Assembly: GCA_020404895.1 (NCBI GenBank)
Contig: JADBWK010000019.1
Coordinates: 1-64,000, forward strand
DNA: 64,000 nt
Direction: 5' to 3'
Source: Pseudanabaena sp. M085S1SP2A07QC
GTDB taxonomy: Bacteria > Cyanobacteriota > Cyanobacteriia > Pseudanabaenales > Pseudanabaenaceae
Shown here: one piece after another, positions 1 through 64,000 of the stretch
How the letters are laid out: the number at the start of each line of letters is the position of its first letter
Position numbering within the stretch: the first letter of the stretch is position 1
Notes under the pieces: generated by a model
Databases searched by the model: none
What the model was told of the DNA's origin: nothing
The model's input: the letters and a program-made list of their open reading frames with translations, nothing else
Made by a program: the position numbers and the translations under genes

Positions 1-168
1 ACTGTCAAGAAATCGCTGAGTGAGCGCACTCATCAATGTAGTCACTGTGGTACGGTTTTAGACCGTGACCACAATGCTGCACTGAATATCTTGGCTATTG
101 GTTTAAAAAATACCGTAGGGCATACGGAAATTTCTACGCCTGTGGAGAGTTTGACCTCTGCTAGTTAG
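1..168 (+). CDS. tnpB: TnpB (IS200/IS605 family), C-terminal fragment
   Basis: The window opens inside this gene; only the last 55 codons are present, ending at TAG 166-168. They contain the second half of the OrfB zinc ribbon (CSHCG) followed by the RuvC-III signature D-R-D-x-N-A-A (DRDHNAALNIL). TnpB proteins are RNA-guided nucleases carried by IS200/IS605 and IS1341-type elements. The 5' part, and any tnpA, lie outside the window, so intactness cannot be judged. The zinc-ribbon and RuvC match makes the family assignment secure. Confidence 0.9.
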   Translation, partial: TVKKSLSERTHQCSHCGTVLDRDHNAALNILAIGLKNTVGHTEISTPVESLTSAS

Positions 169-238
169 ATCTAGGTCTATCTGGTAAGTTGTCTCGCTGA
201 ATCAGGAATCCCCGCCACTTCAGTGCGGGGAGTGTCAA
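169..238 (+). mobile_element. Right end of IS200/IS605-type element, with hairpin; probable omega-RNA scaffold
   Basis: Directly after the tnpB stop lies an untranslated tail with an imperfect hairpin at 210-230 (CCCCGC and GCGGGG arms) followed by GAGTGTCAA. This is the usual form of IS605/IS1341 right ends, where TnpA would recognise the hairpin and the end of the element sits just after it. By analogy with ISDra2 the tnpB 3' region plus this end is transcribed as the omega RNA, with the guide taken from the flank starting near 239. The element boundary is inferred from the hairpin only. Confidence 0.6.
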
Positions 239-279
239 ACTAGGTGTTGAATGCAAATACTCTCTAACTTCAGAGCCAT

Positions 280-2595
280 ATGGATACGATTCGACAGCCT
301 CGCCCCAAGCTCAGCGCATTTGATAAATTGCAAAAAGCTTCAGAATTTACGATCGCAGGGGTTGAGGATTCGATTCCGTTGCGAGTGCTGGTGCAAATAT
401 TTGTATTTATCAGTATTGGGGCGATGGACTCAGTGTCGAGCTCAGGGAATAGTGCTTGGGCAATCCCTCTAAGCGCGATCGCAGGAGTCTGGGCATGGTA
501 TGCAAGACGCAAACGTAATGTGATCGTGAAATTATTCATTGCGATCGCCATGATTGCGATGTTAGTCGTATTTCTCAGAGATCTGGTGCGGAATACCGAC
601 GAAACAAGGCTATTACTAGCGAGATTGTTAATCCAGTTGCAGGTTTTGCATAGTTTTGACTTGCCGCGCCGCAAAGATTTAGGCTATTCGATTGTGATCG
701 GATTGATCTTAATGGCTTTAGCGGCAACTTTAAGCCAAACAATGGTTTTCGCACTGTGGCTCATCGCCTTTTTACTAGTGGGGATTCCAATTTTATTACT
801 CGACCATCGATCTCGCTTGGGTGTGCAAACTAGCGGTTTTCAACCCAAAAAAATGGGGATTTCCCTTTTACCTTTATCGGGACTACTAGCGATCGTATTG
901 GTATTAGGTTTGACAATTTTTGCATTTTTGCCCCGCTTACCAGGTTTTCAGCTACGGAACTTTCCTGTCAGCGTAAATCTTTCAGTGCAAAGAGAATTGC
1001 CTAGAGGTGATATTTTAACGCGACAGCAGCAACAGCAGCAACAGTCTGGCACAAATGGCACTGGTACGGGCGGCACTGGTACGAGTGGAAATAATCAAGA
1101 AGAAACAACGCTACCACCATTGTTTGCGCCTGAGATTGACACGGTCTCTGGGGCTAAACAGAATAATCAACGCAAACCTGAATTGGTGATGCGGGTGCGA
1201 TCTCAGGCAGAGCTATTTTGGCGAGTGATGGCTTACGACGAATTTACAGGGAAAGGCTGGCGGATTTCGCGCAATGATCCTAGCCAGCTCCGCACAGTTA
1301 GACGCAACCCACTCAATTATGAGTTTTTTGTTGCAACGCCGCCCCATGCCTCGACTAGCTCCACAAAAAAACTAATCCAACCGATTGAGAGTCGAGAAGT
1401 AGTCCAAACCTATACGATTACATCACCAAGTTTTCCTAACCTTGTACCTGCTGCATCAATACCAAAGCAAATCTTCTTCCCTAGTGAAGAGTTAGACATT
1501 GATCCTGAAGGAATGATTCGTGGACCTAGTCCTTTACCAGAAGATCTTACCTATACTGTTATTTCTAGTGTGGTTGCCCGCAATTCCAAGCAATTGCGGC
1601 AGTTGCCTAACGATTATCCCAAATCAGTTCGGGACTATTATTTGCAAGTTCCAACTAATTTATCGTCTGAAGTTCGCAGTACAGCTCTAAGTCTAGTTGC
1701 TAGTGCTAAAGACACTAATGGCAAGTTGATCAATCTCGATAATGTCTACGATGTCGTTGTCCAGATCGCCCAGAGCATCAAGCAAAACTACGCTATTAAA
1801 CCGCTAAATTTTGATGAGTCTAAGGGTGATCTCGTATCACAGTTTATTGCGCAAGGTGGCGGCGAGGAGAGTCATTTTGTCTCAACAATGGCGGTAATGC
1901 TGCGATCGCTAGGCATTCCTACCCGCTATGTGGTCGGGTTTGCCCCAGGAAAATTCAACCCATTTACAGGACTGTATGAGGTTCAAAACATTGATACACA
2001 ATCAATAGTAGAAGTTTTCTTCCCAGTCTATGGTTGGGTTGCCTTTGATCCTGTGCCAAATCGTCCCCTGTTTCCCCCATCGATTGAGGAAAATCGGACG
2101 TTTGGCGTGATGCAGACCTTTTGGAATTGGATCGCTCAATTTTTGCCAAGTCCTGTCAATAAATTTTTTGAATCGCTATTTGAGAGTATTGGTAATTTTG
2201 TGGGCGGTTTGGTGAATTGGCTGATTGAAATGGGCTGGATTGGGATTGCTTTTGGCTTAGCGATCGCATTTAGTCTCGGTATCGGTGGTTGGGCTTTGTG
2301 GCAATTTGCAATCTGGTGGTGGCAATTGCAACGCTTACAAAAAATGCCGATCCCACAGCGTGCCTATCAGCAAATGTTGCAATGGCTATCTGAGCAAGGT
2401 AAGCCGAAATCTTCGTACCAGACTCCGCAAGAGTACGCAGCTAGCCTTGGCGATCGCGTCTCCGAGAAGCAATCTGCTGCGATCGCCCAAATTACACAGA
2501 TCTATCAAGATTGGCGCTATGGTGATCGGGAGATCGGCTATACCCTTACCTCAGAGCTAAAAATGTTGCTCAAGCAATTAAAAATCAAAAGATAG
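280..2595 (+). CDS. TgpA-like transglutaminase-domain membrane protein (DUF3488/DUF4129)
   Basis: 771 residues. The N-terminal third holds several membrane helices (about 50-215; DUF3488/TgpA_N). A Q-rich, then G/T-rich linker (about 248-275) leads into a periplasmic transglutaminase-like domain (about 440-610), followed by one more membrane helix (about 650-680) and a C-terminal DUF4129-type tail. The transglutaminase fold is recognisable from MLRSLGIPTRYVVGF and YGWVAFDPVP. However, the usual Cys of G-Y-C-E-x-F is Glu (GGEESHF) and the usual His of D-A-H-A-W is Gln (DTQSIVEV), so catalysis is doubtful. The start is the ATG at 280. A palindrome overlaps the stop codon. Role unknown; cell-envelope function is likely. 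Confidence 0.8.
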   Translation: MDTIRQPRPKLSAFDKLQKASEFTIAGVEDSIPLRVLVQIFVFISIGAMDSVSSSGNSAWAIPLSAIAGVWAWYARRKRNVIVKLFIAIAMIAMLVVFLRDLVRNTDETRLLLARLLIQLQVLHSFDLPRRKDLGYSIVIGLILMALAATLSQTMVFALWLIAFLLVGIPILLLDHRSRLGVQTSGFQPKKMGISLLPLSGLLAIVLVLGLTIFAFLPRLPGFQLRNFPVSVNLSVQRELPRGDILTRQQQQQQQSGTNGTGTGGTGTSGNNQEETTLPPLFAPEIDTVSGAKQNNQRKPELVMRVRSQAELFWRVMAYDEFTGKGWRISRNDPSQLRTVRRNPLNYEFFVATPPHASTSSTKKLIQPIESREVVQTYTITSPSFPNLVPAASIPKQIFFPSEELDIDPEGMIRGPSPLPEDLTYTVISSVVARNSKQLRQLPNDYPKSVRDYYLQVPTNLSSEVRSTALSLVASAKDTNGKLINLDNVYDVVVQIAQSIKQNYAIKPLNFDESKGDLVSQFIAQGGGEESHFVSTMAVMLRSLGIPTRYVVGFAPGKFNPFTGLYEVQNIDTQSIVEVFFPVYGWVAFDPVPNRPLFPPSIEENRTFGVMQTFWNWIAQFLPSPVNKFFESLFESIGNFVGGLVNWLIEMGWIGIAFGLAIAFSLGIGGWALWQFAIWWWQLQRLQKMPIPQRAYQQMLQWLSEQGKPKSSYQTPQEYAASLGDRVSEKQSAAIAQITQIYQDWRYGDREIGYTLTSELKMLLKQLKIKR

Positions 2596-2633
2596 AGTTG
2601 CGGCGCGAAGCGCCGCAACTCTATCTTTTGATT
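2583..2633 (+). terminator. Long perfect hairpin at gene end
   Basis: Arms 2583-2606 and 2610-2633 are perfectly complementary over 24 bp around a GAA loop; the GC core is GCGGCGC/GCGCCGC. The stop codon of the preceding gene lies inside the left arm. It probably ends transcription from either side, since both ends are A- or T-rich. Confidence 0.7.
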
Positions 2634-2724
2634 ATGAAGATTTGTGATTTTATTACAAATTCTTGGCGCATTCACCGCTTTTGGTAGACTAGATGTCGAA
2701 TATATTAAATTTTTTATTTTAATT

Positions 2725-3210
2725 ATGAGTGTAGTTAGTCAAGTTTTAGAAAGAGCAGACGAAGAACTCCGCTATCCCAGCATTTCTGAGTTGCAAAGTG
2801 TGCAAAACTTTCTTGCCACTGGTGCTCAAAGGGTGCGAATTGCCACAACCTTGGCAGAAAGCGAAGAAAAAATCGTCAAAAAAGCCACAGAAGAACTATT
2901 TAGAATTCATCCTGATTACATTTCTCCAGGTGGTAATGCCTATGGTCAGAAGCAACGCAGCCAATGTCTAAGAGATTTCACATGGTACATCCGTCTCACG
3001 ACTTACGGAGTATTGGCAGGCGACAAAGACCCCATCGAAAAAATCGGCATCATTGGTGTCCGTGAAATGTACAGCTCTCTCGGTGTACCTTTAGTCGGTA
3101 TGGCTGATGCAGTTCGATGCCTCAAGAATGCATCTCTAGCATTACTCAGCAAAGATGATGCTGCTACCACTGAGCCTTACTTTGATTACATAATTCAAGC
3201 AATGTCTTAG
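2725..3210 (+). CDS. apcD: Allophycocyanin alpha-B subunit
   Basis: 161 residues from the ATG at 2725 ([19 protein letters not shown]), which matches the normal ApcD start; the reading frame stays open upstream to 2644 but that extension is not part of the family. The phycocyanobilin-binding cysteine is at position 81 (SQCLRD). ApcD is a terminal emitter of the phycobilisome core that passes energy to photosystem I or to chlorophyll generally. It stands alone, away from other core genes, as is usual for apcD, and is followed by a hairpin terminator. Confidence 0.95.
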
Positions 3211-3248
3211 AAAATGAAGGGAGAGCGCTATGCGACCTTCTCTCAGAG

Positions 3249-3291
3249 CAAAACTATAAAAGCTCCGCAAGACGGGGCTTTTATAGTTTTG
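3249..3291 (+). terminator. Terminator hairpin after apcD
   Basis: Complementary arms 3249-3263 and 3277-3291, extended inward with a G-U pair. The left arm is A-rich and the right arm ends in a T-run, so it can work in both directions. Confidence 0.7.
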
Positions 3292-3419
3292 AACCAAAGC
3301 CTTTCTGGTTTACCTTTCAAAAATGCCATGAAAAGCTAGTCATCTAGATAGCTATTAATCTTCGTAAATTTAAGTACAGCAATAAAAAAGTACAAAGTTA
3401 TTAGACTGTCATATCAACC

Positions 3420-3944
3420 ATGAAAAAAAGAGATTTGTTACTAGCTGGAGCATCGCTCATTGGGGGGGCTTGGCTATACCAATTTTGGCAGAAATCCACC
3501 GATTCTTTACCCACAGACTCAGCGATCGCAGTAGACTCAACTAAAGCAACTAAGAGATATGAAATCATGAAAACCGAAGAAGAATGGAAACAAACTCTTA
3601 CTCCAGAACAGTTTCGTGTTTTACGAAAACATGGCACTGAGCGATCCTTTAGCAGTCCTCTCGATAAGGAATATAGCAAAGGAGCCTATAACTGTGCTGG
3701 TTGCGACTTACCACTATTTACGTCTGACACCAAGTTCAACAGCCGCACTGGTTGGCCGAGCTTTTTTGCACCAATTGAAGGAGCGATCGCAACCACAACC
3801 GATACTTCTCTGTTTATGAAGCGTGTAGAAGTCCATTGCAGCCGATGTGGAGGACATTTAGGACATGTCTTTGATGATGGACCAAAGCCAACAGGACAGC
3901 GCTATTGCATGAATGGAGTTTCTCTCAAATTCGTTCCTGCTTAG
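3420..3944 (+). CDS. msrB: Peptide-methionine (R)-S-oxide reductase MsrB, membrane-anchored or exported
   Basis: 174 residues. It reduces methionine-R-sulfoxide in oxidised proteins. The SelR/MsrB domain spans about 52-172, with zinc ligands C92/C95 (CAGC) and C140/C143 (CSRC), the RTGWPSF motif at 109-115 and the catalytic cysteine C163 (RYCMNG). An N-terminal hydrophobic stretch (residues 5-22) after basic residues suggests a membrane anchor or signal peptide, so the enzyme probably acts in the periplasm or thylakoid lumen. The start is ATG 3420. A strong palindrome follows the gene. Confidence 0.93.
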   Translation: MKKRDLLLAGASLIGGAWLYQFWQKSTDSLPTDSAIAVDSTKATKRYEIMKTEEEWKQTLTPEQFRVLRKHGTERSFSSPLDKEYSKGAYNCAGCDLPLFTSDTKFNSRTGWPSFFAPIEGAIATTTDTSLFMKRVEVHCSRCGGHLGHVFDDGPKPTGQRYCMNGVSLKFVPA

Positions 3945-3951
3945 CCTGAGC

Positions 3952-4004
3952 GTAACTAAAACCAAAAAGGTAGTGCTTTGCACTACCTTTTTGGTTTTAG
4001 TTAC
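3952..4004. terminator. Perfect 25-bp palindrome between convergent genes
   Basis: Arms 3952-3976 and 3980-4004 are fully complementary with a TTT loop. It lies between msrB (+) and the tpsB remnant (-) and can terminate both. Confidence 0.75.
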
Positions 4005-4030
4005 CATTTAAGAATTGCTTTCTATAGTTT

Positions 4031-5870
4031 CTAAAATTGGTAGCCGATGTTGAAATAAAGCGAAGACTCTTGCAAATTAGAGCCGCGATCGCTAAGGTTA
4101 ACAAATGGAAGCGCATAATCTAGACGCAGATTTAGTCTTTTAATCGGCTCAAACAGAATTCCTAATCCACCACCAGCTAGAAAGTTTTGACTAGGAAGCA
4201 AATTGAGGTTTCTAGAATTATTCCACACAGTACCGAGATCGACAAAAGGAGCTAACTGGAGAACTGTGCGATCTTCCTCATTTCGCGCCACCACAAATCG
4301 ACTCTCCACAGAAAAGCGAATCCCATTATCACCCGATCGCGCATTTTGACGGAAGCCACGTAACGATTGACCACCACCAATCACAAACTGCTGTGATGGT
4401 ATAGCAACGTAAGAGATAGATAGGACAATTCAAAACCCAAAAGATGGCAGAGCGAAGCTCTGCCATCTTTTGGGTTTTATGTCCTAAGCAAAGCTTACAT
4501 TGCTATAAAAGCGGATCAGCCGAGAGTTGAGTATCTAAAGAACCGATCAAAATCGTATCAGTTCCCAGAACTTGAACCCGTTGAATTTGTCCCAACCAGC
4601 TTAAGAAAGCAGCACTGGGACTGGTAACATAAGTCGCTCCAAATAGCCCTGTCCCAAGACTAAACTGCGATCGCAAAGACCAAACTCCTTCAGTATCACG
4701 ACTAGTATAGTCTTGCCCAAATTTAAACACACTGGTGCGGCTAGTTCCATCGGATTCTGGCCCAATTCCAAATGGCACAGCCAGATCGTTAAATAGGAAA
4801 GTCTGACCTCTTTGATATTCATAACCTAGAGACAGTGCAAATTCTTCACGGAGAGAGCGGATCAAGGGTTGACGATAAGTTGCAGCATAAACTTCACTAT
4901 TGCCGCGAATATTAAAAGCATCAAATGGTGATTGGGTAATGCGATAGTTGCTGGGGGCAAACCGTAGCGAGACAGTTCCATTCATCGGATTAACGGGAAC
5001 ACTAAAACCAAAATCATATTGGTTAGAGCCACCTGTTGTGGTTCTGTAATAATTGGCTGTAAATACATCTCCCATCCCGAATAGATTGCGGTAACTTAGC
5101 CCTGCGCCTATGCGTTCAGAACCAACCGCAGGGGCTGAGAAGTTATCAAAACTAACAGAACCCGCAAATTGATTTGCTTCCACAACAGTAATCGTGAGAA
5201 TGCTCAAACCAGCTTTGCTACCAGCTTTGAGGCTAGCATCTACGCTTGTAAAATTGGGATCGGCACGGAGAAGCCGCAGTTGATCTTCGAGGTTATTGGT
5301 GTTGAGAGGAGTACCAATTCCTAGCTCAGTTCGCGATCGCACGTAGTCTGGATTCAGGGCATTAACGCCGATAATTTCGATTTTTTCGACTTTTCCTTCT
5401 AAAACTTGAATCTTGGCAATGCCATCAACGACACTTTGAGGAGTATAGAGAGCTTGAGAAGTGACATAGCCATTACTGACATACAGTTGAGTAATGGTGT
5501 TTGCAGCGTTTGTTAGTTGCTCTTCAGTAACTTCCTTTCCTTCGAGAGGCTTAATGATAGGTTCGAGTTTGTCGGCATCGAAAATAGTGCTGCCAATGAC
5601 TTCAATTCTTTTAATTGGAATTGCTTGAGCGATTTGAGTTTGAGAAGTTTGAACTTGAGCAACTTGAGATGGAGAAGTCAGAGAAGAATGGGCTAAGTCT
5701 TGTGAGGAAATAGAACTAGTTGATAGCGAAGGTGTTAAATCTGTGGAAAGTGGATTAGCATTAGCCGACAACCCACAATCTGCTGCTACTAATGCAAGGG
5801 TAGAAAGCCCTAATAATATTGGATGAATTCTTGCGAGCTTGACCTTTAATTCCGCTATTTTTGGGCGCAT
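4031..5870 (-). pseudogene. TpsB/ShlB-type outer-membrane transporter, split by a 108-bp mobile element
   Basis: The 5' part (5870 down to 4508) encodes a signal peptide, a POTRA domain (about residues 80-160, starting at IPIKRIEVIGS) and most of an FhaC/ShlB beta-barrel. It stops at TAG inside the inserted element at 4400-4507. The 3' part (4399 down to 4031) continues with PSQQFVIGGGQSLRGF, the conserved L6-type motif of TpsB proteins, to the C-terminal strand ending in YQF. Removing 106 bp (one TA kept) joins ADPLL to PSQQF in frame and gives about 577 residues, the normal TpsB length. The truncated barrel is very unlikely to function. It is divergent from the tpsA gene, its presumed secretion substrate. 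Confidence 0.9.
4400..4507. mobile_element. 108-bp MITE copy 1, inserted in tpsB
   Basis: Terminal inverted repeats TATAGCAACGTAAG and CTTACATTGCTATA (one mismatch) enclose a TAGGACA/TGTCCTA pair and a long central hairpin with a GGCAGAGC core. The element sits at a TA dinucleotide, with TA at both edges. It encodes nothing. TA duplication is typical of IS630/Tc1-mariner derivatives, which is only an inference as no transposase is present here. Confidence 0.9.
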
Positions 5871-6013
5871 AATTCTTGTTTTTACGTTGATTCCTCACTA
5901 ACAGAAAAAACGTTAGCATATTCCAGTCTTAATTAGATATTTTATGGAAATATAGTATAAATTTATATTGTATAAGTCTCAGTAAAAATTTTGGTGTGTG
6001 GTTGGAGATTATG
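5871..6013. promoter_or_regulatory. Divergent tpsB/tpsA intergenic region
   Basis: This AT-rich 143-bp spacer must hold the promoters of both genes. Around 5950-5975 there are overlapping TATAAA/TATATT-type boxes that could serve as -10 elements on either strand, but I cannot assign a start point. GGAG at 6004-6007 lies six bases before the ATG at 6014 and supports that start for tpsA. Confidence 0.35.
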
Positions 6014-9000
6014 ATGAAGTCAACTTGGAGCCTATGTTGGATCACTACCGCGATCGCCTTATCTCCAGTAATACTGACAGCACCCGTCACAGCGCAATCG
6101 ATCACCGCCGCGCAAGATGGGACTGGCACAGTTGTATTGCCAAATGGACATAGATTTGACATTACAGGCGGAACTCAAGCAGGGGCAAATTTATTTCATA
6201 GTTTTCAGCAATTTGGCTTAAGCCAAGGACAAATCGCCAACTTTCTCAGTCAACCAAACATTCAAAATATTCTCGGTCGCGTCGTTGGCGGAGACCCTTC
6301 CGTTATCAATGGCTTAATCCAACTGACAGGCGGCAATTCTAATCTCTACATCATGAATCCCGCAGGTGTGATTTTTGGAACCAATGCGAGCTTAAATGTT
6401 CCTGCTTCTTTTACTGCTACGACTGCCAATGGAATCCAAGTTGGGAATAGTTGGTTTGGAATGAACACCATCGCCAGCGATCTCAAGAATCTGACAGGAA
6501 CTCCTAATGCTTTTGCTTTCACTAGTCCTTCTACTACCATCCAAAATCAAACATCAGGAGTAATTGTCAATCAAGGCAATCTCAACGTTTCGCAAGGAAA
6601 GAGTATTTCCTTGGTTGGTGGGATTGTGATTAATACAGGGGCGATCGCCACACCTAATGGAACAATTAACATCGTTGCTGTACCTGATAGTAAATATGTG
6701 CGGATTACGCCTGAAGGTGGTGTTCTCAGTTTTGATCTCCCCATAGCCTCTCAACAAGAATTGGGCAGTACCAAACCGATCGCAGGAATTGATTTGCCAA
6801 AATTACTGACTGGGTCAGGGATTACTGCACCGACAAAAGCAGGAGAAATTATTGCGTCGGGTAATCTCACAGCCGCCAATATCAATATTCTTGCCAATCG
6901 TTACAACACCACTCAAGCTTCTTTAAATGCGACTAACATCCAACAGGGTTGGAACTTTGTATTTATTGACAGCACGGTTAAGGATTATCAAACATTATTA
7001 GATGGGACTAATGGTGGTAGTAGTGTCACGGTGATTAATCCTGATCAGTATGGCATTCAGAAAGTGACTGAGACTTTGGCGAGTGTGACGGGTGCAAATA
7101 GTCTGCATATTGTGTCTGAAGGTGATGTTGGTAATTTCTGGCTCGGTAAGGATTTTGTCAGTACTGAGAATATTGCTAGATATGCCAACGATCTCCAAGC
7201 ATGGAAAACTTCTTTATCACCTGCGGCGAATATTTTGCTCTATGCCTGTAATTTGGCTAGTGGAGAGAATGGGGCGGCGCTTGTGCAAGCAGTGAAACAC
7301 TATACTGGGCGTGAGGTGGCGGCTTCGACTGACTTGACGGGTAGCAGTAAGCTCGGTGGCAACTGGAATCTGGAATATCAGACTGGGAAACTGAATACGG
7401 GCGTGGTGTTTAGTTCTGAAGCTCAGAATAGTTATAACGGTCGGCTCGTTACTTTTACTACTACAAATATTAATGATGCTGGCGCAGGGTCTTTGAGACA
7501 AGCGATTATTGATGCTAATGCTTTGGCGGGTGCTGATGACATTCGGTTTGACCCGACTGTGTTTAATGGCGCTCAAGCAGCGATTACTTTAGCAACGACC
7601 TTGGATATTGATACCACTAATGGCGATCTCAACATCAGTGGTGCGTTTGGAGCCAGCAATGTCACGGTGAGTGGCAATAATGCGGTGGGAGTATTTGATA
7701 TCACGGGTAATGGCAATACCACGTTTGATAGTTTAAGGATTGTTAATGGAAGAGTAGCAGGCGATGGTGGTGGAATAAATAACACTGGAACTGGAGCTTT
7801 GACGCTCACCAATAGCACTGTGTCGGGTAATACTTCAAGTAACGCTGGTGGTGGGATTTTTAGTAATGGAGCTATGACTCTCATCAATAGCACTGTCTCT
7901 GGTAATACGACGCTTTTTGCTGGTGGGATTGTTAGCTTTGGAGCCGTGACCCTCACCAATAGTACTGTGTCGGCTAATACTGGTGGTGGGATTTTTAGTA
8001 ATGGAGCCGTGACCCTCACCAATAGCATTGTGTCGGGTAATACTTCAAGGAACGTTGGTGGTGGGATTGTTAGCTTTGGAGCCGTGACCCTCACCAATAG
8101 CATTGTGTCGGGTAATACTTCAAGTAACGCTGGTGGTGGGATTGTTAGTAATGGAGCCGTGACCCTCACCAATAGTACTGTGTCGGGTAATACGGCAGGT
8201 AGTGTTGGTGGGGGGATTTGGGGCAATGACGGAGGCATGATCACCAATAGCACCATTACCAACAATACTGCCAATGTTATCGGCATCGGCAGTATTGTTG
8301 GTAATGGTGGGATTTTTCTTAACAACGGCACATTTACGATTACCAATTCGATTGTGGCGGGTAACTTTAAAGGTACGACAGTTCAGGACTTGGGGAGTAA
8401 TACCGCAGGAGTAGGTTTTACCAATGGGGGCAATAATTTAATCGGTGCAAATGATGGCTTTGCCGCAACATTTCCCACTAGCTCTCTCATCGGCACGATC
8501 GCAAATCCCATCAATCCCCAACTTGCACCCCTTGGTAACTATGGCGGCACAACCCAAACCCATGCACTCCTACCCAATAGCCCAGCCTTAAATGCAGGGA
8601 ATAATGCTAATGCTCCAGTAGGTAACGATCAACGGGGTGCAACCCGCATTTTTGGTGGCGTTGTCGATATCGGTGCATTTGAATCTCAAGGCTTTAGTCT
8701 CACCCCATTAGCTAACTCCACACCCCAGAGTACCAATATCAACACCAGTTTTGCTCAGCTTCTAGGCGTACAAGTCACCGAAAACTTCGTGAATAGCCCA
8801 ATTCCAAATGTTTTAGTTACCTTTGCTCCACCTTCTAGCGGAGCCAGTGGCTCATTTGCAGGTAATGCCAGCGTACTAACCAACAATCTTGGTATTGCCG
8901 TAGCTCCTACGTTCACCGCCAATGGAGTTGCAGGCAGTTATACAGTAGCAGCGACAATAACTGGACTCACTCCCGCATCATTTTCACTGACTAATGCAAC

Positions 9001-9076
9001 CAATAAAGTTGATGGATTTGGTGGTGTATTTCCTAGTCGTGAGGATTTAGAAGGACGCGCTCCCAGATTTGACTAG
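6014..9076 (+). CDS. TpsA-type exoprotein: filamentous hemagglutinin N-domain, DUF4347, beta-helix repeats
   Basis: About 1020 residues from ATG 6014 (ATG 6011 or GTG 5996 are alternatives). A signal peptide ending near VTAQS is followed by a TPS secretion domain (about 25-270; NPAGVIFG motif), a DUF4347 domain (about 312-472), and a polymorphic-outer-membrane-type segment with choice-of-anchor Q features (SLRQAIIDAN; DIGAFESQ near 890). About eight repeats of roughly 24 residues, of the form GGGIFSNGAVTLTNSTVSGN, lie at about 575-750. An Ig-like C-terminus follows. It is probably exported by the divergent TpsB, which is broken. The TAG stop at 9074-9076 may be premature: 31 further in-frame codons to TAA 9170-9172 are conserved in the remnant paralogue downstream. 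Confidence 0.85.
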   Translation: MKSTWSLCWITTAIALSPVILTAPVTAQSITAAQDGTGTVVLPNGHRFDITGGTQAGANLFHSFQQFGLSQGQIANFLSQPNIQNILGRVVGGDPSVINGLIQLTGGNSNLYIMNPAGVIFGTNASLNVPASFTATTANGIQVGNSWFGMNTIASDLKNLTGTPNAFAFTSPSTTIQNQTSGVIVNQGNLNVSQGKSISLVGGIVINTGAIATPNGTINIVAVPDSKYVRITPEGGVLSFDLPIASQQELGSTKPIAGIDLPKLLTGSGITAPTKAGEIIASGNLTAANINILANRYNTTQASLNATNIQQGWNFVFIDSTVKDYQTLLDGTNGGSSVTVINPDQYGIQKVTETLASVTGANSLHIVSEGDVGNFWLGKDFVSTENIARYANDLQAWKTSLSPAANILLYACNLASGENGAALVQAVKHYTGREVAASTDLTGSSKLGGNWNLEYQTGKLNTGVVFSSEAQNSYNGRLVTFTTTNINDAGAGSLRQAIIDANALAGADDIRFDPTVFNGAQAAITLATTLDIDTTNGDLNISGAFGASNVTVSGNNAVGVFDITGNGNTTFDSLRIVNGRVAGDGGGINNTGTGALTLTNSTVSGNTSSNAGGGIFSNGAMTLINSTVSGNTTLFAGGIVSFGAVTLTNSTVSANTGGGIFSNGAVTLTNSIVSGNTSRNVGGGIVSFGAVTLTNSIVSGNTSSNAGGGIVSNGAVTLTNSTVSGNTAGSVGGGIWGNDGGMITNSTITNNTANVIGIGSIVGNGGIFLNNGTFTITNSIVAGNFKGTTVQDLGSNTAGVGFTNGGNNLIGANDGFAATFPTSSLIGTIANPINPQLAPLGNYGGTTQTHALLPNSPALNAGNNANAPVGNDQRGATRIFGGVVDIGAFESQGFSLTPLANSTPQSTNINTSFAQLLGVQVTENFVNSPIPNVLVTFAPPSSGASGSFAGNASVLTNNLGIAVAPTFTANGVAGSYTVAATITGLTPASFSLTNATNKVDGFGGVFPSREDLEGRAPRFD

Positions 9077-9197
9077 CAAGGTATAGAAGTGAGTTTCTCA
9101 CAGGTTCTCTGCCTTGATCCATCTCTCGCCACTGCCCAGACTACTTCCATCCCAACTTGCAAGAAACCTTAACGCATTATCAAAGACGAACCTGTAG

Positions 9198-9264
9198 GGG
9201 TTGAGCATTTGCGCCACCATTTTTATACTCCCTACCACAATCTCAATTTGCAAATGCTCAACCC
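9198..9264. repeat. 67-bp inverted-repeat element A
   Basis: Perfect 15-bp arms (GGGTTGAGCATTTGC and its complement) at 9198-9212 and 9250-9264 around a 37-base spacer. It lies in the non-coding stretch between tpsA and the Rpn gene and looks like a small non-autonomous repeat. Confidence 0.6.
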
Positions 9265-9306
9265 TCTTCGCTTTCATCGACAAATTATCCCTGCGTTGCG
9301 AGGTTT

Positions 9307-9371
9307 GGGCATAGCATTCCCCTTTGATAATTTTGGTTAAAAACATAAAGTCCTGCGGGAATGCTATGCCC
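9307..9371. repeat. 65-bp inverted-repeat element B
   Basis: Perfect 15-bp arms (GGGCATAGCATTCCC and its complement) at 9307-9321 and 9357-9371. It has the same design as the neighbouring element at 9198-9264 but a different sequence. Together with the MITE at 9388 it fills the 9.08-9.50 kb gap. Confidence 0.6.
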
Positions 9372-9387
9372 CTACGGCGATACAGGT

Positions 9388-9495
9388 TATAGCAACGTAA
9401 GAGATAGATAGGACAATTCAAAACCCAAAAGATGGCAGAGCTTCGCTCTGCCATCTTTTGGGTTTTATGTCCTAAGCAAAGCTTACATTGCTATA
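9388..9495. mobile_element. 108-bp MITE copy 2
   Basis: Same ends, length and orientation as the copy in tpsB, differing mainly in the loop (AGCTTCGCT instead of AGCGAAGCT). It ends nine bases from the stop codon of the minus-strand Rpn gene, so it could act as that gene's terminator. Confidence 0.9.
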
Positions 9496-9504
9496 TTTGC
9501 CGAC

Positions 9505-10377
9505 TTATTGATCTTGCGATCGCGTATTTCTCAATTCTGCAATTTCTGCCAAGCTAAGCCCAGTCGCCCGACTAATAGCCTCATCATCCAGCATATCCAG
9601 CAATTTTGTAGCCATTGCTCGCGTTGCATTCCTTTCTCCCTGCTCCAAACCTCGATTCAAGCCTTGTCGCTCCGCCTTGACGATCGCATTATGTTGATCT
9701 TGGATAAAGAACTCCTGATGTTGTAACTCGTCTAATTCTTCAGGCGAAAGATTTCCTTCTCTGGCAAACTCAAAGGCTTGCTTAATTTCTGGCACAAGAT
9801 TCATACTCTCTGGCACAACATCTAAATCAATCGCATGTTTGAGAAAATATAGCCACTTGTCTGCCAAGGTTTCTAGCACCATCAGTGCTTTATCAAATTT
9901 TGGCAACTCGACAAATACCAGTTCCAGATCGTAAATGGGATAGTCAATCAAAAAATCTTTCTCTTTTAAAATAAACCGAGAAGTCAACTGATTTATTTCG
10001 GGAAACATCACAAAATCAGTAATTGTCAGCGCTATCACAGGATTAAGTTGCGAGTATGATTGTCCGATGCCGAGTTGAATGGAATAAGCTTTGGCAGCAT
10101 TGTAGAGAATCCGCTTCTCAAATCCTTCAATATTTAACACCTGCATTTCAATAATTACGCTTGTGCCATTATCCAGCTTAGCTTTGACATCGAGATAGGT
10201 ATCCTTAACACCTCGGATGCGTGGAGCTAAATAAGGATTAAGGATTTCTAATTGAGAGATTCTGCTCTGACCATCGTAAAGCATCGCATTCAAAAAACTG
10301 ATCAAGACATCATGGCTTTGTTCGGAGCCAAAGATTTTCTTGAAGGCAAAATCAGTTTTTGGACTAATAAATTTCAT
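9505..10377 (-). CDS. Rpn family recombination-promoting nuclease (PD-(D/E)XK transposase-like)
   Basis: 290 residues beginning MKFISPKTDFAFKKIFG, the standard opening of the Rpn/YhgA-like and cyanobacterial DUF4351-related families. The nuclease core is visible as D-V-K-A-K ... V-I-I-E-M-Q near residues 63-80. The C-terminal part is a helical tail (about 195-290) rich in Glu, Arg and Gln. Such proteins are non-specific or RecA-independent recombination nucleases spread as multicopy families. It lies between tpsA and a decayed tpsA copy, which suggests it arrived with, or after, that duplication. No partner gene is evident. Confidence 0.85.
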   Translation of the reverse strand: MKFISPKTDFAFKKIFGSEQSHDVLISFLNAMLYDGQSRISQLEILNPYLAPRIRGVKDTYLDVKAKLDNGTSVIIEMQVLNIEGFEKRILYNAAKAYSIQLGIGQSYSQLNPVIALTITDFVMFPEINQLTSRFILKEKDFLIDYPIYDLELVFVELPKFDKALMVLETLADKWLYFLKHAIDLDVVPESMNLVPEIKQAFEFAREGNLSPEELDELQHQEFFIQDQHNAIVKAERQGLNRGLEQGERNATRAMATKLLDMLDDEAISRATGLSLAEIAELRNTRSQDQ

Positions 10378-10502
10378 ATGCTTCAGTTAGATCTTATCTC
10401 AATTAATCCTAACACTCTCCATCGTCGCGAGATCGCCTTACACTCAAGTGCGTTGTTCAGAGCTAAAATCTGTTAAAATAGGTTAATTTTGTTGCATGGA
10501 CA

Positions 10503-10993
10503 ATCTCAACTCCCAATGGCAACATCAATATCGGGGCAGTACCTGATGGTAAATATGTACGGATTACGCCTGAAGGTATTCCTCTTAGCCTCGATCTGCC
10601 GATCGCAACTCAACAAGAATTGGGCATTACCAAACCGATCGTAGGAATTGATTTGCCGAAACTACTTGCTGGTTTGGAGATTATCGCACCGACTCGGGCA
10701 GGAACTGCGATCGCATCGGACAATCTCACGAATGGCGGTAGCATTGTGTCTGAAGGTACTGGTTTTAACCCCACATCATCTTCGCTGACCAATGCAGCTT
10801 TACCAGCAACCAAGAAAGTTGTGAATATATTTGGCTATTTCCTAGTCGATAGGATTTAGAAGGACTCACACCAAGATTAGATAATCAAGATTTAGATAAT
10901 CAAGATCTAGAAGTTAGCTTCATAAAAGTTCTCTGTCTTGACCCATCTCTCGCCACTGCTCAGACAACTTCCATTCCTACTTACAAAAAATAA
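10503..10993 (+). pseudogene. Remnant of a second tpsA gene
   Basis: Translation from about 10503 (STPNGNINIGAVPDGKYVRI) is clearly homologous to the TPS domain of the tpsA at 6014-9076. It then jumps, by a large internal deletion, to the C-terminal part (SSSLTNA). After a small deletion and an in-frame TAG (S-R-TAG-D-L-E-G) it continues to TAA 10991-10993 with the tail VLCLDPSLATAQTTSIPT. No start codon, signal peptide or repeat region remains. It is useful because its tail shows what the C-terminus of the intact tpsA looked like. Confidence 0.8.
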
Positions 10994-11003
10994 ACCCTGA
11001 GTT

Positions 11004-13031
11004 TTAGTTGCGCTGTTCTATTCCATTTTGAATATTCGTTACATTTGAAGGTGGACGAGTCCAATTAAAGTCACTAATCCTTATTAAAAATTCTCCTAAC
11101 CCTTGATTAGGATTGTATCTAATCAATATAGAATAGGTACGCCTTGCATATTCCAAGGAATATACAGAATCAAATAAAATGCCAGTATCTAAGTTCCAAC
11201 TTTGCTGAATACCAAGGCGAATTGGTCCATAAATTTGTTGAACTAATCCTGCTGTAAAGACTCTAACATCAGAAACCTGATCAAAGAAGAATGGTGATTT
11301 ACCGCTAGAAAATGCTTGAGTATAGCTCAAGCTTAAGCTCGTATAATCAAGAAAGTCTTTAGCGAACTGACCAACCTCTGCTGATAATCCCGCAGTTCCA
11401 TAGAGAACAGACTGATTTGCTCCATTAGAATAAAAAGAATTTACGCCTTGTGCTGTCAAAAAAGCATCTAGTCTTGGCACAATTGGTTTTGGAGAGAATC
11501 GTAGTCCTGTTTCCTTTTCTGCTGGTGCTGGCTCACCTCGCAACAGAGGAAAAGCTCGACTAACAATGGCAGCACCTTGGATACGGATCAATGAACCAAT
11601 GGTACTCGGTTGCAAATCAGATCGAAGCGCCCCAACTAACTGAGCAGAAATTTGGTAGCTTAGAGAAATATTGGAATCTCCAAGAACATAGTTGGGAGAT
11701 AACAAAGTGGTTCCCAAAATGTTGTTTACATCCTGAAAGCCCAGCGAACCATTGAATATCCGATCGCGAAAAGCATACTGTGAGAGCAAAGTATGGTTAC
11801 CAAATACTGGCATCTGATAGCTAGCATTAAAACGCAATAAGGAATCAATCTTTGAAAAATCTAACCCTGCAAAACTCGCTCTTGCAGATAAGCTTGAGCC
11901 GTCATCAAATGCTCCATTTAAGGTAGCAACAACCCCAATAATATCGACACCTGAAAATCCAGTCTGACCAGAAAAAGCACGTTGTAGAAGCAATTGAGGG
12001 GACAATTGGAAATTCAAGTTGGATTGGGTAATCACATCAAAGCTTTGTTGGTAAAAAATACCATCGCGATCGCGGCGGTCAAAACCAACTAAAGCAGGGG
12101 CAAAGCGCTGAAAACGATCAAGCGTAATACTATTGACTGGTAATGGCAGAGAAAATCCCTGATCAAAAACAATGCGTGGAGATTCCAGATCGAGACGATT
12201 TTGCGTTGGTGAAATCGGGGTTAAGGTAGCTTTACTGGTAGTAAGTTCCAGTTCAGGAGGAGTGAAAGGATCGTTGGTCACTCGCAAATTTTCAGCAGTC
12301 CAAGTATCACCATCGATTATTAAACGCTCAGCAATAAAACCAATACGACGCACTTGTCCTTCAGAAGAGTTTCCAGAGCCGATAGGAGCTATGGAGATCG
12401 AGTTAGTAGCCAGTTCTGACGGCGATCGCGACACTTCAGAACTTTGAAGAGTGCCAAGGTCAACAGCACCTGATGCGTTGAGGAGATCGCCCTTAACAGT
12501 CCCGTAATTATAGGTAAGCTTTGTTCCACGTATCTTCTGGTCACCGCGTGTAAAAAACACATTACCTTCGGCAACAACTTCCTGCGTTTTGGTATTTAAT
12601 TGGACACGATCAGCTTTGAGTTCCGATTTTTTATAATTAATTACCACATTGCCTTCAGCGACAAACACCTGAGTATTAATGTCATATTCTTGTTGATCGC
12701 TAACCACGTTTAACTTTTCACCCACGCGCGGCGGTAAGGGTGGGCGTGGCTTATCTTTAGGCTTGGGCTTCGGTAAACTATTTGGCTTAATTGGGCCAGC
12801 TTGAGAGATCAGAGTTGTTCTGACTTGCTGAGCGATCGCATCGGGATGAGGCAAGCTCTCTAAAAAAAGCTGTAGCTGAGATTGCACCTCTATTGGCAAT
12901 TCAGCAGGCAATCTAGAAATACGACCATGAAACGCTGACGAGGACAACGGCGTTTGGCTAGAGCTAGCCTGTCTCACCTCAGCATAGGAGCTAGGTGGCA
13001 GTTGAGTTGAAGGCTGTGGTAAGAAATCCAT
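11004..13031 (-). CDS. DUF3769 LptD-like outer-membrane protein with LptA/OstA-like domain
   Basis: 675 residues. A proline-rich N-terminal region (about 75-105) precedes an OstA/LptA-like beta-jellyroll (about 105-200; repeats of VAEGNV, LKADRVQL). The rest is a predicted beta-barrel rich in alternating hydrophobic strands (DUF3769). Cyanobacterial proteins of this kind stand in for LptD in lipopolysaccharide insertion at the outer membrane. No obvious cleavable signal peptide is seen at the ATG 13031 start, so the true start or export route is uncertain. It lies immediately downstream of dnaN on the same strand, separated by a hairpin. Confidence 0.78.
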   Translation of the reverse strand: MDFLPQPSTQLPPSSYAEVRQASSSQTPLSSSAFHGRISRLPAELPIEVQSQLQLFLESLPHPDAIAQQVRTTLISQAGPIKPNSLPKPKPKDKPRPPLPPRVGEKLNVVSDQQEYDINTQVFVAEGNVVINYKKSELKADRVQLNTKTQEVVAEGNVFFTRGDQKIRGTKLTYNYGTVKGDLLNASGAVDLGTLQSSEVSRSPSELATNSISIAPIGSGNSSEGQVRRIGFIAERLIIDGDTWTAENLRVTNDPFTPPELELTTSKATLTPISPTQNRLDLESPRIVFDQGFSLPLPVNSITLDRFQRFAPALVGFDRRDRDGIFYQQSFDVITQSNLNFQLSPQLLLQRAFSGQTGFSGVDIIGVVATLNGAFDDGSSLSARASFAGLDFSKIDSLLRFNASYQMPVFGNHTLLSQYAFRDRIFNGSLGFQDVNNILGTTLLSPNYVLGDSNISLSYQISAQLVGALRSDLQPSTIGSLIRIQGAAIVSRAFPLLRGEPAPAEKETGLRFSPKPIVPRLDAFLTAQGVNSFYSNGANQSVLYGTAGLSAEVGQFAKDFLDYTSLSLSYTQAFSSGKSPFFFDQVSDVRVFTAGLVQQIYGPIRLGIQQSWNLDTGILFDSVYSLEYARRTYSILIRYNPNQGLGEFLIRISDFNWTRPPSNVTNIQNGIEQRN

Positions 13032-13085
13032 ACTTCAACTAAGTTTACAGGATTTTTTCTCTGAGATATAGCGATAAACTACTGA

Positions 13086-13124
13086 ATAAAGTAAAAACCA
13101 CGCTGCGCGTGGTTTTTACTTTAT
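13086..13124. terminator. Hairpin terminator between dnaN and the DUF3769 gene
   Basis: Perfect 18-bp arms 13086-13103 and 13107-13124 with a TGC loop, starting 13 bases after the dnaN stop. The AT-rich ends give T-runs in both directions. Confidence 0.7.
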
Positions 13125-13136
13125 AGCAAGGCTCGC

Positions 13137-14291
13137 CTAGTTGCGGATTTGCACGGGCATGAGCAAATAAGTCATTTTGGTTGCCCCAATTGGTACAAGT
13201 ACCGCAGGACTAGTCGGATTGTTCATCTGAATTTGAATTTCATTGCTCGGCAGAGCCTTTAATCCGTCCAGTAAATATTTGACGTTAAAGGCAATTTCCA
13301 CATCTTCACCCGAAATTTGAGCAGGCAGAGATTCACGTCCAGCGGCAACATCTGGCGCTTCAACTGAGAGAGAAATTTCTTGCCCTATAGAATCAATTGT
13401 GATTTTGACGATGTTATTTTTCTGGTCAGCCAATACTGCGATACGTTCCAGCGCCGATAGGAACAATTTACGCTCAACCGTAACTTGACGATCAAATCGG
13501 TTGGGAATTAGTTGGCGATAGTTGGGATAAGTACCATCTAACAAACGAGAAATTAAGATTTGATTAGCACTTTGAAAAATCATATTAGCCCGATCAAACT
13601 TAACTGCGATCGCACCCTCTGTTTGTTGGTTGAGCATCCGTTCTAGTTCACGCAAGGCTCTAGCAGGAATCGTCACCTCCAGATTAGTAGTCACGGTATC
13701 CCCCGTCACAGGAGGCTCATCTGCATCCAAAAATCCAGTTTGCACAACGGATAAGCGATGTCCATCGGTAGCCGCAAACTCTAAGCGATCGGCAGTAGCC
13801 GTCAGATGCACACCCGTAAGAATTCGCTTAGTCTCATCAGATGAAGTTGCAAACAGGGTTGAGGACAAACCACTCAACATCGACTCAACAGGCAAATAGG
13901 TAGTTTCGCCATCTTCACCGATTTGAGGTAACTCAGGAAACTCTTCGACAGGTAAGCCATGCATTTGATAACGTCCTGAACCACAGACAAGCGAGACCAT
14001 CGTGTTGTCCTTGTCCACAGTGATCGTGATGTCTTCATCAGGAAGGCGCGACACAATGTCGTTAAGTAACTTTGCAGGCAGAGTAATCGATCCCACCTCT
14101 ACAACTTGGGCTGGGAATGAGACCTGAATACCTAGATTGAGATCAAAGGCAGTCATACCAAGACTTTGATTGGAGCCGTCAGCGTCTAATCGAATGTTTG
14201 CCAGAATTGGATGGGTGGGGCGAGATGCGACCGCACGACCGACAAGGGCGAGATTAGCAGCGAGTTGGTTTTGGGGACAGACTAGTCGCAT
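13137..14291 (-). CDS. dnaN: DNA polymerase III beta subunit (sliding clamp)
   Basis: 384 residues, the normal length of a beta clamp with three repeated clamp folds. It begins MRLVCPQNQLAANLALVGRA and ends with the typical VLVPIGATKMTYLLMPVQ. The clamp encircles DNA and tethers polymerase III. It is transcribed away from a region packed with DnaA boxes, the classic dnaN-oriC neighbourhood of bacteria including several cyanobacteria. The dnaA gene is not in the window. Confidence 0.97.
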   Translation of the reverse strand: MRLVCPQNQLAANLALVGRAVASRPTHPILANIRLDADGSNQSLGMTAFDLNLGIQVSFPAQVVEVGSITLPAKLLNDIVSRLPDEDITITVDKDNTMVSLVCGSGRYQMHGLPVEEFPELPQIGEDGETTYLPVESMLSGLSSTLFATSSDETKRILTGVHLTATADRLEFAATDGHRLSVVQTGFLDADEPPVTGDTVTTNLEVTIPARALRELERMLNQQTEGAIAVKFDRANMIFQSANQILISRLLDGTYPNYRQLIPNRFDRQVTVERKLFLSALERIAVLADQKNNIVKITIDSIGQEISLSVEAPDVAAGRESLPAQISGEDVEIAFNVKYLLDGLKALPSNEIQIQMNNPTSPAVLVPIGATKMTYLLMPVQIRN

Positions 14292-15249
14292 AGTTTGATA
14301 GAAAATTTTCTAAAATTGACGGTAAGAGCAAAGATAACGACGTTAAATTTTGAATGAATTTAGATTCTAAAAAGTGCAGTTGAGACTTGAGGGGAAATTC
14401 TAGAAGATTTCAAAATTTGAGTATTTTTTCGGGTTTAAAGATTTTTGGGAGAAACAGAAAATGTATTTAAAATTACTTTGTTGAGATTTTTTGAGAGCAG
14501 AATTAAAACGAGATTTTCTAAAATAATTTTTTCTGAAAAGCTTTTCAATTTTGATTTTTTTGATTTGTGGAAGACAATCATACCATCGTTAGAATTTTTT
14601 ACAATATCAAAATCCAAATTTATTTTTTCATTGATTTTTCGTTTGATCTAATTATTACTCTTTAAAGAATAATAAATCTTTAATAGTAGTAGTAGGGGCT
14701 GTGGAAAATGTGGAAAACTCAAAGAAAACTATATACAATAGTCTTTCTAGCGTTTTTTACCTGTGGAAAACCCTGTGGATAAACTGGCTAGTTTTCCACA
14801 GGGTATAAATACTTATCAAAAGTTTTCCACATTTATACAAAAGTTTTCCCCAGATATCTCCATCTTTTCCACAGAAAGACAGTAGTTATCCACAAGTTTT
14901 CCACAGGTAAAAAGCAAACGGCTAGATTTATAAACAGATCTACGCCAAAAATGTTTATAAAAAAATCTTTTGAAATTTATGATTGGAATCTTAATAATAC
15001 TTAAATAAACAGAGTTTATTAAGATCTATATTTCTTTTACTAATTTTATAATTTGGAATATTAGACCTTAATTAGAGATCGTGATCGTCAATTTCTGCTC
15101 AATGAAACCAGAAATATTGCTGATAAAAATTAGTGATCACTCTTAGTAACCACTAATTTTCCCCTGCGATTCCTTGCAGATTGATATAGTAATGAAAATT
15201 GAAATTGCTTGATTTGAGTTTTAAATATAAAAAAATAGGTTTGAAAATT
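14292..15249. other. oriC: Candidate replication origin region (oriC)
   Basis: This 958-bp non-coding gap between dnaN and psb32 carries nine exact TTTTCCACA/TTATCCACA-type DnaA boxes at 14700-14905. Four face minus (14700, 14709, 14762, and TGTGGATAA at 14774) and five face plus (14792, 14823, 14865, TTATCCACA 14886, 14897); a near-match lies at 14844. The flanks (14430-14690 and 14940-15060) are extremely AT-rich, as expected of an unwinding element. TTTTCCACA is the usual cyanobacterial DnaA box. No other gene is convincing here; short reading frames at 14435-14651 are low-complexity AT-rich noise. Confidence 0.85.
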
Positions 15250-15966
15250 ATGATTAAAATATTGCTCAAAAATTTATTTTCCCAGCTATGTTTTGGGGCG
15301 ATCGCTTTACTAATTAGCTTTAATTTATTGACAGGTAATGCATTGGCTTTGCAAGTATCAGATATTCCTGACTTAGCCGAAATTAAGACCCTGACTGATC
15401 AGACTTGGGTAATTGATGACTCTGATGTATTAAGTGCTTCGACCAAAAGTACGATCATCAGCAAAACTGAAAAATTAGCAGAATTAACGGGGATCGAAGT
15501 TCATGTTGTCGCAATTCGCCGTATTGATTTAGGTCAACCTGCATCAGAATTTACGGCAGAATTATTTGATAAATGGTTCCCCTCTGAAGTAGAGAAGGCT
15601 AATCAAGTATTACTATTTATGGCGACCGAAGATCACCGTACCGCGATTCAGACTGGCTCAAAGGTAAAAGAAGTTCTGTCTGATAGTGTTGCTAATAGTA
15701 TTGCCGATGAGACGATGCTCTATCCTGCTCGTAAGGCAAACTATAACCAATCGGTAAATGAGGGACTTGCTCGTCTTGAGGCAGTTTTGAGAGGCAATCC
15801 AGACCCAGGGGCTCCACTATTAGCAGTAGAAGAGACTGAGACGAGCAACTATGCTACTAGAGAGGAAACTGAGGCAAGTTCATCGAATGTGGTGGTGATT
15901 ATTCTGCTGGTTTTGGCAACGCTGTTACCTATGGCGACTTACTACTGGTTGCAAAGCCAACCATAA
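15250..15966 (+). CDS. psb32: TPM-domain protein, Psb32-like (photosystem II repair)
   Basis: 238 residues from ATG 15250; a TTG at 15199 is in frame but less likely. A signal peptide or anchor (about 1-35, ending ALALQ) is followed by a TPM domain (about 45-190, WVIDDSDVLSAS, then LLFMATEDHRTAIQTGSKV) and a C-terminal membrane helix (about 212-232). Psb32 is a thylakoid-membrane protein that protects photosystem II and speeds its repair. TPM domains are shared with other proteins, so the symbol is probable rather than certain. Confidence 0.8.
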   Translation: MIKILLKNLFSQLCFGAIALLISFNLLTGNALALQVSDIPDLAEIKTLTDQTWVIDDSDVLSASTKSTIISKTEKLAELTGIEVHVVAIRRIDLGQPASEFTAELFDKWFPSEVEKANQVLLFMATEDHRTAIQTGSKVKEVLSDSVANSIADETMLYPARKANYNQSVNEGLARLEAVLRGNPDPGAPLLAVEETETSNYATREETEASSSNVVVIILLVLATLLPMATYYWLQSQP

Positions 15967-16017
15967 CGCAAAAAGAAAGAGTCGGCGAGATGTGCCGACT
16001 CTTTCTTTTTGCGTTAT
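15963..16017. terminator. 24-bp palindrome shared by two convergent genes
   Basis: Arms 15963-15986 and 15994-16017 are complementary. The stop codon of psb32 lies in the left arm and the first base of the opposing gene's stop codon in the right arm, so one hairpin closes both genes. Confidence 0.75.
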
Positions 16018-18461
16018 TATGGCTCATTAAAATCGATGTCTTGGGCTAAGTTTGGTGGAGCCACAGCACGAGTAATTCTCACTTTATGACTTTCGCGTTG
16101 AGTTTGCGCTTCGATCGCGATCGCTTCAAAGGCAACATCAATACTGCTGAGCGGAATTGATATGTTTGTGCGGGTTTCGATAAACTCGGCATTAGGAACA
16201 GTACTAAAATCTAATAGCCAACGTGGTCCATCGACAATCATCCGCGTTTGCAAATCTTTAATCCAGAATTTCACAAAGAATTTAGGAGCAAGTGCGGGTA
16301 AACGAATGGTTACTAACATTGGTGTTCCTGAAATTAGCTCACCAGCAGGAATAATAATTTCAGGGATGGGAATTGGTTCTTGTTCTGATAAAGACTGGGT
16401 TGAAGATTCTTGAATATTGTGAATAGTTTGGGCTGTCTCAGCCAAATTAGAAGCAGAATTTTGGCTTGAAACAGTGCTAATAGGGAAAGTGTTGGGATCA
16501 ATAGGGTCTTCCCAAACATATTCATTTAAAATCAAATCAGGTTCAGAAGTTAGTAACCGATCCAGCTCAACATCAAGTTCAACATCAAGTTCTGCAAGGC
16601 TAGCGGATTCGGCGATCGTTCTTGGTGGTTGTTCGGGGGTGTCTAAATCTATGGATGCACTAGTTGAACTACTCGATAAATCATCTGCTACCGATGGAGC
16701 TAAGGGTGAAAAAGCTTCGAGTAATAGCTCTTCGGTGCGTTGTTTAGCTTTTTGGGCTGCGATCGCATCAGCAGATAGAGTTTGTAGTTTATTGAGAAAC
16801 CGATTTCCGCCGGGTTTTGATTGATTAGTGACTGATGCATTTTCTTGCCATGGTTGCTCTAGTAGCTCTTCGTAGTTTTGTGGGAGTTCTTCTTCAAAAC
16901 TATAAAGTAGTTCTGGTTCTTCTTCAGAGTTTGATGAAATTTGGCGATTGCTATCGGCTAAATCATCAATATTTCTCAGCTCAAAGTGCGTCTCAGTTTC
17001 TTGAGAAATATCTGTCTCTACCTGTGGAAAACTTTGAGGATAATCATCAGTTATTTCAGGATTAGGGGGAGTATAAGTCTGATTACTGCTCCTATTTTGT
17101 TGAGATGGTAAAGGTGGTAATGACAAAGAATTTGCAGGTGTTTGTTGCTTTAATGCTTCTCCCTGATTAGCTTTAGATCTGTTAGAAGGTATGGGTGGAA
17201 GACTAAGCGAATTGGCTGGTTTTGGCTTTGGTGATAGACTTCTAGGCTGATTTTCTGTTGGTGTTGATACCTGTGGAAAACTCTGTGGAAATTGTTGGTA
17301 ACTAGACTGATTAGTTGTTTCTGTCGTTTGAGAATTGAGAGTTGTTTCTTGAGAAGAATGTTTTTTAGCTTCTTTAATGAGTTCGGGCAGAACTCTCGCA
17401 GCAGGATAGGAAACTGCGATCACCTGTTGTGTCACACGCAAATCTCTATCTAGTTGAAAGTCTTGATGGGGATGAATTTGGACTTCACCGATGAGAACTT
17501 GAATTTCTGAAGGTGGTGGCACAATGATCTGATACGTAAATGTGATTGCGCCAGTTGCTGGATTGCGATCGCTAGTTTTCTCGATCTCGAAGCACTGATT
17601 TACGATGACATCAAGGGTTTGTGGATCTTTGAGGCTGACTTCAATTTCCCCTTGAGTGTAGACTTCTCCTGCGAGATTGAAGCTATTGTCTTCATTCAGA
17701 ATATATTGAGGTTGTTTTAAACGCAATAAAATTCGTGGCTGAAGTGCTGCATCTACCTCTATTATATCATTTGAGCTATGTGTTTTTACCTGCTCTAGGA
17801 GATTAGGGCGATCGCTTAGAGATTCTGTTTCTAGATCTGGAGAATTAGCATCAATTTTTTCATCCTCATCCTCATCAAAGAGTGCAAACTCTTCAAACAT
17901 CGATTCGACGAGTTCCGTTGATCTTTGTTCAGCAATATCGAGAATTGGTGAGCTATAACTTAGAGGGGTTGGCTCAGTTTGAATGATTCCCAATGCATTA
18001 GTATGTGATTCATTGGCAAGTTCGACAGGAGTTTCTACATCTTCTTCAATTTCGTTATATTGCCATTCGGAGCCAGCTTCTGCTGAGATTTGAATTACAT
18101 CAAACTTAACTGTTTTTTTCCATGTAGGGATTAAATTGGAGTTTTCTGACCCTGTGTTAGATTCTTGGTTAGGTTCTGTAGCTATGCAATCAATTTGCCA
18201 CATCCCTGGTACAAAGTTGGTGTAAGGCATGACGATCAGCAACCCATCATGGCTGATGCGTTTAGCAATTTTTTGTTGCAAAGGTTGATGCCGCACATCT
18301 GCGAGAGGGCGATAGGCGATCGCGATCGCAACTAGCGCATTTGCTAAAGCAGAGCGTGCAGCAAGTCGGTATTGCCCTTCCAAAATCTCTACAGTTGGAG
18401 ATTCTAGGGGTAACCAAGACTTGTCACCTTTGCGTTGTAGCAAAAACTCCCAGTTTTCCAT
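16017..18461 (-). CDS. Large acidic protein of unknown function
   Basis: 814 residues. I do not recognise the family. The N-terminal part (about 1-165, MENWEFLLQRKGDKSWLPLE) and the C-terminal part (about 680-814) look folded, with beta-rich segments. Between them lies a long acidic, Ser/Gln/Pro-rich, probably disordered region that contains two near-copies of PANSLSLPPxPS (about 410-460). No signal peptide or membrane helix is evident, so it is probably cytoplasmic. It converges on psb32. Confidence 0.75.
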   Translation of the reverse strand: MENWEFLLQRKGDKSWLPLESPTVEILEGQYRLAARSALANALVAIAIAYRPLADVRHQPLQQKIAKRISHDGLLIVMPYTNFVPGMWQIDCIATEPNQESNTGSENSNLIPTWKKTVKFDVIQISAEAGSEWQYNEIEEDVETPVELANESHTNALGIIQTEPTPLSYSSPILDIAEQRSTELVESMFEEFALFDEDEDEKIDANSPDLETESLSDRPNLLEQVKTHSSNDIIEVDAALQPRILLRLKQPQYILNEDNSFNLAGEVYTQGEIEVSLKDPQTLDVIVNQCFEIEKTSDRNPATGAITFTYQIIVPPPSEIQVLIGEVQIHPHQDFQLDRDLRVTQQVIAVSYPAARVLPELIKEAKKHSSQETTLNSQTTETTNQSSYQQFPQSFPQVSTPTENQPRSLSPKPKPANSLSLPPIPSNRSKANQGEALKQQTPANSLSLPPLPSQQNRSSNQTYTPPNPEITDDYPQSFPQVETDISQETETHFELRNIDDLADSNRQISSNSEEEPELLYSFEEELPQNYEELLEQPWQENASVTNQSKPGGNRFLNKLQTLSADAIAAQKAKQRTEELLLEAFSPLAPSVADDLSSSSTSASIDLDTPEQPPRTIAESASLAELDVELDVELDRLLTSEPDLILNEYVWEDPIDPNTFPISTVSSQNSASNLAETAQTIHNIQESSTQSLSEQEPIPIPEIIIPAGELISGTPMLVTIRLPALAPKFFVKFWIKDLQTRMIVDGPRWLLDFSTVPNAEFIETRTNISIPLSSIDVAFEAIAIEAQTQRESHKVRITRAVAPPNLAQDIDFNEP

Positions 18462-18943
18462 ATTCGGCGATCGCGGGTTAGGGCGGTAAAGTGTGCTTAG
18501 TTATCGCAAATACTAACCCATATAGGCTTGTATAGCAATTAAAAGCAAAGATGTACCAATTCACAGAAGTTTTGTCGCACTTTTGTGAATTAAAAACCAA
18601 ACCCTGTAAGGGTTTTAAAATCATAAAATGGCTTTTCCATTTTGTGATTTGGTATAAGTAGCTAGGTATAATTAATTGCAAACGAAAACCCGTAAAGTTG
18701 TGCCCCTGCGGAGCACAACTTTACGGGTTTTCGTAATTTATTTGCACAAGTACTTATATCGTTTTGAGCGGTATAGCTGTCGCCATTCTTGTTAGGACAT
18801 AAAACCCAAATAGTGAAAGGCAGCGCGAAGAGCCGCCTTTCACTATTTGGGTTTGTATTTGTCTTGATAAAAGTGGCTAAGGCAATAATTGCTGTAAATC
18901 CGATAAGTGTAAGGTTGCGACCCTGCGGGTCGCAACCTTACAC
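18462..18943. repeat. Gene-free stretch filled with long palindromes
   Basis: 482 bp without a credible gene. Perfect or near-perfect hairpins sit at 18682-18734 (22-bp arms), 18802-18854 (20-bp arms) and 18903-18947 (21-bp arms, TGC loop, overlapping the end of the DUF4079 gene). Bases 18792-18810 (TTAGGACATAAAACCCAAA) are identical to part of the 108-bp MITE, and the sequence after the hairpin also resembles it, so 18792-18865 may be a diverged relative with a different stem. Confidence 0.6.
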
Positions 18944-19435
18944 TTATATAGAAAGCCCGAGCTTAAGTCCTAGAAAGGCATGAGCTACCAAAAGCATAAC
19001 AATGGCGCTACCTAGATAAGCATGAGCATTGCGAAGCAATGGCTGATTACCACCAAAACCAGTGAGTGAAATTGCGCCGTTGATCGCTAGTAAAGTTAAT
19101 ACTACTGAGCCTGTAATGAAATGAGGACTTTCTAGCAGAGGCTTTCCTTGCATGACAAGTGACAGCAATCCGCCTGTGTAGCCCGTAGCTAAGAATACGG
19201 TCATGAGCGGAGCAACCTTTCGATGATCGGCTTTATTTTTGGTTGCAACTTCAGGATCTGTAGTCGTGCGGCTGCGCCACCCTGAAATTGCCACAAACGA
19301 TCCCATCGCTACAATGACGATTCCCATAAAAAATGGATGACCCCAATGGGTAACTGGTTCGGGTATATTGAGAGATTTAAATTGATCGGAAATTGGTTGG
19401 AGTGACTCAACGAGTTTAGTAGCAAATTCAGTCAT
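18944..19435 (-). CDS. DUF4079-like multi-pass membrane protein
   Basis: 163 residues from ATG 19435 (MTEFATKLVESLQP); an in-frame upstream start at 19558 would add 41 residues not expected for the family. Four hydrophobic segments, with histidines at their edges (THWGHPFF, ESPHFITG, NAHAYLG, VAHAFLG), suggest a small haem- or quinone-related membrane protein. That role is inferred only; DUF4079 is otherwise uncharacterised. A 21-bp palindrome overlaps its stop codon. Confidence 0.75.
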   Translation of the reverse strand: MTEFATKLVESLQPISDQFKSLNIPEPVTHWGHPFFMGIVIVAMGSFVAISGWRSRTTTDPEVATKNKADHRKVAPLMTVFLATGYTGGLLSLVMQGKPLLESPHFITGSVVLTLLAINGAISLTGFGGNQPLLRNAHAYLGSAIVMLLVAHAFLGLKLGLSI

Positions 19436-19569
19436 AGATTTGGAGTGATTTAGAAGGAAAATTGGTTGAAAATCGCAAAAGCCTTTACAATTTTTAACAA
19501 TTGTAGCGTTATTTCCCCAAAAGTTGAGATACTCCCTTCCCACCAAAGAAATAGCCATATAAAACCAAG

Positions 19570-19608
19570 AATTAGCGTTGCGGCGCGAAGCGCCGCAACG
19601 TCTAATTT
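19570..19608. terminator. Hairpin downstream of purT
   Basis: Imperfect palindrome ATTAG-CGTTGCGGCGC/GCGCCGCAACG-TCTAAT with a GAA loop and one bulged base, 25 bp after the purT stop; it is in the leader of the DUF4079 gene. Confidence 0.55.
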
Positions 19609-19633
19609 TTCACTGGGAAGGGAGTATGAATAA

Positions 19634-20797
19634 TTAGATGATTTTGATTTTGGATGCAGCTTCCGTGGCTCTTTGACGGGACTCTATGGCATCTTTGCCT
19701 TTAGCCAAGGTTACACCCATGCGGCGATAGGGGCGAGAATCTGGTTTACCAAATAAACGGATTTCTGTGTTAGGTATCGCCAGAGCCTCTTCTACACCTA
19801 TAAAGGAAATTTTGTCTCGGATTTCACTAGCAAGAATGACAGCACTTGCCGAAGGGCTGAGCAATTCAATATTGGGAATTGGTAAGCCTAAAATTGCACG
19901 TAAATGGAGTTCAAATTCGTTGAGGTTTTGGGAGATAAGGGTAACCATTCCTGTGTCGTGGGGACGAGGGGAAACTTCAGAGAAAATTACTTCGTCTTTA
20001 GTGATGAAAAACTCCACACCGAAAAGCCCTGCGCCGCCAAGCTTATCCGTAACTTTGCGAGCAATGTCCTGTGCATCTTTGACTTGGGTAGGGGTTAAGC
20101 CGACAGGTTGCCATGATTCTTGGTAGTCACCCCGCGCCTGACGATGCCCGATCGCTTCACAAAATAGAGTCTCTCCTTGCCATTGACGGATCGTTAACAG
20201 GGTGATTTCGACTTCAAAATTGATAAATTCTTCGATAATAATTTTGGCTGTATCACCTCGCGCTCCAGCGATCGCATAATCCCACGCTTGTTCCAATTCA
20301 TCGACATTTTGCAAAACAGATTGACCTTTGCCAGAGGAAGACATCACGGGTTTAATCACGTTTGGAAAACCAATTTCGGCGGCAACGGTTTTTAGTTCAT
20401 CAAGGCTGGTGGCATAGGCATATTTGGCAGTACGTAAGCCCAATTCATTACTTGCCAAATCTCGAATGTGATCGCGATTCATGGTGAAGTTGGTAGCGGT
20501 CGCGGTGGGAATGACTGTGTAGCCTTGAGCCTCTAGTTCGAGCAGTTTTTCGGTACGAATTGCTTCTACTTCTGGCACGATTAAATCAGGTTGATATTTT
20601 TTCACGACGGCTTCGAGGGCTTCGCCATCCAACATCGAAATAACTTCTCGATAGTCGGCTACTTGCATCGCAGGCGCATTGTCATAGCGATCGATCGCAA
20701 TCACTGTATTCCCGAGCCTTTGGGCAGCAATAACAACCTCCTTACCTAGTTCACCAGAGCCCAGAAGCATGATTTTTTTTGGTAATGTGATCGCCAT
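19634..20797 (-). CDS. purT: Formate-dependent phosphoribosylglycinamide formyltransferase
   Basis: 387 residues from ATG 20797 (MAITLPKKIMLLGSGELGKE); ATG 20806 is three codons upstream. It is an ATP-grasp enzyme of purine synthesis that makes formyl-GAR from GAR, formate and ATP. The N-terminal Rossmann-like domain, the ATP-grasp loop (VIKPVMSSSGKGQSV) and the metal site (EVSPRPHDTGMVTLIS) are all present, and the length is that of E. coli PurT. It appears monocistronic, with palindromes on both sides. Confidence 0.95.
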   Translation of the reverse strand: MAITLPKKIMLLGSGELGKEVVIAAQRLGNTVIAIDRYDNAPAMQVADYREVISMLDGEALEAVVKKYQPDLIVPEVEAIRTEKLLELEAQGYTVIPTATATNFTMNRDHIRDLASNELGLRTAKYAYATSLDELKTVAAEIGFPNVIKPVMSSSGKGQSVLQNVDELEQAWDYAIAGARGDTAKIIIEEFINFEVEITLLTIRQWQGETLFCEAIGHRQARGDYQESWQPVGLTPTQVKDAQDIARKVTDKLGGAGLFGVEFFITKDEVIFSEVSPRPHDTGMVTLISQNLNEFELHLRAILGLPIPNIELLSPSASAVILASEIRDKISFIGVEEALAIPNTEIRLFGKPDSRPYRRMGVTLAKGKDAIESRQRATEAASKIKII

Positions 20798-20867
20798 TAA
20801 ATTCACCTTGTTATTGCATAAAACAGCTGTATCATAGCGTTCTTACAGCGCTTTGCGCTCAAAAAAC

Positions 20868-20926
20868 AAACCAAGAAAAGTTTTGAAAGCATTGCCAAGA
20901 AAAGCTTTCAAAACTTTTCTTGGTTT
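20868..20926. repeat. 23-bp palindrome upstream of purT
   Basis: Perfect arms 20868-20890 and 20904-20926 (AAACCAAGAAAAGTTTTGAA and complement). It is in the intergenic space between the divergent purT and the STAND/WD40 gene, so it is not a simple terminator. Confidence 0.6.
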
Positions 20927-21038
20927 GGAAACGTATGTAGTGACCATAGCTATCACCTTTTGGGTTTCGTTGATAGCTATGGCTGTAGTAGTATGTCTGT
21001 ATAAATGACAGTATCGTGATTGCGGTAAAACGAAACAA

Positions 21039-24000
21039 GTGATTCAGGTCGAACAGTCGATCAGGCAGTTGGAAGATGCATATTCCCTTAATGAGCGATC
21101 GCTAGAGATATTGGCTAGAGCGATCAATCGATCTCAGGGATCATTTGCGTTGATTATTGTTAACTGCAATTACCATAGTCTTAGACAAAAACTTTTGATC
21201 TCGTTAAGCTCAAAAACAGGCTCTACATATCGTGAGCTTTGGTGGCGAGAATCCCCTGAGACTCTCTATGATAAATTGCAAAATTCTTTGCAAAATTCGG
21301 GGCAAAATTTAGGGCGCGATGGTCAGGCTGAGCTTGTTCCTGCCCTGATGTGTTTGGGCTTAGAACAAACTAGTCCTGAACATTTAGAAGATTTATTTTT
21401 TGAAGCTAACCTATTTCGCGATCGCCTCAAGCAACAGCTTAAATGTCCATTGGTATTGTGGCTAAATGATCGTGAACTGCAACAATTATGGATTAATGCT
21501 CCTGAACTCGCAAATTTGGCAGCGCCGCCAATCAAATTTGGATTGAGTCCTGAACAGCTAGATATAGAAGTTCAAAAACAAGTAGATCGATTATTCGAGA
21601 TTGCTAGAGATCCTCAAATTCCCTTGTTTTGGCAAGACACCAAAATTGATGCTGATCAGGAATTATTCTCCTATAGTGAACTAGATCTCGCCAGACGCGA
21701 AATGAGAATTGCTCAGTACAAAACTGCTCAAGAGATTTCTCTAGAATTAGAAGCAAAATTAGACTTTGCTCTTGGGCGGTTATTGTGGCGATCCAAGGAA
21801 GCAATTGCTAGTGATGTTTATGAAGAATCTCAGGGTGAAGTAGATAGTGTTTCTCAAATCTATTATCGGTGTAGTCTTTCCTATTGGCAAAAAGCTAATC
21901 GCCCGATCGAGAATGGAATTGTTCTATTTTATTTAGGTAACTTGTGGTGGCATAATTCCTTTGTAAATGCGCGACAGGCTCAAGACTCTTGGCACAAGGC
22001 AAAACAATTTTTTCAAGAAGCGATCGCTGCTCTTAAACAAGAAAATCAGTTGGATTTAATTGCCAAATATAGTCGATCTTATAGTGGTGTTCTTGAACAA
22101 CTTAAGCAATGGCAAGAACTAGAACTATGGATTGAGTCATTGTTGCCATTGCATCAGGAGAACCCTCTTGAACTTGCTCAAGACTATGGATACTTAGCCA
22201 AAATATCTGTAGAAAGGGGATCATGGCAGCAAGTTAAAGATTATGCATCTAAAGCTCTTGCTACTTTAGATCAAGTCCCCAGTTTTAATGAAGAAAGTCT
22301 GAATCATAATTGGTTGCGGATGCGCCATATTCAGAGAGGTCAATATCAACTCTTAATCTCCCAGAGTTATTTTCAGCTTAAAGAACTAGAAATTGCGGCA
22401 AATATAATTGAAGCAACTATCGCTAGCTTTAACATTACTTATGAGCCAAAGCTCTATATTCGATTCCTTGATAATTTTCACGATATTGCCTTTGCCCAAG
22501 GACGTTATCTTGAGGCATTCCAAGCGAGGCAAAGACAGCGATCGCTAGAGCAGCAATATGGACTGAGAGCTTTTATCGGAGCTGGTACTCTTCAACCAAA
22601 ACAGTTTTCTCCTAATTCTAGTATCGCGGAGTTAGATTCGATTAGGTTTGATGTTAACTCGGGGGAAATAGCGTCTTCGGGGCGTACTCAAGATGTAGAA
22701 CGTTTAGTAGAAAGGATAACCTCAATTGAGCATCAACTAACCGTCATTCACGGTGAATCTGGCGTTGGTAAAAGTTCACTAGTCAACGCTGGACTGATTC
22801 CTGCATTATTGCAGCGATCTTTGGCAGGTCAAGAATTAATGCCGATCAAAATTTCTGTTTATACAAACTGGATCAATGCTATCTCTCTTGCCATTCACAA
22901 AAATCTCATTCCTGATGCCAGTGTTTTCAGAAAAGCTGATGTATTATCGAATGAATTGAATGATCGTCGCAAGAATGGCGATCGCGATGTTGTACATCTA
23001 TTACACAAACTGAGACAACTCGCAGCTAATGGTACTCAGGTTGTTTTAATTTTTGACCAATTTGAAGAATTCTTTTCTACTTGTACTCAATTGCATGAAA
23101 GGCAAGTTTTTATTGACTTTTGGCAAACTTGTCTAAAAATCCCTTTACTAAAAATAGTAATTTCACTCCGTGAAGACTATCTCTACTTGCTTCTAGAACT
23201 AGAAGCAGCCTATCCAGAAGTTGACATCTTAAGCCGCAATTTTCGCTATGCCTTAGGTAATCTTTCTTTGTCTGATGCTAAATCACTAATCGAAAATCTC
23301 ACTGAACATGCCAATTTTACGCTTGAGCCGATTCTTGTGGATGAGTTGGTGCTCGATCTCGCAGGCGATCGCGGATCGGTTCGCCCAATTGAACTACAAC
23401 TAGTTGGCTCTCAACTTCAAGATCGTAATATTACTACACTCGCAGCTTATCAGGCTGCGGGATCTAAGCAACGTCTTGTTGAGCAATCAGTCGAAGAAGT
23501 AATTCATGCTTGTGGTAATGCGTCCTTTATTGCTCAACAGGTATTGATTTTGCTGACTGATGAGCAGGGTAAGCGCCCATTGCGTACTTACAATGAATTG
23601 CGAACAGGGCTCTTGTCTTACTCAAGTAATACTGAAGAGCTCGATCTTGTTTTAGAGATTTTAATTGGATCGGGTTTAATATTCCAATTGCCTGAAGCGC
23701 TGAGCAATCGCTATCAACTTGTTCATGACTACCTAGTTTCATTTATTCGTGCTAATCAAGAAACGGGCTTACTAAATGAGCTACGCAAAGTCCAATTCTC
23801 GGCTCAACGTAGCCAAGCTAACCTTAGTCGCCTCACTAAAGCCGCCTTGGTGGGAACGGTTTTAGGCTTATTTGTAATGGGAGGTTTAGCCTTTCAAGCA
23901 AATCGTCAGCGCCAGCTTGCGGAGTTTGGTGAAATCGAAGCTTTGATTTCTTCCGCCAACTCCAGTTTTTTGCTCAATCGTCAATTGGAATCACTAGCAA

Positions 24001-26018
24001 CAATTGTCCAATCTGCGAAAAAATTAAAATATACGGATGAAGGAACTGATAAAACTAGAATTACCCAGTCAACTTTTGAAAGTCTGCAAACTATTGTCTA
24101 TAACATCCGTGAGCGCTATCGGTTTTTTTCCAAAAAAAGAGATGCACCATTTTATGCTGCGAAATTTAGCCCCGATGGTAATATTCTTGCCCTTGGTAGC
24201 TTTGATGGCAGTGTATATCTATATCAACGTAATGGTAAATTGATCGCCCAGTTAGTTGGTTTGCACACAAGGGATATTCGAGGTTTAAGTTTTAGTCCCG
24301 ATGGCAGAAAAATTGCATCGACAGGGCAAGGCAAAAGTGTGCGGATTTGGGATGTTTCGTCTGGTAAGTTGATTAGCAAGTTCTATGCCCATCAAGATGA
24401 CATATTGAGAGTAGACTTTCATCCTGATGGTAGAAGATTACTGACTGGCAGTAAGGATGGCACAGTAAAACTCTGGGATAGCGATCGCGGGATTGAGATG
24501 CTGACATTAAACCCTAAAAATGTTGGCAATAAATCTTCTGAGAAAGAATCAGGCTCTATTCAAGATACTAGTTTTAGCCCCGATGGTAACTTGATTGTGA
24601 CGGCTAAAAATACAACGATCGCACTCTGGGATTTGCAAGGTAACTTACTCGCAAGTGCGATCGCCCACGATCAAGAACTTTTCAGCGTCAAGTTTCATCC
24701 CGATGGTCAACAACTGTTATCTTCGGGTAGAGATGAAACCGTGAAGCTCTGGCAAATCAAGGATCAGAATCGTCAAATTCAATTGGTGCGAGCCTTGAAA
24801 GGAACATCAACTGATGTGTTGAGCTTAAATTTCAGTGCTGATGGCGATCGGATTGCGCTTGGTTCTCAAGATAGTTCCATCCAAATCCTCAATTCTGACG
24901 GAACATTAGAAATGAAGTTAGGTGGACATACCGATGGTATTTTTGACGTTAACTTCAGTCCTGATGGTCAATATCTGCTATCAGCTAGTAAAGATCGCAC
25001 AGTACGCCTCTGGGATCTCAAAGCTACATTACTTAATACTCTCTATGGACATAAAAGTAGCATTTGGTCAGTTGCTTTTAGTCCTGACGGGAAAATGTTT
25101 GCATCAGGCAGCGTTGATAAGATTGTAGTTCTTTGGAATGCTGATGGAACGTACAGGCAACAACTCAAAGGGCATGAAGACACAGTCTATGGTGTGAGTT
25201 TTAATAAGGATGGAACAAAGCTAGTGACGGCAAGTGATGATCAAACCGTGAAAATTTGGAATAGTTCTACAGGCAAACTATTGCATTCACTAAATATTCA
25301 TGGGGCGAAATTGATCTATGCCACCTTAAGCCCAGATCAAAAGATTTTAGCGACCCTTGGATGGGATAAAAAAATTAAACTATGGAAATGGAATGACGAT
25401 GACAATCCGCAACTTTTGCATGTGTTGGAAGGACATACAGGTACAGTCTGGTCGATCGCCTTTAGTCCTGATAGCCAGTCACTAGCCTCGACGAGTAACG
25501 ATCAAACGGTGAGAATTTGGAATGTGCGCAGTGGTGAGAATACCCACACGATGGAATCGCATAGCAATGGCGGTCTGGCGGTTGCCTATAGCCCAGATGG
25601 TAAACAAATTGGATCGGCTGGTAAGGATGGCAAATTAAAATTGTGGAATGCTCAAACAGGCGTTCTGGAACAAGTGATCATGGTTACGGCTGATTCTTGG
25701 ATCTATGGGATGACTTTTAGTCCCGATGGTAAGGCGATCGCTACGGCAAATGCTGATAAAACTGTCAAAATCATGGATCGAGCCAGTGGTAAGCTCCTCA
25801 AAACCCTTTCTGGACATACAGCAGAGGCTTATGCTTTAACATACAGTCCTGATAGCAAAAATATTGTTTCTGCGAGTCGAGACAATACTCTGAAATTATG
25901 GAATGCAGAGACATTAAATCTTAATGAATTAGTGCAGAGGGGTTGTAACTTGCTAGATAACTATCTTGAATCCACACCCACATTACCTCTAGAGCAAAAG
26001 CAAATCTGTAAGCAATAA
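21039..26018 (+). CDS. STAND NTPase with 14 WD40 repeats
   Basis: 1659 residues from GTG 21039. The N-terminal 550 residues are helical and TPR-like. An nSTAND-type P-loop domain follows (GESGVGKSS near 575; LIFDQFEEFF near 675 as Walker B). A membrane helix sits near 933-952 (GTVLGLFVMGGLAF), then 14 WD40 repeats from about 1035 to 1622, enough for two seven-bladed propellers. Proteins of this plan are signalling or conflict NTPases that switch on when the propeller binds a ligand. The transmembrane helix puts the sensor and NTPase on opposite sides of, or both near, a membrane. Its effector, if any, would be the N-terminal region, which I cannot name. Confidence 0.88.
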   Translation: MIQVEQSIRQLEDAYSLNERSLEILARAINRSQGSFALIIVNCNYHSLRQKLLISLSSKTGSTYRELWWRESPETLYDKLQNSLQNSGQNLGRDGQAELVPALMCLGLEQTSPEHLEDLFFEANLFRDRLKQQLKCPLVLWLNDRELQQLWINAPELANLAAPPIKFGLSPEQLDIEVQKQVDRLFEIARDPQIPLFWQDTKIDADQELFSYSELDLARREMRIAQYKTAQEISLELEAKLDFALGRLLWRSKEAIASDVYEESQGEVDSVSQIYYRCSLSYWQKANRPIENGIVLFYLGNLWWHNSFVNARQAQDSWHKAKQFFQEAIAALKQENQLDLIAKYSRSYSGVLEQLKQWQELELWIESLLPLHQENPLELAQDYGYLAKISVERGSWQQVKDYASKALATLDQVPSFNEESLNHNWLRMRHIQRGQYQLLISQSYFQLKELEIAANIIEATIASFNITYEPKLYIRFLDNFHDIAFAQGRYLEAFQARQRQRSLEQQYGLRAFIGAGTLQPKQFSPNSSIAELDSIRFDVNSGEIASSGRTQDVERLVERITSIEHQLTVIHGESGVGKSSLVNAGLIPALLQRSLAGQELMPIKISVYTNWINAISLAIHKNLIPDASVFRKADVLSNELNDRRKNGDRDVVHLLHKLRQLAANGTQVVLIFDQFEEFFSTCTQLHERQVFIDFWQTCLKIPLLKIVISLREDYLYLLLELEAAYPEVDILSRNFRYALGNLSLSDAKSLIENLTEHANFTLEPILVDELVLDLAGDRGSVRPIELQLVGSQLQDRNITTLAAYQAAGSKQRLVEQSVEEVIHACGNASFIAQQVLILLTDEQGKRPLRTYNELRTGLLSYSSNTEELDLVLEILIGSGLIFQLPEALSNRYQLVHDYLVSFIRANQETGLLNELRKVQFSAQRSQANLSRLTKAALVGTVLGLFVMGGLAFQANRQRQLAEFGEIEALISSANSSFLLNRQLESLATIVQSAKKLKYTDEGTDKTRITQSTFESLQTIVYNIRERYRFFSKKRDAPFYAAKFSPDGNILALGSFDGSVYLYQRNGKLIAQLVGLHTRDIRGLSFSPDGRKIASTGQGKSVRIWDVSSGKLISKFYAHQDDILRVDFHPDGRRLLTGSKDGTVKLWDSDRGIEMLTLNPKNVGNKSSEKESGSIQDTSFSPDGNLIVTAKNTTIALWDLQGNLLASAIAHDQELFSVKFHPDGQQLLSSGRDETVKLWQIKDQNRQIQLVRALKGTSTDVLSLNFSADGDRIALGSQDSSIQILNSDGTLEMKLGGHTDGIFDVNFSPDGQYLLSASKDRTVRLWDLKATLLNTLYGHKSSIWSVAFSPDGKMFASGSVDKIVVLWNADGTYRQQLKGHEDTVYGVSFNKDGTKLVTASDDQTVKIWNSSTGKLLHSLNIHGAKLIYATLSPDQKILATLGWDKKIKLWKWNDDDNPQLLHVLEGHTGTVWSIAFSPDSQSLASTSNDQTVRIWNVRSGENTHTMESHSNGGLAVAYSPDGKQIGSAGKDGKLKLWNAQTGVLEQVIMVTADSWIYGMTFSPDGKAIATANADKTVKIMDRASGKLLKTLSGHTAEAYALTYSPDSKNIVSASRDNTLKLWNAETLNLNELVQRGCNLLDNYLESTPTLPLEQKQICKQ

Positions 26019-26019
26019 C

Positions 26020-26119
26020 AAAACCAATTTTGGTGTTTGCAGCGCCGAAGGCGCTGCAAACACCAAAATTGGTTTTGATGCAAGTCCACCAGCGGCGGAC
26101 TTGCATCAAAACCAATTTT
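26020..26119. repeat. Two overlapping long palindromes sharing an arm
   Basis: First hairpin: 26020-26046 with 26050-26076 (27 bp perfect, GAA loop). Second hairpin: 26065-26087 with 26097-26119 (23 bp perfect). The segment 26065-26076 (AAAATTGGTTTT) belongs to both stems, so only one can form fully at a time. It lies between the WD40 gene and the SPFH gene. Confidence 0.75.
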
Positions 26120-26163
26120 TATAATGAGATATGATCGAAAGCCATAGATCATTGGAAAAAGTA

Positions 26164-26973
26164 ATGCAAGACCAAGAAACTAGCTGGCAATCCTTAGTCC
26201 TAGTTGCCATAATAGGAATTCTCGCGGTTATCAGTTTTAACTCATTTATAATAATCAACCCTGGTGAAGCAGGTGTGTTGAGCATATTGGGAAAAGCTAA
26301 AGATGGAGTATTGCTCGAAGGAGTTCATTTTAAGCCGCCTGTAATTTCTCAGGTGGATGTTTATGATTTGACTGTGCAGAAGTTTGAAGTCCCAGCCCAA
26401 AGCTCAACAAAGGATTTACAACAGCTTACGGCAAGTTTTGCGATTAACTTTCGTCTCGATCCGATTGAAGTGGTGACTATTCGTCGTACTCAAGGTACTT
26501 TGCAAAATATTGTTTCCAAAATTATCGCACCGCAAACTCAAGAATCTTTTAAAGTCGCCGCAGCAAGACGTACCGTTGAAGAGGCGATCACTAAGCGTGA
26601 TGAGCTAAAGCTAGATTTTGATGAAGCTTTAAGTCAGCGCTTAAGTAAGTACGGCATTATTGTTTTAGATACTAGTGTCGTTGATTTAAATTTCTCGACT
26701 GAGTTTTCTAAGGCGGTAGAAGAAAAGCAAATTGCCGAGCAACGCGCTCAGCGAGCTGTATATATTGCTAGAGAAGCAGAACAAGAAGCTGAAGCCACTA
26801 TTAACCGTGCTAAGGGACAAGCTGAAGCACAGAGGCTATTGCGTGAAACACTGACTTCTGAGCTTTTGCAGAAACAAGCGATCGAAAAATGGGATGGCAA
26901 GTTTCCTCAAGTATTGGGAGGAAATGGTGCAGTTCCATTTCTTAATCTAGATATTACAAAATCTCAAAAGTAA
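26164..26973 (+). CDS. SPFH/prohibitin family membrane protein
   Basis: 269 residues from ATG 26164, preceded by GGAAAAAG; an ATG at 26131 is in frame but has no ribosome site. One N-terminal membrane helix (about 8-30) is followed by an SPFH (band 7) domain (about 38-210) and an Ala/Glu-rich coiled coil (about 185-235) that supports ring assembly. Prohibitin-like proteins in cyanobacteria scaffold FtsH proteases and membrane microdomains; a partner FtsH occurs at 43.5 kb but is not adjacent. Confidence 0.9.
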   Translation: MQDQETSWQSLVLVAIIGILAVISFNSFIIINPGEAGVLSILGKAKDGVLLEGVHFKPPVISQVDVYDLTVQKFEVPAQSSTKDLQQLTASFAINFRLDPIEVVTIRRTQGTLQNIVSKIIAPQTQESFKVAAARRTVEEAITKRDELKLDFDEALSQRLSKYGIIVLDTSVVDLNFSTEFSKAVEEKQIAEQRAQRAVYIAREAEQEAEATINRAKGQAEAQRLLRETLTSELLQKQAIEKWDGKFPQVLGGNGAVPFLNLDITKSQK

Positions 26974-26977
26974 TATA

Positions 26978-27085
26978 TATAGCAACGTAAGAGATAGATA
27001 GGACAATTCAAAACCCAAAAGATGGCAGCGCGAAGCTCTGCCATCTTTTGGGTTTTATGTCCTAAGCAAAGCTTACATTGCTATA
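26978..27085. mobile_element. 108-bp MITE copy 3
   Basis: Same 14-bp ends and length as the other copies; the core reads GGCAGCGCGAAGCTCTGCC, with one unpaired change against the others. It begins four bases after the TAA of the SPFH gene and abuts a different 89-bp element. Confidence 0.9.
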
Positions 27086-27174
27086 GGACTTACGCAAAAG
27101 AACGAGCCGTAGGGGCAATTCATGAATTGCCCCTACGGCAAAATGACGCTTTCAGGGCGTTTTTGCGTAAGTCC
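27086..27174. mobile_element. 89-bp MITE of a second family, copy 1
   Basis: Ends GGACTTACGCAAAA and TTTTGCGTAAGTCC are perfect inverted repeats, with an internal palindrome GCCGTAGGGGCAATTC and its complement. It directly touches the 108-bp element. A second copy of the same length lies inverted at 35504-35592. Confidence 0.85.
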
Positions 27175-27272
27175 AAATATAAATGGGGTGCGAAGCACCC
27201 CATTTATATTTGCAGAACCAACAAAACCCATAAAAGTGCTGCTATGCAATACTTTTATGGGTTTTGTTGGTT
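27175..27272. terminator. Two tandem hairpins before the pyrE stop
   Basis: Perfect arms 27175-27191/27195-27211 (17 bp, GAA loop) and 27216-27237/27251-27272 (22 bp). They sit downstream of minus-strand pyrE and can terminate it; they also close off the SPFH gene side. Confidence 0.65.
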
Positions 27273-27297
27273 TGGATTGAAGCGCCAAGTGCTGTAA

Positions 27298-27858
27298 TTA
27301 CAGCCCCTTCGCGTAGCTCTGAATCTCGCTAATATCAAACACCGCACCAAACTTTAACCCCTCTTTGGTATAAAGCTCAGCACCACCCTGTTGGCGATCG
27401 ACTAGTGTTAATACATGAGTTACTGTGTAACCTGCATCACGTAACTTTTCGACTGCAAATAATGCTGACTGCCCCGTGGTGACTACATCCTCTAGTACTA
27501 CTACATTTGTATTTGGCGTAAGCTCGGGTCCCTCAATCCATGCTGCTGTCCCATGCCCTTTCGGTTGTTTCCGAATAATCAAAGCAGGAATTGGCTTGTT
27601 TTCATAGGCTGAGACGACACTTACCGCGCTAACAATTGGATCAGCACCTAAGGTCAGCCCTGCTACTGCTCCTGTTCCTATTGGCAACATCTCCAATAAC
27701 ACCTGTCCTGTCCATAAACCACCAAATGGATGTAGGGTGACTAACTTCCCATTAATGTAATAGGTGCTTTTTTGCCCAGAAGATAGGGTAAAGTCTCCGC
27801 TCTTGTAAGCAAGACGACAAAATAGTTCTAGTAACTTTTCTCGATTTGGATGTTCCAC
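27298..27858 (-). CDS. pyrE: Orotate phosphoribosyltransferase
   Basis: 186 residues, usual length for a bacterial PyrE. It converts orotate and PRPP into orotidine-5'-phosphate in pyrimidine synthesis. The PRPP-binding motif VVVLEDVVTTGQSA (about 118-131) and the N-terminal FTLSSGQKSTYYINGK motif are clear. Start at ATG 27858. It appears monocistronic between hairpins. Confidence 0.95.
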   Translation of the reverse strand: MEHPNREKLLELFCRLAYKSGDFTLSSGQKSTYYINGKLVTLHPFGGLWTGQVLLEMLPIGTGAVAGLTLGADPIVSAVSVVSAYENKPIPALIIRKQPKGHGTAAWIEGPELTPNTNVVVLEDVVTTGQSALFAVEKLRDAGYTVTHVLTLVDRQQGGAELYTKEGLKFGAVFDISEIQSYAKGL

Positions 27859-27914
27859 AATTTTGATTTTGTTGGTGAGCTTAATAAATACTTTCGTAGT
27901 GTATAGCGATCGCT

Positions 27915-27961
27915 ACCCAAAAAGAGTTGGCGGCGCGAAGCGCCGCCAACTCTTTTTGGGT
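27915..27961. repeat. 22-bp palindrome upstream of pyrE
   Basis: Perfect arms 27915-27936 and 27940-27961 with a GAA loop and a GGCGGCGC core. It lies between the divergent pyrE and the small secreted-protein gene, thus at 5' ends. Confidence 0.6.
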
Positions 27962-28053
27962 TTTGTATTTTACGCCCAATTTTCTAAAACCAGTCAATTT
28001 ATGACTGGATCTGCTACATTAGTCAGCGTCCAACTGTGAGGATGCATATTTAT

Positions 28054-28500
28054 ATGAGTACTAAGTTCTCGTGGCTTGCCTCATCACTGATTGCAGCTTC
28101 GACGCTGCTAGCTAGTGGTGCGGCTCTAGCTGACCCCACATTTACGGATCAAGAGCAATTTCCTCGAAACTTTCCTGCTACCTATCCTCAGGCACAGAAC
28201 AAAGTCTTGGATATGACCTCTGATCCTAATTTGCCCAACCCTTATATTCAATCAACCTTTAGGGATCAATGGATTGAGCGTCAAGCTAACGCTTTTCGAG
28301 CAATGAATCGAGAAATGATCGATTTGCAAACCCTTAGCGATGCGACTATTCGTACTCGTGATTTGCCAAGTGCTTATTGCTCATCTTTGCTGAGCGAAGG
28401 CTTTAATGCTTGTGCTGCTCCTGAAGAACCTGCTGCTGCGGTTCCTATGCCTAGATTTGAGCCAACAGTACCATCGCGTCCTGTTCCTGCTTTGTGGTAA
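28054..28500 (+). CDS. Small secreted protein of unknown function
   Basis: 148 residues from ATG 28054 (MSTKFSWLASSLIAAS); ATG 28036 is six codons upstream. A clear signal peptide ends at GAALADP. The mature part is short, with two cysteines (AYCSSL, FNACAAP) that could form a disulphide, and a Pro-rich tail. I do not recognise a family. It is convergent with cpcD across a strong palindrome and probably independent of the phycocyanin operon. Confidence 0.7.
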   Translation: MSTKFSWLASSLIAASTLLASGAALADPTFTDQEQFPRNFPATYPQAQNKVLDMTSDPNLPNPYIQSTFRDQWIERQANAFRAMNREMIDLQTLSDATIRTRDLPSAYCSSLLSEGFNACAAPEEPAAAVPMPRFEPTVPSRPVPALW

Positions 28501-28545
28501 TTGGTTTAGTTACCCTAATTAAGTTTTTTGTGTTGAGTTTAAAAT

Positions 28546-28602
28546 AAAATCCCCAACAATAAAGGCAGCGCCTCTAGCGCTGCCTTTATTGTTGGGGATT
28601 TT
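28546..28602. terminator. Perfect 26-bp palindrome, end of the cpc operon
   Basis: Arms 28546-28571 and 28577-28602 with loop CTCTA. It lies between the convergent secreted-protein gene and cpcD and can terminate both, including the highly expressed cpc transcript. Confidence 0.8.
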
Positions 28603-28637
28603 GGCACTTTTTGCTCAAAACACAAAAGAGCTATAAG

Positions 28638-28868
28638 TTACTCGCCTTGAGACAAATGCTCATTGAGTGGACGGATGCTCACAATTGTGCCACCGAGACG
28701 GGTGATACTCCGCATTTTTTCATTCATGCGATTATAAGGAACTTGCATAAAAACATTATCGCTAGGGCGGATAACATAATTACTATTGTCTGGTTGTTGA
28801 TAGCGATTAAGCCCTGCTACTTCATAAACAAAGAAGCGAGTATCTGAAGTTGAAGTTGGAGGTATCAT
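28638..28868 (-). CDS. cpcD: Phycobilisome rod-capping linker
   Basis: 76 residues of the CpcD-like domain (FFVYEVAGL, then MQVPYNRMNEKMRSITRLGG). It caps the distal end of phycocyanin rods. It is the last gene of the cpcB-cpcA-cpcC1-cpcC2-cpcD operon, 74 bp after cpcC2. Confidence 0.92.
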   Translation of the reverse strand: MIPPTSTSDTRFFVYEVAGLNRYQQPDNSNYVIRPSDNVFMQVPYNRMNEKMRSITRLGGTIVSIRPLNEHLSQGE

Positions 28869-28942
28869 AAAAACAGATTTTCAATATAGATTGTTGAAAT
28901 TGATGAATATGTGTGTTTAAAAGGTACACATATTAGGGTTGT

Positions 28943-29803
28943 TTAGACATTCGTTACACTGGCAACTTTTCCACCCATTTTATTGATGCGTTGCAACGTG
29001 CTGTTTAACTGCTCATAGGACACGATGTACTCACGGTTGCTGCGACGCACTTTAGGGTATCGAGGCAGAGAAATTGCGGCTACTTCGATACGATAAAGGC
29101 GATCGCCTGAACCTGTAGAAGAGCGACCAAATGCACGAGTAGCCATTGCACCCTTTGCAGAACGATATGCCCAGCCATCGTTGCCGCCAGAAGCTCCAAC
29201 GATCGCAGAAGCACTGTTTTGAGCAAGTTCAGCCGCTAGCCTGGAATTATTGCCTTCAATTTGAGAGCGATCGCTATTGGCATAGCCACGATAGAGACGG
29301 AACATTCTGGTAAATCCAGTAGTTTGATCGCCAACTTTGTTCTCGAAACCGCGATAGTAAGGTACGGTCGAATCGCCAAAATTAGCTTCGTATTCAACTG
29401 AATCAAGATAAGAATCGATATCAGCGTCATATCCTTCGTTTTGATAGCGATCGAGATGCTCAACTACTTCAGCTTCATTATAAGGAGCGCGTCCCAATAG
29501 ATGCTTGAAGTTTAACTCAATCACGCGGGTATGAAAGTTAGGATAGAGAAACTTGGTTTTGTATAGCTCTGACTTGGCAACGGCTCGAACAAAATCACGT
29601 ACTGTGATTTGACCGTTGTTTAGTAAAGATTCAAGAGCATCCAAGCGCTCTGATGCCATGATGTAATCATTTCCTAAGACATGACGATAAACCGCGTTAA
29701 TTACAGTCTTAGCATTTTCTGGTGTCCAGTTAGGACGGAGTTCTGTTGGACTGCTATCGCTATAAGCAGAAATTCCCAAACGGGAAGCAGCATTGGTAAT
29801 CAC
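28943..29803 (-). CDS. cpcC2: Phycobilisome rod linker, second copy
   Basis: 286 residues with an N-terminal PBS_linker_poly (pfam00427) domain (about 15-150) and a C-terminal CpcD-like domain (about 225-282, [15 protein letters not shown] to LQRINKMGG). It joins phycocyanin hexamers in the rod. It is closely similar to the upstream linker (shared [16 protein letters not shown]), so the pair arose by duplication. The copy order in the rod cannot be read from sequence; the number follows operon order. Confidence 0.9.
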
Positions 29804-29844
29804 TATATTTTATTCTCCTTTAATATTTAGGCACATTGAAATCA

Positions 29845-29895
29845 AACCCAGTTTGTTAAAAGTACTGCAAAGAGGTAATTTTAACAAACTGGGTT
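29845..29895 (-). terminator. Intergenic hairpin between the two rod-linker genes
   Basis: 17-bp arms 29845-29861 and 29879-29895. Placed inside the operon, it is more likely an attenuator or transcript-stabilising structure that sets the lower level of distal linkers than a full stop. Confidence 0.55.
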
Positions 29896-29901
29896 AATGC
29901 A

Positions 29902-30720
29902 TTAAGCTAGAGAGATCTGCGTAATGCGGCTTCCACGCTTATTCAACCTTTGTAGAGTTGGTGAAAGTTGGTCATAGGAAACCACGTATTCACTAACACT
30001 ACGGCGAATTTGAGTAGTCCGTCCGTTATCGGCTTGGATAGCGCGTACACGATAAACCTGCCCGCGATCGTCACCAGTAGTACCAGTTAGCGCTTGCCCA
30101 TAGTGGGGAGTGCGAATTGGATTAGCTGAGTTCTGTGCGAGCTCCTCATTGAGCCAAGTTGATTTGTTCTTGGATTGAGTGCGATCGCTATTGGCATAGC
30201 CACGATAAATCTGGAACATGCGAGTAAACCCTACGGTTCTCTGTCCAGTTTGGTATGAAAACCCTCGGAAATAGGGAACAATCGACTCGCCAAAATTATC
30301 TTGATATTCAACTGAATCAATATAAGAATTGATCTCCGCTTCATATCCATGTTCAATGTAGCGATCGAGATGTTCTACGATCTCCGCTTCATCATTGGGA
30401 GCACGTCCCAAAAGATGCTTGAAGTTCAACTCAATAAAACGAGTATTTGGAACTGTGGAAAAGAACTTTGTCCGATAAAGGTCTGACTGAGCTAGAGACC
30501 GGACAAAATCGCGAACCGAGATATTGCCACTAGCAAGCAATGACTCAGCACTTGTTAGGCGTTCTGATGCCATCAAATGATCGTTACCAAAAACCTGACG
30601 ATTAGCCGCAGTAATTACGGCGATAACATCAGCTCCAGTCCAGTTAGCCCGCAACTCAACAGGAGAAGTATTTACAAAAGGCTCGAACCCTAAACGGGTT
30701 GCTGCCGAAGAACTTGTCAT
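29902..30720 (-). CDS. cpcC1: Phycobilisome rod linker, first copy
   Basis: 272 residues from ATG 30720 (MTSSSAATRLGFEPF); the frame is open to 30774 but the extension is not family-like. PBS_linker_poly domain about 15-150, CpcD-like domain about 212-268. It organises phycocyanin hexamers into rods. It follows cpcA after a 167-bp spacer that contains two hairpins. Confidence 0.9.
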   Translation of the reverse strand: MTSSSAATRLGFEPFVNTSPVELRANWTGADVIAVITAANRQVFGNDHLMASERLTSAESLLASGNISVRDFVRSLAQSDLYRTKFFSTVPNTRFIELNFKHLLGRAPNDEAEIVEHLDRYIEHGYEAEINSYIDSVEYQDNFGESIVPYFRGFSYQTGQRTVGFTRMFQIYRGYANSDRTQSKNKSTWLNEELAQNSANPIRTPHYGQALTGTTGDDRGQVYRVRAIQADNGRTTQIRRSVSEYVVSYDQLSPTLQRLNKRGSRITQISLA

Positions 30721-30759
30721 ATTTAAGCTCCCAATTTCTTTTAACAAATTTTTTAAAAA

Positions 30760-30866
30760 GAAAACGGTAAGCACTCCCCGCAGGGCGTACTTACCGTTTT
30801 CGGGGTTTTCATATGCTTTAACATTTTAGGATAAAGATTGGCGTTGCTTAGCGCCACCAATCTTTA
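30760..30866 (-). terminator. Two hairpins between cpcA and cpcC1
   Basis: A near-perfect hairpin at 30760-30801 (one mismatch) and another at 30831-30866 (ATAAAGATTGG/CCAATCTTTAT). Hairpins at this point in other cyanobacteria partly stop transcription, giving abundant cpcBA and scarcer linker mRNA; the same is likely here. Confidence 0.6.
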
Positions 30867-30887
30867 TCTCTAGAAGAAGAAAACCGA

Positions 30888-31376
30888 TTAGCTTAGGGCA
30901 TTGATTGCATAGTCGATGTAGGAATTAGCTTCCAAAGCTGCATCTCCACTCAAACCATGATTAGCCTTGATTGATTTCAATGCTTCAACATACCAGCTAG
31001 GAGAAAGATCGAAAGCACGGTTGATTTCGGTCAAACCACTTACTAGATAGTCATCCATAGGACCAGTGCTACCAGCAATCAAGCAGTAGGTGATCATGCG
31101 GACATAGTAGCCGATGTCACGAACGCACTTTGCTTTACCGCGAGGGGTGGAAGCGAAGTTGTTTCCAGACTGTTGGGTGGTGTAGGGATATTTTTGGTAA
31201 ACAGCATTTGCTGCACCTTCGGCTAAGCTGGAAGCTTTAGCGCTCAATCCTTTAGCAGCTTCAAGGCTAGCAGCCGCTGTGCGTAAACGACCAAATGCAG
31301 CTTGCATTTCAGGAACGCCAAGATAGCGACCTTGGGAATCGGCTGTAGAGACGGCTTCTGTTAAAGGAGTTTTCAT
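30888..31376 (-). CDS. cpcA: C-phycocyanin alpha subunit
   Basis: 162 residues, standard length. The phycocyanobilin is attached at C84 ([13 protein letters not shown]). It pairs with CpcB to form the rod hexamers. No cpcE/cpcF lyase genes are found in the window. An AGAGGT ribosome site precedes the ATG at 31376. Confidence 0.97.
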
Positions 31377-31452
31377 GCTTAATGTACCTCTAGGAATTTA
31401 TATGAGATGTTTTGAAAAGAAAAAAGAAAAATTAATTTAAGAAAATTAATGA

Positions 31453-31971
31453 TTAGCCTACTGCTGCGGCTGCTTTGTCGAAGTAGCTAGCGAGTTCAGA
31501 CATCAAAGCGCTGCAATCGCCACGGGTTACGCCATTAGGATCGTTAGCAAGTGCGATCGCTGCTGATTTCATTTTCTCGATGCCAACTGCAACTGATCCA
31601 CCAGGTACGCCCAATGCACTGTAGGTTTCACGCAAACCATTGAGGCAACGATCTTCCAAAACGCTAGCATCGCCAGAGAATACTGCGTAGGTTACATAGC
31701 GAAGAATGATGTCCATGTCGCGCATACATGCAGCGATACGACGATGGGTGTATGCATTTCCACCTGGAGCGATCAATTGAGGCTGATCTTCAAACAAAGC
31801 ACGAGCAGCGTCGGTGACGATGGATGAAGAGCTTGCAGTAATGCGGTTAACTACGTCCAAACGCTTGGTTCCATCAGCAACCAATTGCTTTAGTGCATCA
31901 ATTTGAGAATCAGATACAAAAGCACCACGAGTGTCGGCTTGGGCAACTACTTTAGTAAAAGCATCTAGCAT
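31453..31971 (-). CDS. cpcB: C-phycocyanin beta subunit
   Basis: 172 residues. Chromophore cysteines are C82 (AACMRDMDI) and C153 ([10 protein letters not shown]), and N72 (PGGNAY) is the usual N-methyl-asparagine site, which separates CpcB from phycoerythrin beta. It is the first gene of the operon, with a strong AAGGAGA ribosome site nine bases before the start. Confidence 0.97.
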
Positions 31972-32785
31972 TCTAAAGAATCTCCTTGTTTAATATATAA
32001 GTTTTGTTATGACTCCCAATCCTTCTATTACTTTGTGATATGGAACTGCAATTAATATCTGCAATTAATATCTGCAAAATATATAGATTCCTAAGTCTGA
32101 ATTGATTTAAGATAACCAATCTATCCAATTTACTTAAGAGAGCTAAACCTTAACTGTCTCCAGTTGATTTCGTTCAATTGGCTTTGGGATTGAACTGATT
32201 AAAACAACTAATTTGTGCAGATTTTGTGCAAATCAAGAAGTGTCGTTTATGGAGTTAATTTAAAATTCGGGGGAGTTCTGCAAGCCTTTATCAGCCAATC
32301 GCTCTAGGGATTTCTACCTAATCAGCAATTGTAAAGTATTCGTTTTATTTGATCTTATTTCTTAATATAAAGATTGATAACAAACTAATATTTTTAGCCA
32401 TTCTCATTTATAGGAATTGTCTGTAATGTCAATTTGTGAGGTGTAACTACACTTTCAGAAATTAAAAATTAAACCGATGGATTGGTAATTGTTAAGAACA
32501 TTGCGACATAATCTGCTTAACAATTATTTATTGTTGGCTGGTAATTCGTCATCTACCAGTAACTCTCATTATGAACACTTTGTATTGATCTGGCGGCAAC
32601 TATTGAGAATAGCCGCAATAAAAACTTTGAAAAGCAGATTCTTCGTGCTAGGCGATGGTTGCGTGAGTATCCGTTCAGCAGAGTCATCCTTGACCAAGAA
32701 GCAAAGTATAGATAAAGAAACAGAGAAACTTTCAACGTTTAGATCTACCAGTTCCTCTGTCTATGATTTAACTTAAAGCCTTATA
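31972..32785 (-). promoter_or_regulatory. Upstream region of the cpc operon
   Basis: 814 bp without a secure gene. The ribosome site of cpcB is at 31981-31987. The rest should hold the operon promoter and leader, but I cannot place a start point. At about 32586-32717 the plus strand has an open stretch reading ARRWLREYPFSRV and ending at TAA; it lacks a good start and follows a stop, so it may be a gene remnant. Confidence 0.45.
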
Positions 32786-32893
32786 TATAGCAACGTAAGA
32801 GATAGATAGGACAATTCAAAACTCAAAAGATGGCAGAGCTTTGCTCTGCCATCTTTTGGGTTTTATGTCCTGAGCAAAGCTTACATTGCTATA
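32786..32893. mobile_element. 108-bp MITE copy 4
   Basis: Same ends and length as the other copies (AAACTCAAAA instead of AAACCCAAAA in the left stem, so one mispaired base). It ends one base away from the TAG stop codon of the minus-strand beta-propeller gene. Confidence 0.9.
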
Positions 32894-32894
32894 T

Positions 32895-34166
32895 CTATGG
32901 CTTGATCTTAATGATATCGATTGTACCGTCCCCTTCATTGGCAGTTAAAACCAAATTCCGACTAGGAATCACTACTAATCCTTCTGGATTTTTGCCAGTC
33001 GGCACAACCCCTAAAAGAACCGGCATACGAATCGACGAAACGTCATAAGCCAACAAGAAGTTGCCACGCTCCGAGGTTAGAAAAGCAACCTGTTTGTCGT
33101 CTACAACTGAAATTACTGCCCCTTCCAATTCAATACCTCTCTTTGAAGAGCGTTTGAGAGGATAAAAACTATTTTTAATAGCGATCGCTTCTACAGAGTT
33201 GCCGCTTTCATAAACGACAGCACCTTGTAGATCAAAAATAGTCCAGCCGCGTCCACCAGAATAGACATTATCACCAAAAGTTTTGCGCTCCGTATCTCCC
33301 TCATTGGCGGTAACCAAAAAAAGACCATCAGCAGTAAAAGCAATCCCATCTGGTTCGCGTCGGCTAGTGAATTTCTCAGTCAAGCTAGCTTTGTCATCGT
33401 CGCTCAGGTCTGCAAGTTGAGTAACTGTGCGAGCTGAAAAAATCCGAGTTACGCTGGCTGATTTAATATCAATCAAGGCGATCGCATTATTTTCTTGTAA
33501 GGTTACAGCAGCCATTTTGCTATCAGGAGAAATTGCCACGTATTCTGGCTGAGGATCGGTAGGGAAATTCACCCCAGAAATCCCCTTGAGATTGATGGCG
33601 ATGTTTTGAATGGATGACTTGGATGGGTTATTGTAATCTAGGGTAATGATCGCAACCGTTCCTGGTCTTTTACCTGGCAACTTATCGGTATTTTCTTCAT
33701 CTTCAATCGCAACTACTAATTTCTTCCCATCAGGGGTAATGGCAATACTATCAGGACCAATACCAGGCAGGGTAAGACTAGCTACTTGTTTGCGATCGCT
33801 CATGTTAAAGAATAGGAGTTGACCTGGTTTTTCTTTGACAAAAATAGACACGATCGCATACTTCGCATCGGGGGTAATTGCTACAGAAGTTGGTTCACCC
33901 ACATTGGCAACACTAACCACACCAAGCATCTTCGGCTTGCTAGGGTCTTGAATATTGACAAATCCTATATCATTCTCTTTGGAGTTGACATAGACAATTC
34001 TATTACCATCGCGACTAGCTGCAATAATTTCTGGGGCAGAGCCAGGGGTTTTGAATCGCACTATAGATGAAAGCTTAGCTTCAGGTTGAGCGATCGCTGC
34101 GGTAGCGGTAGTAAAGGCTACTAGAGCGACAGCAGGCAGTATGTATGCAGAACGCAATCCGTACAT
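32895..34166 (-). CDS. Secreted YncE-like/choice-of-anchor-I beta-propeller protein
   Basis: 423 residues. A signal peptide (about 1-27, ending AIAQPE) is followed by repeated blades with motifs such as SVAITPDAKYAIV, SIAITPDGKKLVV and GIAFTADGLFLVTANEGD. This is the lactonase-like/choice-of-anchor-I propeller often found in periplasmic or extracellular proteins, sometimes next to alkaline phosphatases. No catalytic function can be read from it. The N-terminal start is ATG 34166. It stands alone. Confidence 0.8.
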   Translation of the reverse strand: MYGLRSAYILPAVALVAFTTATAAIAQPEAKLSSIVRFKTPGSAPEIIAASRDGNRIVYVNSKENDIGFVNIQDPSKPKMLGVVSVANVGEPTSVAITPDAKYAIVSIFVKEKPGQLLFFNMSDRKQVASLTLPGIGPDSIAITPDGKKLVVAIEDEENTDKLPGKRPGTVAIITLDYNNPSKSSIQNIAINLKGISGVNFPTDPQPEYVAISPDSKMAAVTLQENNAIALIDIKSASVTRIFSARTVTQLADLSDDDKASLTEKFTSRREPDGIAFTADGLFLVTANEGDTERKTFGDNVYSGGRGWTIFDLQGAVVYESGNSVEAIAIKNSFYPLKRSSKRGIELEGAVISVVDDKQVAFLTSERGNFLLAYDVSSIRMPVLLGVVPTGKNPEGLVVIPSRNLVLTANEGDGTIDIIKIKP

Positions 34167-34640
34167 GGAGTTGAGTAAATTATTGCTAATGATAGACTGC
34201 TAAATACTACAAGCTTAATCTTAAGCAAAGATTAAGCTTGTTTCAGATTCTTAGTTTCTGGCGCTGAAAATGATTCATTTCACTGCGTTTCAGCGATTCA
34301 ATCGTATTTAGGAATTACGCAGCGATCACAGATCTTGTATGGTGCGTTAATGAAATGTAACGCACCCGTTTTTTCTTTAGTCAAACTATTTTTGGCTAAT
34401 CTCAAATGCTGATTCGGATCTGTAAATGCACACATGACTATAGCGTCTCAGCTAGACCGTTATGCCAACATTCAGATATCTCTGATTTGAAGAATGAAGG
34501 CACTGATTGCGCCTAGTGAGGTGCAGAAAGTCCAATTAAGCAAAGATTGCAGGATTCTTTTGTCGAAGCAGACTAAGAGTTCTTTTAGCAATAGAGCCTT
34601 TAAGACTTGCTGCAAAAATATTGATTGCTATGCTCTAGAT
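34167..34640. other. Gap without recognisable gene
   Basis: 474 bp. I see only a small inverted repeat (GGTGCGTTA at 34341-34349 and TAACGCACC at 34358-34366). The open frames here lack plausible starts or family features. Confidence 0.5.
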
Positions 34641-35381
34641 TTAGGCGGCGAAATCAAACAACATTGTCGTCATGTAACGCTCAGTCCATTCTGTGCCAAA
34701 AGACTTTTCGAGAACCCGTCGAGTTTTATCGTTTTGCTGTTGCTTCTCGCAGTAATAGCGCTGACCTGCCAAAATCTGATCGATTTCCACAGAAGTCGTT
34801 AACGGCTCTGTTGCCAATGCTAGCTGACAATGCAAAGTCAGATATTCGCGTACTCGTTGCAGGAAGTTCGCCTCTTCTTTCTCTCCCATTGGGCGCACAA
34901 ACAAACAGAAATCGGAAAAAATATCGCCCCACTGTGGTAGCTCACGAGTCTGCTCAAAATGCATCTCAGGTAAACTCGACAAAGCGTTGTAGTAGCTACG
35001 AGGTAATGCGCGTTCAGGATGGACAGGAGATAGATCTGCGATCGCGGCGCTAATACTGCCACGACCACCAACTAAATCGGCTCCGAAGATGGGAATGCCA
35101 TATTCAGGATTAGGAAACATTACACAGTGCAAAATATCTAAGCCACTGCCAACTCTAGCTAGCTCTAAATGCAACTTCCGAAATTGAGGTGTGCTGTAGC
35201 AGTGATTTTCAATCACTAGGCGCTCACCTTCTAAAGCACCCTCAACATAGCCAAGATCTTCTGGAACTTGATAGGGCGATAATTCTAAGTTTTCCCGCCA
35301 TACAGATTCGATACAATTAGCTAAATCGTGAATGAGGGGATACTGTTGCTCTCGCAGCGACGCTTGTGTGGCTTGAGTCAT
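34641..35381 (-). CDS. pcyA: Phycocyanobilin:ferredoxin oxidoreductase
   Basis: 246 residues. It reduces biliverdin IX-alpha by four electrons to phycocyanobilin, the pigment of the phycobilisome proteins encoded at 28-32 kb and 2.7 kb. Active-site residues known from Synechocystis (E76, H88, D105) correspond to E73 (LHLELARV), H85 (ILHCVMFP) and D102 (FGADLVGG), with a constant offset of three. Start at ATG 35381. Being only 2.7 kb from cpcB, it may be coordinated with it. Confidence 0.95.
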   Translation of the reverse strand: MTQATQASLREQQYPLIHDLANCIESVWRENLELSPYQVPEDLGYVEGALEGERLVIENHCYSTPQFRKLHLELARVGSGLDILHCVMFPNPEYGIPIFGADLVGGRGSISAAIADLSPVHPERALPRSYYNALSSLPEMHFEQTRELPQWGDIFSDFCLFVRPMGEKEEANFLQRVREYLTLHCQLALATEPLTTSVEIDQILAGQRYYCEKQQQNDKTRRVLEKSFGTEWTERYMTTMLFDFAA

Positions 35382-35503
35382 GCGATTTTATCTCAATATA
35401 TGTGAATTTAAAAAAAGTATTTATTGTCTGACCATGACTGATTTTTCGTGCAAAATATGTGCAATTACAGCGCTTTGCGCTCAAACCCAAACCAAGAAAG
35501 TTA

Positions 35504-35592
35504 GGACTTACGCAAAAACGCCATGAAAGCCTTATTTTGCCGTAGGGGCAATTCATGAATTGCCCCTACGGCTCGTTCTTTTGCGTAAGTCC
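35504..35592. mobile_element. 89-bp MITE of the second family, copy 2
   Basis: Ends GGACTTACGCAAAA/TTTTGCGTAAGTCC, flanked by TTA and TAA. It is inverted relative to the copy at 27086-27174 and shares its internal GCCGTAGGGGCAATTC palindrome; the left side differs at a few bases. Confidence 0.85.
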
Positions 35593-35594
35593 TA

Positions 35595-35727
35595 AAAGTT
35601 TTTAAAAGTGTTGCTTAGCAACACTTTTAAAAACTTTCTTGTGGTTCATTTGATCGAAAATTGCTGTAAAAGCCCAATATTGGAAAGACTGGCGAAGTCC
35701 GCTTTGCCAATATTGGGCTTTTACAGC
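35595..35727. terminator. Two palindromes downstream of the response-regulator operon
   Basis: Perfect arms 35595-35614/35618-35637 (20 bp, TTA loop) and 35663-35683/35707-35727 (21 bp). The second lies 27 bp past the end of the minus-strand regulator gene and probably terminates it; the first, with the 89-bp element, fills the space to pcyA. Confidence 0.65.
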
Positions 35728-35753
35728 CATAAATGGTTTGCTCTGCGAACTAT

Positions 35754-37307
35754 TTATCTGTTTTGGTAAGCTTTAACTCGTTGTAGTCGATTATGAATGC
35801 GACTTGCTAGATCGATGCCCGCGATTGGTTTGCATAGATAGTCATCTGCGCCAACACTAAAAGCGAGATTTTGAGTATTAACATCTGTCATTACACTCAG
35901 AAATAAAATTGGTAACCGCTGCCAGTCGAGATTGCTCCTTAGAGATTGACAGAGCTCAAATCCATTGATTTCAGGCATATTAACGTCCAACACCAAGACA
36001 TCAGGCAATACAGATTGCAACACCGTCCAAAAGTCCTGTGGATCTGCCAAAGTCGTTACTTTAAAGCCCCATGGCTTCAACAGTTTAGGAATCGATCGCA
36101 AACAATCGACATCATCATCAACAATCATCACCTTAGTTCCAATTTGAGAATGATCTAGCTCAAATCTTGAAGATGATATATCTGCGATCACGGCGATGGA
36201 AGCACTTTGAATTCGATGCGTATTTTGAATTGACTCTTCTAAAGAAGTTACCAAGGCTTCTAAAATTTCTAACTGTTGTTTTTTTAGTAAAGGTTGGCTA
36301 GCGAGCAAATTTTCTAATTGACGCGCTAATTGCATTGCGATCGTTAAGCCAAGGGTTCCCAAAGTTCCCGCTAATTTGTGAGCTACCTGTTGAGCCTGCG
36401 CTTGTAATTGTGGATCTAGTTTGCCAGATTTTAATTTCCTGACAGCTTCAAATAATACTTCTAATTGTTCAAGACCTTTCGGCTTGGTGTCTATCCAAAT
36501 TTGGTTTAAGAATTCTAAATACTGCTTCTGTTGATTATCTTGAGACTTTGGTTGGGCTAACTTAGGTAAATTGCGGCTAGCAGACTCAATTTGGCTTGGC
36601 ATCACGACATCGTCTACCTTATCTGGCGCTTTGAGGTAATAGCCTCGTCCATGGACAGTCGCAATAAAATCTGATGGAGCACCTGCCTCTACTAACTTGT
36701 GTCGCAATCGCCGAATATGCGATCGCACTGTCGCTTCGGAGGGAAACTCATCGGACGACCATAAGCGATCGAGGATCTCGTCAGCACTGAGTAAATGTTG
36801 ACTATCGCGCAATAACAGCTCCAACAACTCATATTCTTTATTTGTAAGCGTTAGGGTATGATCGTTGTAAGAAACTTCGCAGGTACTAGGATTTAGCAGT
36901 AAACCTCCCCAAACTAGTAGAGGAAAAGAACTGGCATTACTGCGCCGCAGTAATGCTCTAATCCTTGCAATTAATTCAGCTATATCAAAAGGTTTAACCA
37001 CATAGTCATCAGCCCCCGCATCTAATCCGCTGACCTTGGCGGTGCTGGCAGTTTGTGATGTGAGTAATAGAATTGGTGTGGTATATCCTTCGGCACGAAG
37101 GCGTTGACATAGGCTGATGCCGTCTAGCTTTGGCAAAACGATATCTAACATAATTAGGTCATACTCAAAGGTTGAGCCATAAGTCCAACCCATTTCCCCA
37201 TCTTTGACCACGTCTACAATATAGTGATTGTCGGTCAGATTTTTAGTTAGGACAGCAATTAATACGTCATCATCTTCTACGAGTAATATTTTCATAGCTT
37301 TTACCAA
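35754..37307 (-). CDS. Hybrid response regulator: REC, OmpR-type DNA-binding, HPt, REC
   Basis: 517 residues. REC domain 1 (about 4-120; IMLDIVLPKLDG), winged-helix DNA-binding domain (about 130-230), an HPt-like domain (about 255-360; candidate phospho-His in AHKLAGTLG), and REC domain 2 (about 392-512; VLDVNMPEING). It can therefore receive phosphate twice, relay through the HPt histidine and bind DNA. Residues 1-6 begin at ATG 37307, overlapping the upstream CheY-like gene by seven bases, so the two are translationally coupled. No histidine kinase is adjacent. Confidence 0.88.
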   Translation of the reverse strand: MVKAMKILLVEDDDVLIAVLTKNLTDNHYIVDVVKDGEMGWTYGSTFEYDLIMLDIVLPKLDGISLCQRLRAEGYTTPILLLTSQTASTAKVSGLDAGADDYVVKPFDIAELIARIRALLRRSNASSFPLLVWGGLLLNPSTCEVSYNDHTLTLTNKEYELLELLLRDSQHLLSADEILDRLWSSDEFPSEATVRSHIRRLRHKLVEAGAPSDFIATVHGRGYYLKAPDKVDDVVMPSQIESASRNLPKLAQPKSQDNQQKQYLEFLNQIWIDTKPKGLEQLEVLFEAVRKLKSGKLDPQLQAQAQQVAHKLAGTLGTLGLTIAMQLARQLENLLASQPLLKKQQLEILEALVTSLEESIQNTHRIQSASIAVIADISSSRFELDHSQIGTKVMIVDDDVDCLRSIPKLLKPWGFKVTTLADPQDFWTVLQSVLPDVLVLDVNMPEINGFELCQSLRSNLDWQRLPILFLSVMTDVNTQNLAFSVGADDYLCKPIAGIDLASRIHNRLQRVKAYQNR

Positions 37308-37675
37308 TCGAGCATTTTCATAATCTGATCTGGGAGATCGAGGGAATTAAAAGGTTTTGTAATTACCCCACTTACCCCTAAATCATTAAACTGCCTTCTC
37401 TCTGATGTTTGGGCTTTGGCGGTTAGGAAAATCACTGGAATCTGAGCTGTTTGTGGATCGGCTTGAAGTGCTTTAAATGTGGCTATACCATCCATGTCTG
37501 GCATCATCACATCTAGCAAAATAGCATCGGGACTTTTGTCACATGCAGTTTTAATCCCTTGTGGACCCGAACTCGCAATTAATACTTCCCAATCAGCGAC
37601 CATCTGAATACCAAACTGCACAACAGTTTGAATGCTTTCTTCATCATCCACAATCAAAATCCGTTTAGTTGGCAT
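37301..37675 (-). CDS. CheY-like single-domain response regulator
   Basis: 124 residues forming one REC domain, with acidic pocket (VDDEES), phospho-Asp in ILLDVMMPDMDG and the conserved Lys in FLTAKAQ. It has no output domain. It is the first gene of a two-gene unit with the hybrid regulator and probably passes phosphate within that relay. Confidence 0.9.
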   Translation of the reverse strand: MPTKRILIVDDEESIQTVVQFGIQMVADWEVLIASSGPQGIKTACDKSPDAILLDVMMPDMDGIATFKALQADPQTAQIPVIFLTAKAQTSERRQFNDLGVSGVITKPFNSLDLPDQIMKMLDW

Positions 37676-37873
37676 GGCTTTCTGTTAGCTATAAACAGTA
37701 GTTTTCATTATGAATCGATTTGTGCTTTTTGTATCATCGTGTATTTTCTCAAGACCTAAATGACTACTTGTACATTGCGATCGCCAAAATCAACAAGTCA
37801 TCAAAACAATTTGGTAACTTGTTGTAACTACAAATTGTTGTTACAATTAACTTGATGTTGATGTAAACCATCA

Positions 37874-38149
37874 ATGGAGTTTGAATGGGATGAAGCAAAT
37901 CGTCTTGCCAATCTTTGTAAGCATGGAATTGATTTTCTAGATGTTTCTTTCGTGTTTGAAGGAGATACATTAACAGTTGAGGATAATCGCTATGATTATG
38001 GCGAGCAGCGTTTTGTCGCATTTGGTTTATTACAAAGTTTAGTTGTTGCTATTGTCCATAGCGATCGCAATGATTCTATCCGTATTATTTCTGCAAGAAA
38101 GGCAACTAGATATGAACAAAAAATCTATTTCGAGGAAGTCTTTGACTGA
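37874..38149 (+). CDS. brnT: BrnT family ribonuclease toxin
   Basis: 91 residues opening MEFEWDEANRLANLCKHGIDF, the BrnT signature, and closing with RIISARKATRYEQKIY. BrnT is a RelE-fold mRNA ribonuclease neutralised by BrnA. The antitoxin gene overlaps it by 38 bases, the normal toxin-first order of this family. Start at ATG 37874. Confidence 0.92.
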   Translation: MEFEWDEANRLANLCKHGIDFLDVSFVFEGDTLTVEDNRYDYGEQRFVAFGLLQSLVVAIVHSDRNDSIRIISARKATRYEQKIYFEEVFD

Positions 38150-38390
38150 TTGGCAAAGGCTTGAGACGATGAATGATGAAGATATAGATCTGTCAGATTG
38201 TCCAGAAGTTACACCTGAGATGTTTGCTAAGGCAATTGTGAAACGTGGTGGGTTGCCTGTTGCGAAAAATAAAGCACAGATTACGCTTCGGATTGACAGT
38301 GATGTTTTAGATTGGTTTAAGTCTCAGGGACGCGGTTATCAAACTCAGATTAATTCTTTGTTACGGGCTTATATGGAAGCTAGAAAATAG
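38112..38390 (+). CDS. brnA: BrnA family antitoxin
   Basis: 92 residues from ATG 38112 (MNKKSISRKSLTDW). The C-terminal ribbon-helix-helix part (ITLRIDSDVLDWFKSQGRGY) is characteristic of BrnA. It binds BrnT and represses the brnTA promoter. The open frame extends to 38043 but that part only reads through brnT. Confidence 0.9.
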   Translation: MNKKSISRKSLTDWQRLETMNDEDIDLSDCPEVTPEMFAKAIVKRGGLPVAKNKAQITLRIDSDVLDWFKSQGRGYQTQINSLLRAYMEARK

Positions 38391-38449
38391 ATCGCATTTT
38401 ATCTCATCTAAAAACTAATTGCGATCGCGAAAATCTTCAAGTCCATAAA

Positions 38450-38848
38450 TTAAGTGGTTAACAACCTTACAAAACCTTCCTGTTCAAAATGGCGATCTGT
38501 TGTTAGAGCGTCTGTTATACCTTGATGGCGCATCAAGACGAAGCTCACTGCATCACACAATGAATAGGTTTTATCCATGCGATTTAATAGAAGATTGACA
38601 GCTTCTTGATGTAATTCTTCGTCAACCCATATTGTTTCAATATCTGGATGTTCTAATAAGTCTGTTACAAAAGTGAGAGCGTCAATTCGTGGTAAGTTTC
38701 GCACTTGGGCGAGGGCGACAAACTCTGATAGAACGTAGCTATGGGTTAGATAAGTATGCGCCGCATCGAACGCTTTGACTGCAATCGGATGTTGTGGCTC
38801 GCTAGTATGAATGTAGCAGAGTAAGCCTGATGTATCGAGAAGTAACAC
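38450..38848 (-). CDS. vapC: VapC-like PIN-domain ribonuclease toxin
   Basis: 132 residues from GTG 38848. PIN-domain acidic residues are visible in LLLDTSGLL, in the E of VLSEFVAL, and in the D residues of SLCDAVSF and ALTTDRHF. It should cleave RNA as a toxin. It overlaps the upstream antitoxin stop by one base (TAGTG), so translation is coupled. Confidence 0.88.
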   Translation of the reverse strand: MLLLDTSGLLCYIHTSEPQHPIAVKAFDAAHTYLTHSYVLSEFVALAQVRNLPRIDALTFVTDLLEHPDIETIWVDEELHQEAVNLLLNRMDKTYSLCDAVSFVLMRHQGITDALTTDRHFEQEGFVRLLTT

Positions 38849-39138
38849 TAGGCGATCGCTCCAAGCTCATGAGCATAAGCTTTGGCAAGGTCAGCATCAA
38901 TGCTTTCATTATCTGCCCCTGTTGCATATCCTAGATTGATTGCGCCAGCATGACGGCGAAACCTTTGACGTGCTGCTTGTTTTTCAGCTTCGTTTTGTAA
39001 TTTGGGTTTGTTTAGTTGCTTATGTACTTTGAGGGATGCGATCGCCCATTCCGTGATGGTTACGCCTGCAAGTTCAGCACGTTGTCTGATTTCGGCGTAG
39101 TCGGTATCGCTAAGTTCTAGGGTTAGGACTTGACTCAT
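38848..39138 (-). CDS. Antitoxin of a VapBC-type module
   Basis: 96 residues. The N-terminal half (LELSDTDYAEIRQRAELAGVT, then EWAIASL) looks like a ribbon-helix-helix DNA-binding domain. The rest is a charged toxin-binding tail. It precedes the PIN toxin directly. Assigned from context and general shape. Confidence 0.75.
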   Translation of the reverse strand: MSQVLTLELSDTDYAEIRQRAELAGVTITEWAIASLKVHKQLNKPKLQNEAEKQAARQRFRRHAGAINLGYATGADNESIDADLAKAYAHELGAIA

Positions 39139-39263
39139 TGGGTTCTAACTTGAAAGCTATTGATTTATGGTAAAGCATTTTTTGAGGCGATCGCATTTCT
39201 CAAAGCTCAAAATCAATGCGATCGCTAAAATCATCAAGTCAATCAAAACTGCGATCGCCTGTT

Positions 39264-39980
39264 CTACATCTCGTCCCAGATATCTAACAAATACTTCAAG
39301 CTAGATAAATGATTGGTTGATCTGCATCTTTTAATCAGAGCTTCAAAATATGTCTTGTCTTCAATGGTCTTTGGTCTTTCTTTTTTGTAAAACAAGCCAA
39401 ATTCTCGCAAATATTGTTTGAGATATTTTTCGTGAAATCTTGATTTTGTAATATATTCAGGTGGACAACTCATTAATTCGGGATCGTTGGTGAGAACGTC
39501 ATAGTAAGGCTGAAAAACTGAGAAAAAGTCGGAATTGCCCTTGGCTGAGTATTGAGTAGGAATATCAGCATTGCCTAACGCCCAAGTTTCAAGACAACAA
39601 TTTTGAACGATGATGTGAAATTCTGTAGTTTGAGTTTGATCTATGCCCAGTTTAGTTTTGAAGTCTTCCAGTTTGGAGTAAATTTCATCGAATCTAGTTT
39701 GATAAGTATCATCTTCTGAATCTACACAAATGAAGAAATGATCTATATTCTTGGAATCTTTGATGTCTAGTAAACATTCTTCTAATCGGGAGCGTCCTCC
39801 ATAAATTTTTGGAGCGCTCACCATGTTGGGATAGCCATTACCTGCAATGATTCGACATGAGTTGGTGGTCATATCTTCAGGTCTTTCGACAAAGTTGATC
39901 TCAGAGAATAGATGCGATAGCCAAGCTTTGTAGACTTTAGGTTCTGTTTTTCCTCCTTCAACTAAAAACAAAAGATTCAC
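39264..39980 (-). CDS. TOPRIM/RloB-like protein paired with an ATPase (probable defence effector)
   Basis: 238 residues. The start LLFLVEGGKTEP (E8) and FFICVDSEDD (D87) are the acidic motifs of a TOPRIM- or RloB-like domain, the nuclease partner in several ATPase-based anti-phage systems. It overlaps the ATPase gene by four bases (ATGA), so the two are translated together. The rest of the protein is not recognisable. The gene lies in a stretch without HIP1 sites, suggesting acquisition. Confidence 0.7.
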   Translation of the reverse strand: MNLLFLVEGGKTEPKVYKAWLSHLFSEINFVERPEDMTTNSCRIIAGNGYPNMVSAPKIYGGRSRLEECLLDIKDSKNIDHFFICVDSEDDTYQTRFDEIYSKLEDFKTKLGIDQTQTTEFHIIVQNCCLETWALGNADIPTQYSAKGNSDFFSVFQPYYDVLTNDPELMSCPPEYITKSRFHEKYLKQYLREFGLFYKKERPKTIEDKTYFEALIKRCRSTNHLSSLKYLLDIWDEM

Positions 39981-41155
39981 GCAGTTTCTTCCTCATGTTC
40001 GAGTAAGTTAATTAGTTGTGTGAACTTGTCTAAGCTAGATGCTGTATTGAGTTCGGGAATATCTAAAGCTTTTCTAGTTCTGATAGTGCCGTTGGTTCTG
40101 CTCACTAATTGCCAAGTCTTCCAAGGGATGTTATTGATGATATAGGGATGATGACTGGTCAGAATAAATTGTAGATTTGGTGATTTATCTAGAATAAAAT
40201 CTGTTAATTGGGGCATACAGTTAATGCCTAAGCTATTCTCAAATTCATCGACGACAAATACTGATCCTTCGGGGGCTGATGTTATTTCTATCAAATAGGT
40301 TAGTGTGACGTACATACCAGAGGAGATTCGATATTGAGGAATCCAGTTTTCTGAGCCATGTTCTTGAATTTCAAGGAGAAGATTATAGCTTTTATCAGAC
40401 TGTTTATTTACAGTGACTCTGATATCTTTTACACTAGGAAAAATCTCAATATAAGCTTCTTTTATCTCATCGAATATTTGTGGAAAATATTTTTTTAGGT
40501 AGTACGCTTTAAGTATTGTCGCAAAATTTATAGAAGTTTCTTTAAATGTTTCTAGAGCTTTGGTATAAGCATTCCGATCAGTATTTATTGATTTTAACTG
40601 AGCATTTAAAGATGGGGATAAGATCAAGCTGCTAGGATCTAAACCGACAGATATTTCTACATTTTGAAGTGTTTCATTGAAAATAAATCTTTTGAACGCA
40701 TCGGCTATTGGGGCTATAGATTCTTCTTCGGCGAGAAGAGTAATTGCGCTTTCAGTTCTTTTAAGTTTTGGGATTTGACTTTGATTTAATGTAGATTCTG
40801 TTTTAGTGCGATGAAGAATTTCTATAGGTTCGTTATTTTCTGCAAGTTTAATTAGCTTTTCATCTACAATCTCAGAGTGTTGTTGCTCATTGGAAAAAGT
40901 TGTTTCGGTTGGGTTTAATGCCTTTAGCTCCCATCGATATTTTTGTCCTAAATGAGAAAAGTCAATAGACCATTCTACATTTTCTAATATTTGGACTTCG
41001 CCTTGAGCAACATTACAGATTAAATAAAGTGCTTTGAGAATTCTAGTTTTCCCAACTCCAGAAGCGCCAACTAAGAGGTTTAAGTTGTCAAAGTAAGTCT
41101 TTTCTAGATGCCAATTTTGGCTATTATTTTTGAATTTAAAACTATTGACTTTCAT
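39977..41155 (-). CDS. AAA_21/OLD-like ATPase of a probable defence system
   Basis: 392 residues of the SMC/ABC-like ATPase group: Walker A at 30-37 (GASGVGKT), a degenerate signature ISSGMYVTL near 280, Walker B VFVVDEFENS near 305, and the switch histidines ILTSHHPYIIN near 337. Such proteins sense infection and drive a nuclease partner, here the overlapping TOPRIM/RloB-like gene. The pairing resembles PARIS (AriA/AriB), RloA/RloB and Septu in plan, but I cannot assign it to one of them. Confidence 0.8.
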   Translation of the reverse strand: MKVNSFKFKNNSQNWHLEKTYFDNLNLLVGASGVGKTRILKALYLICNVAQGEVQILENVEWSIDFSHLGQKYRWELKALNPTETTFSNEQQHSEIVDEKLIKLAENNEPIEILHRTKTESTLNQSQIPKLKRTESAITLLAEEESIAPIADAFKRFIFNETLQNVEISVGLDPSSLILSPSLNAQLKSINTDRNAYTKALETFKETSINFATILKAYYLKKYFPQIFDEIKEAYIEIFPSVKDIRVTVNKQSDKSYNLLLEIQEHGSENWIPQYRISSGMYVTLTYLIEITSAPEGSVFVVDEFENSLGINCMPQLTDFILDKSPNLQFILTSHHPYIINNIPWKTWQLVSRTNGTIRTRKALDIPELNTASSLDKFTQLINLLEHEEETA

Positions 41156-41237
41156 ATTACAGTTTTTGTCACTTTATCTAAAATTTATTGTTGTAAAAAT
41201 CAATGTAATCATTACTGGTTCATCAAAATAGCTATGG

Positions 41238-41987
41238 TCATTTGTGTAAACCTTTAATTTCTTCAATAGAAAATGGAGGATTCTTTGTATGAATCATTGC
41301 ATGACAATTTGGACATACTGGACGCAGATCTTGAATAGGATCTACTTGGTATTCTTGATTGATCTCAGACAAAGGTGTTAAATGATGAACGTGGATAAAT
41401 CCTTTACCTATTTCCCCAAAAGTTTCTTCAAAATTAAATGAACAGACAGAACAGGTTAAACCGTGATACTCAATACATTGATTACGCGCTTCAACATTCC
41501 TTTCGTAAGCATTAACTTCAATTTGAAGATAATCACCTTCTTTTAAAGTTTTCGTTTCTTTGACTTCATCAGTAAATATTGTCACACTATCTAGCATAGT
41601 AAATGTGTCAAAAAGATATTTGAATTCAATATTTCTAAGTTTAAATATTCTTCTAACTATTGTGTAAACTTCTTGTTCGGAATAATTAGCAAATCCAGCA
41701 TAAATTTCTTGGTGAAACGGACGTAAAGGCTCTCCCCAACCCTTACGCTTACTTGGGAAATGAGAATCAAACATATCTCTATAATTTCTTATAGTAGAAA
41801 ATCCAGCTTTACTATTGAGTATAAGATCTAGAGCAAGATGAGTTTCTTGCTTGTTCACATATCCTAAATTCTTATAAGCTTCTTCATCAAATCTTGAAAG
41901 GTAGTAAGACACTATCACAGCATATGGAGACTCAATATTGTCAGATAGCTTTATAATGGAATCCCAATTATGAGGTTTTTTAATCAT
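41238..41987 (-). CDS. McrA-like HNH endonuclease
   Basis: 249 residues. The C-terminal HNH domain is clear: zinc cysteines C179 and C182 (CSVC), the His pair in FIHVHHLTPLSEI (201-202), and RPVCPNCHAMIH (225-233). The N-terminal 170 residues are unrelated to anything I recognise and may recognise the target. It is upstream of the ATPase gene on the same strand, 82 bp away, and could be a third component or a separate restriction enzyme for modified DNA. Confidence 0.82.
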   Translation of the reverse strand: MIKKPHNWDSIIKLSDNIESPYAVIVSYYLSRFDEEAYKNLGYVNKQETHLALDLILNSKAGFSTIRNYRDMFDSHFPSKRKGWGEPLRPFHQEIYAGFANYSEQEVYTIVRRIFKLRNIEFKYLFDTFTMLDSVTIFTDEVKETKTLKEGDYLQIEVNAYERNVEARNQCIEYHGLTCSVCSFNFEETFGEIGKGFIHVHHLTPLSEINQEYQVDPIQDLRPVCPNCHAMIHTKNPPFSIEEIKGLHK

Positions 41988-42060
41988 TTAGACCACTAAC
42001 TACTCCATTTTAAAGATTCTTAATTGTAATTATTTTATAGTTTTTATTGGTAGAATAAAT

Positions 42061-42561
42061 TTATAACTTTAAATTTTTGTTTGCAGATTGAAAAAAGGAA
42101 TTATATACCCTATTAGGGAATATTATACGTGGTGGAGGTAAAAAACTAATCCTTGGACTATTTCCAAAAGATTCACGATACCTGTATAGATTAAATGGAA
42201 TTGACATGATTGCCAATGAAAACAATAGAATAATCAAAATTAAAATTACATTATGTAAAATGGAAGAATTATATTGTGAGTTATTAAGTAGAACAGGTAG
42301 CGCAATAATGCTACAAGATATGATTATTAATACCGCAATTACAAGATTTCTATTAAGGCTTTTTGATGATTTTTCTGATTTATCCCAGCAAGATTTACAG
42401 ACAAATACTTTAAGGGAGATATTTCTATAAACTTTCACAAAAAAGAAATAATATTTCAAATACCGTAATGAAATTTCCCACTCTAGTAGATTCTTTTTGC
42501 TGTTACAACGACAACACATACAGGGAACATTTATCACTTGTGAATTATCCATTTTGTTCAT
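42061..42561 (-). CDS. Small two-helix membrane protein with cysteine pairs
   Basis: 166 residues; family unknown. An N-terminal CMCCRC and a later VCKSCW suggest a zinc ribbon (about 14-60). Two hydrophobic helices follow (about 75-92 and 103-122), then a basic tail. It is first in the run of minus-strand genes leading into the HNH, ATPase and TOPRIM genes and shares their AT-rich, HIP1-free composition, so it may be a membrane component of the same locus. That link is inference. Confidence 0.55.
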   Translation of the reverse strand: MNKMDNSQVINVPCMCCRCNSKKNLLEWEISLRYLKYYFFFVKVYRNISLKVFVCKSCWDKSEKSSKSLNRNLVIAVLIIISCSIIALPVLLNNSQYNSSILHNVILILIILLFSLAIMSIPFNLYRYRESFGNSPRISFLPPPRIIFPNRVYNSFFQSANKNLKL

Positions 42562-42680
42562 TTTTTAAGATTAAGTTTGTGATTTAGTATCGATAAGCGA
42601 CAACATAAAATATGATAAGAGATTCCCCAAAATCATCAACTTTCTCTGTGAAATTAAATCTGAAATTAAAGCGTTGTCCG

Positions 42681-42938
42681 TTAAGCATTTGCTTTTTCCT
42701 TTGCATCTCTCAAAAGATCTGACAATGCTGTGACCGCTTGAGTGTCTGCTTGAGGCGACCACACGACTGCTTCAGTTGACGCTAATTGGTTGAGTAGATT
42801 TTGCTCTGGATTAACCTTTGTTGTTTCCAAATTACAACCTTCTTCTTTCGCCACAGCAAGCAAGAGAAAATGGATTAACCGTAGTTTATCCTCATGGGTT
42901 AATTGACTAACAGTTGGTAAAAGCTCAGTAAGAGGCAT
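42681..42938 (-). CDS. Small cyanobacterial protein, possibly an orphan antitoxin-like component
   Basis: 85 residues. The opening MPLTELLPTVSQLTHEDKLR resembles small conserved cyanobacterial proteins often found beside toxin genes. No DNA-binding motif is certain. It starts two bases after the stop of a truncated phd-like frame, so both were once one operon. No toxin gene follows. Confidence 0.55.
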   Translation of the reverse strand: MPLTELLPTVSQLTHEDKLRLIHFLLLAVAKEEGCNLETTKVNPEQNLLNQLASTEAVVWSPQADTQAVTALSDLLRDAKEKANA

Positions 42939-42940
42939 AA

Positions 42941-43018
42941 TTACGAGTAGATTGGATTGATCTTAGATAATACAGGTAGTCGTTCCTGTGCTTCAGCAAT
43001 AGTCAAATAATAAAGCAT
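42941..43018 (-). pseudogene. Truncated Phd antitoxin fragment
   Basis: A 25-codon frame, ATG 43018 to TAA, reads MLYYLTIAEAQERLPVLSK. This is nearly the same as the first 19 residues of the intact Phd antitoxin at 53905 (MLNYLTVAEAQEQLPALSK), then stops after INPIYS. It is the stump of a deleted phd gene. Confidence 0.75.
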
Positions 43019-43113
43019 AGTGTTTTGCCTAAGTTATTAAGATTGTACGATATCCAGCCAAGCGATCACCATAAAATACAATCATACTAAATGCCTTAGT
43101 ATCGACTCAAAAA

Positions 43114-43503
43114 ATGATGCAAGTTAACGTATTACATCAAGAAGCAATGAACTTAGCAGAATTAGCTCAAGTGGCTAAACTCAGAGGTGAAATAGAGCAA
43201 TCTAATCATTTGCTTAGACAAGCCTTTACTCAAGAGTCAAGCGCCGCCGCCCTAATTGCTAATCATTGGGAATCTGAGCCAACCCGTTCAGTTTTACATC
43301 GTAGTGCGGCATCTTTAGCGATTGAATGTGAAGAGTTTGAGATTGCCAATCGACTAATTGCAACGGCTCTTTCTGGCAATCCTCCAGCAGAAATTGCCGA
43401 AGAATTACAAGATTTATTCATTCAAATTAACCTCCGCCAATATTTGCAGCGTCGAGGCGTGGCTCTTGATGAAGAACAATTATCCAGTTTGGTTAGACAA
43501 TAA
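43114..43503 (+). CDS. Helical protein of unknown function
   Basis: 129 residues, entirely helical in appearance with TPR-like pairs (MNLAELAQVAKLRGEIEQSN, then ASLAIECEEFEIANRLIATA). No catalytic motif. Similar small proteins seem widespread in cyanobacteria, but I cannot name a function. ATG 43117 is an equally good start. It ends at a strong terminator shared with ftsH. Confidence 0.65.
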   Translation: MMQVNVLHQEAMNLAELAQVAKLRGEIEQSNHLLRQAFTQESSAAALIANHWESEPTRSVLHRSAASLAIECEEFEIANRLIATALSGNPPAEIAEELQDLFIQINLRQYLQRRGVALDEEQLSSLVRQ

Positions 43504-43534
43504 AAAAGGCACTTGCTCAGCAAGTGCCTTTTTT
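43502..43534. terminator. Rho-independent terminator between convergent genes
   Basis: 15-bp arms 43502-43516 and 43520-43534 with a TCA loop, A-run on the left and T-run on the right, between 43503 (+) and ftsH (-). Confidence 0.85.
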
Positions 43535-43546
43535 ATGAATAGACAG

Positions 43547-45409
43547 TTATACGTTAACTTCAGCAGGCTTGACTTGAGATAGTAAACCAGTTAGGAAGTC
43601 ACCTTCGATTACTTCTGTTTCTAAAAGCTTCTCAGAGATTGACTCTAGCAAATCACGATTTGCATTGAGAATCGCTAGAGCCTTCGCATGGGCATTCTCG
43701 ACGATGGTTTTGATTTCCTTGTCGATCGCTTCCGAAGTAGCAGGGCTGACATTACGAGCCATCTCCATACCGCCGAGGAACTGATTTTGTTGCTTCTGAT
43801 AGGCAAGTGGCCCCAAAACTTCGCTCATACCGTAGCTAGTTACCATCTTGTCAGCAAGGTCTGTAGCACGTTGGAGATCATTCGATGCACCAGTGGTGAT
43901 GCTACCGAAGATGATTTCTTCGGCCGATCGCCCACCGAGGAGAGTCGCAATTTGGGCTTCGATTTCTTCTTTGCTTAACAAGAAGCGATCTTCCGTTGGG
44001 AGTTGCAAGGTGTATCCGAGAGCCGCCATACCGCGAGGCACGATTGAGATTTTCTCAACTTTGCCGCTACTGGAGTTAAGCGCTCCTACTAGAGCATGAC
44101 CAACTTCGTGATAGGCGACAATCCGCTTCTCGTTCTCATTGAGAACGCGACTCTTCTTTTCTAGACCAGCAACTACACGCTCAACAGCTTCAGCGAAGTC
44201 TTCAAGCAAGACAGTTTCACGTCCAGCACGGGCTGCAAGCAAAGCCGCTTCATTAACGAGGTTAGCAAGGTCAGCACCCGCAAAGCCAGAAGTACGAGTA
44301 GCGATCGTTTCTAGGTCAACACTCTTGTCGAGAGTAACCTTAGCAGCATGGATTTTGAGAATTGCCAAGCGTCCGCTCTTGTCAGGGCGATCGACTAAGA
44401 CTTGGCGATCGAAACGACCTGGACGTAATAGTGCTTGGTCAAGGGTTTCTGGACGGTTAGTTGCAGCGAGAACGATTACTGTCGTTCCGTCAACGCCGAA
44501 TCCATCCATTTCTGTGAGCAATTGATTGAGAGTTTGTTCACGCTCATCGTTACCGCCGTACATGCCACCACTAGAACGCGCCTTACCGATCGCATCAAGT
44601 TCATCGATAAAAATAATACAAGGTGATTGTTTTTTCGCTTGTTCAAACAAGTCACGAACTCGTGAAGAACCAACACCGACAAAGAGTTCTACAAATTCAG
44701 AACCAGAGATACTGAAGAAGGGAACACCTGCTTCACCAGCGACCGCTTTGGCAAGCAGAGTTTTACCAGTACCTGGGGGGCCAACTAGCAAGACACCCTT
44801 AGGAATCTTTGCGCCGATTTTGGTGTACTTCTCTGGAGTTTTGAGGAACTGGACAATTTCTTGAAGTTCTAGTTTCGCTTCGTCAACGCCTGCAACATCG
44901 GTAAACATAGTTTTGGTTGCTTCGCCTTCGACATAGACCTTTGCCTTGCTCTTGCCAATCTGTAAGCCTCCAGGAGCGCCACCGCCACCATTACGACTAA
45001 AGAGTTGGAAAATACCTACAAAGATCAATGGGGGAATTACCCAGCTAAGTAATGTGCCGAACCAGCCAGATTTTTGTACAGGTGCAGCCGCAAATTCTAC
45101 GCCACTCTTTTCTAAGCGTTCAGGGAGATTTAAGTCAAAAATTGGGGTGGTGGAAATAACATCGCCAGGAACTTCAGGGCTGACACCCTTTAATTGATAG
45201 GTGATTTGGTCTTGTCCGATATATACACGTGCTACATGTCCTTCTTCGATTTCATGTACGAACAGACTATAAGGAACACGGGCTACGGGAGGTGCGAATA
45301 AGTTTGGTAAAAATATATTTATAATTAGCAATCCTGCACCGATCAGCAATAGGACATTGCCGATGAGTCTGGCGCGCGATCGCTTGGGGTCTTCTTTTTT
45401 TACAGCCAT
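43547..45409 (-). CDS. ftsH: ATP-dependent zinc metalloprotease FtsH
   Basis: 620 residues. Two membrane helices (about 17-36 and 118-138) flank a periplasmic or lumenal domain. An AAA+ module follows, with Walker A at 210-217 (GPPGTGKT) and Walker [13 protein letters not shown] near 264-275, then the M41 protease domain with zinc site HEVGH near 430. FtsH removes damaged membrane proteins, including photosystem II D1, in cyanobacteria. Which of the usual four paralogues this is cannot be decided from sequence alone. Confidence 0.96.
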
Positions 45410-45579
45410 TTTTTTATACTTTAAGATTTGTTACTGAAGCAATTATAGAAATGATGGGTTACTCGCGCTAGACTGAAAACGTAGGGATAGCCGCCTGTAT
45501 CGCTAGGAAGATAAAAAACAAAAAGCAGCGCCTTGTGCGACTTTTTAGTTATCTACAATTTGATATGGAATAATTATGT

Positions 45580-45993
45580 ATGGCAAAAGATTTATATCAC
45601 GATCACGTTAAACACGCCCTGGAGAAAGATGGGTGGGAAATAACTCATGATCCCTATGAATTGCGTGTAGGTGGAGTTGAAATGTATATAGATATTGGTG
45701 CTGAGCAGATTATCGGTGCTGATAGAGGAAATGATAAAATTGCGGTTGAGGTTAAAAGCTTTATCAGTCCCTCAAGAATTTCTGACTTTCATTTGGCACA
45801 TGGACAATTTTTAGATTATCGATATGCCCTAGAGGATGTAGAGCCAGAAAGGATTTTATATTTAGCTGTGCCTCGTTTTGTTTATCAAACCTTTTTTAAC
45901 TTAGCTTTCATTAATAGAGTTGTGCAGCGCAGTGAACTTAAGCTTTTAGTTTATGACTTAGAGAAGGAGATTATTGAGCAATGGATAAAGTAA
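45580..45993 (+). CDS. xisH: XisH protein
   Basis: 137 residues opening MAKDLYHDHVKHALEKDGW. XisH and XisI were found as factors needed for excision of the Anabaena fdxN element, but the pair is widespread in cyanobacteria lacking that element. The sequence has a nuclease-like D-x(n)-E-x-K pattern (GADRGNDKIAVEVKSF), typical of a PD-(D/E)XK fold, which is my inference. It overlaps xisI by 13 bases. No site-specific recombinase is nearby. Confidence 0.93.
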   Translation: MAKDLYHDHVKHALEKDGWEITHDPYELRVGGVEMYIDIGAEQIIGADRGNDKIAVEVKSFISPSRISDFHLAHGQFLDYRYALEDVEPERILYLAVPRFVYQTFFNLAFINRVVQRSELKLLVYDLEKEIIEQWIK

Positions 45994-46322
45994 ATGTCTA
46001 TAGGCAATATATTCAACAACTAATGCAAGCAAGAGCGCATCGATCTATGCAATCTTCAAAGGAAGTCGAGGCTCAGACTATTTTTGATGTGGAGCGCGAT
46101 CATTATCAGTTAGTTTATGTAGGTTGGAAACGTAATGATATAAGAGATTATGGATGTTTGTTACATCTAGATATCAAGGATGAAAAGATTTGGATTCAAT
46201 ACGATGGGACTGAGGGTGGTATTGCCTATGAACTATTGAAGCTAGGCGTACCAAGGGAAGATATTGTATTAGGATTTCAACCTCTTAGAGTTCGTGCTGA
46301 TACCGAGTTTGCTGTAGGTTAA
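45981..46322 (+). CDS. xisI: XisI protein
   Basis: 113 residues, matching XisI throughout (VNVYRQYIQQLMQ, then WIQYDGTEGGIAYELLKLGV). It acts with XisH, as indicated by the 13-base gene overlap. The molecular activity is not known. The pair looks like other mobile two-gene modules in this window. A hairpin terminator overlaps its end. Confidence 0.93.
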   Translation: MDKVNVYRQYIQQLMQARAHRSMQSSKEVEAQTIFDVERDHYQLVYVGWKRNDIRDYGCLLHLDIKDEKIWIQYDGTEGGIAYELLKLGVPREDIVLGFQPLRVRADTEFAVG

Positions 46323-46357
46323 AAAGAATTGTGGCGCAAAGCGCCGCAATTCTTTTT
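46321..46357 (+). terminator. Terminator after xisI
   Basis: Stem AAAAAGAATTG/CAATTCTTTTT with GGCGC/GCGCC core, AAA loop and a run of eight T. It also fits as a terminator for the convergent caspase-fold gene. Confidence 0.75.
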
Positions 46358-46371
46358 TTTGTAGATATATT

Positions 46372-48591
46372 TCACGCAACTTGATAATTGAAATTGAAGG
46401 TTGCCCATTGTTGGACATCTAACATCCATGTGTCATTTATATTAGCGGCATTGCCAAAATCTGAAGGCTTGCCTGTGCGATCGAGATCATCCAACAGAGA
46501 TTGCGCGACTTGTAACGGATTAGGAATGGAAATTAATCCATTCAGAGATGAGGCTTGGCGTTGCGAAGCCTCTAAAATTTTGGCAACCTGTAAAAGTGGC
46601 GATCGGCTAATCACAATATAAACATCGACCATACCTTTAGGAGCAGAAACAGCCCAATTCATTGGCGCTTTGGGATAGGGAATTGTTAAAGTTTCCGATG
46701 GTGGAATGATGCCGTCGTTGGCGTAGGGAGTAGAGATAAAGTTAGGAGTGAGAATCTTGCTGCGAGGATCGAGACAGAAAATTCGCATATATAGCGGCTG
46801 ATCGCTAAAGTTTTCGATCTGACATTCAAGGCGATCGCCAATATTAATCGGTTTAGTCCGCGCGATATTGCTGACAGCATTTGCAGGTATTAGAGCAGAT
46901 CGAGCCGCAGATTTGCTAGCCACAGTGACGGCTCTTTCATCGACACCGATCATGGCTTTGAGCGTGACTCGCACATCGAGATGGGTTGCGGCTTGATTTT
47001 CAGTAGTGCGGATCAGTTTGGCTGCAAAGAGACTTTCTAGAAATGGCTGTAAACGCTTAATCGCCACACCTACCGACTCGCCCACAGAACCAAAGGAGCC
47101 GAGAATCGGTGTATGTCCAATTGTAAATAGACCATAGCTTGCCGACTGCACTCCAAATAGACAATCAGCGCATTGTTCATTGGCATTTACGCCAAACATA
47201 TTTGGCATAGTCGAGAAGGCGCTGGTGGCATCAACACGCTCAATTTTGCTTAAGCCAACATCAAGGGCGATCGCTAATTTGACATTGCGCGAAATTGCTC
47301 GCATTACTTCCTGAAGTAATTGCCCTTTTTCTAATTTTGGATTGATGCTGTAATCATTTAAAACTTCAATTTTGCCGTTAAATCCATTACGCGATTTGAG
47401 CTGAACTGTAGTTTGTGTATTAGATGGAATTGATTTGAGAACAGAGTCTGTTTCTGATTCATTCACTATTGGAGCTTTTGCCGCTCCTACTACATTCAAA
47501 ATCGCACCAGCCGCATAGTTACTCAAAACGGCGATCGGTAAACCAGCCAAATAGACATCGGCCGTATGGCGATCGCTACTGCTGTTAACAATCACACCAT
47601 CGGAACCAAAGTCAGCAATTGGCAACATTTCGGCAAAGGTGCTTGAAGCGATCGCCTTTTGTTTGGACTCTTCAACTTCCCACATATTCGCAACTTGTTT
47701 CTCGATGGTGAGATTGTCATTGTGCAAAGCACGGCGATCGAGGGTGGTGGCAAGATCACTCATCACCACATTGATTTTTGTAGCAGGAACGATCTGCCAT
47801 AGTTGCTGCACTAGGGCATAGGTAAATGCACCACTACTAAATCCCGACCATTGAGCATCGGCGCAGAGCATATCACCTGAGGCTGCGCGTAGGGTTGTGC
47901 CAATTAGTTTCTGATCAATAGGCTGCTCGCTCGGCTCTGTAACGGTCGGTGGTTGCCAGTTTTTTAGCCCAACTCGCGATCGCAAACGGAAATTGCCAAT
48001 TGCCGAAACATTTGGGTAGTAAAAGCCTGCATCGATGATATTCAAAATCCGATCCGTGGCGATCGCTTGCAGCCACCCCTGCCATTCCTGTTCCGTAATG
48101 TCCCGCAGGTTTTCCAAATTTTGCGGCAAGCCACTATCGACAGGTACAAGCGTATTGTAATTACCGAGACGCGATCCATGTCCGCTAAAGTGAACGATTA
48201 CCAAATCATTAGGTAAAGTCTGGGCAACTAAATGGGTGGCGATCGCATCGGCAATGTTAGTGTGGGTAGCATCAAGATCGGTCAGCGTCACAATATCTTG
48301 GGGCGCAAAGCCAAAGCGATGAATTAGTAACTCCTTTTGTAACTCCACATCATTGACGCAACCATGCAAAGGCAACCATCCATTCGCTGTTGACGACAAT
48401 AAATTTTGCGGTTCCTCTTTAGCGTCATATTGATTAATCCCTATCAATAGTGCTCGTTTACGCGGCGTTGATGCAGTTGTTTGCCTCACATATTGCTCAG
48501 CAGCAAATGCCACGCGATCGCGGGTAAGAAATTGCCATCCGATCAGACTGGTTAGTCCTGCTTGTAAGAATTGTCGCCGCGTAATCCCCAT
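46372..48591 (-). CDS. Caspase-fold (C14) exported protein lacking the catalytic cysteine
   Basis: 739 residues. A twin-arginine-type signal (ITRRQFLQAGLTSLIGWQF, residues 3-21) predicts export. A peptidase C14 caspase domain spans about 45-300: KRALLIGINQY at 45-55 and the catalytic histidine H138 in VHFSGHGS. The strand that should carry D-x-C-x-S-G reads NIIDAGFYYP: D187 is kept, but the cysteine position is G189. The protein is therefore probably not a protease. The rest (about 300-739) is an unrecognised domain with a DUF4384-like end (LYMRIFCLDPRSKIL). Cyanobacterial orthocaspases with replaced active sites are known. Confidence 0.85.
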   Translation of the reverse strand: MGITRRQFLQAGLTSLIGWQFLTRDRVAFAAEQYVRQTTASTPRKRALLIGINQYDAKEEPQNLLSSTANGWLPLHGCVNDVELQKELLIHRFGFAPQDIVTLTDLDATHTNIADAIATHLVAQTLPNDLVIVHFSGHGSRLGNYNTLVPVDSGLPQNLENLRDITEQEWQGWLQAIATDRILNIIDAGFYYPNVSAIGNFRLRSRVGLKNWQPPTVTEPSEQPIDQKLIGTTLRAASGDMLCADAQWSGFSSGAFTYALVQQLWQIVPATKINVVMSDLATTLDRRALHNDNLTIEKQVANMWEVEESKQKAIASSTFAEMLPIADFGSDGVIVNSSSDRHTADVYLAGLPIAVLSNYAAGAILNVVGAAKAPIVNESETDSVLKSIPSNTQTTVQLKSRNGFNGKIEVLNDYSINPKLEKGQLLQEVMRAISRNVKLAIALDVGLSKIERVDATSAFSTMPNMFGVNANEQCADCLFGVQSASYGLFTIGHTPILGSFGSVGESVGVAIKRLQPFLESLFAAKLIRTTENQAATHLDVRVTLKAMIGVDERAVTVASKSAARSALIPANAVSNIARTKPINIGDRLECQIENFSDQPLYMRIFCLDPRSKILTPNFISTPYANDGIIPPSETLTIPYPKAPMNWAVSAPKGMVDVYIVISRSPLLQVAKILEASQRQASSLNGLISIPNPLQVAQSLLDDLDRTGKPSDFGNAANINDTWMLDVQQWATFNFNYQVA

Positions 48592-48721
48592 ATTTCCGCC
48601 GTGATTTCCTTTGTTTTTTGCGATCGCTCCTCTTAATTAAACCCGATGCAAGGCAACTCTATTCAGTTATTTTGCCCAATTTTCAACTAGATTTTTTCAA
48701 TAAGTAGAATTACTCAAATAA

Positions 48722-48762
48722 AAAAAATGAGATGAGACGAAAAGTGTCTCATCTCATTTTTT
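48722..48762. terminator. Terminator upstream of the caspase-fold gene, after Uma2
   Basis: Perfect 17-bp arms 48722-48738 and 48746-48762, A-rich left and T-rich right. It ends two bases from the last codon of the minus-strand Uma2 gene. Confidence 0.75.
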
Positions 48763-48763
48763 A

Positions 48764-49562
48764 TTAAAGATTTTCTGGATCAACACCCATTTCACGGAGC
48801 TTAGCGGTAAATTTTGCGATCGCGTCTAGAGCCTGTTCTTTTGCAATTTTCTCAGTCTCAGCTCGATCTCGTTCTCGTTGAGCATGTTCAGCTTGTTCGA
48901 GATAAGTTAAAAACCTTGTATAGCAATGTAAGCTTTGCTTAGGACATAAAACCCAAAAGATGGCAGAGCTTCGCTCTGCCATCTTTTGGGTTTTGAATTG
49001 TCCTATCTATCTCTTACGTTGCTATACCATCAGGTTGAAGTATCTTGAGAGTCTCATCAGTAAGTTCAAAACGAATTCCTAAGCGAGGACTTGTCCAATT
49101 TTGAATATCGGCTATTGGTTCGAGATGGTGATCGTCATGATTTCGTAACCAACCGACCAAATCATTGGCAAGATGATCGTAAACATAGTATTCCTCGACA
49201 CCATAGGTTTGGTAGAACTCAAATTTTCGGGCCATCTCCGAAATTCGATTTCCCCTCGACAAGACCTCAAATACTACTTGAGGCGCAATTCCTTCTTCGA
49301 GGTGTTGAATGTAGGAACCCCTTGCGCCCTTTGGTCTCCCAAACACGACCATCACATCAGGAGCGCGACGAATTTCTGACTGTCCCTCCACAGGATACCA
49401 AAGCAAATCTCCCGCGATGAATACATCATTGTTGTCTTTAAAAAGAGCCTCTAATCCGCCCTCAATCGTGACAATCCATTGATAATGCTCGGTACTTTCT
49501 GCCATTGGTTGCCCATCACTACTAGGATAGATGATTTCTAATTTGGAGATTGTGTTGGTCAT
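48764..49562 (-). pseudogene. Uma2 family (DUF820) nuclease-like gene, split by a 108-bp MITE
   Basis: The 5' part (49562 down to 49027) encodes the Uma2 PD-(D/E)XK-like domain, with APDVMVVFGRPKG and APQVVFEVLSRGNR as the acidic motifs. It reads into the element at 48919-49026 and stops (PDGIAT). The 3' part (48918 down to 48764) encodes the usual charged coiled-coil tail (RFLTYLEQAEHAQRER, ending MGVDPENL). Removing 106 bp gives PDG-TRFLTYLEQ in frame and about 230 residues. The 182-residue truncated product keeps the nuclease-like domain and might still fold. Confidence 0.9.
48919..49026. mobile_element. 108-bp MITE copy 5, inserted in a Uma2 gene (inverted)
   Basis: This copy is reversed relative to the other four (TATAGCAATGTAAG on the left). 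Length is again exactly 108 with TA at both edges, and the central hairpin is perfectly paired. Confidence 0.92.
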
Positions 49563-49695
49563 AGTTTTTGATCGGTATTTGGGGTTGATAAATTCGCGAT
49601 CGCCAAGCAGCTAAATCTAATTATATAATCTCTGCATCCAATAATCAAAGCTTGACACTTCTCGCCAACTTCTGATTAATTACCACAGTTACACT

Positions 49696-50871
49696 TTGAG
49701 CCAAAACCTTCCCAAATCACTATATATACATATTCCCTTTTGTAAGCGGCGCTGTTTTTATTGTGACTTCGCGATTACTACTGGCGGTGAGAATCTTAAA
49801 CAGCAATATGTGGATGTGCTATGTCAAGAAATTGCGCTCACTGTCGCGGAGATTCCGCCATTGGAAGCTTTGCAAACGATCTTTTTTGGTGGTGGTACGC
49901 CATCTTTGCTGTCAGTAAAACAGCTTAAGCAAATCCTAGAAACGATCGCAAAATATTTTGCGATCGCTCCTAATGTTGATATTTCTCTCGAAGCGAATGC
50001 GGGAACAGTTAGTCTAGAGAGTTTGCAAGGTTATCGCAGTTTGGGTGTAAATCGAATTAGTCTGGGCGCACAGGCTTTTCAGCAAGAGTTATTAGATGTC
50101 TGTGGGCGCGGTCATAGCGTTGCTGATATCTATGAAGCCGTGGATGCAATTAAGAATGCTGGCTTTGAGAACTTCAGTTTAGATCTAATTTCAGGGCTAC
50201 CCCATCAATCGATGGCAGATTGGCAAGATTCGCTTCAGAAGGCGATCGCATTGGAGCCAAAACACCTATCCATTTATGACCTCACTATCGAAGAGGGAAC
50301 TGCTTTTGGTAAGCGCTATCAATCTGGTGACAATCCATTGCCAACGGAATCCCGTACAGTTGAGATGTATATATTTGCCCATGAGTTACTTCCATCTGCG
50401 GGTTATGAACATTATGAAATCTCGAATTATGCTCAATCTGGTTATCAGTCAAAACATAATTTGACCTATTGGCACAATCAGCCTTTTTATGGCATGGGCA
50501 TGGGTGCAACTAGTTACATCGATCACCAAAGAATTGATCGCCCTCAGAAAATGCGCCAATATCTCGATGCGATCGCGCTCTGGCAAAGTAAAGGGATTGG
50601 CTTTACGGCTCCGATTATCGAGCCTAAGGAGGAGTTGATGGATTCACTCATGCAGGGCTTGCGATTGGCAGAAGGTTTGAGTTTGAATGCCTTGCAAGAA
50701 ACTTATGGAAAAGAGCTATGCGATCGCGCCTTGCGGATTCTCGATCGCTATCGTGAGAAGGATTGGGTTAGGTTTGTGGAGCAGGCTGAGGATAATCGCA
50801 TTATGTTAGTTTCTCCCGATGGTTGGTTGTTTTCTGATATCGTCATCGCTGATTTGTACGAGAATTTGTAG
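49696..50871 (+). CDS. hemW: HemW-like radical SAM protein (haem chaperone, HemN-related)
   Basis: 391 residues from TTG 49696 (SQNLPKSLYIHIPFC). The radical-SAM cluster is C16-x3-C20-x2-C23 (FCKRRCFYCDF), followed by FFGGGTPSLL and a HemN C-terminal domain (about 290-390). The absence of an extra upstream cysteine and the short N-terminus fit HemW, which inserts haem, better than the true coproporphyrinogen dehydrogenase HemN. The TTG start is chosen because the conserved segment begins nine codons later and no ATG is available. Confidence 0.9.
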   Translation: MSQNLPKSLYIHIPFCKRRCFYCDFAITTGGENLKQQYVDVLCQEIALTVAEIPPLEALQTIFFGGGTPSLLSVKQLKQILETIAKYFAIAPNVDISLEANAGTVSLESLQGYRSLGVNRISLGAQAFQQELLDVCGRGHSVADIYEAVDAIKNAGFENFSLDLISGLPHQSMADWQDSLQKAIALEPKHLSIYDLTIEEGTAFGKRYQSGDNPLPTESRTVEMYIFAHELLPSAGYEHYEISNYAQSGYQSKHNLTYWHNQPFYGMGMGATSYIDHQRIDRPQKMRQYLDAIALWQSKGIGFTAPIIEPKEELMDSLMQGLRLAEGLSLNALQETYGKELCDRALRILDRYREKDWVRFVEQAEDNRIMLVSPDGWLFSDIVIADLYENL

Positions 50872-50977
50872 AGTTAAGGTTTGATATGCGATCGCTTTAC
50901 TAGTTGGTAAATATCGTGATCGCTTGGATCTGAAGTTATGCCTTAAAATATAGATCAACGAAATGAATTTTAGGCGT

Positions 50978-51211
50978 ATGAATATTAAGCTCGACTTGCC
51001 AAGTCCGTTAGAGTATGAGTTGTCTATGGAAGCCTCAAGGCTCAATGTTTCTTTGTCAGATTATATTCTCAAAGTTTTGACGCTGAGACGAGATTGGCTA
51101 GTTTTGGAGGAAATGGAAGATGCTGAAGATGTTGCCGATGCAGAAATAGCTTTACAGGAGGATGGATTTATCCCTTTGGCAGATGTTAAAAGGGAGTTAG
51201 GAATTAATTAG
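50978..51211 (+). CDS. Antitoxin of a RelBE-type module
   Basis: 77 residues from ATG 50978 (MNIKLDLPSPLEYELSMEAS); ATG 50963 is five codons upstream. The first half has a ribbon-helix-helix look (LNVSLSDYILKVL) and the C-terminus is acidic. The toxin ATG follows its TAG without a gap, so the two are translated together. Confidence 0.8.
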   Translation: MNIKLDLPSPLEYELSMEASRLNVSLSDYILKVLTLRRDWLVLEEMEDAEDVADAEIALQEDGFIPLADVKRELGIN

Positions 51212-51472
51212 ATGGCATACGAAATTGGCTTTAAGCCTTCTGCTTTACGGGAGATTCGTAAATTGGATGAGTCTACTCGACAAAGCATCGTCTCAGAGAT
51301 CGAGTTACTTGCAGATAATCCGCGCCCAGATGGTTGTAAAAAGCTAAAAGGAGAAAACAACTTATACAGAATTCGTGTCCTCGGTAATTATCGTGTTGTT
51401 TACGAAATACAGGATCGTAAGTTGGTAGTGACAGTGGTCAAAGTTGGTCATCGTCGCGATGTGTATCGCTAA
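51212..51472 (+). CDS. relE: RelE/ParE family toxin
   Basis: 86 residues with the RelE fold motifs: IGFKPSALREIRKLD, KKLKGENNLYRIRVLGNYRV, and the C-terminal VKVGHRRDVYR. It is probably a ribosome-dependent mRNA endonuclease. It begins immediately after the antitoxin stop codon. Confidence 0.92.
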   Translation: MAYEIGFKPSALREIRKLDESTRQSIVSEIELLADNPRPDGCKKLKGENNLYRIRVLGNYRVVYEIQDRKLVVTVVKVGHRRDVYR

Positions 51473-51709
51473 TATTTCCTGTAAACCACCTAAATATTGC
51501 AAAATTCCTTCGACATCAAAATTAATCATAATGAGGCGATCGCTACGCTCAATTTTTATCTGCAATCTTGTAATTGGGATCATAGCGGATGCCATAGAGC
51601 ATCAGTTTTTCGTGCATGGCGAGAGCATTGGCGATCTTGCTGAAGTTTGGAGTACAATCAAACCTAGATGGCACTTATGCTCCTTACTTTTTCGCTATTG
51701 AGTAAAATT
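51473..51709. other. Intergenic stretch with a possible gene remnant
   Basis: 237 bp. On the minus strand, 51551-51670 is an open frame that reads KIANALAMHEKLMLYGIRYD and ends at TGA. It looks protein-like but is short and has no credible upstream part. I cannot assign it to a family. Confidence 0.3.
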
Positions 51710-52051
51710 ATGGCAAAGTTGACGGTTGACTTAGCAACTTCCGCAGATGTTTTAGGAACTACGCCCGAACGCTTTTTGTCATGGTTAAAACGAGAATATT
51801 TGCATAGCTTGCTCTATTTTAACGATACGCCGCAGATTGCTATTTTTACTTTGGCAAAGATTCTGGATACCACGCCTAGGGAATTGGTTGATTTTCTAGA
51901 AGAAACCGAGCTAGAAGATCGCTTAGATTTGCAAGATGCTCTAGATGCGATCGCTGAGTCAGAAAGGTTAGGGGAGCAGCCAATTCCTTGGGAATCGGTG
52001 GTGGGAGAGTTGGTCATCGCCGCGAAGTTTATCGCGATGATTAAACTGTAA
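51710..52051 (+). CDS. Antitoxin-like protein fused out of frame to a RelE toxin stump
   Basis: 113 residues from ATG 51710 (MAKLTVDLATSADVLGTTPE). The body up to QPIPWES resembles small cyanobacterial antitoxins. The final 16 residues come from DNA that in the +1 frame reads VGHRREVYRDD then TAA, the exact C-terminal motif of RelE toxins. A deletion therefore seems to have removed most of the toxin and joined the antitoxin to its last codons in the wrong frame. Whether the altered protein is still expressed is unknown. Confidence 0.65.
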   Translation: MAKLTVDLATSADVLGTTPERFLSWLKREYLHSLLYFNDTPQIAIFTLAKILDTTPRELVDFLEETELEDRLDLQDALDAIAESERLGEQPIPWESVVGELVIAAKFIAMIKL

Positions 52052-52127
52052 ATTAGCTATCAGTCTTTAGAATAAGCTAAAATGAATTGTCAGAATGATT
52101 TAAAGTCAAAATATTGTTGAGATTTCT

Positions 52128-53750
52128 ATGACTGACCTCCCAGAGTTAGATTTACCGCTTACTTACGAAGCCACGCTTAACAGGGTAAGTAACGATATTG
52201 CAAAGATGGCAGAATTTATAGTGCCAGTAACAAAATTTGAGGAGCAAATAATTCATGTCATCAATGATATTAAAGAATCAGGATATATTCTTTTTCTCTA
52301 CGGTATTTCTGGAGTTGGTAAATCAACCTTTATCGGATCTTTGGAGTGGAGAGCGCATATTCCTATTCGTAAAATAGTGAATATTAATGCAAGCGATCTA
52401 AACGAGCCTGAGCAACCTGGATTAAAACTTAAGAAACTATACGCTAAAATCAATCAGATTGTTCGAGATGATAAGCAAACCAGTTCACCCAAAAGTAAAG
52501 ATAAGCTTTGTATAATTATTGACTACTTAGAAAGTTTGCAGGAAGAGTCATTACCTGATGTTAGAGCAATTTTCCGAGATCTAAATGGTTTATTGAGAAA
52601 TTCTCCTGTTCTTATTGTCTGGCCTGTAACCGAAAGAGAAGATCTTGAAAAAATGCAAGAGTATGCATCTAGTTTCTCAAGCAGTCTTTTCCATAAAAGA
52701 ATCCCAGTAATGGAGTTCACAGGTCCACCAGTTGAAGATTATCCTAAAATCGCAAAAAACACCATTAGCTTTTTCAATCATGGTCGTACTTATCATGATT
52801 TCCAGCTACATGATTCTGATTTTGAATCTATAAAGGAATCATATGAAAGTAAGCCTGTAAGCAAACAGATTATTAAAGATTACTTAAAAGACATTAAACT
52901 TTGTTGGGAAGATAAGACGAATTATATTGAAAAAATCTCAAAAACTGTTCCGAAGCAAACTGAAATTTGGTTTATTGTTTGTTATCCTGAAGCAGAAGAA
53001 GTTGTTTCCAGATTTGCAAAGCAAACATTTGATGTTGTAGATGAAACTTGGAATGCAGACTACAGCCAACTATCTGTATATACAAAGGATAATCAGGCTG
53101 CTGCTAAATGGACACCTCAAAGACTCTCACTAGCATTGAATGGAGTGTTTGATACAAAAATAATGTATATACCTACAAATACTCTAATAAGTTGCTTTGC
53201 GGCTTATGCTGAAGATGCAGGAATACCTATTTCTAGAGAAGAGTTTGAAAATTGGGGTGTTCCTAAACATTGGCTTCAAAAACATCCAGCTAAGAATTCA
53301 TTATCTACAACTCCTCTTTATCTTAAATTGGCGGGTGAAGAACCTAAAAAAGGAAAGAGGAAAAGCGGATCTGTTCCAGGCGCTCTTGAGAAAGCTAAGC
53401 CTATTTTCGAGAGATTAAACAAAGACTATATTTCAGGAGCAAAAGGTAGTGATAGACCTTTTAATAAAGCTCTATGTTTAGCTTTGTCAGATATTTTCTC
53501 GGAAGAAAAACCAGATTTAACTTTCCACGTAGAACAGACCCATCCTTGGCTTCAATATATTAGACCTGACATCTTGATAGATGTACCTAATCAAAAATGT
53601 ATATGTATTGAGATGCATTACACTATCAGAACAGCACCTAATGTACTAGCTAAGTACATATTAGGTAAGTTAGACAACTATATGAGGCAAGTAGAGAAAT
53701 TATATGATTCTGGTCAAATACCGATTCTCGAAATTACTAGGTCATTGTAA
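52128..53750 (+). CDS. P-loop ATPase with nuclease-like C-terminus; candidate defence protein
   Basis: 540 residues; not assignable to a named family. Walker A is at 59-67 (GISGVGKST) and Walker B at about 127-133 (LCIIIDYLE). A middle region follows (about 180-420). The C-terminal part (about 440-530) contains IRPDILIDVPNQKCICIEMH, which has the spacing of a PD-(D/E)XK core though with E-x-H instead of E-x-K. The gene is AT-rich with no HIP1 octamer, unlike its surroundings, so it was probably acquired. It stands alone directly before the repeat-separated toxin-antitoxin array. Confidence 0.65.
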   Translation: MTDLPELDLPLTYEATLNRVSNDIAKMAEFIVPVTKFEEQIIHVINDIKESGYILFLYGISGVGKSTFIGSLEWRAHIPIRKIVNINASDLNEPEQPGLKLKKLYAKINQIVRDDKQTSSPKSKDKLCIIIDYLESLQEESLPDVRAIFRDLNGLLRNSPVLIVWPVTEREDLEKMQEYASSFSSSLFHKRIPVMEFTGPPVEDYPKIAKNTISFFNHGRTYHDFQLHDSDFESIKESYESKPVSKQIIKDYLKDIKLCWEDKTNYIEKISKTVPKQTEIWFIVCYPEAEEVVSRFAKQTFDVVDETWNADYSQLSVYTKDNQAAAKWTPQRLSLALNGVFDTKIMYIPTNTLISCFAAYAEDAGIPISREEFENWGVPKHWLQKHPAKNSLSTTPLYLKLAGEEPKKGKRKSGSVPGALEKAKPIFERLNKDYISGAKGSDRPFNKALCLALSDIFSEEKPDLTFHVEQTHPWLQYIRPDILIDVPNQKCICIEMHYTIRTAPNVLAKYILGKLDNYMRQVEKLYDSGQIPILEITRSL

Positions 53751-53770
53751 TTAAACAGTTTAAATACTAT

Positions 53771-53830
53771 TCGCACTGTTTGCTGTTTGAGAAATAGGCG
53801 ATCTGGTGTTGGGTGGTGAGGGGCGATCGC
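53771..53830 (+). repeat. HIP1-type spacer repeat, block 1 (about 1 unit)
   Basis: Contains TGCTGTTTGAG, AATAGGCGATC, TGGGTGGTGAGGGGCGATCG. First of 14 blocks of the same repeat, all in plus orientation. Confidence 0.75.
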
Positions 53831-53904
53831 ATGACTGGATATCGTACAATCTTAAATAACTTGAAATTGACTAAAATAATGATAGTCACTCGGACAGAAA
53901 CAAT

Positions 53905-54165
53905 ATGCTTAATTATTTGACTGTTGCTGAAGCTCAGGAACAATTACCAGCGCTATCTAAAAACCTCAGAGATCCAGCGATTATCACGCAAGATGGTAAA
54001 CCTGTAATTGTTGCTTTGAGTATGCAGCAGTTTGCTTCCTTGGTTGAAACAATGGAGATTTTAAGCGATCGTGAGTTTATGGCAGATTTACGAGAAGGTA
54101 TTCGACAAGCAGATTTAGGACAAACGATTAGTTTAGAAGCCTTGAAATTAGAGTTGGGTTTCTAA
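53905..54165 (+). CDS. Phd/YefM family antitoxin
   Basis: 86 residues with the Phd N-terminal fold (LTVAEAQEQLPALSKNLRD, then VIVALSMQQFASLVETME) and an acidic toxin-binding tail. It represses its operon and blocks the RelE-type toxin seven bases downstream. Confidence 0.9.
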   Translation: MLNYLTVAEAQEQLPALSKNLRDPAIITQDGKPVIVALSMQQFASLVETMEILSDREFMADLREGIRQADLGQTISLEALKLELGF

Positions 54166-54172
54166 TACGGCT

Positions 54173-54508
54173 ATGGAATATAGAATTATTTTTTCCGTTC
54201 AAGCGCGGAAACTGTTTACTGCAATCAAGGATCGGCGCGAACAAAGCCTGATTTTGACAAGGATTGAGAAGCTCAAGGATGAACCAGAAAAACAAGGTAA
54301 GGCTTTATCTGAAGAACTATCGGGCTATCGTAGTATTCGGGCTGTGGGGCAGCGTTATCGAATTATTTATCGAGTTGAACAAGATCGAGTAGTGGTAGTT
54401 ATCGTGGGTGTAGGAAGACGTAAGGAAGGTGATAAGCGAGATGTCTATGCTGTTACACAAGATTTGATTTCAGATCTAGAAATCGATTTAGAAGATGACG
54501 AATACTGA
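54173..54508 (+). CDS. RelE/ParE family toxin
   Basis: 111 residues: IIFSVQARKLFTAIKDR, the central GYRSIRAVGQRYRIIYRVE and RRKEGDKRDVYAV near the end match RelE-fold toxins. It carries a C-terminal extension of about 15 acidic residues (LEIDLEDDEY). It is partner of the upstream Phd antitoxin. Confidence 0.88.
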   Translation: MEYRIIFSVQARKLFTAIKDRREQSLILTRIEKLKDEPEKQGKALSEELSGYRSIRAVGQRYRIIYRVEQDRVVVVIVGVGRRKEGDKRDVYAVTQDLISDLEIDLEDDEY

Positions 54509-54510
54509 TA

Positions 54511-54629
54511 TGGCGATCGCTGTTTAATTTTGAGATTTGGGCGATCGGGTTTATAGGTGATGAGGTGCGATCGCTGTTTGAAGTGAAGATTTAGGCGATC
54601 GGGGTTGTGGGTGTTGAGTGGCGATCGCT
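54511..54629 (+). repeat. HIP1-type spacer repeat, block 2 (about 2 units)
   Basis: Two units of GCGATCGCTGTTT... and ...TAGGCGATCGGG between two toxin-antitoxin cassettes. Confidence 0.85.
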
Positions 54630-54691
54630 ATCCAACAACGTATCAGGTATGCTAAAAATGTAATCATAGACTATAAATTTTATCAAGACTT

Positions 54692-54910
54692 ATGGATACT
54701 CACCAAGAAACCGAATATGTCCTAAGTAACCCACGCTTAATGCAACAGATTAGGCAGTTCAAGCACCATTCTAAAAAATCAAACTCTAATCAAGCAAATC
54801 TTTCTCTCGATTTCGACTATATCCTAAAAAATCCAGAACTAATTACACAAATTCAATTACTAATCGAAACCCACAAACAGAAGCATCATGCGCTCAGTCG
54901 TATTTCATGA
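54692..54910 (+). CDS. Short antitoxin with a duplicated binding motif
   Basis: 72 residues. Two tandem copies of the YefM-type C-terminal segment are visible: ETEYVLSNPRLMQQI (6-20) and DFDYILKNPELITQI (42-56). The Phd DNA-binding half is missing altogether. It overlaps the YoeB-like toxin gene by 23 bases. It is likely an antitoxin that binds toxin but cannot regulate as YefM does. Confidence 0.75.
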   Translation: MDTHQETEYVLSNPRLMQQIRQFKHHSKKSNSNQANLSLDFDYILKNPELITQIQLLIETHKQKHHALSRIS

Positions 54911-55154
54911 AGACACTCTGCAAACATACGAATATTTGAGAGAAACAAATAAACCCATTCACAAAAAACTATTCAATATTCTCAAAGAAATGCAAAAAGG
55001 CGATCCCACTCAAGGAACGGGAAAACCTGAAGCACTGAAGTATGAATTGGCTGGATATTACTCACGGCGTATATCTGACAAAGATCGGCTAGTTTATAGC
55101 TTTGATGACGAAAATATATACATCATCGCTATTGGTGGGCATTACGAAGCTTAG
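54888..55154 (+). CDS. YoeB-like toxin
   Basis: 88 residues. The YoeB core GTGKPEALKYELAGYYSRRI and DRLVYSFDDENIYIIAIGGHY match Txe/YoeB ribosome-dependent ribonucleases, including the C-terminal H-Y pair, extended here by EA. Overlaps the antitoxin gene. Confidence 0.9.
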   Translation: MRSVVFHEDTLQTYEYLRETNKPIHKKLFNILKEMQKGDPTQGTGKPEALKYELAGYYSRRISDKDRLVYSFDDENIYIIAIGGHYEA

Positions 55155-55167
55155 ACTAACCCGTAAT

Positions 55168-55364
55168 TGCGATCGCTGTTTGATTTTGGGATTTAGGCGA
55201 TCGGGTTTTGCGGGTTGTGAGGGGCGAGCGCTGTTTGATGTGGGGAATAGGCGATCGGGTTTGTGGGTGTGAGACGATCTCTGTTTGATTTGAGGGAATA
55301 GGAGATCGGGTTTTGTGGGTGGTGAGAGGCGATCGCTGGTTGAATTGAGGGAATAGGCGATCAC
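55168..55364 (+). repeat. HIP1-type spacer repeat, block 3 (about 4 units)
   Basis: Four somewhat diverged units (GCGATCGCTGTTTGATTT and AGGCGATCGGGTTTTG types), separating a YoeB-like cassette from the DUF3782 gene. Confidence 0.85.
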
Positions 55365-55419
55365 AAAATCCTAGCTTAATTGCTAAAATACTTACACAAC
55401 AATTAATCCTATAAATACC

Positions 55420-56001
55420 ATGTCCGACAACACTATCACCCTAGACGACATCTTCGCTCTCTTCCGCGAAAGCGAACAACAACGACAAGAATATCAGCAC
55501 CAAGCCGAACTAGAAATGGCGGAACTCCGAAAGACTATTGAACAAACAAACAAACAAATTGAGCAAACTAACAAACAAGTTGGGGGACTAACCAGCAGAT
55601 GGGCAGAATTTGTCGAAAACCTAATCAAGCCTGCTGCCGCTAGAATTTTTAGAGAACATGGAATTGATGTTCATTACACAGCCATGCGTGTGAAAGGAGA
55701 TGATGATCGTGGCTCAATGGAAATTGATATTCTAGTAGAAAATGGTAATGAAATAGTAGCAATTGAAGTGAAGTCCCATTTAGAAATTCGCAATGTGAAG
55801 CGATTTTTGGAAGTATTAGCAAGATTTAAAGAAGCATTTCCCAAATACAAAAACTACAAAGTTTATGGAGCCGTAGCAGGAATAAAAATTGATGAAAAGG
55901 CAGATGAATATGCAACACAAGAAGGACTATTTTTAATCGAACCCGCAGGAGATTCTGTCATTATTGCCAATAGTCAAAATTTACAACCGAGAGTCTGGTG
56001 A
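55420..56001 (+). CDS. DUF3782-like PD-(D/E)XK nuclease-family protein with coiled coil
   Basis: 193 residues. An N-terminal coiled coil (about 12-58, with the repeat IEQTNKQIEQTNKQ) precedes a nuclease-like core (about 60-180): MEIDILVENGNEIVAIEVKS has the D and E-x-K spacing of the fold. Proteins of this type are multicopy in filamentous cyanobacteria and of unknown role. It forms a one-gene cassette between repeat blocks. Confidence 0.82.
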   Translation: MSDNTITLDDIFALFRESEQQRQEYQHQAELEMAELRKTIEQTNKQIEQTNKQVGGLTSRWAEFVENLIKPAAARIFREHGIDVHYTAMRVKGDDDRGSMEIDILVENGNEIVAIEVKSHLEIRNVKRFLEVLARFKEAFPKYKNYKVYGAVAGIKIDEKADEYATQEGLFLIEPAGDSVIIANSQNLQPRVW

Positions 56002-56013
56002 TTTTTATTGATT

Positions 56014-56164
56014 GATAGGCGATCAGGTTTGTGGGTGTTGAGGGAGCGATCGCTGTTTGGTTTGAGGAGATAGGCGATCGGGTTTTGTGGGTAGTGAGGG
56101 GCGATCGCTGTTTGATTTGAGGAAATAGGCGATCGGGGTTTGTGGGTGGTGAGAGGGCGATCGC
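56014..56164 (+). repeat. HIP1-type spacer repeat, block 4 (about 3 units)
   Basis: Three units running plus, directly adjoining the stop codon of the minus-strand hicA. Confidence 0.85.
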
Positions 56165-56165
56165 T

Positions 56166-56396
56166 TTATTCTTGGAGTAATTTGAAAAAAGTCTCTTTGT
56201 CAATATCAATATCTTGAATCATTCCCAATAAAGTACCTTGTTTGATATCTTTTCCAGAATGAATTGGAACAACTACTCTTTTTCCCTGAATATTTTTATA
56301 AATAGCATGACTCCCTTTTTGGCGATCAAAATAAAAACCCAATTTTTCGATAACCCTTATAAACTCCTTAGCCTTAACACTTGGGAAGTTACTCAT
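56166..56396 (-). CDS. hicA: HicA family mRNA interferase toxin
   Basis: 76 residues with the double-stranded-RNA-binding-like HicA fold and catalytic histidine in KGSHAIYKN. It overlaps the upstream hicB by four bases. The order hicB-hicA is the reverse of the E. coli order but common elsewhere. Confidence 0.92.
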   Translation of the reverse strand: MSNFPSVKAKEFIRVIEKLGFYFDRQKGSHAIYKNIQGKRVVVPIHSGKDIKQGTLLGMIQDIDIDKETFFKLLQE

Positions 56397-56629
56397 ACCA
56401 AAACACTCAAAGGTTTGACAATTAAATTTTCTCTAGGGATAGGCTGACTATCAGCTATTAAACTTTCAATATATAGCTCAATAGCTTCAGTAATATTAGC
56501 GATCGCCTCTTCAAAAGTATCCCCCTGAGAATGACAACCCCTGAGAATAGGACAAAAAGCGTGATAACCTCCATCTTCTTCCTTTTCTAGAAGCACTGTA
56601 TAGTTGTATGCTTTTTTGCTGTTTTTCAT
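56393..56629 (-). CDS. hicB: HicB family antitoxin
   Basis: 78 residues of the partial-RNase-H HicB domain (YTVLLEKEEDGGYHAFCPIL, RGCHSQGDTFEEA). There is no added DNA-binding domain at the C-terminus, so autoregulation may be weak. Partner of the overlapping hicA. Confidence 0.92.
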   Translation of the reverse strand: MKNSKKAYNYTVLLEKEEDGGYHAFCPILRGCHSQGDTFEEAIANITEAIELYIESLIADSQPIPRENLIVKPLSVLV

Positions 56630-56700
56630 ATATTCTTGAACTTTTTAAGATATCAATCTCTATATTTCATCTACTCGATCATAATTGATTTTTGTTGAGT

Positions 56701-56774
56701 TAGGCGATCGCTGTTTGATGTGGGGGCATAGGCGATCTGGTTTATTGTTGGTCTGGGGCGATCGTTGTTTAATG
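56701..56774 (+). repeat. HIP1-type spacer repeat, block 5 (about 1 unit)
   Basis: One unit plus the start of another (GCGATCGCTGTTTGATGTGG ... GGGGCGATCGTTGTTTAATG) between the hicAB and DUF433/DUF5615 cassettes. Confidence 0.8.
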
Positions 56775-57125
56775 CTATATAAACTCACACGAGTCATTGA
56801 TTGATATGACAACTCCTGCTGGTAAAGAAATAATCACTTCACTTATTCGTTCCATCAACGGCAGTAAATAATCAGGTCTAGTACTACGAGCATCCAAAAC
56901 GACAATTCTCAAATTCTTCCCCACTAAATTTTGCTGATAACGCAAGTTCTTATCCGCAGTAATAAAAGCATCAAAGGGATGATTCTCAGCTAAGCGAAGA
57001 ATTTCACTATCCTTAAACCCATGCCATCCCATATCATCAACATTGTAAACTTCATGACCCCTAGATACAAAAGACTGCTTGAGTTTTCTACTCAGAAGAT
57101 TTTCATCTAATAATATAATCATCAA
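56775..57125 (-). CDS. DUF5615 PIN-like toxin
   Basis: 116 residues: ILLDENLLSRKLKQSFVSRG and DAFITADKNLRYQQNL provide the acidic residues of the PIN-like (Mut7-C-related) fold. It is the predicted ribonuclease of DUF433/DUF5615 toxin-antitoxin pairs. Its start overlaps the antitoxin stop (ATGA). Confidence 0.85.
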   Translation of the reverse strand: MMIILLDENLLSRKLKQSFVSRGHEVYNVDDMGWHGFKDSEILRLAENHPFDAFITADKNLRYQQNLVGKNLRIVVLDARSTRPDYLLPLMERISEVIISLPAGVVISINDSCEFI

Positions 57126-57358
57126 GCAGCGCGTTCCTGAGCAATTAATAATTTGGCAGCACTTTCCAAAACCCTCATAACTTGTGACTTTAGGTAAGGA
57201 AAATCATCAATAAATTCTACTAAACCTCCCTCACCTTCAAGATAGTCAAAAAAAGTCTGCAAAGGAACCCTCGTTCCCTTAAAAACTGGAACTCCACTCA
57301 TAATATCGGGATCGCGATGAATAATCCCTTTCATTTCCAATAAGTTATTTAGTGTCAT
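57122..57358 (-). CDS. DUF433 antitoxin
   Basis: 78 residues: IIHRDPDIMSGVPVFKGTRV is the DUF433 signature, a winged-helix DNA-binding antitoxin family. It is transcribed ahead of the DUF5615 toxin with a four-base overlap. Confidence 0.88.
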   Translation of the reverse strand: MTLNNLLEMKGIIHRDPDIMSGVPVFKGTRVPLQTFFDYLEGEGGLVEFIDDFPYLKSQVMRVLESAAKLLIAQERAA

Positions 57359-57430
57359 TACATTGCACGATATAACCTATTTCATTATAAAACAAAAGCA
57401 TAGACACTCGATCAGGGTTTGCTTTTAGTA

Positions 57431-57500
57431 AGGGGCGATCGCTGTTTGATGTGGTGGAAAATAGGCGATCAGGTTTTGGGGGTGGGGTGGGGTGATCGCT
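57431..57500 (+). repeat. HIP1-type spacer repeat, block 6 (about 1 unit)
   Basis: One unit and the start of a second, just downstream of the broken DUF5615 gene. Confidence 0.8.
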
Positions 57501-57516
57501 ATTATTACAATGCAAC

Positions 57517-57834
57517 TTAGATAGAAATCTCGGCATAATCACCAAGTTTAATTGTATTGATGACATCACAAACCTTTTCAGTCTGTGTCCGAATTTTTGG
57601 CTATGAGGTAGAAAGCAAAACAACAATAGCAATCTGGCGATCGCTCAAATTCTGTTGATAGCGCAAATTCCGATCCGTTGTTACAAATATTTGGTATCCC
57701 TTATCTTCAGAAGATTTGAGTAAATCACCATTCGACAAATTAGACCAACCTTCTTCATAAGCTGTTGTCACAGAATGTTCTATCAAATATTGCCGCAAAG
57801 GTACAGGAGTTCCCTGATCGAAAAGAATCCTCAT
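57517..57834 (-). pseudogene. DUF5615 PIN-like toxin with in-frame nonsense codon
   Basis: The gene opens MRILFDQGTPVPLRQYLIEH and keeps FVTTDRNLRYQQNL, then meets TAG (57603-57601) after LLSTS. The same frame continues PKIRTQTEKVCDVINTIKLG and ends naturally at TAA 57519-57517. The codon is most simply TGG changed to TAG. The 77-residue product lacks the last 28 residues. The partner DUF433 antitoxin looks intact. Confidence 0.85.
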
Positions 57835-57837
57835 AAT

Positions 57838-58089
57838 CTAAGCCACCTCAGCTAGCATATCAAGCTCATAGTTCAGTACAGCCTCAACCTGCGATCGCTG
57901 CACAGGCGGAAACCACTCCAAAAATTCCTCTACTGTTGCACCATCGCGCAAATTTTCAAACAAAGCCGAAACTGGGACTCGCGTCTTCCTAAACACCCAA
58001 GCACCACTCACTTTATAAGGTTCTCTTTCTATAGCATCTAACCTTTCCCAATGCCTCATATACTCTACCTCTGTAAAGTAAAAATACAC
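57838..58089 (-). CDS. DUF433 antitoxin
   Basis: 83 residues, or 73 from the in-frame ATG at 58059 (MRHWERLDAIEREPYKVSGA). The DUF433 pattern is retained (AWVFRKTRVPVSALFENL). Its stop lies three bases before the start of the nonsense-bearing DUF5615 gene. A second copy of this module type lies just upstream in the window at 56775-57358. Confidence 0.85.
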   Translation of the reverse strand: MYFYFTEVEYMRHWERLDAIEREPYKVSGAWVFRKTRVPVSALFENLRDGATVEEFLEWFPPVQRSQVEAVLNYELDMLAEVA

Positions 58090-58138
58090 CTAACAGCCTG
58101 ATTATAAACCAACTTGAAAGCAAGATTTTGACCGTTTA

Positions 58139-58282
58139 AGCGATTACTGTTTGATGAGGGAAATAGGAGATCTGGGTTTGGGTGTTGAGGGGCGATCGCT
58201 GTTTGATGTTGAGTGATTAGGCGATCGGGTTTTGGGTGGTGAGAGGCGATCGCTGTTTGATGTTGGTAATAGGCGATCGGGT
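58139..58282 (+). repeat. HIP1-type spacer repeat, block 7 (about 3 units)
   Basis: Three units in plus orientation; the last ends at the stop codon of the minus-strand toxin at 58283. Confidence 0.85.
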
Positions 58283-58549
58283 TTATGGAAAAAACTTGTA
58301 AATATCTTTACGATGTAAAAATCTCACAAAGATTATTTCATCTTCAAAAACTTCTATCCCTATTCTGTAATCACCCAAACGAATACGATAGAAACTTTCA
58401 TATCCCTGCATCTTTTTTAGATGATTGATTTCCCCCAAAGATTCAGACTGCTTACAGGTCAAAATTATTTGTTTCAACCTTGTTAATAGATTACGATCCT
58501 TGACTAACTTCAAGTCTTTCTCAAACCTAGACTCAAACTTAACATTCAT
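58283..58549 (-). CDS. RelE/YafQ-type mRNA interferase toxin
   Basis: 88 residues: VKFESRFEKDLKLVKDRNLL, FYRIRLGDYRIGIEV and FVRFLHRKDIYKFFP fit the RelE superfamily, close to HigB/YafQ-like toxins. It overlaps the antitoxin gene by four bases. Confidence 0.88.
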   Translation of the reverse strand: MNVKFESRFEKDLKLVKDRNLLTRLKQIILTCKQSESLGEINHLKKMQGYESFYRIRLGDYRIGIEVFEDEIIFVRFLHRKDIYKFFP

Positions 58550-58755
58550 GCAACATCACCATCAAGAATAGTAAAGATCGTCTCTTCAGAAACAAACTCA
58601 TTTTTTCTACCCTCTGCGATCGCATTAGCGAAACCAACCTCTTCCAAAGCATCTCGAAATATTTCTGCAAAAAGCTCTTTTCTTGTCCTAATCAAATCAA
58701 TCAAGACTTCAGTTAGCATTTCTCTAGTCTTTTCATCATTAAGGAATACTTGCAT
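58546..58755 (-). CDS. Antitoxin partner of the RelE-type toxin
   Basis: 69 residues, helical and acidic, with a short first segment and a C-terminal SEETIFTILDGDVA. No DNA-binding motif is certain; role inferred from the four-base overlap with the toxin gene. Confidence 0.72.
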   Translation of the reverse strand: MQVFLNDEKTREMLTEVLIDLIRTRKELFAEIFRDALEEVGFANAIAEGRKNEFVSEETIFTILDGDVA

Positions 58756-58823
58756 ATTTAATCTCTAAATCATAAAAGAAGTCTACATTTCCTAATTCTA
58801 ACTCAAATGAAGCTAGCAAGTAT

Positions 58824-59076
58824 AGGCGATCGGGTTTTGGGTGATGAGGGGAGATCGCAGTTTGATATGGAGTTTAGGCAATCTGATTTTGTGAGTGGTG
58901 ATTGGTGATCGCAGCTTTGATGTGGAGAATAGGCGATCGGGTTTTATGGGTGGTGAGGGTGCGATCGCTGTTTGATTTGAGGGAATAGGCGATCTGGTTT
59001 ATGGGTGATGAGGGTGCGATCGTTGTTTGATGTGGGGAATAGGCGATCGGGTTTTGGGTGATGTGAGGGGCGATCA
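58824..59076 (+). repeat. HIP1-type spacer repeat, block 8 (about 4-5 units)
   Basis: Four to five units between the RelE-type cassette and the DUF29 gene; it accounts for most of the 411-bp gap 58756-59166. Some HIP1 cores are mutated (GGTGATCGCAG, GGCAATCTG). Confidence 0.85.
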
Positions 59077-59166
59077 GGCAGCAAATTTCGTTTAGAATAG
59101 AAAAAATCTACTAAGTTTAGAATATTAAGTAGGTGGTCGCATACTTTAGCAAGGAGTCACAAACAA

Positions 59167-59643
59167 ATGACACAAGCTTTAATCTCAACAAAATCATCAA
59201 ATTTATACGACCGTGATTTCTTGCTATGGACAGAAGAAACAATTACCTGTCTAAAAACTGGTGACTTTAAACAACTAGATATTAACAACTTGATCGAGGA
59301 GATTGACTCATTGGGAAAAGCTCAGAAAAATTCGCTTAAGGGACAAATTCGCGCCCTCATCGAGCATATTATAAAACGATGCTATGTCGATATGCCACTG
59401 GAATACAACGGATGGGAACGCACAATTCGCAATATTCGTCCTGAAATCGAGGATTTAATCGAAACTTCTCCCAGTTTGCAGAACGACTATTCAAAAATCC
59501 TTGATACGGTTTATCAGCAATGTCTCAAAAAGCTGCGTCCAGAATACAAGACAACGAAGTTTCCAGAAACATGGCAATTCAGTAGCTCACTTAATGATCT
59601 GCTGAATTTGGACTTTTGGGAAGATATTCAAAATTCACTCTAG
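59167..59643 (+). CDS. DUF29 family protein
   Basis: 158 residues; the DUF29 pattern is clear (YDRDFLLWTEETITCLKTGD, IEEIDSLGKAQKNSLKGQIR, LEYNGWERTIRNIR). The family is multicopy in cyanobacteria and its role is unknown. It forms a one-gene cassette between repeat blocks. Confidence 0.9.
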   Translation: MTQALISTKSSNLYDRDFLLWTEETITCLKTGDFKQLDINNLIEEIDSLGKAQKNSLKGQIRALIEHIIKRCYVDMPLEYNGWERTIRNIRPEIEDLIETSPSLQNDYSKILDTVYQQCLKKLRPEYKTTKFPETWQFSSSLNDLLNLDFWEDIQNSL

Positions 59644-59652
59644 TCTTATCTA

Positions 59653-59766
59653 ATCGCTCTTTGATGTTGATGAAATAGGCGATCGGGTTTTGTGGGTGTT
59701 GAAGGGCGATCGCTGTTTGATGTTGCGGGAAAGGCGATCAGGTTTGTGGGGGGTGTGGGGCGATCA
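59653..59766 (+). repeat. HIP1-type spacer repeat, block 9 (about 2 units)
   Basis: Two units (ATAGGCGATCGGGTTTTGTG ... GGGCGATCGCTGTTTGATGT) between DUF29 and the YefM/YoeB cassette. Confidence 0.85.
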
Positions 59767-59806
59767 GTTATAATTACCATTAATCTAGCAAACTATATAT
59801 TCTGCT

Positions 59807-60013
59807 ATGACTAACGCATTACAATACATCTGTGATTCAGAAGGGCAAACAGTTTCTGTAGTTGTCCCCGTTGCCTTTTGGCAAGAACTAATGGCAGAAA
59901 GAGAAACAGCCTATCTGCTTAGTAGTCCAGCCATGAAGAACAGACTGCTTAAAGCTAGAAAACGTCAGGATGGAATCTCTTTGGAAGCAGCCTGTGAAAA
60001 ACTTGGAATTTGA
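59807..60013 (+). CDS. YefM-like antitoxin
   Basis: 68 residues. The C-terminal toxin-binding segment ETAYLLSSPAMKNRLLKA is the classic YefM pattern; the N-terminal domain is shortened (VSVVVPVAFWQELMAE). It overlaps the YoeB-like toxin by 20 bases. Confidence 0.85.
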   Translation: MTNALQYICDSEGQTVSVVVPVAFWQELMAERETAYLLSSPAMKNRLLKARKRQDGISLEAACEKLGI

Positions 60014-60251
60014 TCAAGATGCTTTTGAAGACTTAGCTTGGTGGATTGAAAGCGATCGCAAAAAAGCTTTAAAAATCATCAAACTGATTCGTGAAGTCCA
60101 ACGTAATCCATTTGAAGGCACAGGACAACCTGAAGCACTAAAACACGATCTATCTGGCTGTTGGTCACGGCGGATCGATCAAGAACATCGTCTAGTTTAT
60201 GAAGTTCTAGACGATAAAATCAGAATTCTCGCCTGCCGCTTTCACTACTAA
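59994..60251 (+). CDS. yoeB: YoeB toxin
   Basis: 85 residues from GTG 59994 (KNLEFDQDAFEDLAWWIESD); the frame extends upstream to 59970 but that part lies within the antitoxin. GTGQPEALKHDLSGCWSRRI and the terminal FHY are diagnostic of YoeB, a ribosome-dependent mRNA endonuclease. Confidence 0.93.
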   Translation: MKNLEFDQDAFEDLAWWIESDRKKALKIIKLIREVQRNPFEGTGQPEALKHDLSGCWSRRIDQEHRLVYEVLDDKIRILACRFHY

Positions 60252-60252
60252 A

Positions 60253-60630
60253 AATCGCTGTTTGATGTTGAGATTTAGGCGATCGGGCTTTGTGGGTGTT
60301 GAGGGGCGATCGCTGGTTGATATTGAGATTTAGGCGATCGGGTTTTGTGGGTTGTGAGTGGCGATCGCTGTTTGCTGTTGGGAATAGGCGATCGGTTTTG
60401 TGGTGATGAGGGGCGATCGCTGTTTGATTTGAGGGAATAAGCGATCGGGTTTTGTGGGTGTTCAGGGGCGATCGTTGTTTGATGTGGGGAATAGGCGATC
60501 GGTTTGTGAGTGTTGAGGGGCGATCGCTGTTTGATTTGAGGGAATAGGCGATCGGGTTTGTGGGTGGTGTGGGGCGATCGCTGTTTGATGGGGATTTAGG
60601 CGATCGGGTGTTGGGTGTGAGGGCAATCTG
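60253..60630 (+). repeat. HIP1-type spacer repeat, block 10 (about 7 units)
   Basis: The longest block. Seven consecutive units of 50-57 bp, each beginning GCGATCGCTGTTTGAT (or a close variant) and containing TAGGCGATCGGG then TGTGGGTGTTGAGGGG. It fills the gap between yoeB and the DUF6883 gene. Confidence 0.92.
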
Positions 60631-60682
60631 TCCAAATAGTCTGACAAGTATTAGAATTAGATAGACCCAACGCTTCAAGCCT

Positions 60683-61015
60683 ATGAAACTACCAAACGGT
60701 GACAGAGCCGAACTAGGAGACAAACTCGAAAGATATTGTCTGAACTATGAACACCAGAAAGGTAAACATAAAGCCCTACTTTTTGAAAAACGTCTTGGGA
60801 TTACCATCGCCAACAAAGAAATTTTAGAAAAAGCTCTACAAGAAGCAGCGATCGAAGGTGAAGCCGAACTCTTTAAAATCGATCAATATGGCACTCATTA
60901 TGATCTTGCATTTTCACTTTGTACCGATATTGGTGAATCCCTAGTCCTAAGTTGTTGGATTATCAAAATTACAGAAGACTTTCCACGCCTAACTAATACT
61001 TACCCTATCGATTAA
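60683..61015 (+). CDS. DUF6883-like protein
   Basis: 110 residues: the opening MKLPNGDRAELGDKLERYCL and HQKGKHKALLFEKRLGI are typical of this small cyanobacterial family. It lies eight bases before the DUF4926 gene, a pairing seen elsewhere, so it may be one partner of a toxin-antitoxin-like module. The function is unknown. Confidence 0.78.
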   Translation: MKLPNGDRAELGDKLERYCLNYEHQKGKHKALLFEKRLGITIANKEILEKALQEAAIEGEAELFKIDQYGTHYDLAFSLCTDIGESLVLSCWIIKITEDFPRLTNTYPID

Positions 61016-61023
61016 AAAGCACT

Positions 61024-61266
61024 ATGAACGAAATCCAAGAATACGATCTTGTTGCACTAACTGAAGATGCGATCGCCACTCATAAAGTTACCCATCAGCA
61101 AATCATGCTCCGCCGAGGACAAATGGGAACAGTCTTAATGTCATTTGATCGTAAAGCCTTTCTAATCGACTTTACTGATAAGCAAGGCAACACCTTCGCA
61201 ATGGAAACAATCGAACCAGTAAAATTATTACGCCTTATTAACGAACCAGAATTAGTTCTTTCTTAA
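61024..61266 (+). CDS. DUF4926-like protein
   Basis: 80 residues: EYDLVALTEDAIATHKV and RRGQMGTVLMSFDRKAFLID resemble DUF4926 proteins, small beta-rich (SH3-like) proteins. It is probably co-translated with the preceding DUF6883 gene. Confidence 0.78.
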   Translation: MNEIQEYDLVALTEDAIATHKVTHQQIMLRRGQMGTVLMSFDRKAFLIDFTDKQGNTFAMETIEPVKLLRLINEPELVLS

Positions 61267-61268
61267 AC

Positions 61269-61414
61269 TTAGTCGCTATTTGGTGTTGAGAAAATAGGCG
61301 ATCGAGTTTTGGGTGATGAGGGGCGATCGCTGTTTGATGTGGGAAATAGGCGATCGGTTTTTTGGTGCTGAGGGGTGGTCGGATTTGTGGGTTATGAGGG
61401 GCGATCGTGCTTTG
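61269..61414 (+). repeat. HIP1-type spacer repeat, block 11 (about 2-3 units)
   Basis: Two clear units and a degenerate third between the DUF4926 gene and the minus-strand brnA. Confidence 0.85.
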
Positions 61415-61416
61415 AT

Positions 61417-61674
61417 TTAATGTAAAACTTTCCCCGATTCTTCCTGCTCCTTCGCTTGGCGTAAAACTTCATTAATCAAATTTTGATAGCCAAGTTCTCC
61501 CGCCTTCAATTTAAAATACTCAATAAGATTGGAATCCAAAGAAATAGTAATACTTTGCTTGCGAGGCATAGGTTTAAGTGCTATACGAAACTTTGCCCGT
61601 TCTAAATCTGCTTGTGTTACTTCGGAATATTCATCACGATCGTTAGAGGTTTCTGAAGAAGAGAAGTTGTTCAT
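61417..61674 (-). CDS. brnA: BrnA family antitoxin
   Basis: 85 residues from ATG 61674 (MNNFSSSETSNDRDEYSEVT); the frame extends upstream inside brnT. The ribbon-helix-helix segment KQSITISLDSNLIEYFKLKA is characteristic. It overlaps brnT by 32 bases. Confidence 0.9.
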   Translation of the reverse strand: MNNFSSSETSNDRDEYSEVTQADLERAKFRIALKPMPRKQSITISLDSNLIEYFKLKAGELGYQNLINEVLRQAKEQEESGKVLH

Positions 61675-61912
61675 TTTTGTTTGCCTCACGCATGGAAATA
61701 ATACGGATTTCATCTTCGGTTTCGGTATGTACGATAACAACAACTTTCATACCTAAGAGTCCAATCGTTACCCAACGCTGTTCTCCATAGTTTTCACGGT
61801 TATCTTCGAACGTGAATGTCGAGCCTATAAAGACTTTTTCAGCATTCACAAAATCGATAGCGTGCTTTTTTAGGTTGCTTTGCCTTTTAACTTCATTCCA
61901 TATGAATTTCAT
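61643..61912 (-). CDS. brnT: BrnT family ribonuclease toxin
   Basis: 89 residues: MKFIWNEVKRQSNLKKHAID, TFEDNRENYGEQRWVTIGLL and IRIISMREANKNEQ match BrnT along its length. It is the second brnTA module in the window; the pair at 37874-38390 is only moderately similar. Confidence 0.92.
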   Translation of the reverse strand: MKFIWNEVKRQSNLKKHAIDFVNAEKVFIGSTFTFEDNRENYGEQRWVTIGLLGMKVVVIVHTETEDEIRIISMREANKNEQLLFFRNL

Positions 61913-61979
61913 ATATAACTTTTATTATACATACCTTAAATCACTCGTCTCTTGAGAATAAAGTTTAGCATTTAGAATA

Positions 61980-62106
61980 TGGCGATCACTTTTTGATTTT
62001 GAGATTTAGGCGATCAGGTTTTGTGGGTGTTGAGGGGGCGATCACTGTTTGATTTGAGGGAATAGGCGATCGGGTTTTGTGGGTGTGAGGGGCGATCTTT
62101 GTTTTG
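61980..62106 (+). repeat. HIP1-type spacer repeat, block 12 (about 2-3 units)
   Basis: Two units plus a partial one between brnTA and hicBA. Several cores have GCGATCAC instead of GCGATCGC. Confidence 0.85.
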
Positions 62107-62214
62107 ATTGACTTCAGGATTTTGGCGATCGCAAATGATTCGTCAACCTATAGTAGACTAAGGCAATAACCTGAAAGCAATTTAGGCAAATCAAGATAAA
62201 CGAGTTAGTCAAAA

Positions 62215-62430
62215 ATGATTAGAGAATTTAACGTAGTTATCGAAAAAGACTCTGACGGGTATTTTGTCGCCTCAATCCCAAATTTAAGAGGCTGCCATAC
62301 CCAAGCAAAATCACTTGATGTCCTCATGGAACGTATTCAAGAATCGGCTGAACTATGCTTGGAATTTGAGCGCCAAGATATTCCATCCCCAGAGTTTATA
62401 GGTATACAGAAAATTTTAGTAACCGTATGA
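62215..62430 (+). CDS. hicB: HicB family antitoxin
   Basis: 71 residues: FNVVIEKDSDGYFVASIPNL and RGCHTQAKSLDVLMERIQES form the HicB core, again without an added DNA-binding domain. Overlaps hicA by four bases. Confidence 0.92.
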   Translation: MIREFNVVIEKDSDGYFVASIPNLRGCHTQAKSLDVLMERIQESAELCLEFERQDIPSPEFIGIQKILVTV

Positions 62431-62651
62431 GCAAACTACCAAGTTTGACAGGAAATCAACTAATCAAAGTTCTAGAGAAAATAGGCTTTGATATAGCGCG
62501 AGTGAAAGGTAGTCATCATATTCTTATTCATGCTGATGGTAGACGCACAGTAGTTCCAGTTCATTCAGGTGAAGATATCGGAACTGGGCTACTTTCACAA
62601 ATTCTAAGAGATTGTCAGATCGCAAGAGATGAACTTAGAGACTTGCTATAA
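62427..62651 (+). CDS. hicA: HicA family mRNA interferase toxin
   Basis: 74 residues with catalytic histidine in KGSHHILIHADGRR and the C-terminal SQILRDCQIARDEL helix. Second hicAB module of the island, in the opposite orientation to the first. Confidence 0.92.
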   Translation: MSKLPSLTGNQLIKVLEKIGFDIARVKGSHHILIHADGRRTVVPVHSGEDIGTGLLSQILRDCQIARDELRDLL

Positions 62652-62681
62652 GTTTATATCTTGTTTTGATTGACTTGAGGA

Positions 62682-62824
62682 TATTGGCGATTAGGTTTGT
62701 GGGTTGTGAGGGGCGATCGCTGGTTGATGATGAAGGAATAGGCGATCGGGTTTGATGTGTGAGGGGGCGATCGGGGTTTGATGTTGGGGGAATAGGCGAT
62801 CGGGGTTTGTTGGGGGTGAGGGCG
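62682..62824 (+). repeat. HIP1-type spacer repeat, block 13 (about 3 units)
   Basis: Three units, G-rich (GGGGGCGATCGGGG, GTTGGGGGAATAGGCGATCG), ending just before the minus-strand gene at 62845. Confidence 0.85.
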
Positions 62825-62844
62825 GAAATCTCACCATGCAACTT

Positions 62845-63480
62845 TTATGATTTACAAATAGCTTTAAGAACTTTAAGAATCTGTATAGAAGGTTCAGACT
62901 CGATCAACGATAAAGAAGGGAATAACTGATAGATCGGTGATTCTCCTGCACAGATGCGAATAAACTGAAAATGTAAACCATTTGTTGCTAAACCCCAAAC
63001 CGAAGACTGAGAACGCAAAGACTCATGGGCATAGATTAATAATTGCGGAATTCCTGTAAAAGGTTCAATTCCTGCTTTCTTTGCTTCAACTATCAGCACC
63101 CAAAGTTTAGTTGAATTTTGGACTCCAGACTTTTTAACCGCCAAAATATCATATCTACCAGTAATGCTAGTATCCGCTTCGAGAATATCAATACGCTGAA
63201 TATTTTCTTCTAAAAGTAACTCGATCGCTTGGTTATAGTAACCTGTCAAATTCATCAGAGGCGCAAGAGCAAGAAACTTAATTTGTCCTTCGGAAACTCT
63301 ACCTGACAATAGATACCGCCGAAAATTAGTACAAATCTCGGTTAGTTCTGTTTGCTCAAAATCAGAAATAGATTCCAAATCCAAATAATCAGAAAAAACA
63401 CCCATCTCTCCAGACTCATGGAAGCCTAATAGATGTTGTACGTCTTCAAAATTTAAATTTTTCGCGGCAAGTGTAACCAT
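62845..63480 (-). CDS. Restriction-endonuclease-like (HsdR N-terminal type) protein
   Basis: 211 residues. The region about 105-165 reads GRYDILAVKKSG then LWVLIVEAKKAGIEPFTG, the D and E-x-K of a PD-(D/E)XK nuclease as in type I restriction R-subunit N-domains. There is no helicase, methylase or specificity subunit, so it is a stand-alone one-gene cassette of unknown role. Confidence 0.78.
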   Translation of the reverse strand: MVTLAAKNLNFEDVQHLLGFHESGEMGVFSDYLDLESISDFEQTELTEICTNFRRYLLSGRVSEGQIKFLALAPLMNLTGYYNQAIELLLEENIQRIDILEADTSITGRYDILAVKKSGVQNSTKLWVLIVEAKKAGIEPFTGIPQLLIYAHESLRSQSSVWGLATNGLHFQFIRICAGESPIYQLFPSLSLIESEPSIQILKVLKAICKS

Positions 63481-63551
63481 ATCAATCTCTTGCTAAATTA
63501 GCGATATTTTCGATCTTAACATCTAAACAATTACTATTGAGGCTCAGTGAA

Positions 63552-63640
63552 TGGCGATCACTGTTTGATTTTGAGATTTAGGCGATTGGGTTTTATGGGT
63601 GGTGAAGGGCGATCGCTGTTTGGTGTGGGGAAATAGTCGA
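63552..63640 (+). repeat. HIP1-type spacer repeat, block 14 (about 1-2 units)
   Basis: Last block in the window (GGCGATCACTGTTTGATTTT ... GGGCGATCGCTGTTTGGTGT), before the partial Phd gene. Confidence 0.8.
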
Positions 63641-63729
63641 TAGATATTTATGAAGAATCATAGAAATTGCGATCGCTAAGAAAGATCAGCTATCATTAAA
63701 TTAGATCTGAATTAAGTGCTTTGACAACT

Positions 63730-64000
63730 ATGATCGAGCTAAAAAATATCCATTCCCTCAGCGACTTCAAGCGCAACGCCAAAGAATTTATTGAACGCAT
63801 TAAATCAACACAATCGCCTATGGTTCTAACCGTTAACGGTAAAGCTGAAGTCGTTGTGCAAGATGCTCATGCCTTTCAAGCAATATGCGATCGGGCAGAG
63901 CAAGCCGAAGCCGAACTTCGCGCCCTAAAACTTGCAACACTACAACAAGATATTAACCTCGGAATTGCACAACTCAAAAATGGTGACTACACCGAATACG
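63730..64000 (+). CDS. Phd/YefM family antitoxin (partial, cut by the window end)
   Basis: 90 codons from ATG 63730. The Phd fold is evident in IHSLSDFKRNAKEFIERIKS and PMVLTVNGKAEVVVQDAHAF. A toxin gene probably follows outside the window, continuing the array. Confidence 0.88.
   Translation, partial: MIELKNIHSLSDFKRNAKEFIERIKSTQSPMVLTVNGKAEVVVQDAHAFQAICDRAEQAEAELRALKLATLQQDINLGIAQLKNGDYTEY

Follow-up and report, generated by a model that had tools for sequence, protein, structure and literature searches.

The tpsB gene of Pseudanabaena sp. M085S1SP2A07QC, in the stretch of 64,000 nucleotides analysed here (the window), is split by a MITE, a short non-autonomous transposon. We consider it very probable that this high-copy Pseudanabaena element, which would have been mobilised in trans by a transposase of the IS630/Tc1-mariner type, recently inserted at a TA in the gene. 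The break is a well-made case of ordinary gene disruption and bears no sign of a special excision system.

Insertion Site in tpsB

The MITE copy lies at 4400-4507 on the plus strand and reads TATAGCAACGTAAG...CTTACATTGCTATA, 108 bp counting both copies of the TA. The TA is duplicated and the net gain is 106 bp. Joining the flanks at one TA gives a single minus-strand open frame of 577 aa, in which ADPLL and PSQQF meet in frame. The joined gene was searched for further stops and frameshifts, and none is present. The preliminary description of this DNA, which had a 108-bp element splitting tpsB at a TA and the gene otherwise undamaged, is thus confirmed in coordinates, duplication, joined frame and lack of other damage.

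It had also proposed a comparison with close relatives, and this comes out clearly. Nothing interrupts the insertion site in thirteen homologues, which come from other genomes of Pseudanabaena and are 63-95% identical to tpsB; the motif A(D/N)PLL(P/S)(S/A)QQF is unbroken in all of them. One, in UWO311 (L067), provides a natural empty site, TCGGCTGATCCGCTTTTACCATCACAGCAGTTTGTGATT, in which 39 bp are identical to the joined tpsB flanks and the TA is single. The uninterrupted homologues and the empty site of UWO311 show that the element entered tpsB in this lineage and duplicated the TA. Restoration of the frame on removal of 106 bp follows from the same facts, because it results whenever an element enters an otherwise undamaged gene and duplicates 2 bp. 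Frame restoration is therefore automatic and carries no information on excision.

Effect on the TpsB Product

The gene has the features of a TpsB transporter, a POTRA_2 domain with a ShlB/FhaC barrel and an adjoining TPS-domain exoprotein, with the barrel now divided over two fragments. The 5′ fragment (4506-5870, minus strand; 455 aa on translation) carries POTRA_2 (Pfam PF08479) and the first three quarters of the ShlB/FhaC profile (PF03865, positions 1-234 of 311). The 3′ fragment (4031-4401, minus strand; residues about 456-577 by alignment to intact orthologues) carries the end of the barrel, matched by the C-terminal part of the Pfam Omp85/ShlB profile, with GGGQSLRGF and a C-terminal YQF. 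Translation from the 5′ side meets a TAG, supplied by the terminal repeat of the MITE, directly after ADPLL. Every one of the six reading frames of the MITE contains a stop, and the net 106 bp that it adds are not a multiple of three.

Among the 122 residues lost are the GGGQSLRGF segment, which we read as the RGY/F loop motif conserved in TpsB proteins, and the aromatic residue at the C-terminus, which in this family is used in barrel assembly. Because the last part of the barrel is missing, the truncated protein of 455 residues is probably non-functional, and tpsB would be a young pseudogene in the sequenced strain.

A High-Copy MITE Family

The element has inverted terminal repeats of about 28 bp (TATAGCAAYGTAAG-N7-TAGGACA), both ends reading TATAGCAA(C/T)GTAAG. 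Between them lies a perfect hairpin (4432-4478) with 22-bp arms and a 3-nt loop, and the fold z-score is -12.8. It is identified as a MITE by its length below 600 bp (108 or 116 bp), the absence of a transposase gene, the inverted terminal repeats, the TA duplication with a matching empty site, and its near-identical copies in high number. A search of Rfam gave no match, a scan of the element for promoter and terminator consensus sequences found nothing, and a literature search for Pseudanabaena MITEs found no paper in the collection searched.

Five copies lie within the window. Besides the one in tpsB, they are found at 9388-9495 (plus strand, near the 3′ end of a PDDEXK_2 gene), 26978-27085 (plus), 32786-32893 (plus; slightly diverged, with C38T, A87G and loop changes) and 48919-49026 (minus), where the element interrupts another frame in its 3′ part (231 codons when joined, now 182 aa). 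The last copy also gives a start codon to a 72-aa frame that runs into its 3′ flank. The 4.81-Mb draft genome holds 182 forward and 184 reverse matches to the terminal repeat, against 1 and 0 for a reversed-pattern control (far more than chance would give), and 151 occurrences of the 36-bp left end, or about 150-180 copies of the MITE. The best 40 copies listed are 100% identical over the whole element. The sequence of the tpsB copy is the commonest of the family, being found in 38 of the 86 fully read 108-bp copies (at least 37 others), and 29 more differ from it solely by inversion of the three-base hairpin loop. So many identical or loop-inverted copies fit a recent amplification of the family.

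The family is present in all 26 Pseudanabaena genomes searched, where the better-scoring matches are mostly 116 bp; UWO311 carries a 108-bp copy identical to that in tpsB. Across the genus the ends are conserved, and the hairpin arms have 19 different sequences among 22 copies, paired perfectly over 19-28 bp. Among these genus copies (L095-L122) the loop GAA/TTC occurs inverted, as though the whole palindrome had been copied or turned round in one piece.

Some further repeats deserve mention. Copies at L045, L049, L052 and L055 adjoin a common sequence, GCAGCTTTTTTTTCTTGTTACTATAGGTAGCAACTTGGGTTA, near contig ends, and these seem to be nested in another repeat. Perfect hairpins with arms of 22-28 bp also occur in the window at 3952-4004, 2583-2633, 15963-16017, 26019-26077, 27915-27961 and 28546-28602, and several resemble the MITE core (AAAACC...). 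That at 3952-4004 lies exactly between the convergent msrB (SelR) and tpsB. Position 18772 marks the end of a possible second repeat family of the TA type, TATAGCTGTCGCC...TTAGGACA followed by AAAACCCAAAT, and similar ends adjoin IS630 genes in L214, L220 and L232.

MITE copies are strongly depleted from genes. Of 97 sites, 18 are in open frames of at least 200 aa, as against 324 of 600 random TA sites drawn from the 64-kb window only (P = 3e-11), which indicates that insertion is normally harmful. About a dozen long frames are nevertheless cut, some close to one end; they include the frames of a RAMP protein, TPR proteins, an AAA ATPase, a DNA methylase and a reverse transcriptase. tpsB is therefore one of several accessory genes struck.

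Candidate Source of the Transposase

Duplication of a TA points to the IS630/Tc1-mariner group. A 954-bp element in another Pseudanabaena genome (G021) has two frames, the second matching DDE_3, between the ends TATAGCAAAAAAAGGGAGAGATAGGACA and TATAGCAAAAGAAGGGATAGTTAGGACA, and related copies are found in G017, G003 and G005. The ends of these IS630-type elements agree with the left end of the MITE at 22-24 of 28 positions (23-24 in G021, G017 and G003), none being identical; the best TA-anchored 28-mer of the MITE-masked window agrees at 18. The TA target and the resemblance of the ends to an autonomous IS630-type element of relatives point to an IS630/Tc1-mariner origin of the MITE.

The strain's own draft genome yielded no IS630 copy that is intact and whose ends match exactly, and its relative of the G021-type transposase is solely a decayed fragment, 79% identical (C147), directly beside a MITE. 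The IS630 (DDE_3) loci of the genome were tried as the source of the MITE ends, and none has matching ends. One-ended terminal repeats in the contigs listed were also considered as possible full-length elements; those fetched are MITEs whose partner end has diverged, copies lying at the end of a contig, fragments or chance matches. None of them is a transposase element. To judge from the end sequences, an IS630/Tc1-mariner-type transposase probably moved the MITE, and an active source of it is presumed. Such a transposase would have mobilised the MITE in trans before the copy inserted at the TA of tpsB, recently on the evidence that follows.

Age of the Insertion

tpsB has no visible relaxation of selection. 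The joined gene gives dN/dS values of 0.07-0.10 against intact relatives, compared with 0.075-0.15 between the intact relatives themselves, and 0.04-0.09 downstream of the insertion. Codon changes unique to the tpsB of this strain number 6 non-synonymous and 20 synonymous (2 and 9 in G017). The lack of relaxed selection argues for a recent insertion, a dating that is rough since the branch has only six unique non-synonymous changes. The suggestion that the insertion must be recent stands, the copy having the commonest sequence of its family and relatives having empty sites as well. A population with a still-functional tpsB would give the same dN/dS picture.

The tpsA Partner

Divergent from tpsB is tpsA (5996-9076, plus strand), an intact frame for an exoprotein of 1026 aa with a TPS secretion domain (Pfam PF05860, 4e-37) and DUF4347 (PF14252, 3e-53). 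The genome has four such TPS-domain (TpsA) loci. A single TpsB gene lies close to each of them, and the tpsB of the window is the sole broken one. The three other TpsB genes are intact in length, and two of them are 61-64% identical to the broken TpsB, so that rescue of tpsA in trans is possible. The view that tpsA would be left without a transporter therefore holds for its cognate TpsB, which is broken, but not for the genome, which retains three other intact TpsB genes.

Other Readings of the Interruption

Selection might repeatedly favour the inactivation of tpsB, with tpsA retained; a costly surface adhesin or a phage receptor might thereby be avoided, for example. This is compatible with a recent MITE insertion and adds a cause to it. 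What speaks for it is Pseudanabaena biceps PCC 7429, in which the orthologous tpsB is divided near codon 62 over two scaffold ends (L213 5001-5331 and L194 1-360). The 8-bp repeat GATCATTC stands at each junction, and a long divergent frame of 1427 aa is retained upstream. The sequence at both scaffold ends we take to be IS66-like. With the join of the two scaffolds inferred, this tpsB appears to have been broken independently by an IS66-like element, a small hint of recurrent loss. However, drift in a dispensable gene would also break two of about nine orthologues when the genomes are rich in IS elements, and we regard selected loss as unlikely. Very unlikely, in our estimate, is the wider idea of a surface-exoprotein switch in Pseudanabaena, in which mobile elements (the MITE here, the IS66-like element in P. 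biceps) recurrently and possibly reversibly inactivate tpsB and leave tpsA in place.

Reversibility was raised for the window itself as well: precise excision of the MITE, if frequent enough, would leave a functional tpsB on some chromosomes of a cyanobacterium that is probably polyploid, making an on/off switch. Joining the flanks would give back the exact gene, selection on it shows no sign of relaxation, and with its many identical copies the family looks recently active; all three, however, are equally expected from a simple recent insertion, and the depletion of copies from genes indicates that insertions are not routinely repaired. Purified ISY100 transposase, moreover, cuts the 5′ ends two nucleotides inside the element (PMC2170065), so that end-joining would tend to leave a footprint and exact restoration would need templated repair. 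We think such a switch highly improbable. The perfect hairpin and the repeated flanking TA also bear a superficial likeness to translational bypass elements, by which the ribosome (or RNA processing) would skip the hairpin and tpsB would still be expressed. Yet the MITE is mostly intergenic and depleted from genes, it has the ends, the duplication and the copy number of a transposon, its hairpin arms vary freely among copies, and Rfam holds no match to it; bypass can be given almost no credence. The preferred reading remains the recent insertion of a mobilised MITE.

Comparison with Known Systems

The analysis documents a MITE family that has recently been active and extends through the genus Pseudanabaena; an exact empty site occurs in nature, and the parental type is probably an IS630 element. 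It also cautions that in findings of this kind frame-exact removal is automatic and is not evidence of excision. MITEs have been described in other cyanobacteria. Nezha, where PMC3733652 cites it (Zhou et al., 2008), is an active cyanobacterial MITE family, and is likened to the present one by that description only. ISY100 of Synechocystis is the member of the IS630/Tc1-mariner family that has been studied in cyanobacteria; in vitro it is excised and integrated with no protein other than its transposase (PMC2170065). It shares with our MITE the TA target and TA duplication, the likeness resting on the target and not on end sequence, but it is a full-length element that encodes its transposase.

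In Anabaena sp. 90, 147 hairpin-forming MITE copies of 77-541 bp are known, of which 132 are intergenic and 15 split genes into pseudogenes (PMC3542288). The two cases, compared by description, are alike in being high-copy, cyanobacterial and hairpin-forming with some genes split; they differ in that the Anabaena ends matched no IS of their own genome, whereas the Pseudanabaena ends resemble those of IS630-type elements of relatives. In Microcystis PCC 7806, a 187-bp MITE is inserted in sbp and livG, and a laboratory strain differs from its parent by such insertions (PMC11448079). That element has ISL3-type ends and an 8-bp duplication instead of a TA, and the function of sbp may be partly kept; like the tpsB case, it presents a recent insertion that splits a transport gene, with identical copies and a stem-loop.

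Follow-up and report, generated by a model that had tools for sequence, protein, structure and literature searches.

The window, a 64,000-nt stretch of Pseudanabaena DNA on contig C101, contains an array of 14 repeat blocks at 53774-63641. A profile of the 55-nt unit, run with nhmmer, finds 38 units there (1,895 nt), all on the plus strand, with 13 small modules between the blocks. This agrees with a preliminary description of the same DNA, which had counted 14 blocks of about 35-40 units (about 1.9 kb), alternating with 13 modules and all reading in the plus direction. The array does not end at 63640, as was then assumed: it extends about 5 kb beyond the window on the same contig, with blocks to C101:69008 and 20 modules altogether. 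The features within the window are listed below, with blocks located by the unit profile and modules identified with Pfam unless indicated.

53774-53822, plus: repeat block 1, 1 unit (nhmmer)
53905-54508, plus: module 1, Phd/YefM antitoxin and ParE toxin
54513-54618, plus: repeat block 2, 2 units
54692-55154, plus: module 2, small protein and YoeB toxin
55169-55362, plus: repeat block 3, 4 units
55420-56001, plus: module 3, DUF3782 / PD-(D/E)XK-like protein (below Pfam cut-off)
56015-56153, plus: repeat block 4, 3 units
56166-56629, minus: module 4, HicB antitoxin and HicA toxin
56704-56752, plus: repeat block 5, 1 unit
56775-57358, minus: module 5, DUF433 and DUF5615 (PIN-like)
57435-57487, plus: repeat block 6, 1 unit
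57601-58089, minus: module 6, DUF433 and truncated DUF5615 (77 aa; 105 aa in the relative G003_L135_m2)
58140-58288, plus: repeat block 7, 3 units
58283-58755, minus: module 7, RelB-like antitoxin and ParE toxin
58820-59065, plus: repeat block 8, 5 units
59167-59643, plus: module 8, DUF29
59653-59750, plus: repeat block 9, 2 units
59807-60251, plus: module 9, RelB-like protein (weak) and YoeB
60254-60617, plus: repeat block 10, 7 units
60683-61266, plus: module 10, DUF6883 and DUF4926
61273-61374, plus: repeat block 11, 2 units
61417-61912, minus: module 11, BrnT toxin and BrnA antitoxin
61982-62086, plus: repeat block 12, 2 units
62215-62651, plus: module 12, HicB and HicA
62668-62820, plus: repeat block 13, 3 units
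62845-63480, minus: module 13, HSDR_N_2-like protein (weak, below Pfam cut-off)
63554-63641, plus: repeat block 14, 2 units (the array goes on beyond the window with seven further blocks, to C101:69008)
63721-64000, plus: module 14, Phd antitoxin, cut by the window end (ParE lies just outside, L031:171-458)

Ten of the 13 modules are gene pairs, rather than the eleven toxin-antitoxin or paired modules first proposed. A named Pfam toxin family is found above cut-off in seven of the 13 (ParE, YoeB and HicA twice each, BrnT once). Two more are pairs of DUF433 with the PIN-like DUF5615, which we take to have a toxin role; the second DUF5615, being truncated, scores below the Pfam cut-off. The remaining four contain DUF3782, DUF29, DUF6883/DUF4926 and an HSDR_N_2-like protein. 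Among the other contents named earlier, DUF29 stands, DUF3782 and the restriction-like protein (HSDR_N_2) are matched only below Pfam cut-offs, and DUF6883/DUF4926 is present in addition. The window modules meet the criterion of paired small genes of known type II toxin and antitoxin families.

The blocks are 73% G+T on one strand, the modules 45%. Their units carry cores resembling HIP1 (GCGATCGC), a motif over-represented in cyanobacteria, whose role has to our knowledge long been unexplained. No unit of at least 17 bits occurs in twenty 20-kb control stretches (400 kb) from one complete genome of the genus: a repeat equally common among ordinary genes, which would have refuted the preliminary description, did not appear. 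No Rfam family scores above gathering threshold within 53700-64000. In a terminator scan the region has 7 terminator-like sites against 7.2 in shuffles, so that by this measure the blocks are not intrinsic terminators.

Pseudanabaena has many cassette arrays, of which that in the window is one. Unit direction is uniform within each of 40 loci of repeat type A in 19 genomes (545 of 545 units); random orientation, the second outcome that would have spoken against the preliminary description, is seen in no locus. Two loci of other repeat dialects, L032 and L053 (dialects B and F), are excluded from these unit counts. L059 was counted as type A by score and may be dialect F, because its units are few and weak and its left flank matches a cassette of L053. 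The arrays sampled are those in which the repeat had been detected, and the sample does not cover all arrays of all genomes. On one complete chromosome the arrays point both ways; GC skew there, taken from 20 samples, is too faint to delimit the replichores.

Similar segments have the same orientation relative to the repeat in 321 of 321 pairs, of which 228 link different genomes with the sister strain G025 excluded; the total includes 21 sister and 7 within-genome pairs. Type-A segments outside 300-1000 nt (16 of 141) are part of this count and were excluded from the family, neighbour, glgB and order analyses. A set of 129 modules, 125 of type A and four of dialects B and F, gives 275 pairs, including 17 sister and 5 within-genome pairs. 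For gene direction, 15 of the 129 have no assigned gene and 5 with open reading frames both ways were dropped: all 30 assignable families (of 32) have a single direction, 13 plus and 17 minus. Outside arrays, a family-12 homologue without repeats faces the other way in G023, and so do two pieces, of families 12 and 20, that flank L127 on the left.

Small transposons ending in the repeats would explain why modules move between sites and why the same family has two copies in some genomes. Insertion either way would then be expected, whereas polarity is uniform in every type-A locus; moreover, the repeats flanking a module are in direct orientation, with the caveat that the search within the array covered direct repeats only. 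We consider such transposons very improbable.

Module order between species is random, with 66 concordant and 69 discordant pairs (48 and 50 without G025). The neighbouring family is kept in 6 of 253 non-sister comparisons, or 4 of 203 without G025, versus 18 of 19 comparisons between the sisters G023 and G025. Sister and within-genome pairs were kept apart in the neighbour, glgB and order analyses; counts are partly doubled, since every other genome enters comparisons with each of the two sisters, and the order and neighbour analyses were repeated without G025. The arrays meet the integron-like criterion of discrete cassettes that alternate with a recurring site and are shuffled between strains. 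Cassette behaviour is well supported: random order and an orientation fixed relative to the repeat bear out the cassette array proposed at the outset.

Modules of different species are also more alike than one housekeeping gene of their hosts. Their median identity is 92.9%, versus 86.1% for glgB, and exceeds that of glgB in 221 of 251 non-sister pairs, unrelated to host relatedness (r = 0.05). The yardstick of host divergence is this one gene only, and module identity is biased upwards by the use of local BLAST alignments.

The left flank is common to a group of loci; the other array flanks differ. In the three loci where it was read, the shared piece is the 3' terminal part of a core gene, identified by eye as Mg-chelatase H, and the arrays at this site carry different cassettes; array flanks were otherwise not annotated gene by gene. 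At the window's own site, upstream of glgB, no unit is found in 20 other genomes (stretches of 3.5-20 kb read). A known cassette lies directly right of the last block in 11 loci and directly left of the first block in 3, too few for a unit of block plus following module to be claimed.

These data bear on old static arrays, whose modules would have stayed in place while repeats grew between them and each lineage lost a different subset. The neighbours kept by the sisters, changes in block copy number (9 versus 12 units) and the position downstream of the same core gene in several genomes would suit them. The random order between species already contradicts them, and the different cassettes at the shared site, the absence of units upstream of glgB elsewhere and the high likeness of modules relative to glgB count against them too; we find static arrays scarcely credible.

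Four segments, each bounded by blocks, distinguish the sisters G023 and G025, so the anticipated strain differences by whole segments do occur. The 2.1-kb segment of G023 contains genes with sub-cut-off matches to the TumA/TumE toxin-antitoxin models. One block in a sister strain is chimeric: its first unit is 100% like the first unit of a relative's left block, and its final two share 96% and 94% identity with the final two of that relative's right block. For units 2-4 the best identity to any parental unit is at most 93%, and one simple crossover is therefore not enough to account for this block. Units that lie beside alike modules resemble one another little more than randomly chosen units do. 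A sharp site-specific junction, or a rapid turnover of units, would also account for this. No recombination event has been directly observed.

It is possible, albeit unlikely, that cassettes are moved, as in integrons, by a dedicated site-specific recombinase that is different from integron integrases and has HIP1 or some fixed position of the repeat as its cleavage site. The homology of alike modules does stop close to the block edge. Its end varies, however, reaching about 10-100 nt into the block (12 most alike pairs, judged by eye), and the flank comparison made to look for a recombinase gene at array ends led, where the shared piece was read, to the terminal part of a core gene. Recombination at the core alone should also invert cassettes, because the HIP1 core is a palindrome, yet the 321 pairs include no inverted cassette.

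Integrons are the textbook cassette-array system. The sedentary chromosomal (super)integrons of Vibrio have the same long arrays of small cassettes that alternate with a recurring site and are shuffled in order. They are also reported to hold many toxin-antitoxin cassettes (PMC11551772), as do the Pseudanabaena arrays. Could the blocks be attC sites of a diverged integron, served in trans by an IntI of the genus? Besides this likeness of architecture and content, IntI is found above cut-off in 13 of 26 genomes of the genus, that of the window included, and the single strands of three blocks form more stable folds than shuffled sequence (z -3.3 to -6.0). The folds are mostly short stems between GATC cores, and 13 of the 26 repeat-carrying genomes have no IntI above cut-off, though several have fragments. 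Our attC finder, a simple script that combines a core-site pair with a DNA fold, is positive in 5 of 10 IntI loci and finds nothing in the blocks of five arrays; in L055 it gives one hit (18689), which is not within any detected block. The suggestion that an attC fold is lacking thus holds for the arrays tested, and a diverged integron, already contradicted by this result, is barely conceivable. The accompanying suggestion that there is no integrase is correct for the window locus, as far as its flanking genes were read, and not for the genome, which has IntI on C82 and C21, away from the array on C101. In G023, about 16 kb separate a small array from the nearer IntI. The Pseudanabaena arrays further differ from integrons in that their genes face both ways with a gap upstream, their blocks are tandem repeats of variable number, and there are many arrays per genome and several dialects.

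In a second large dialect, D, 139 of 140 units run in the same direction; the odd one, on the other strand, is weak (18.8 bits). Orientation relative to the repeat is the same in 115 of 115 segment pairs, in which sister and within-genome pairs were not split off; all 59 segments entered this analysis and those below 100 nt were skipped. After exclusion of the 11 segments outside 300-1300 nt, none of the 48 modules has a nucleotide match of at least 150 nt in the 129-module set: the two dialects have separate pools. Order is less shuffled in dialect D, with 9 concordant and 3 discordant pairs and neighbours kept in 9 of 55. The four modules of dialects B and F have no family in common with type-A modules; the evidence for pool separation comes from two large pools plus a few small ones.

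No match was found in viral contigs with an exact pattern, or in phage records with one 3.8-kb query; the same query gives three weak matches in plasmids, one of them from Pseudanabaena. Among the best-ranked literature matches, judged by title and start of abstract and with subscription papers mostly not covered, none describes such arrays. Related elements do exist. In Neisseria, the consulted part of one source reports dRS3/NIME intergenic repeat arrays, for which a role in promoting recombination with incoming DNA has been proposed, and minimal mobile elements, whole-gene cassettes acquired by homologous recombination (PMC3898611). There the cassette sits between two conserved genes, a criterion that the Pseudanabaena cassettes, lying between repeat blocks, do not meet, or a single surface gene has repeats on its flanks; the termini of dRS3 are inverted, and the same part describes no long alternating array of one polarity. 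Homologous recombination alone, as in minimal mobile elements, is compatible with the fixed orientation and the partition by dialect, in the absence of any experiment. Among cyanobacterial elements, HIP1 and SDR modules also come close. HIP1 has been linked to site-specific recombination, as far as the part of that source covers (PMC4390886); it is scattered genome-wide, whereas the long, asymmetric tandem repeat built around it in Pseudanabaena is concentrated in cassette arrays. Next to MaOC1 of Microcystis, a type II toxin-antitoxin pair is fenced by two 152-bp direct repeats (PMC7935541): a single pair, whose repeat contains a 16-bp inverted repeat, with neither array nor shuffling described in the part consulted.

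Altogether, we think it likely that this is a cassette system without integron parts, whose exchange most probably proceeds by homologous recombination between the G+T-rich polar HIP1 repeats; recombination and uptake are both inferred. A cassette is a module, mostly of 467-773 nt and usually a two-gene toxin-antitoxin operon, that moves with its flanking HIP1-containing repeat; the gap upstream of its genes could hold its own promoter. Crossing over within blocks would cause gain, loss and duplication of cassettes and their exchange between arrays and species, most likely in a RecA-type reaction with DNA taken up from relatives or with circles cut out from between two blocks. Given the asymmetry of the repeat, such crossovers would fix the direction of a module relative to it and leave its position free; because pairing needs similar repeats, different dialects would keep separate pools. 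Toxin-antitoxin content would make losses costly and so stabilise the array. The role of RecA, DNA uptake, the circle step, the promoter and this stabilising role are inferred, as is the enzyme of exchange. In Synechocystis PCC 6803, recA is reported to be dispensable (PMC5101192). The ComEC family occurs in 25 of 26 genomes of the genus and lends only weak support, because 10 of 14 control genomes have it too. That the repeats act as homology patches, as proposed in the preliminary description, likewise remains an inference, and a dedicated recombinase is not excluded.

The arrays combine integron-like architecture and cargo, shuffled order and signs of exchange between species, without attC in the blocks or an integrase at the locus. 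They would demonstrate that no more than directed repeats is needed to organise a common pool of toxin-antitoxin and defence genes, and they make sharp predictions: orientation constant, position free, dialects unmixed. More tentatively, and with rather less than even confidence, they may be a second, independent cassette system of cyanobacteria, in which polar G+T-rich HIP1 repeats are the recombination sites, each dialect has a private toxin-antitoxin and defence pool, and a repeat-specific function (RecA-loading or an own recombinase) drives exchange. One related array, with its own repeat, in a cyanobacterium of another family suggests that such a system is not confined to one genus. The arrays offer a natural setting for testing the role of HIP1; if repeat-specific exchange proves true, part of that role would be to serve it.

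The repeat of the window comprises 38 units of about 55 nt, 1,895 nt in total, which lie within 53774-63641 and only on the plus strand. A typical unit has two GATC-centred cores, GCGATCGC (HIP1) and the related GGCGATCG, linked by C-poor spacers. The fourteen one-way blocks and thirteen small modules of the preliminary description are recovered, in strict alternation. A named Pfam toxin family is present above its cut-off in seven of the 13 modules, and DUF5615/DUF433 pairs, one of them decayed, in two more. The toxin-antitoxin content suggested earlier is thereby borne out; the count of eleven toxin-antitoxin, paired or decayed modules is not, as pairs are found in 10 of 13. The full array extends beyond the window to 69008 on the 165,690-nt contig, with 21 blocks, 55 units and 20 modules. 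Proteins scanned past the window include ParE (two), DUF2283, PemK/MazF (two), HEPN with nucleotidyltransferase and DUF6883; a PBECR2/DUF4258 match there is below cut-off. The gene after the array end, named from its sequence, is glgB. On the other side lie:

46372-48591, a caspase-domain protein (Peptidase_C14 and DUF4384) upstream of the array
52128-53750, an AAA/STAND-like NTPase gene adjoining the first block on its left (Pfam matches below cut-off, no PADLOC match)

Arrays were fetched around repeat hits and each was oriented by its own repeat. No unit faces the opposite way among 572 units in 190 blocks and 42 loci, and the fixed polarity first noticed in the window holds in all of these loci. 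One complete chromosome carries arrays pointing in either direction: polarity is therefore a property of the array, not of the chromosome coordinate.

The set of type A, the window's own repeat type, consists of 40 loci from 19 genomes (545 units, 181 blocks). Of the 141 segments between its blocks, 123 are 467-773 nt long, and in the 109 modules with assigned genes the median distance to the block is 14 nt from the stop codon and 63 nt from the start codon. Twenty-five families of alike modules take in 122 of the 125 modules of 300-1000 nt. Orientation relative to the repeat is the same in all 275 similar module pairs and, with long segments added, in 321/321, of which 228 join different genomes without the sister strain G025. 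Gene direction is single in each of the 30 assignable families (32 in all), 13 being plus and 17 minus. The order of families between species is random, with 66 concordant against 69 discordant pairs (48 against 50 without G025), and a neighbouring family is kept in only 6 of 253 non-sister comparisons, versus 18 of 19 when the sisters G023 and G025 are compared. Constancy of orientation combined with freedom of position marks an oriented cassette, and the initial reading as a cassette array is upheld.

The arrays also hold larger defence genes, since a 4.7-kb segment inside a G023 array (L055 12012-16252) encodes an ApeA-type HEPN protein and an AAA_21 ATPase. Segment 4 of locus L060 (3.2 kb, genome G002) is an internally inverted element with further matches, in either direction, to the right flank of L051. 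A free homologue of the family-12 toxin-antitoxin module occurs in G023 without flanking repeats (C1:1642465-1643071; L228 3466-4072), directly after a core gene and opposed in direction to the neighbouring array; orientation thus seems to be constrained inside arrays only. Cassettes may derive from such repeat-free copies or have left them behind.

The window's genome carries further repeat dialects on other contigs. A query for one of them, dialect D (unit of about 97 nt), matches 26/26 Pseudanabaena genomes, the matches in G006, G016, G023 and G025 being weak and possibly due to other dialects. In 23 D loci read, 139 of 140 units agree in direction. Among 48 D modules of 300-1300 nt, 46 fall in 11 families and all 99 similar pairs share orientation, as do 115/115 pairs when all D segments are counted; their order is less shuffled (9 concordant, 3 discordant). 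No nucleotide match of at least 150 nt links D modules to a comparison set of 129 modules, where four shorter ones (about 110 nt, 71-75%) are left, and no segment of dialects B to F is shared with type A. In the absence of such sharing between A and D, the two large pools follow their repeat.

Alike modules of non-sister genomes have a median identity of 92.9%; over 1,050 nt of glgB, the same pairs of genomes reach 86.1%. Module identity exceeds that of glgB in 221 of 251 pairs, with no correlation between the two (r = 0.05). The comparison is limited to local alignments and a single yardstick gene; as judged from sequence, the size of the gap and the missing correlation indicate transfer between members of the genus.

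The sisters G023 and G025, 99.8% identical in glgB, differ in three compared array pairs by four segments with blocks at both sides, which bears on the initial question whether strains differ by whole module-and-block units:

L052, 611 nt, G023 only
L055, 2,117 nt, G023 only
L066, 659 nt, G025 only
L065, 1,949 nt, G025 only

Two of the four were compared with the whole sister genome. The 2.1-kb G023 segment, with PIN and DUF433 genes, is missing from the whole G025 genome save for partial similar pieces; the sole G023 counterpart of the 659-nt family-12 cassette is the repeat-free homologue, 87% identical. Where G023 holds the 2.1-kb piece, G025 has a single six-unit block. Its unit 1 equals the opening unit of the G023 block on the left, and its final two units are 96% and 94% identical to the final pair of the G023 block on the right; for units 2-4, no unit elsewhere in the sister loci compared exceeds 93%. 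Block copy number varies as well (e.g. 9 versus 12 units). Between core gene and array, the sisters' defence-like genes differ (L055 1445-4870, L066 3215-8107), with UvrD/GajB-like pieces and a transposase in one and AAA/OLD-like genes in the other.

The architecture is like that of integrons, but HIP1 arrays fail two defining integron parts. Integron integrases above the NCBIfam cut-off occur in 13 of 26 Pseudanabaena genomes, including that of the window:

C82:34193-35041, integron integrase
C21:9474-10322, integron integrase

Ten integrase loci of the genus (L195-L204) served as control for a simple attC test: five of them have attC-like sites, and the blocks of the five arrays tested have none. 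The absence of attC folds noted at the outset is thus confirmed for these blocks; the absence of an integrase holds for the locus as far as its flanking genes were read, but neither for the genome nor for the genus. True integrons and HIP1 arrays coexist in the genus. When three blocks are folded single-stranded, most of the structure consists of short stems between GATC cores (z of -3.3 to -6.0 against shuffles). We rejected blocks as attC sites: those three fold better than shuffles yet unlike attC, and none in the five arrays passes the test.

HIP1 cores are palindromes, and exchange by the core alone should therefore yield both orientations. Since none of the 321 pairs is inverted, and since different dialects have separate pools, it is the asymmetric portion of the repeat that guides exchange; homologous pairing of repeats, the most likely mechanism, would account for both features. 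It counts against a simple version of this that homology between alike modules stops within the first units of a block, as would also be expected if a site-specific enzyme moves the cassettes or if units turn over quickly; an enzyme directed by the palindromic core by itself should also yield inverted cassettes. As to homologous pairing, G+T on one strand amounts to 67-75% in blocks (A, B, D, F and five stretches from another cyanobacterial family) versus 45% in type-A modules. Outside the cores, type-A blocks contain 2.5% C, and their G+T-rich strand carries 36 TGG per kb, the other strand none. A preference of RecA for TGG repeats has been reported (PMC3763553), from which we infer that the bias may favour RecA loading. 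The ComEC family is found in 25/26 Pseudanabaena genomes and also in 10/14 controls, E. coli among them; that DNA of relatives is taken up can therefore be called plausible, but nothing stronger. Neisserial repeat arrays and minimal mobile elements are alike in the proposed mechanism, but not in the array.

The exact unit pattern matched 28 stretches in 84,980 species genomes, all labelled Pseudanabaena except one Phormidium tenue FACHB-1050 and one Oscillatoriales MAG. In a 58-genome sample including the window's own, the repeat matches 26/26 Pseudanabaena genomes, 1/9 from other genera of the family (one hit) and 2/23 elsewhere in the class. Viral contigs (exact pattern) and phage records (one 3.8-kb query) gave no match. 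Array DNA weakly matches plasmid NZ_AP017566.1 of Pseudanabaena sp. ABRG5-3 (106376-106560); arrays may reach plasmids. The unit profile found nothing of at least 17 bits in twenty evenly spaced 20-kb stretches of one complete Pseudanabaena genome, nor upstream of glgB (3.5-20 kb read) in 20 other Pseudanabaena genomes; the site of the window's array is thus not shared. In several genomes an array, with differing cassettes, lies downstream of a single core gene, identified by eye as Mg-chelatase H (left flanks L063, L070, L124; L228, L066), and this region is a hot spot common to their arrays. In one genome of another family, G037, small paired modules, presumably resembling DUF4160/DUF2442 and HigB/HigA, are split by G+T-rich tandem HIP1 repeats of another consensus, in one orientation in all stretches read (L206 1-2900, L205 9742-10230).

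Among the literature matches listed, we found no description of such HIP1 cassette arrays. They are judged to be new as a system; the recombination underlying them may well be of the ordinary kind.
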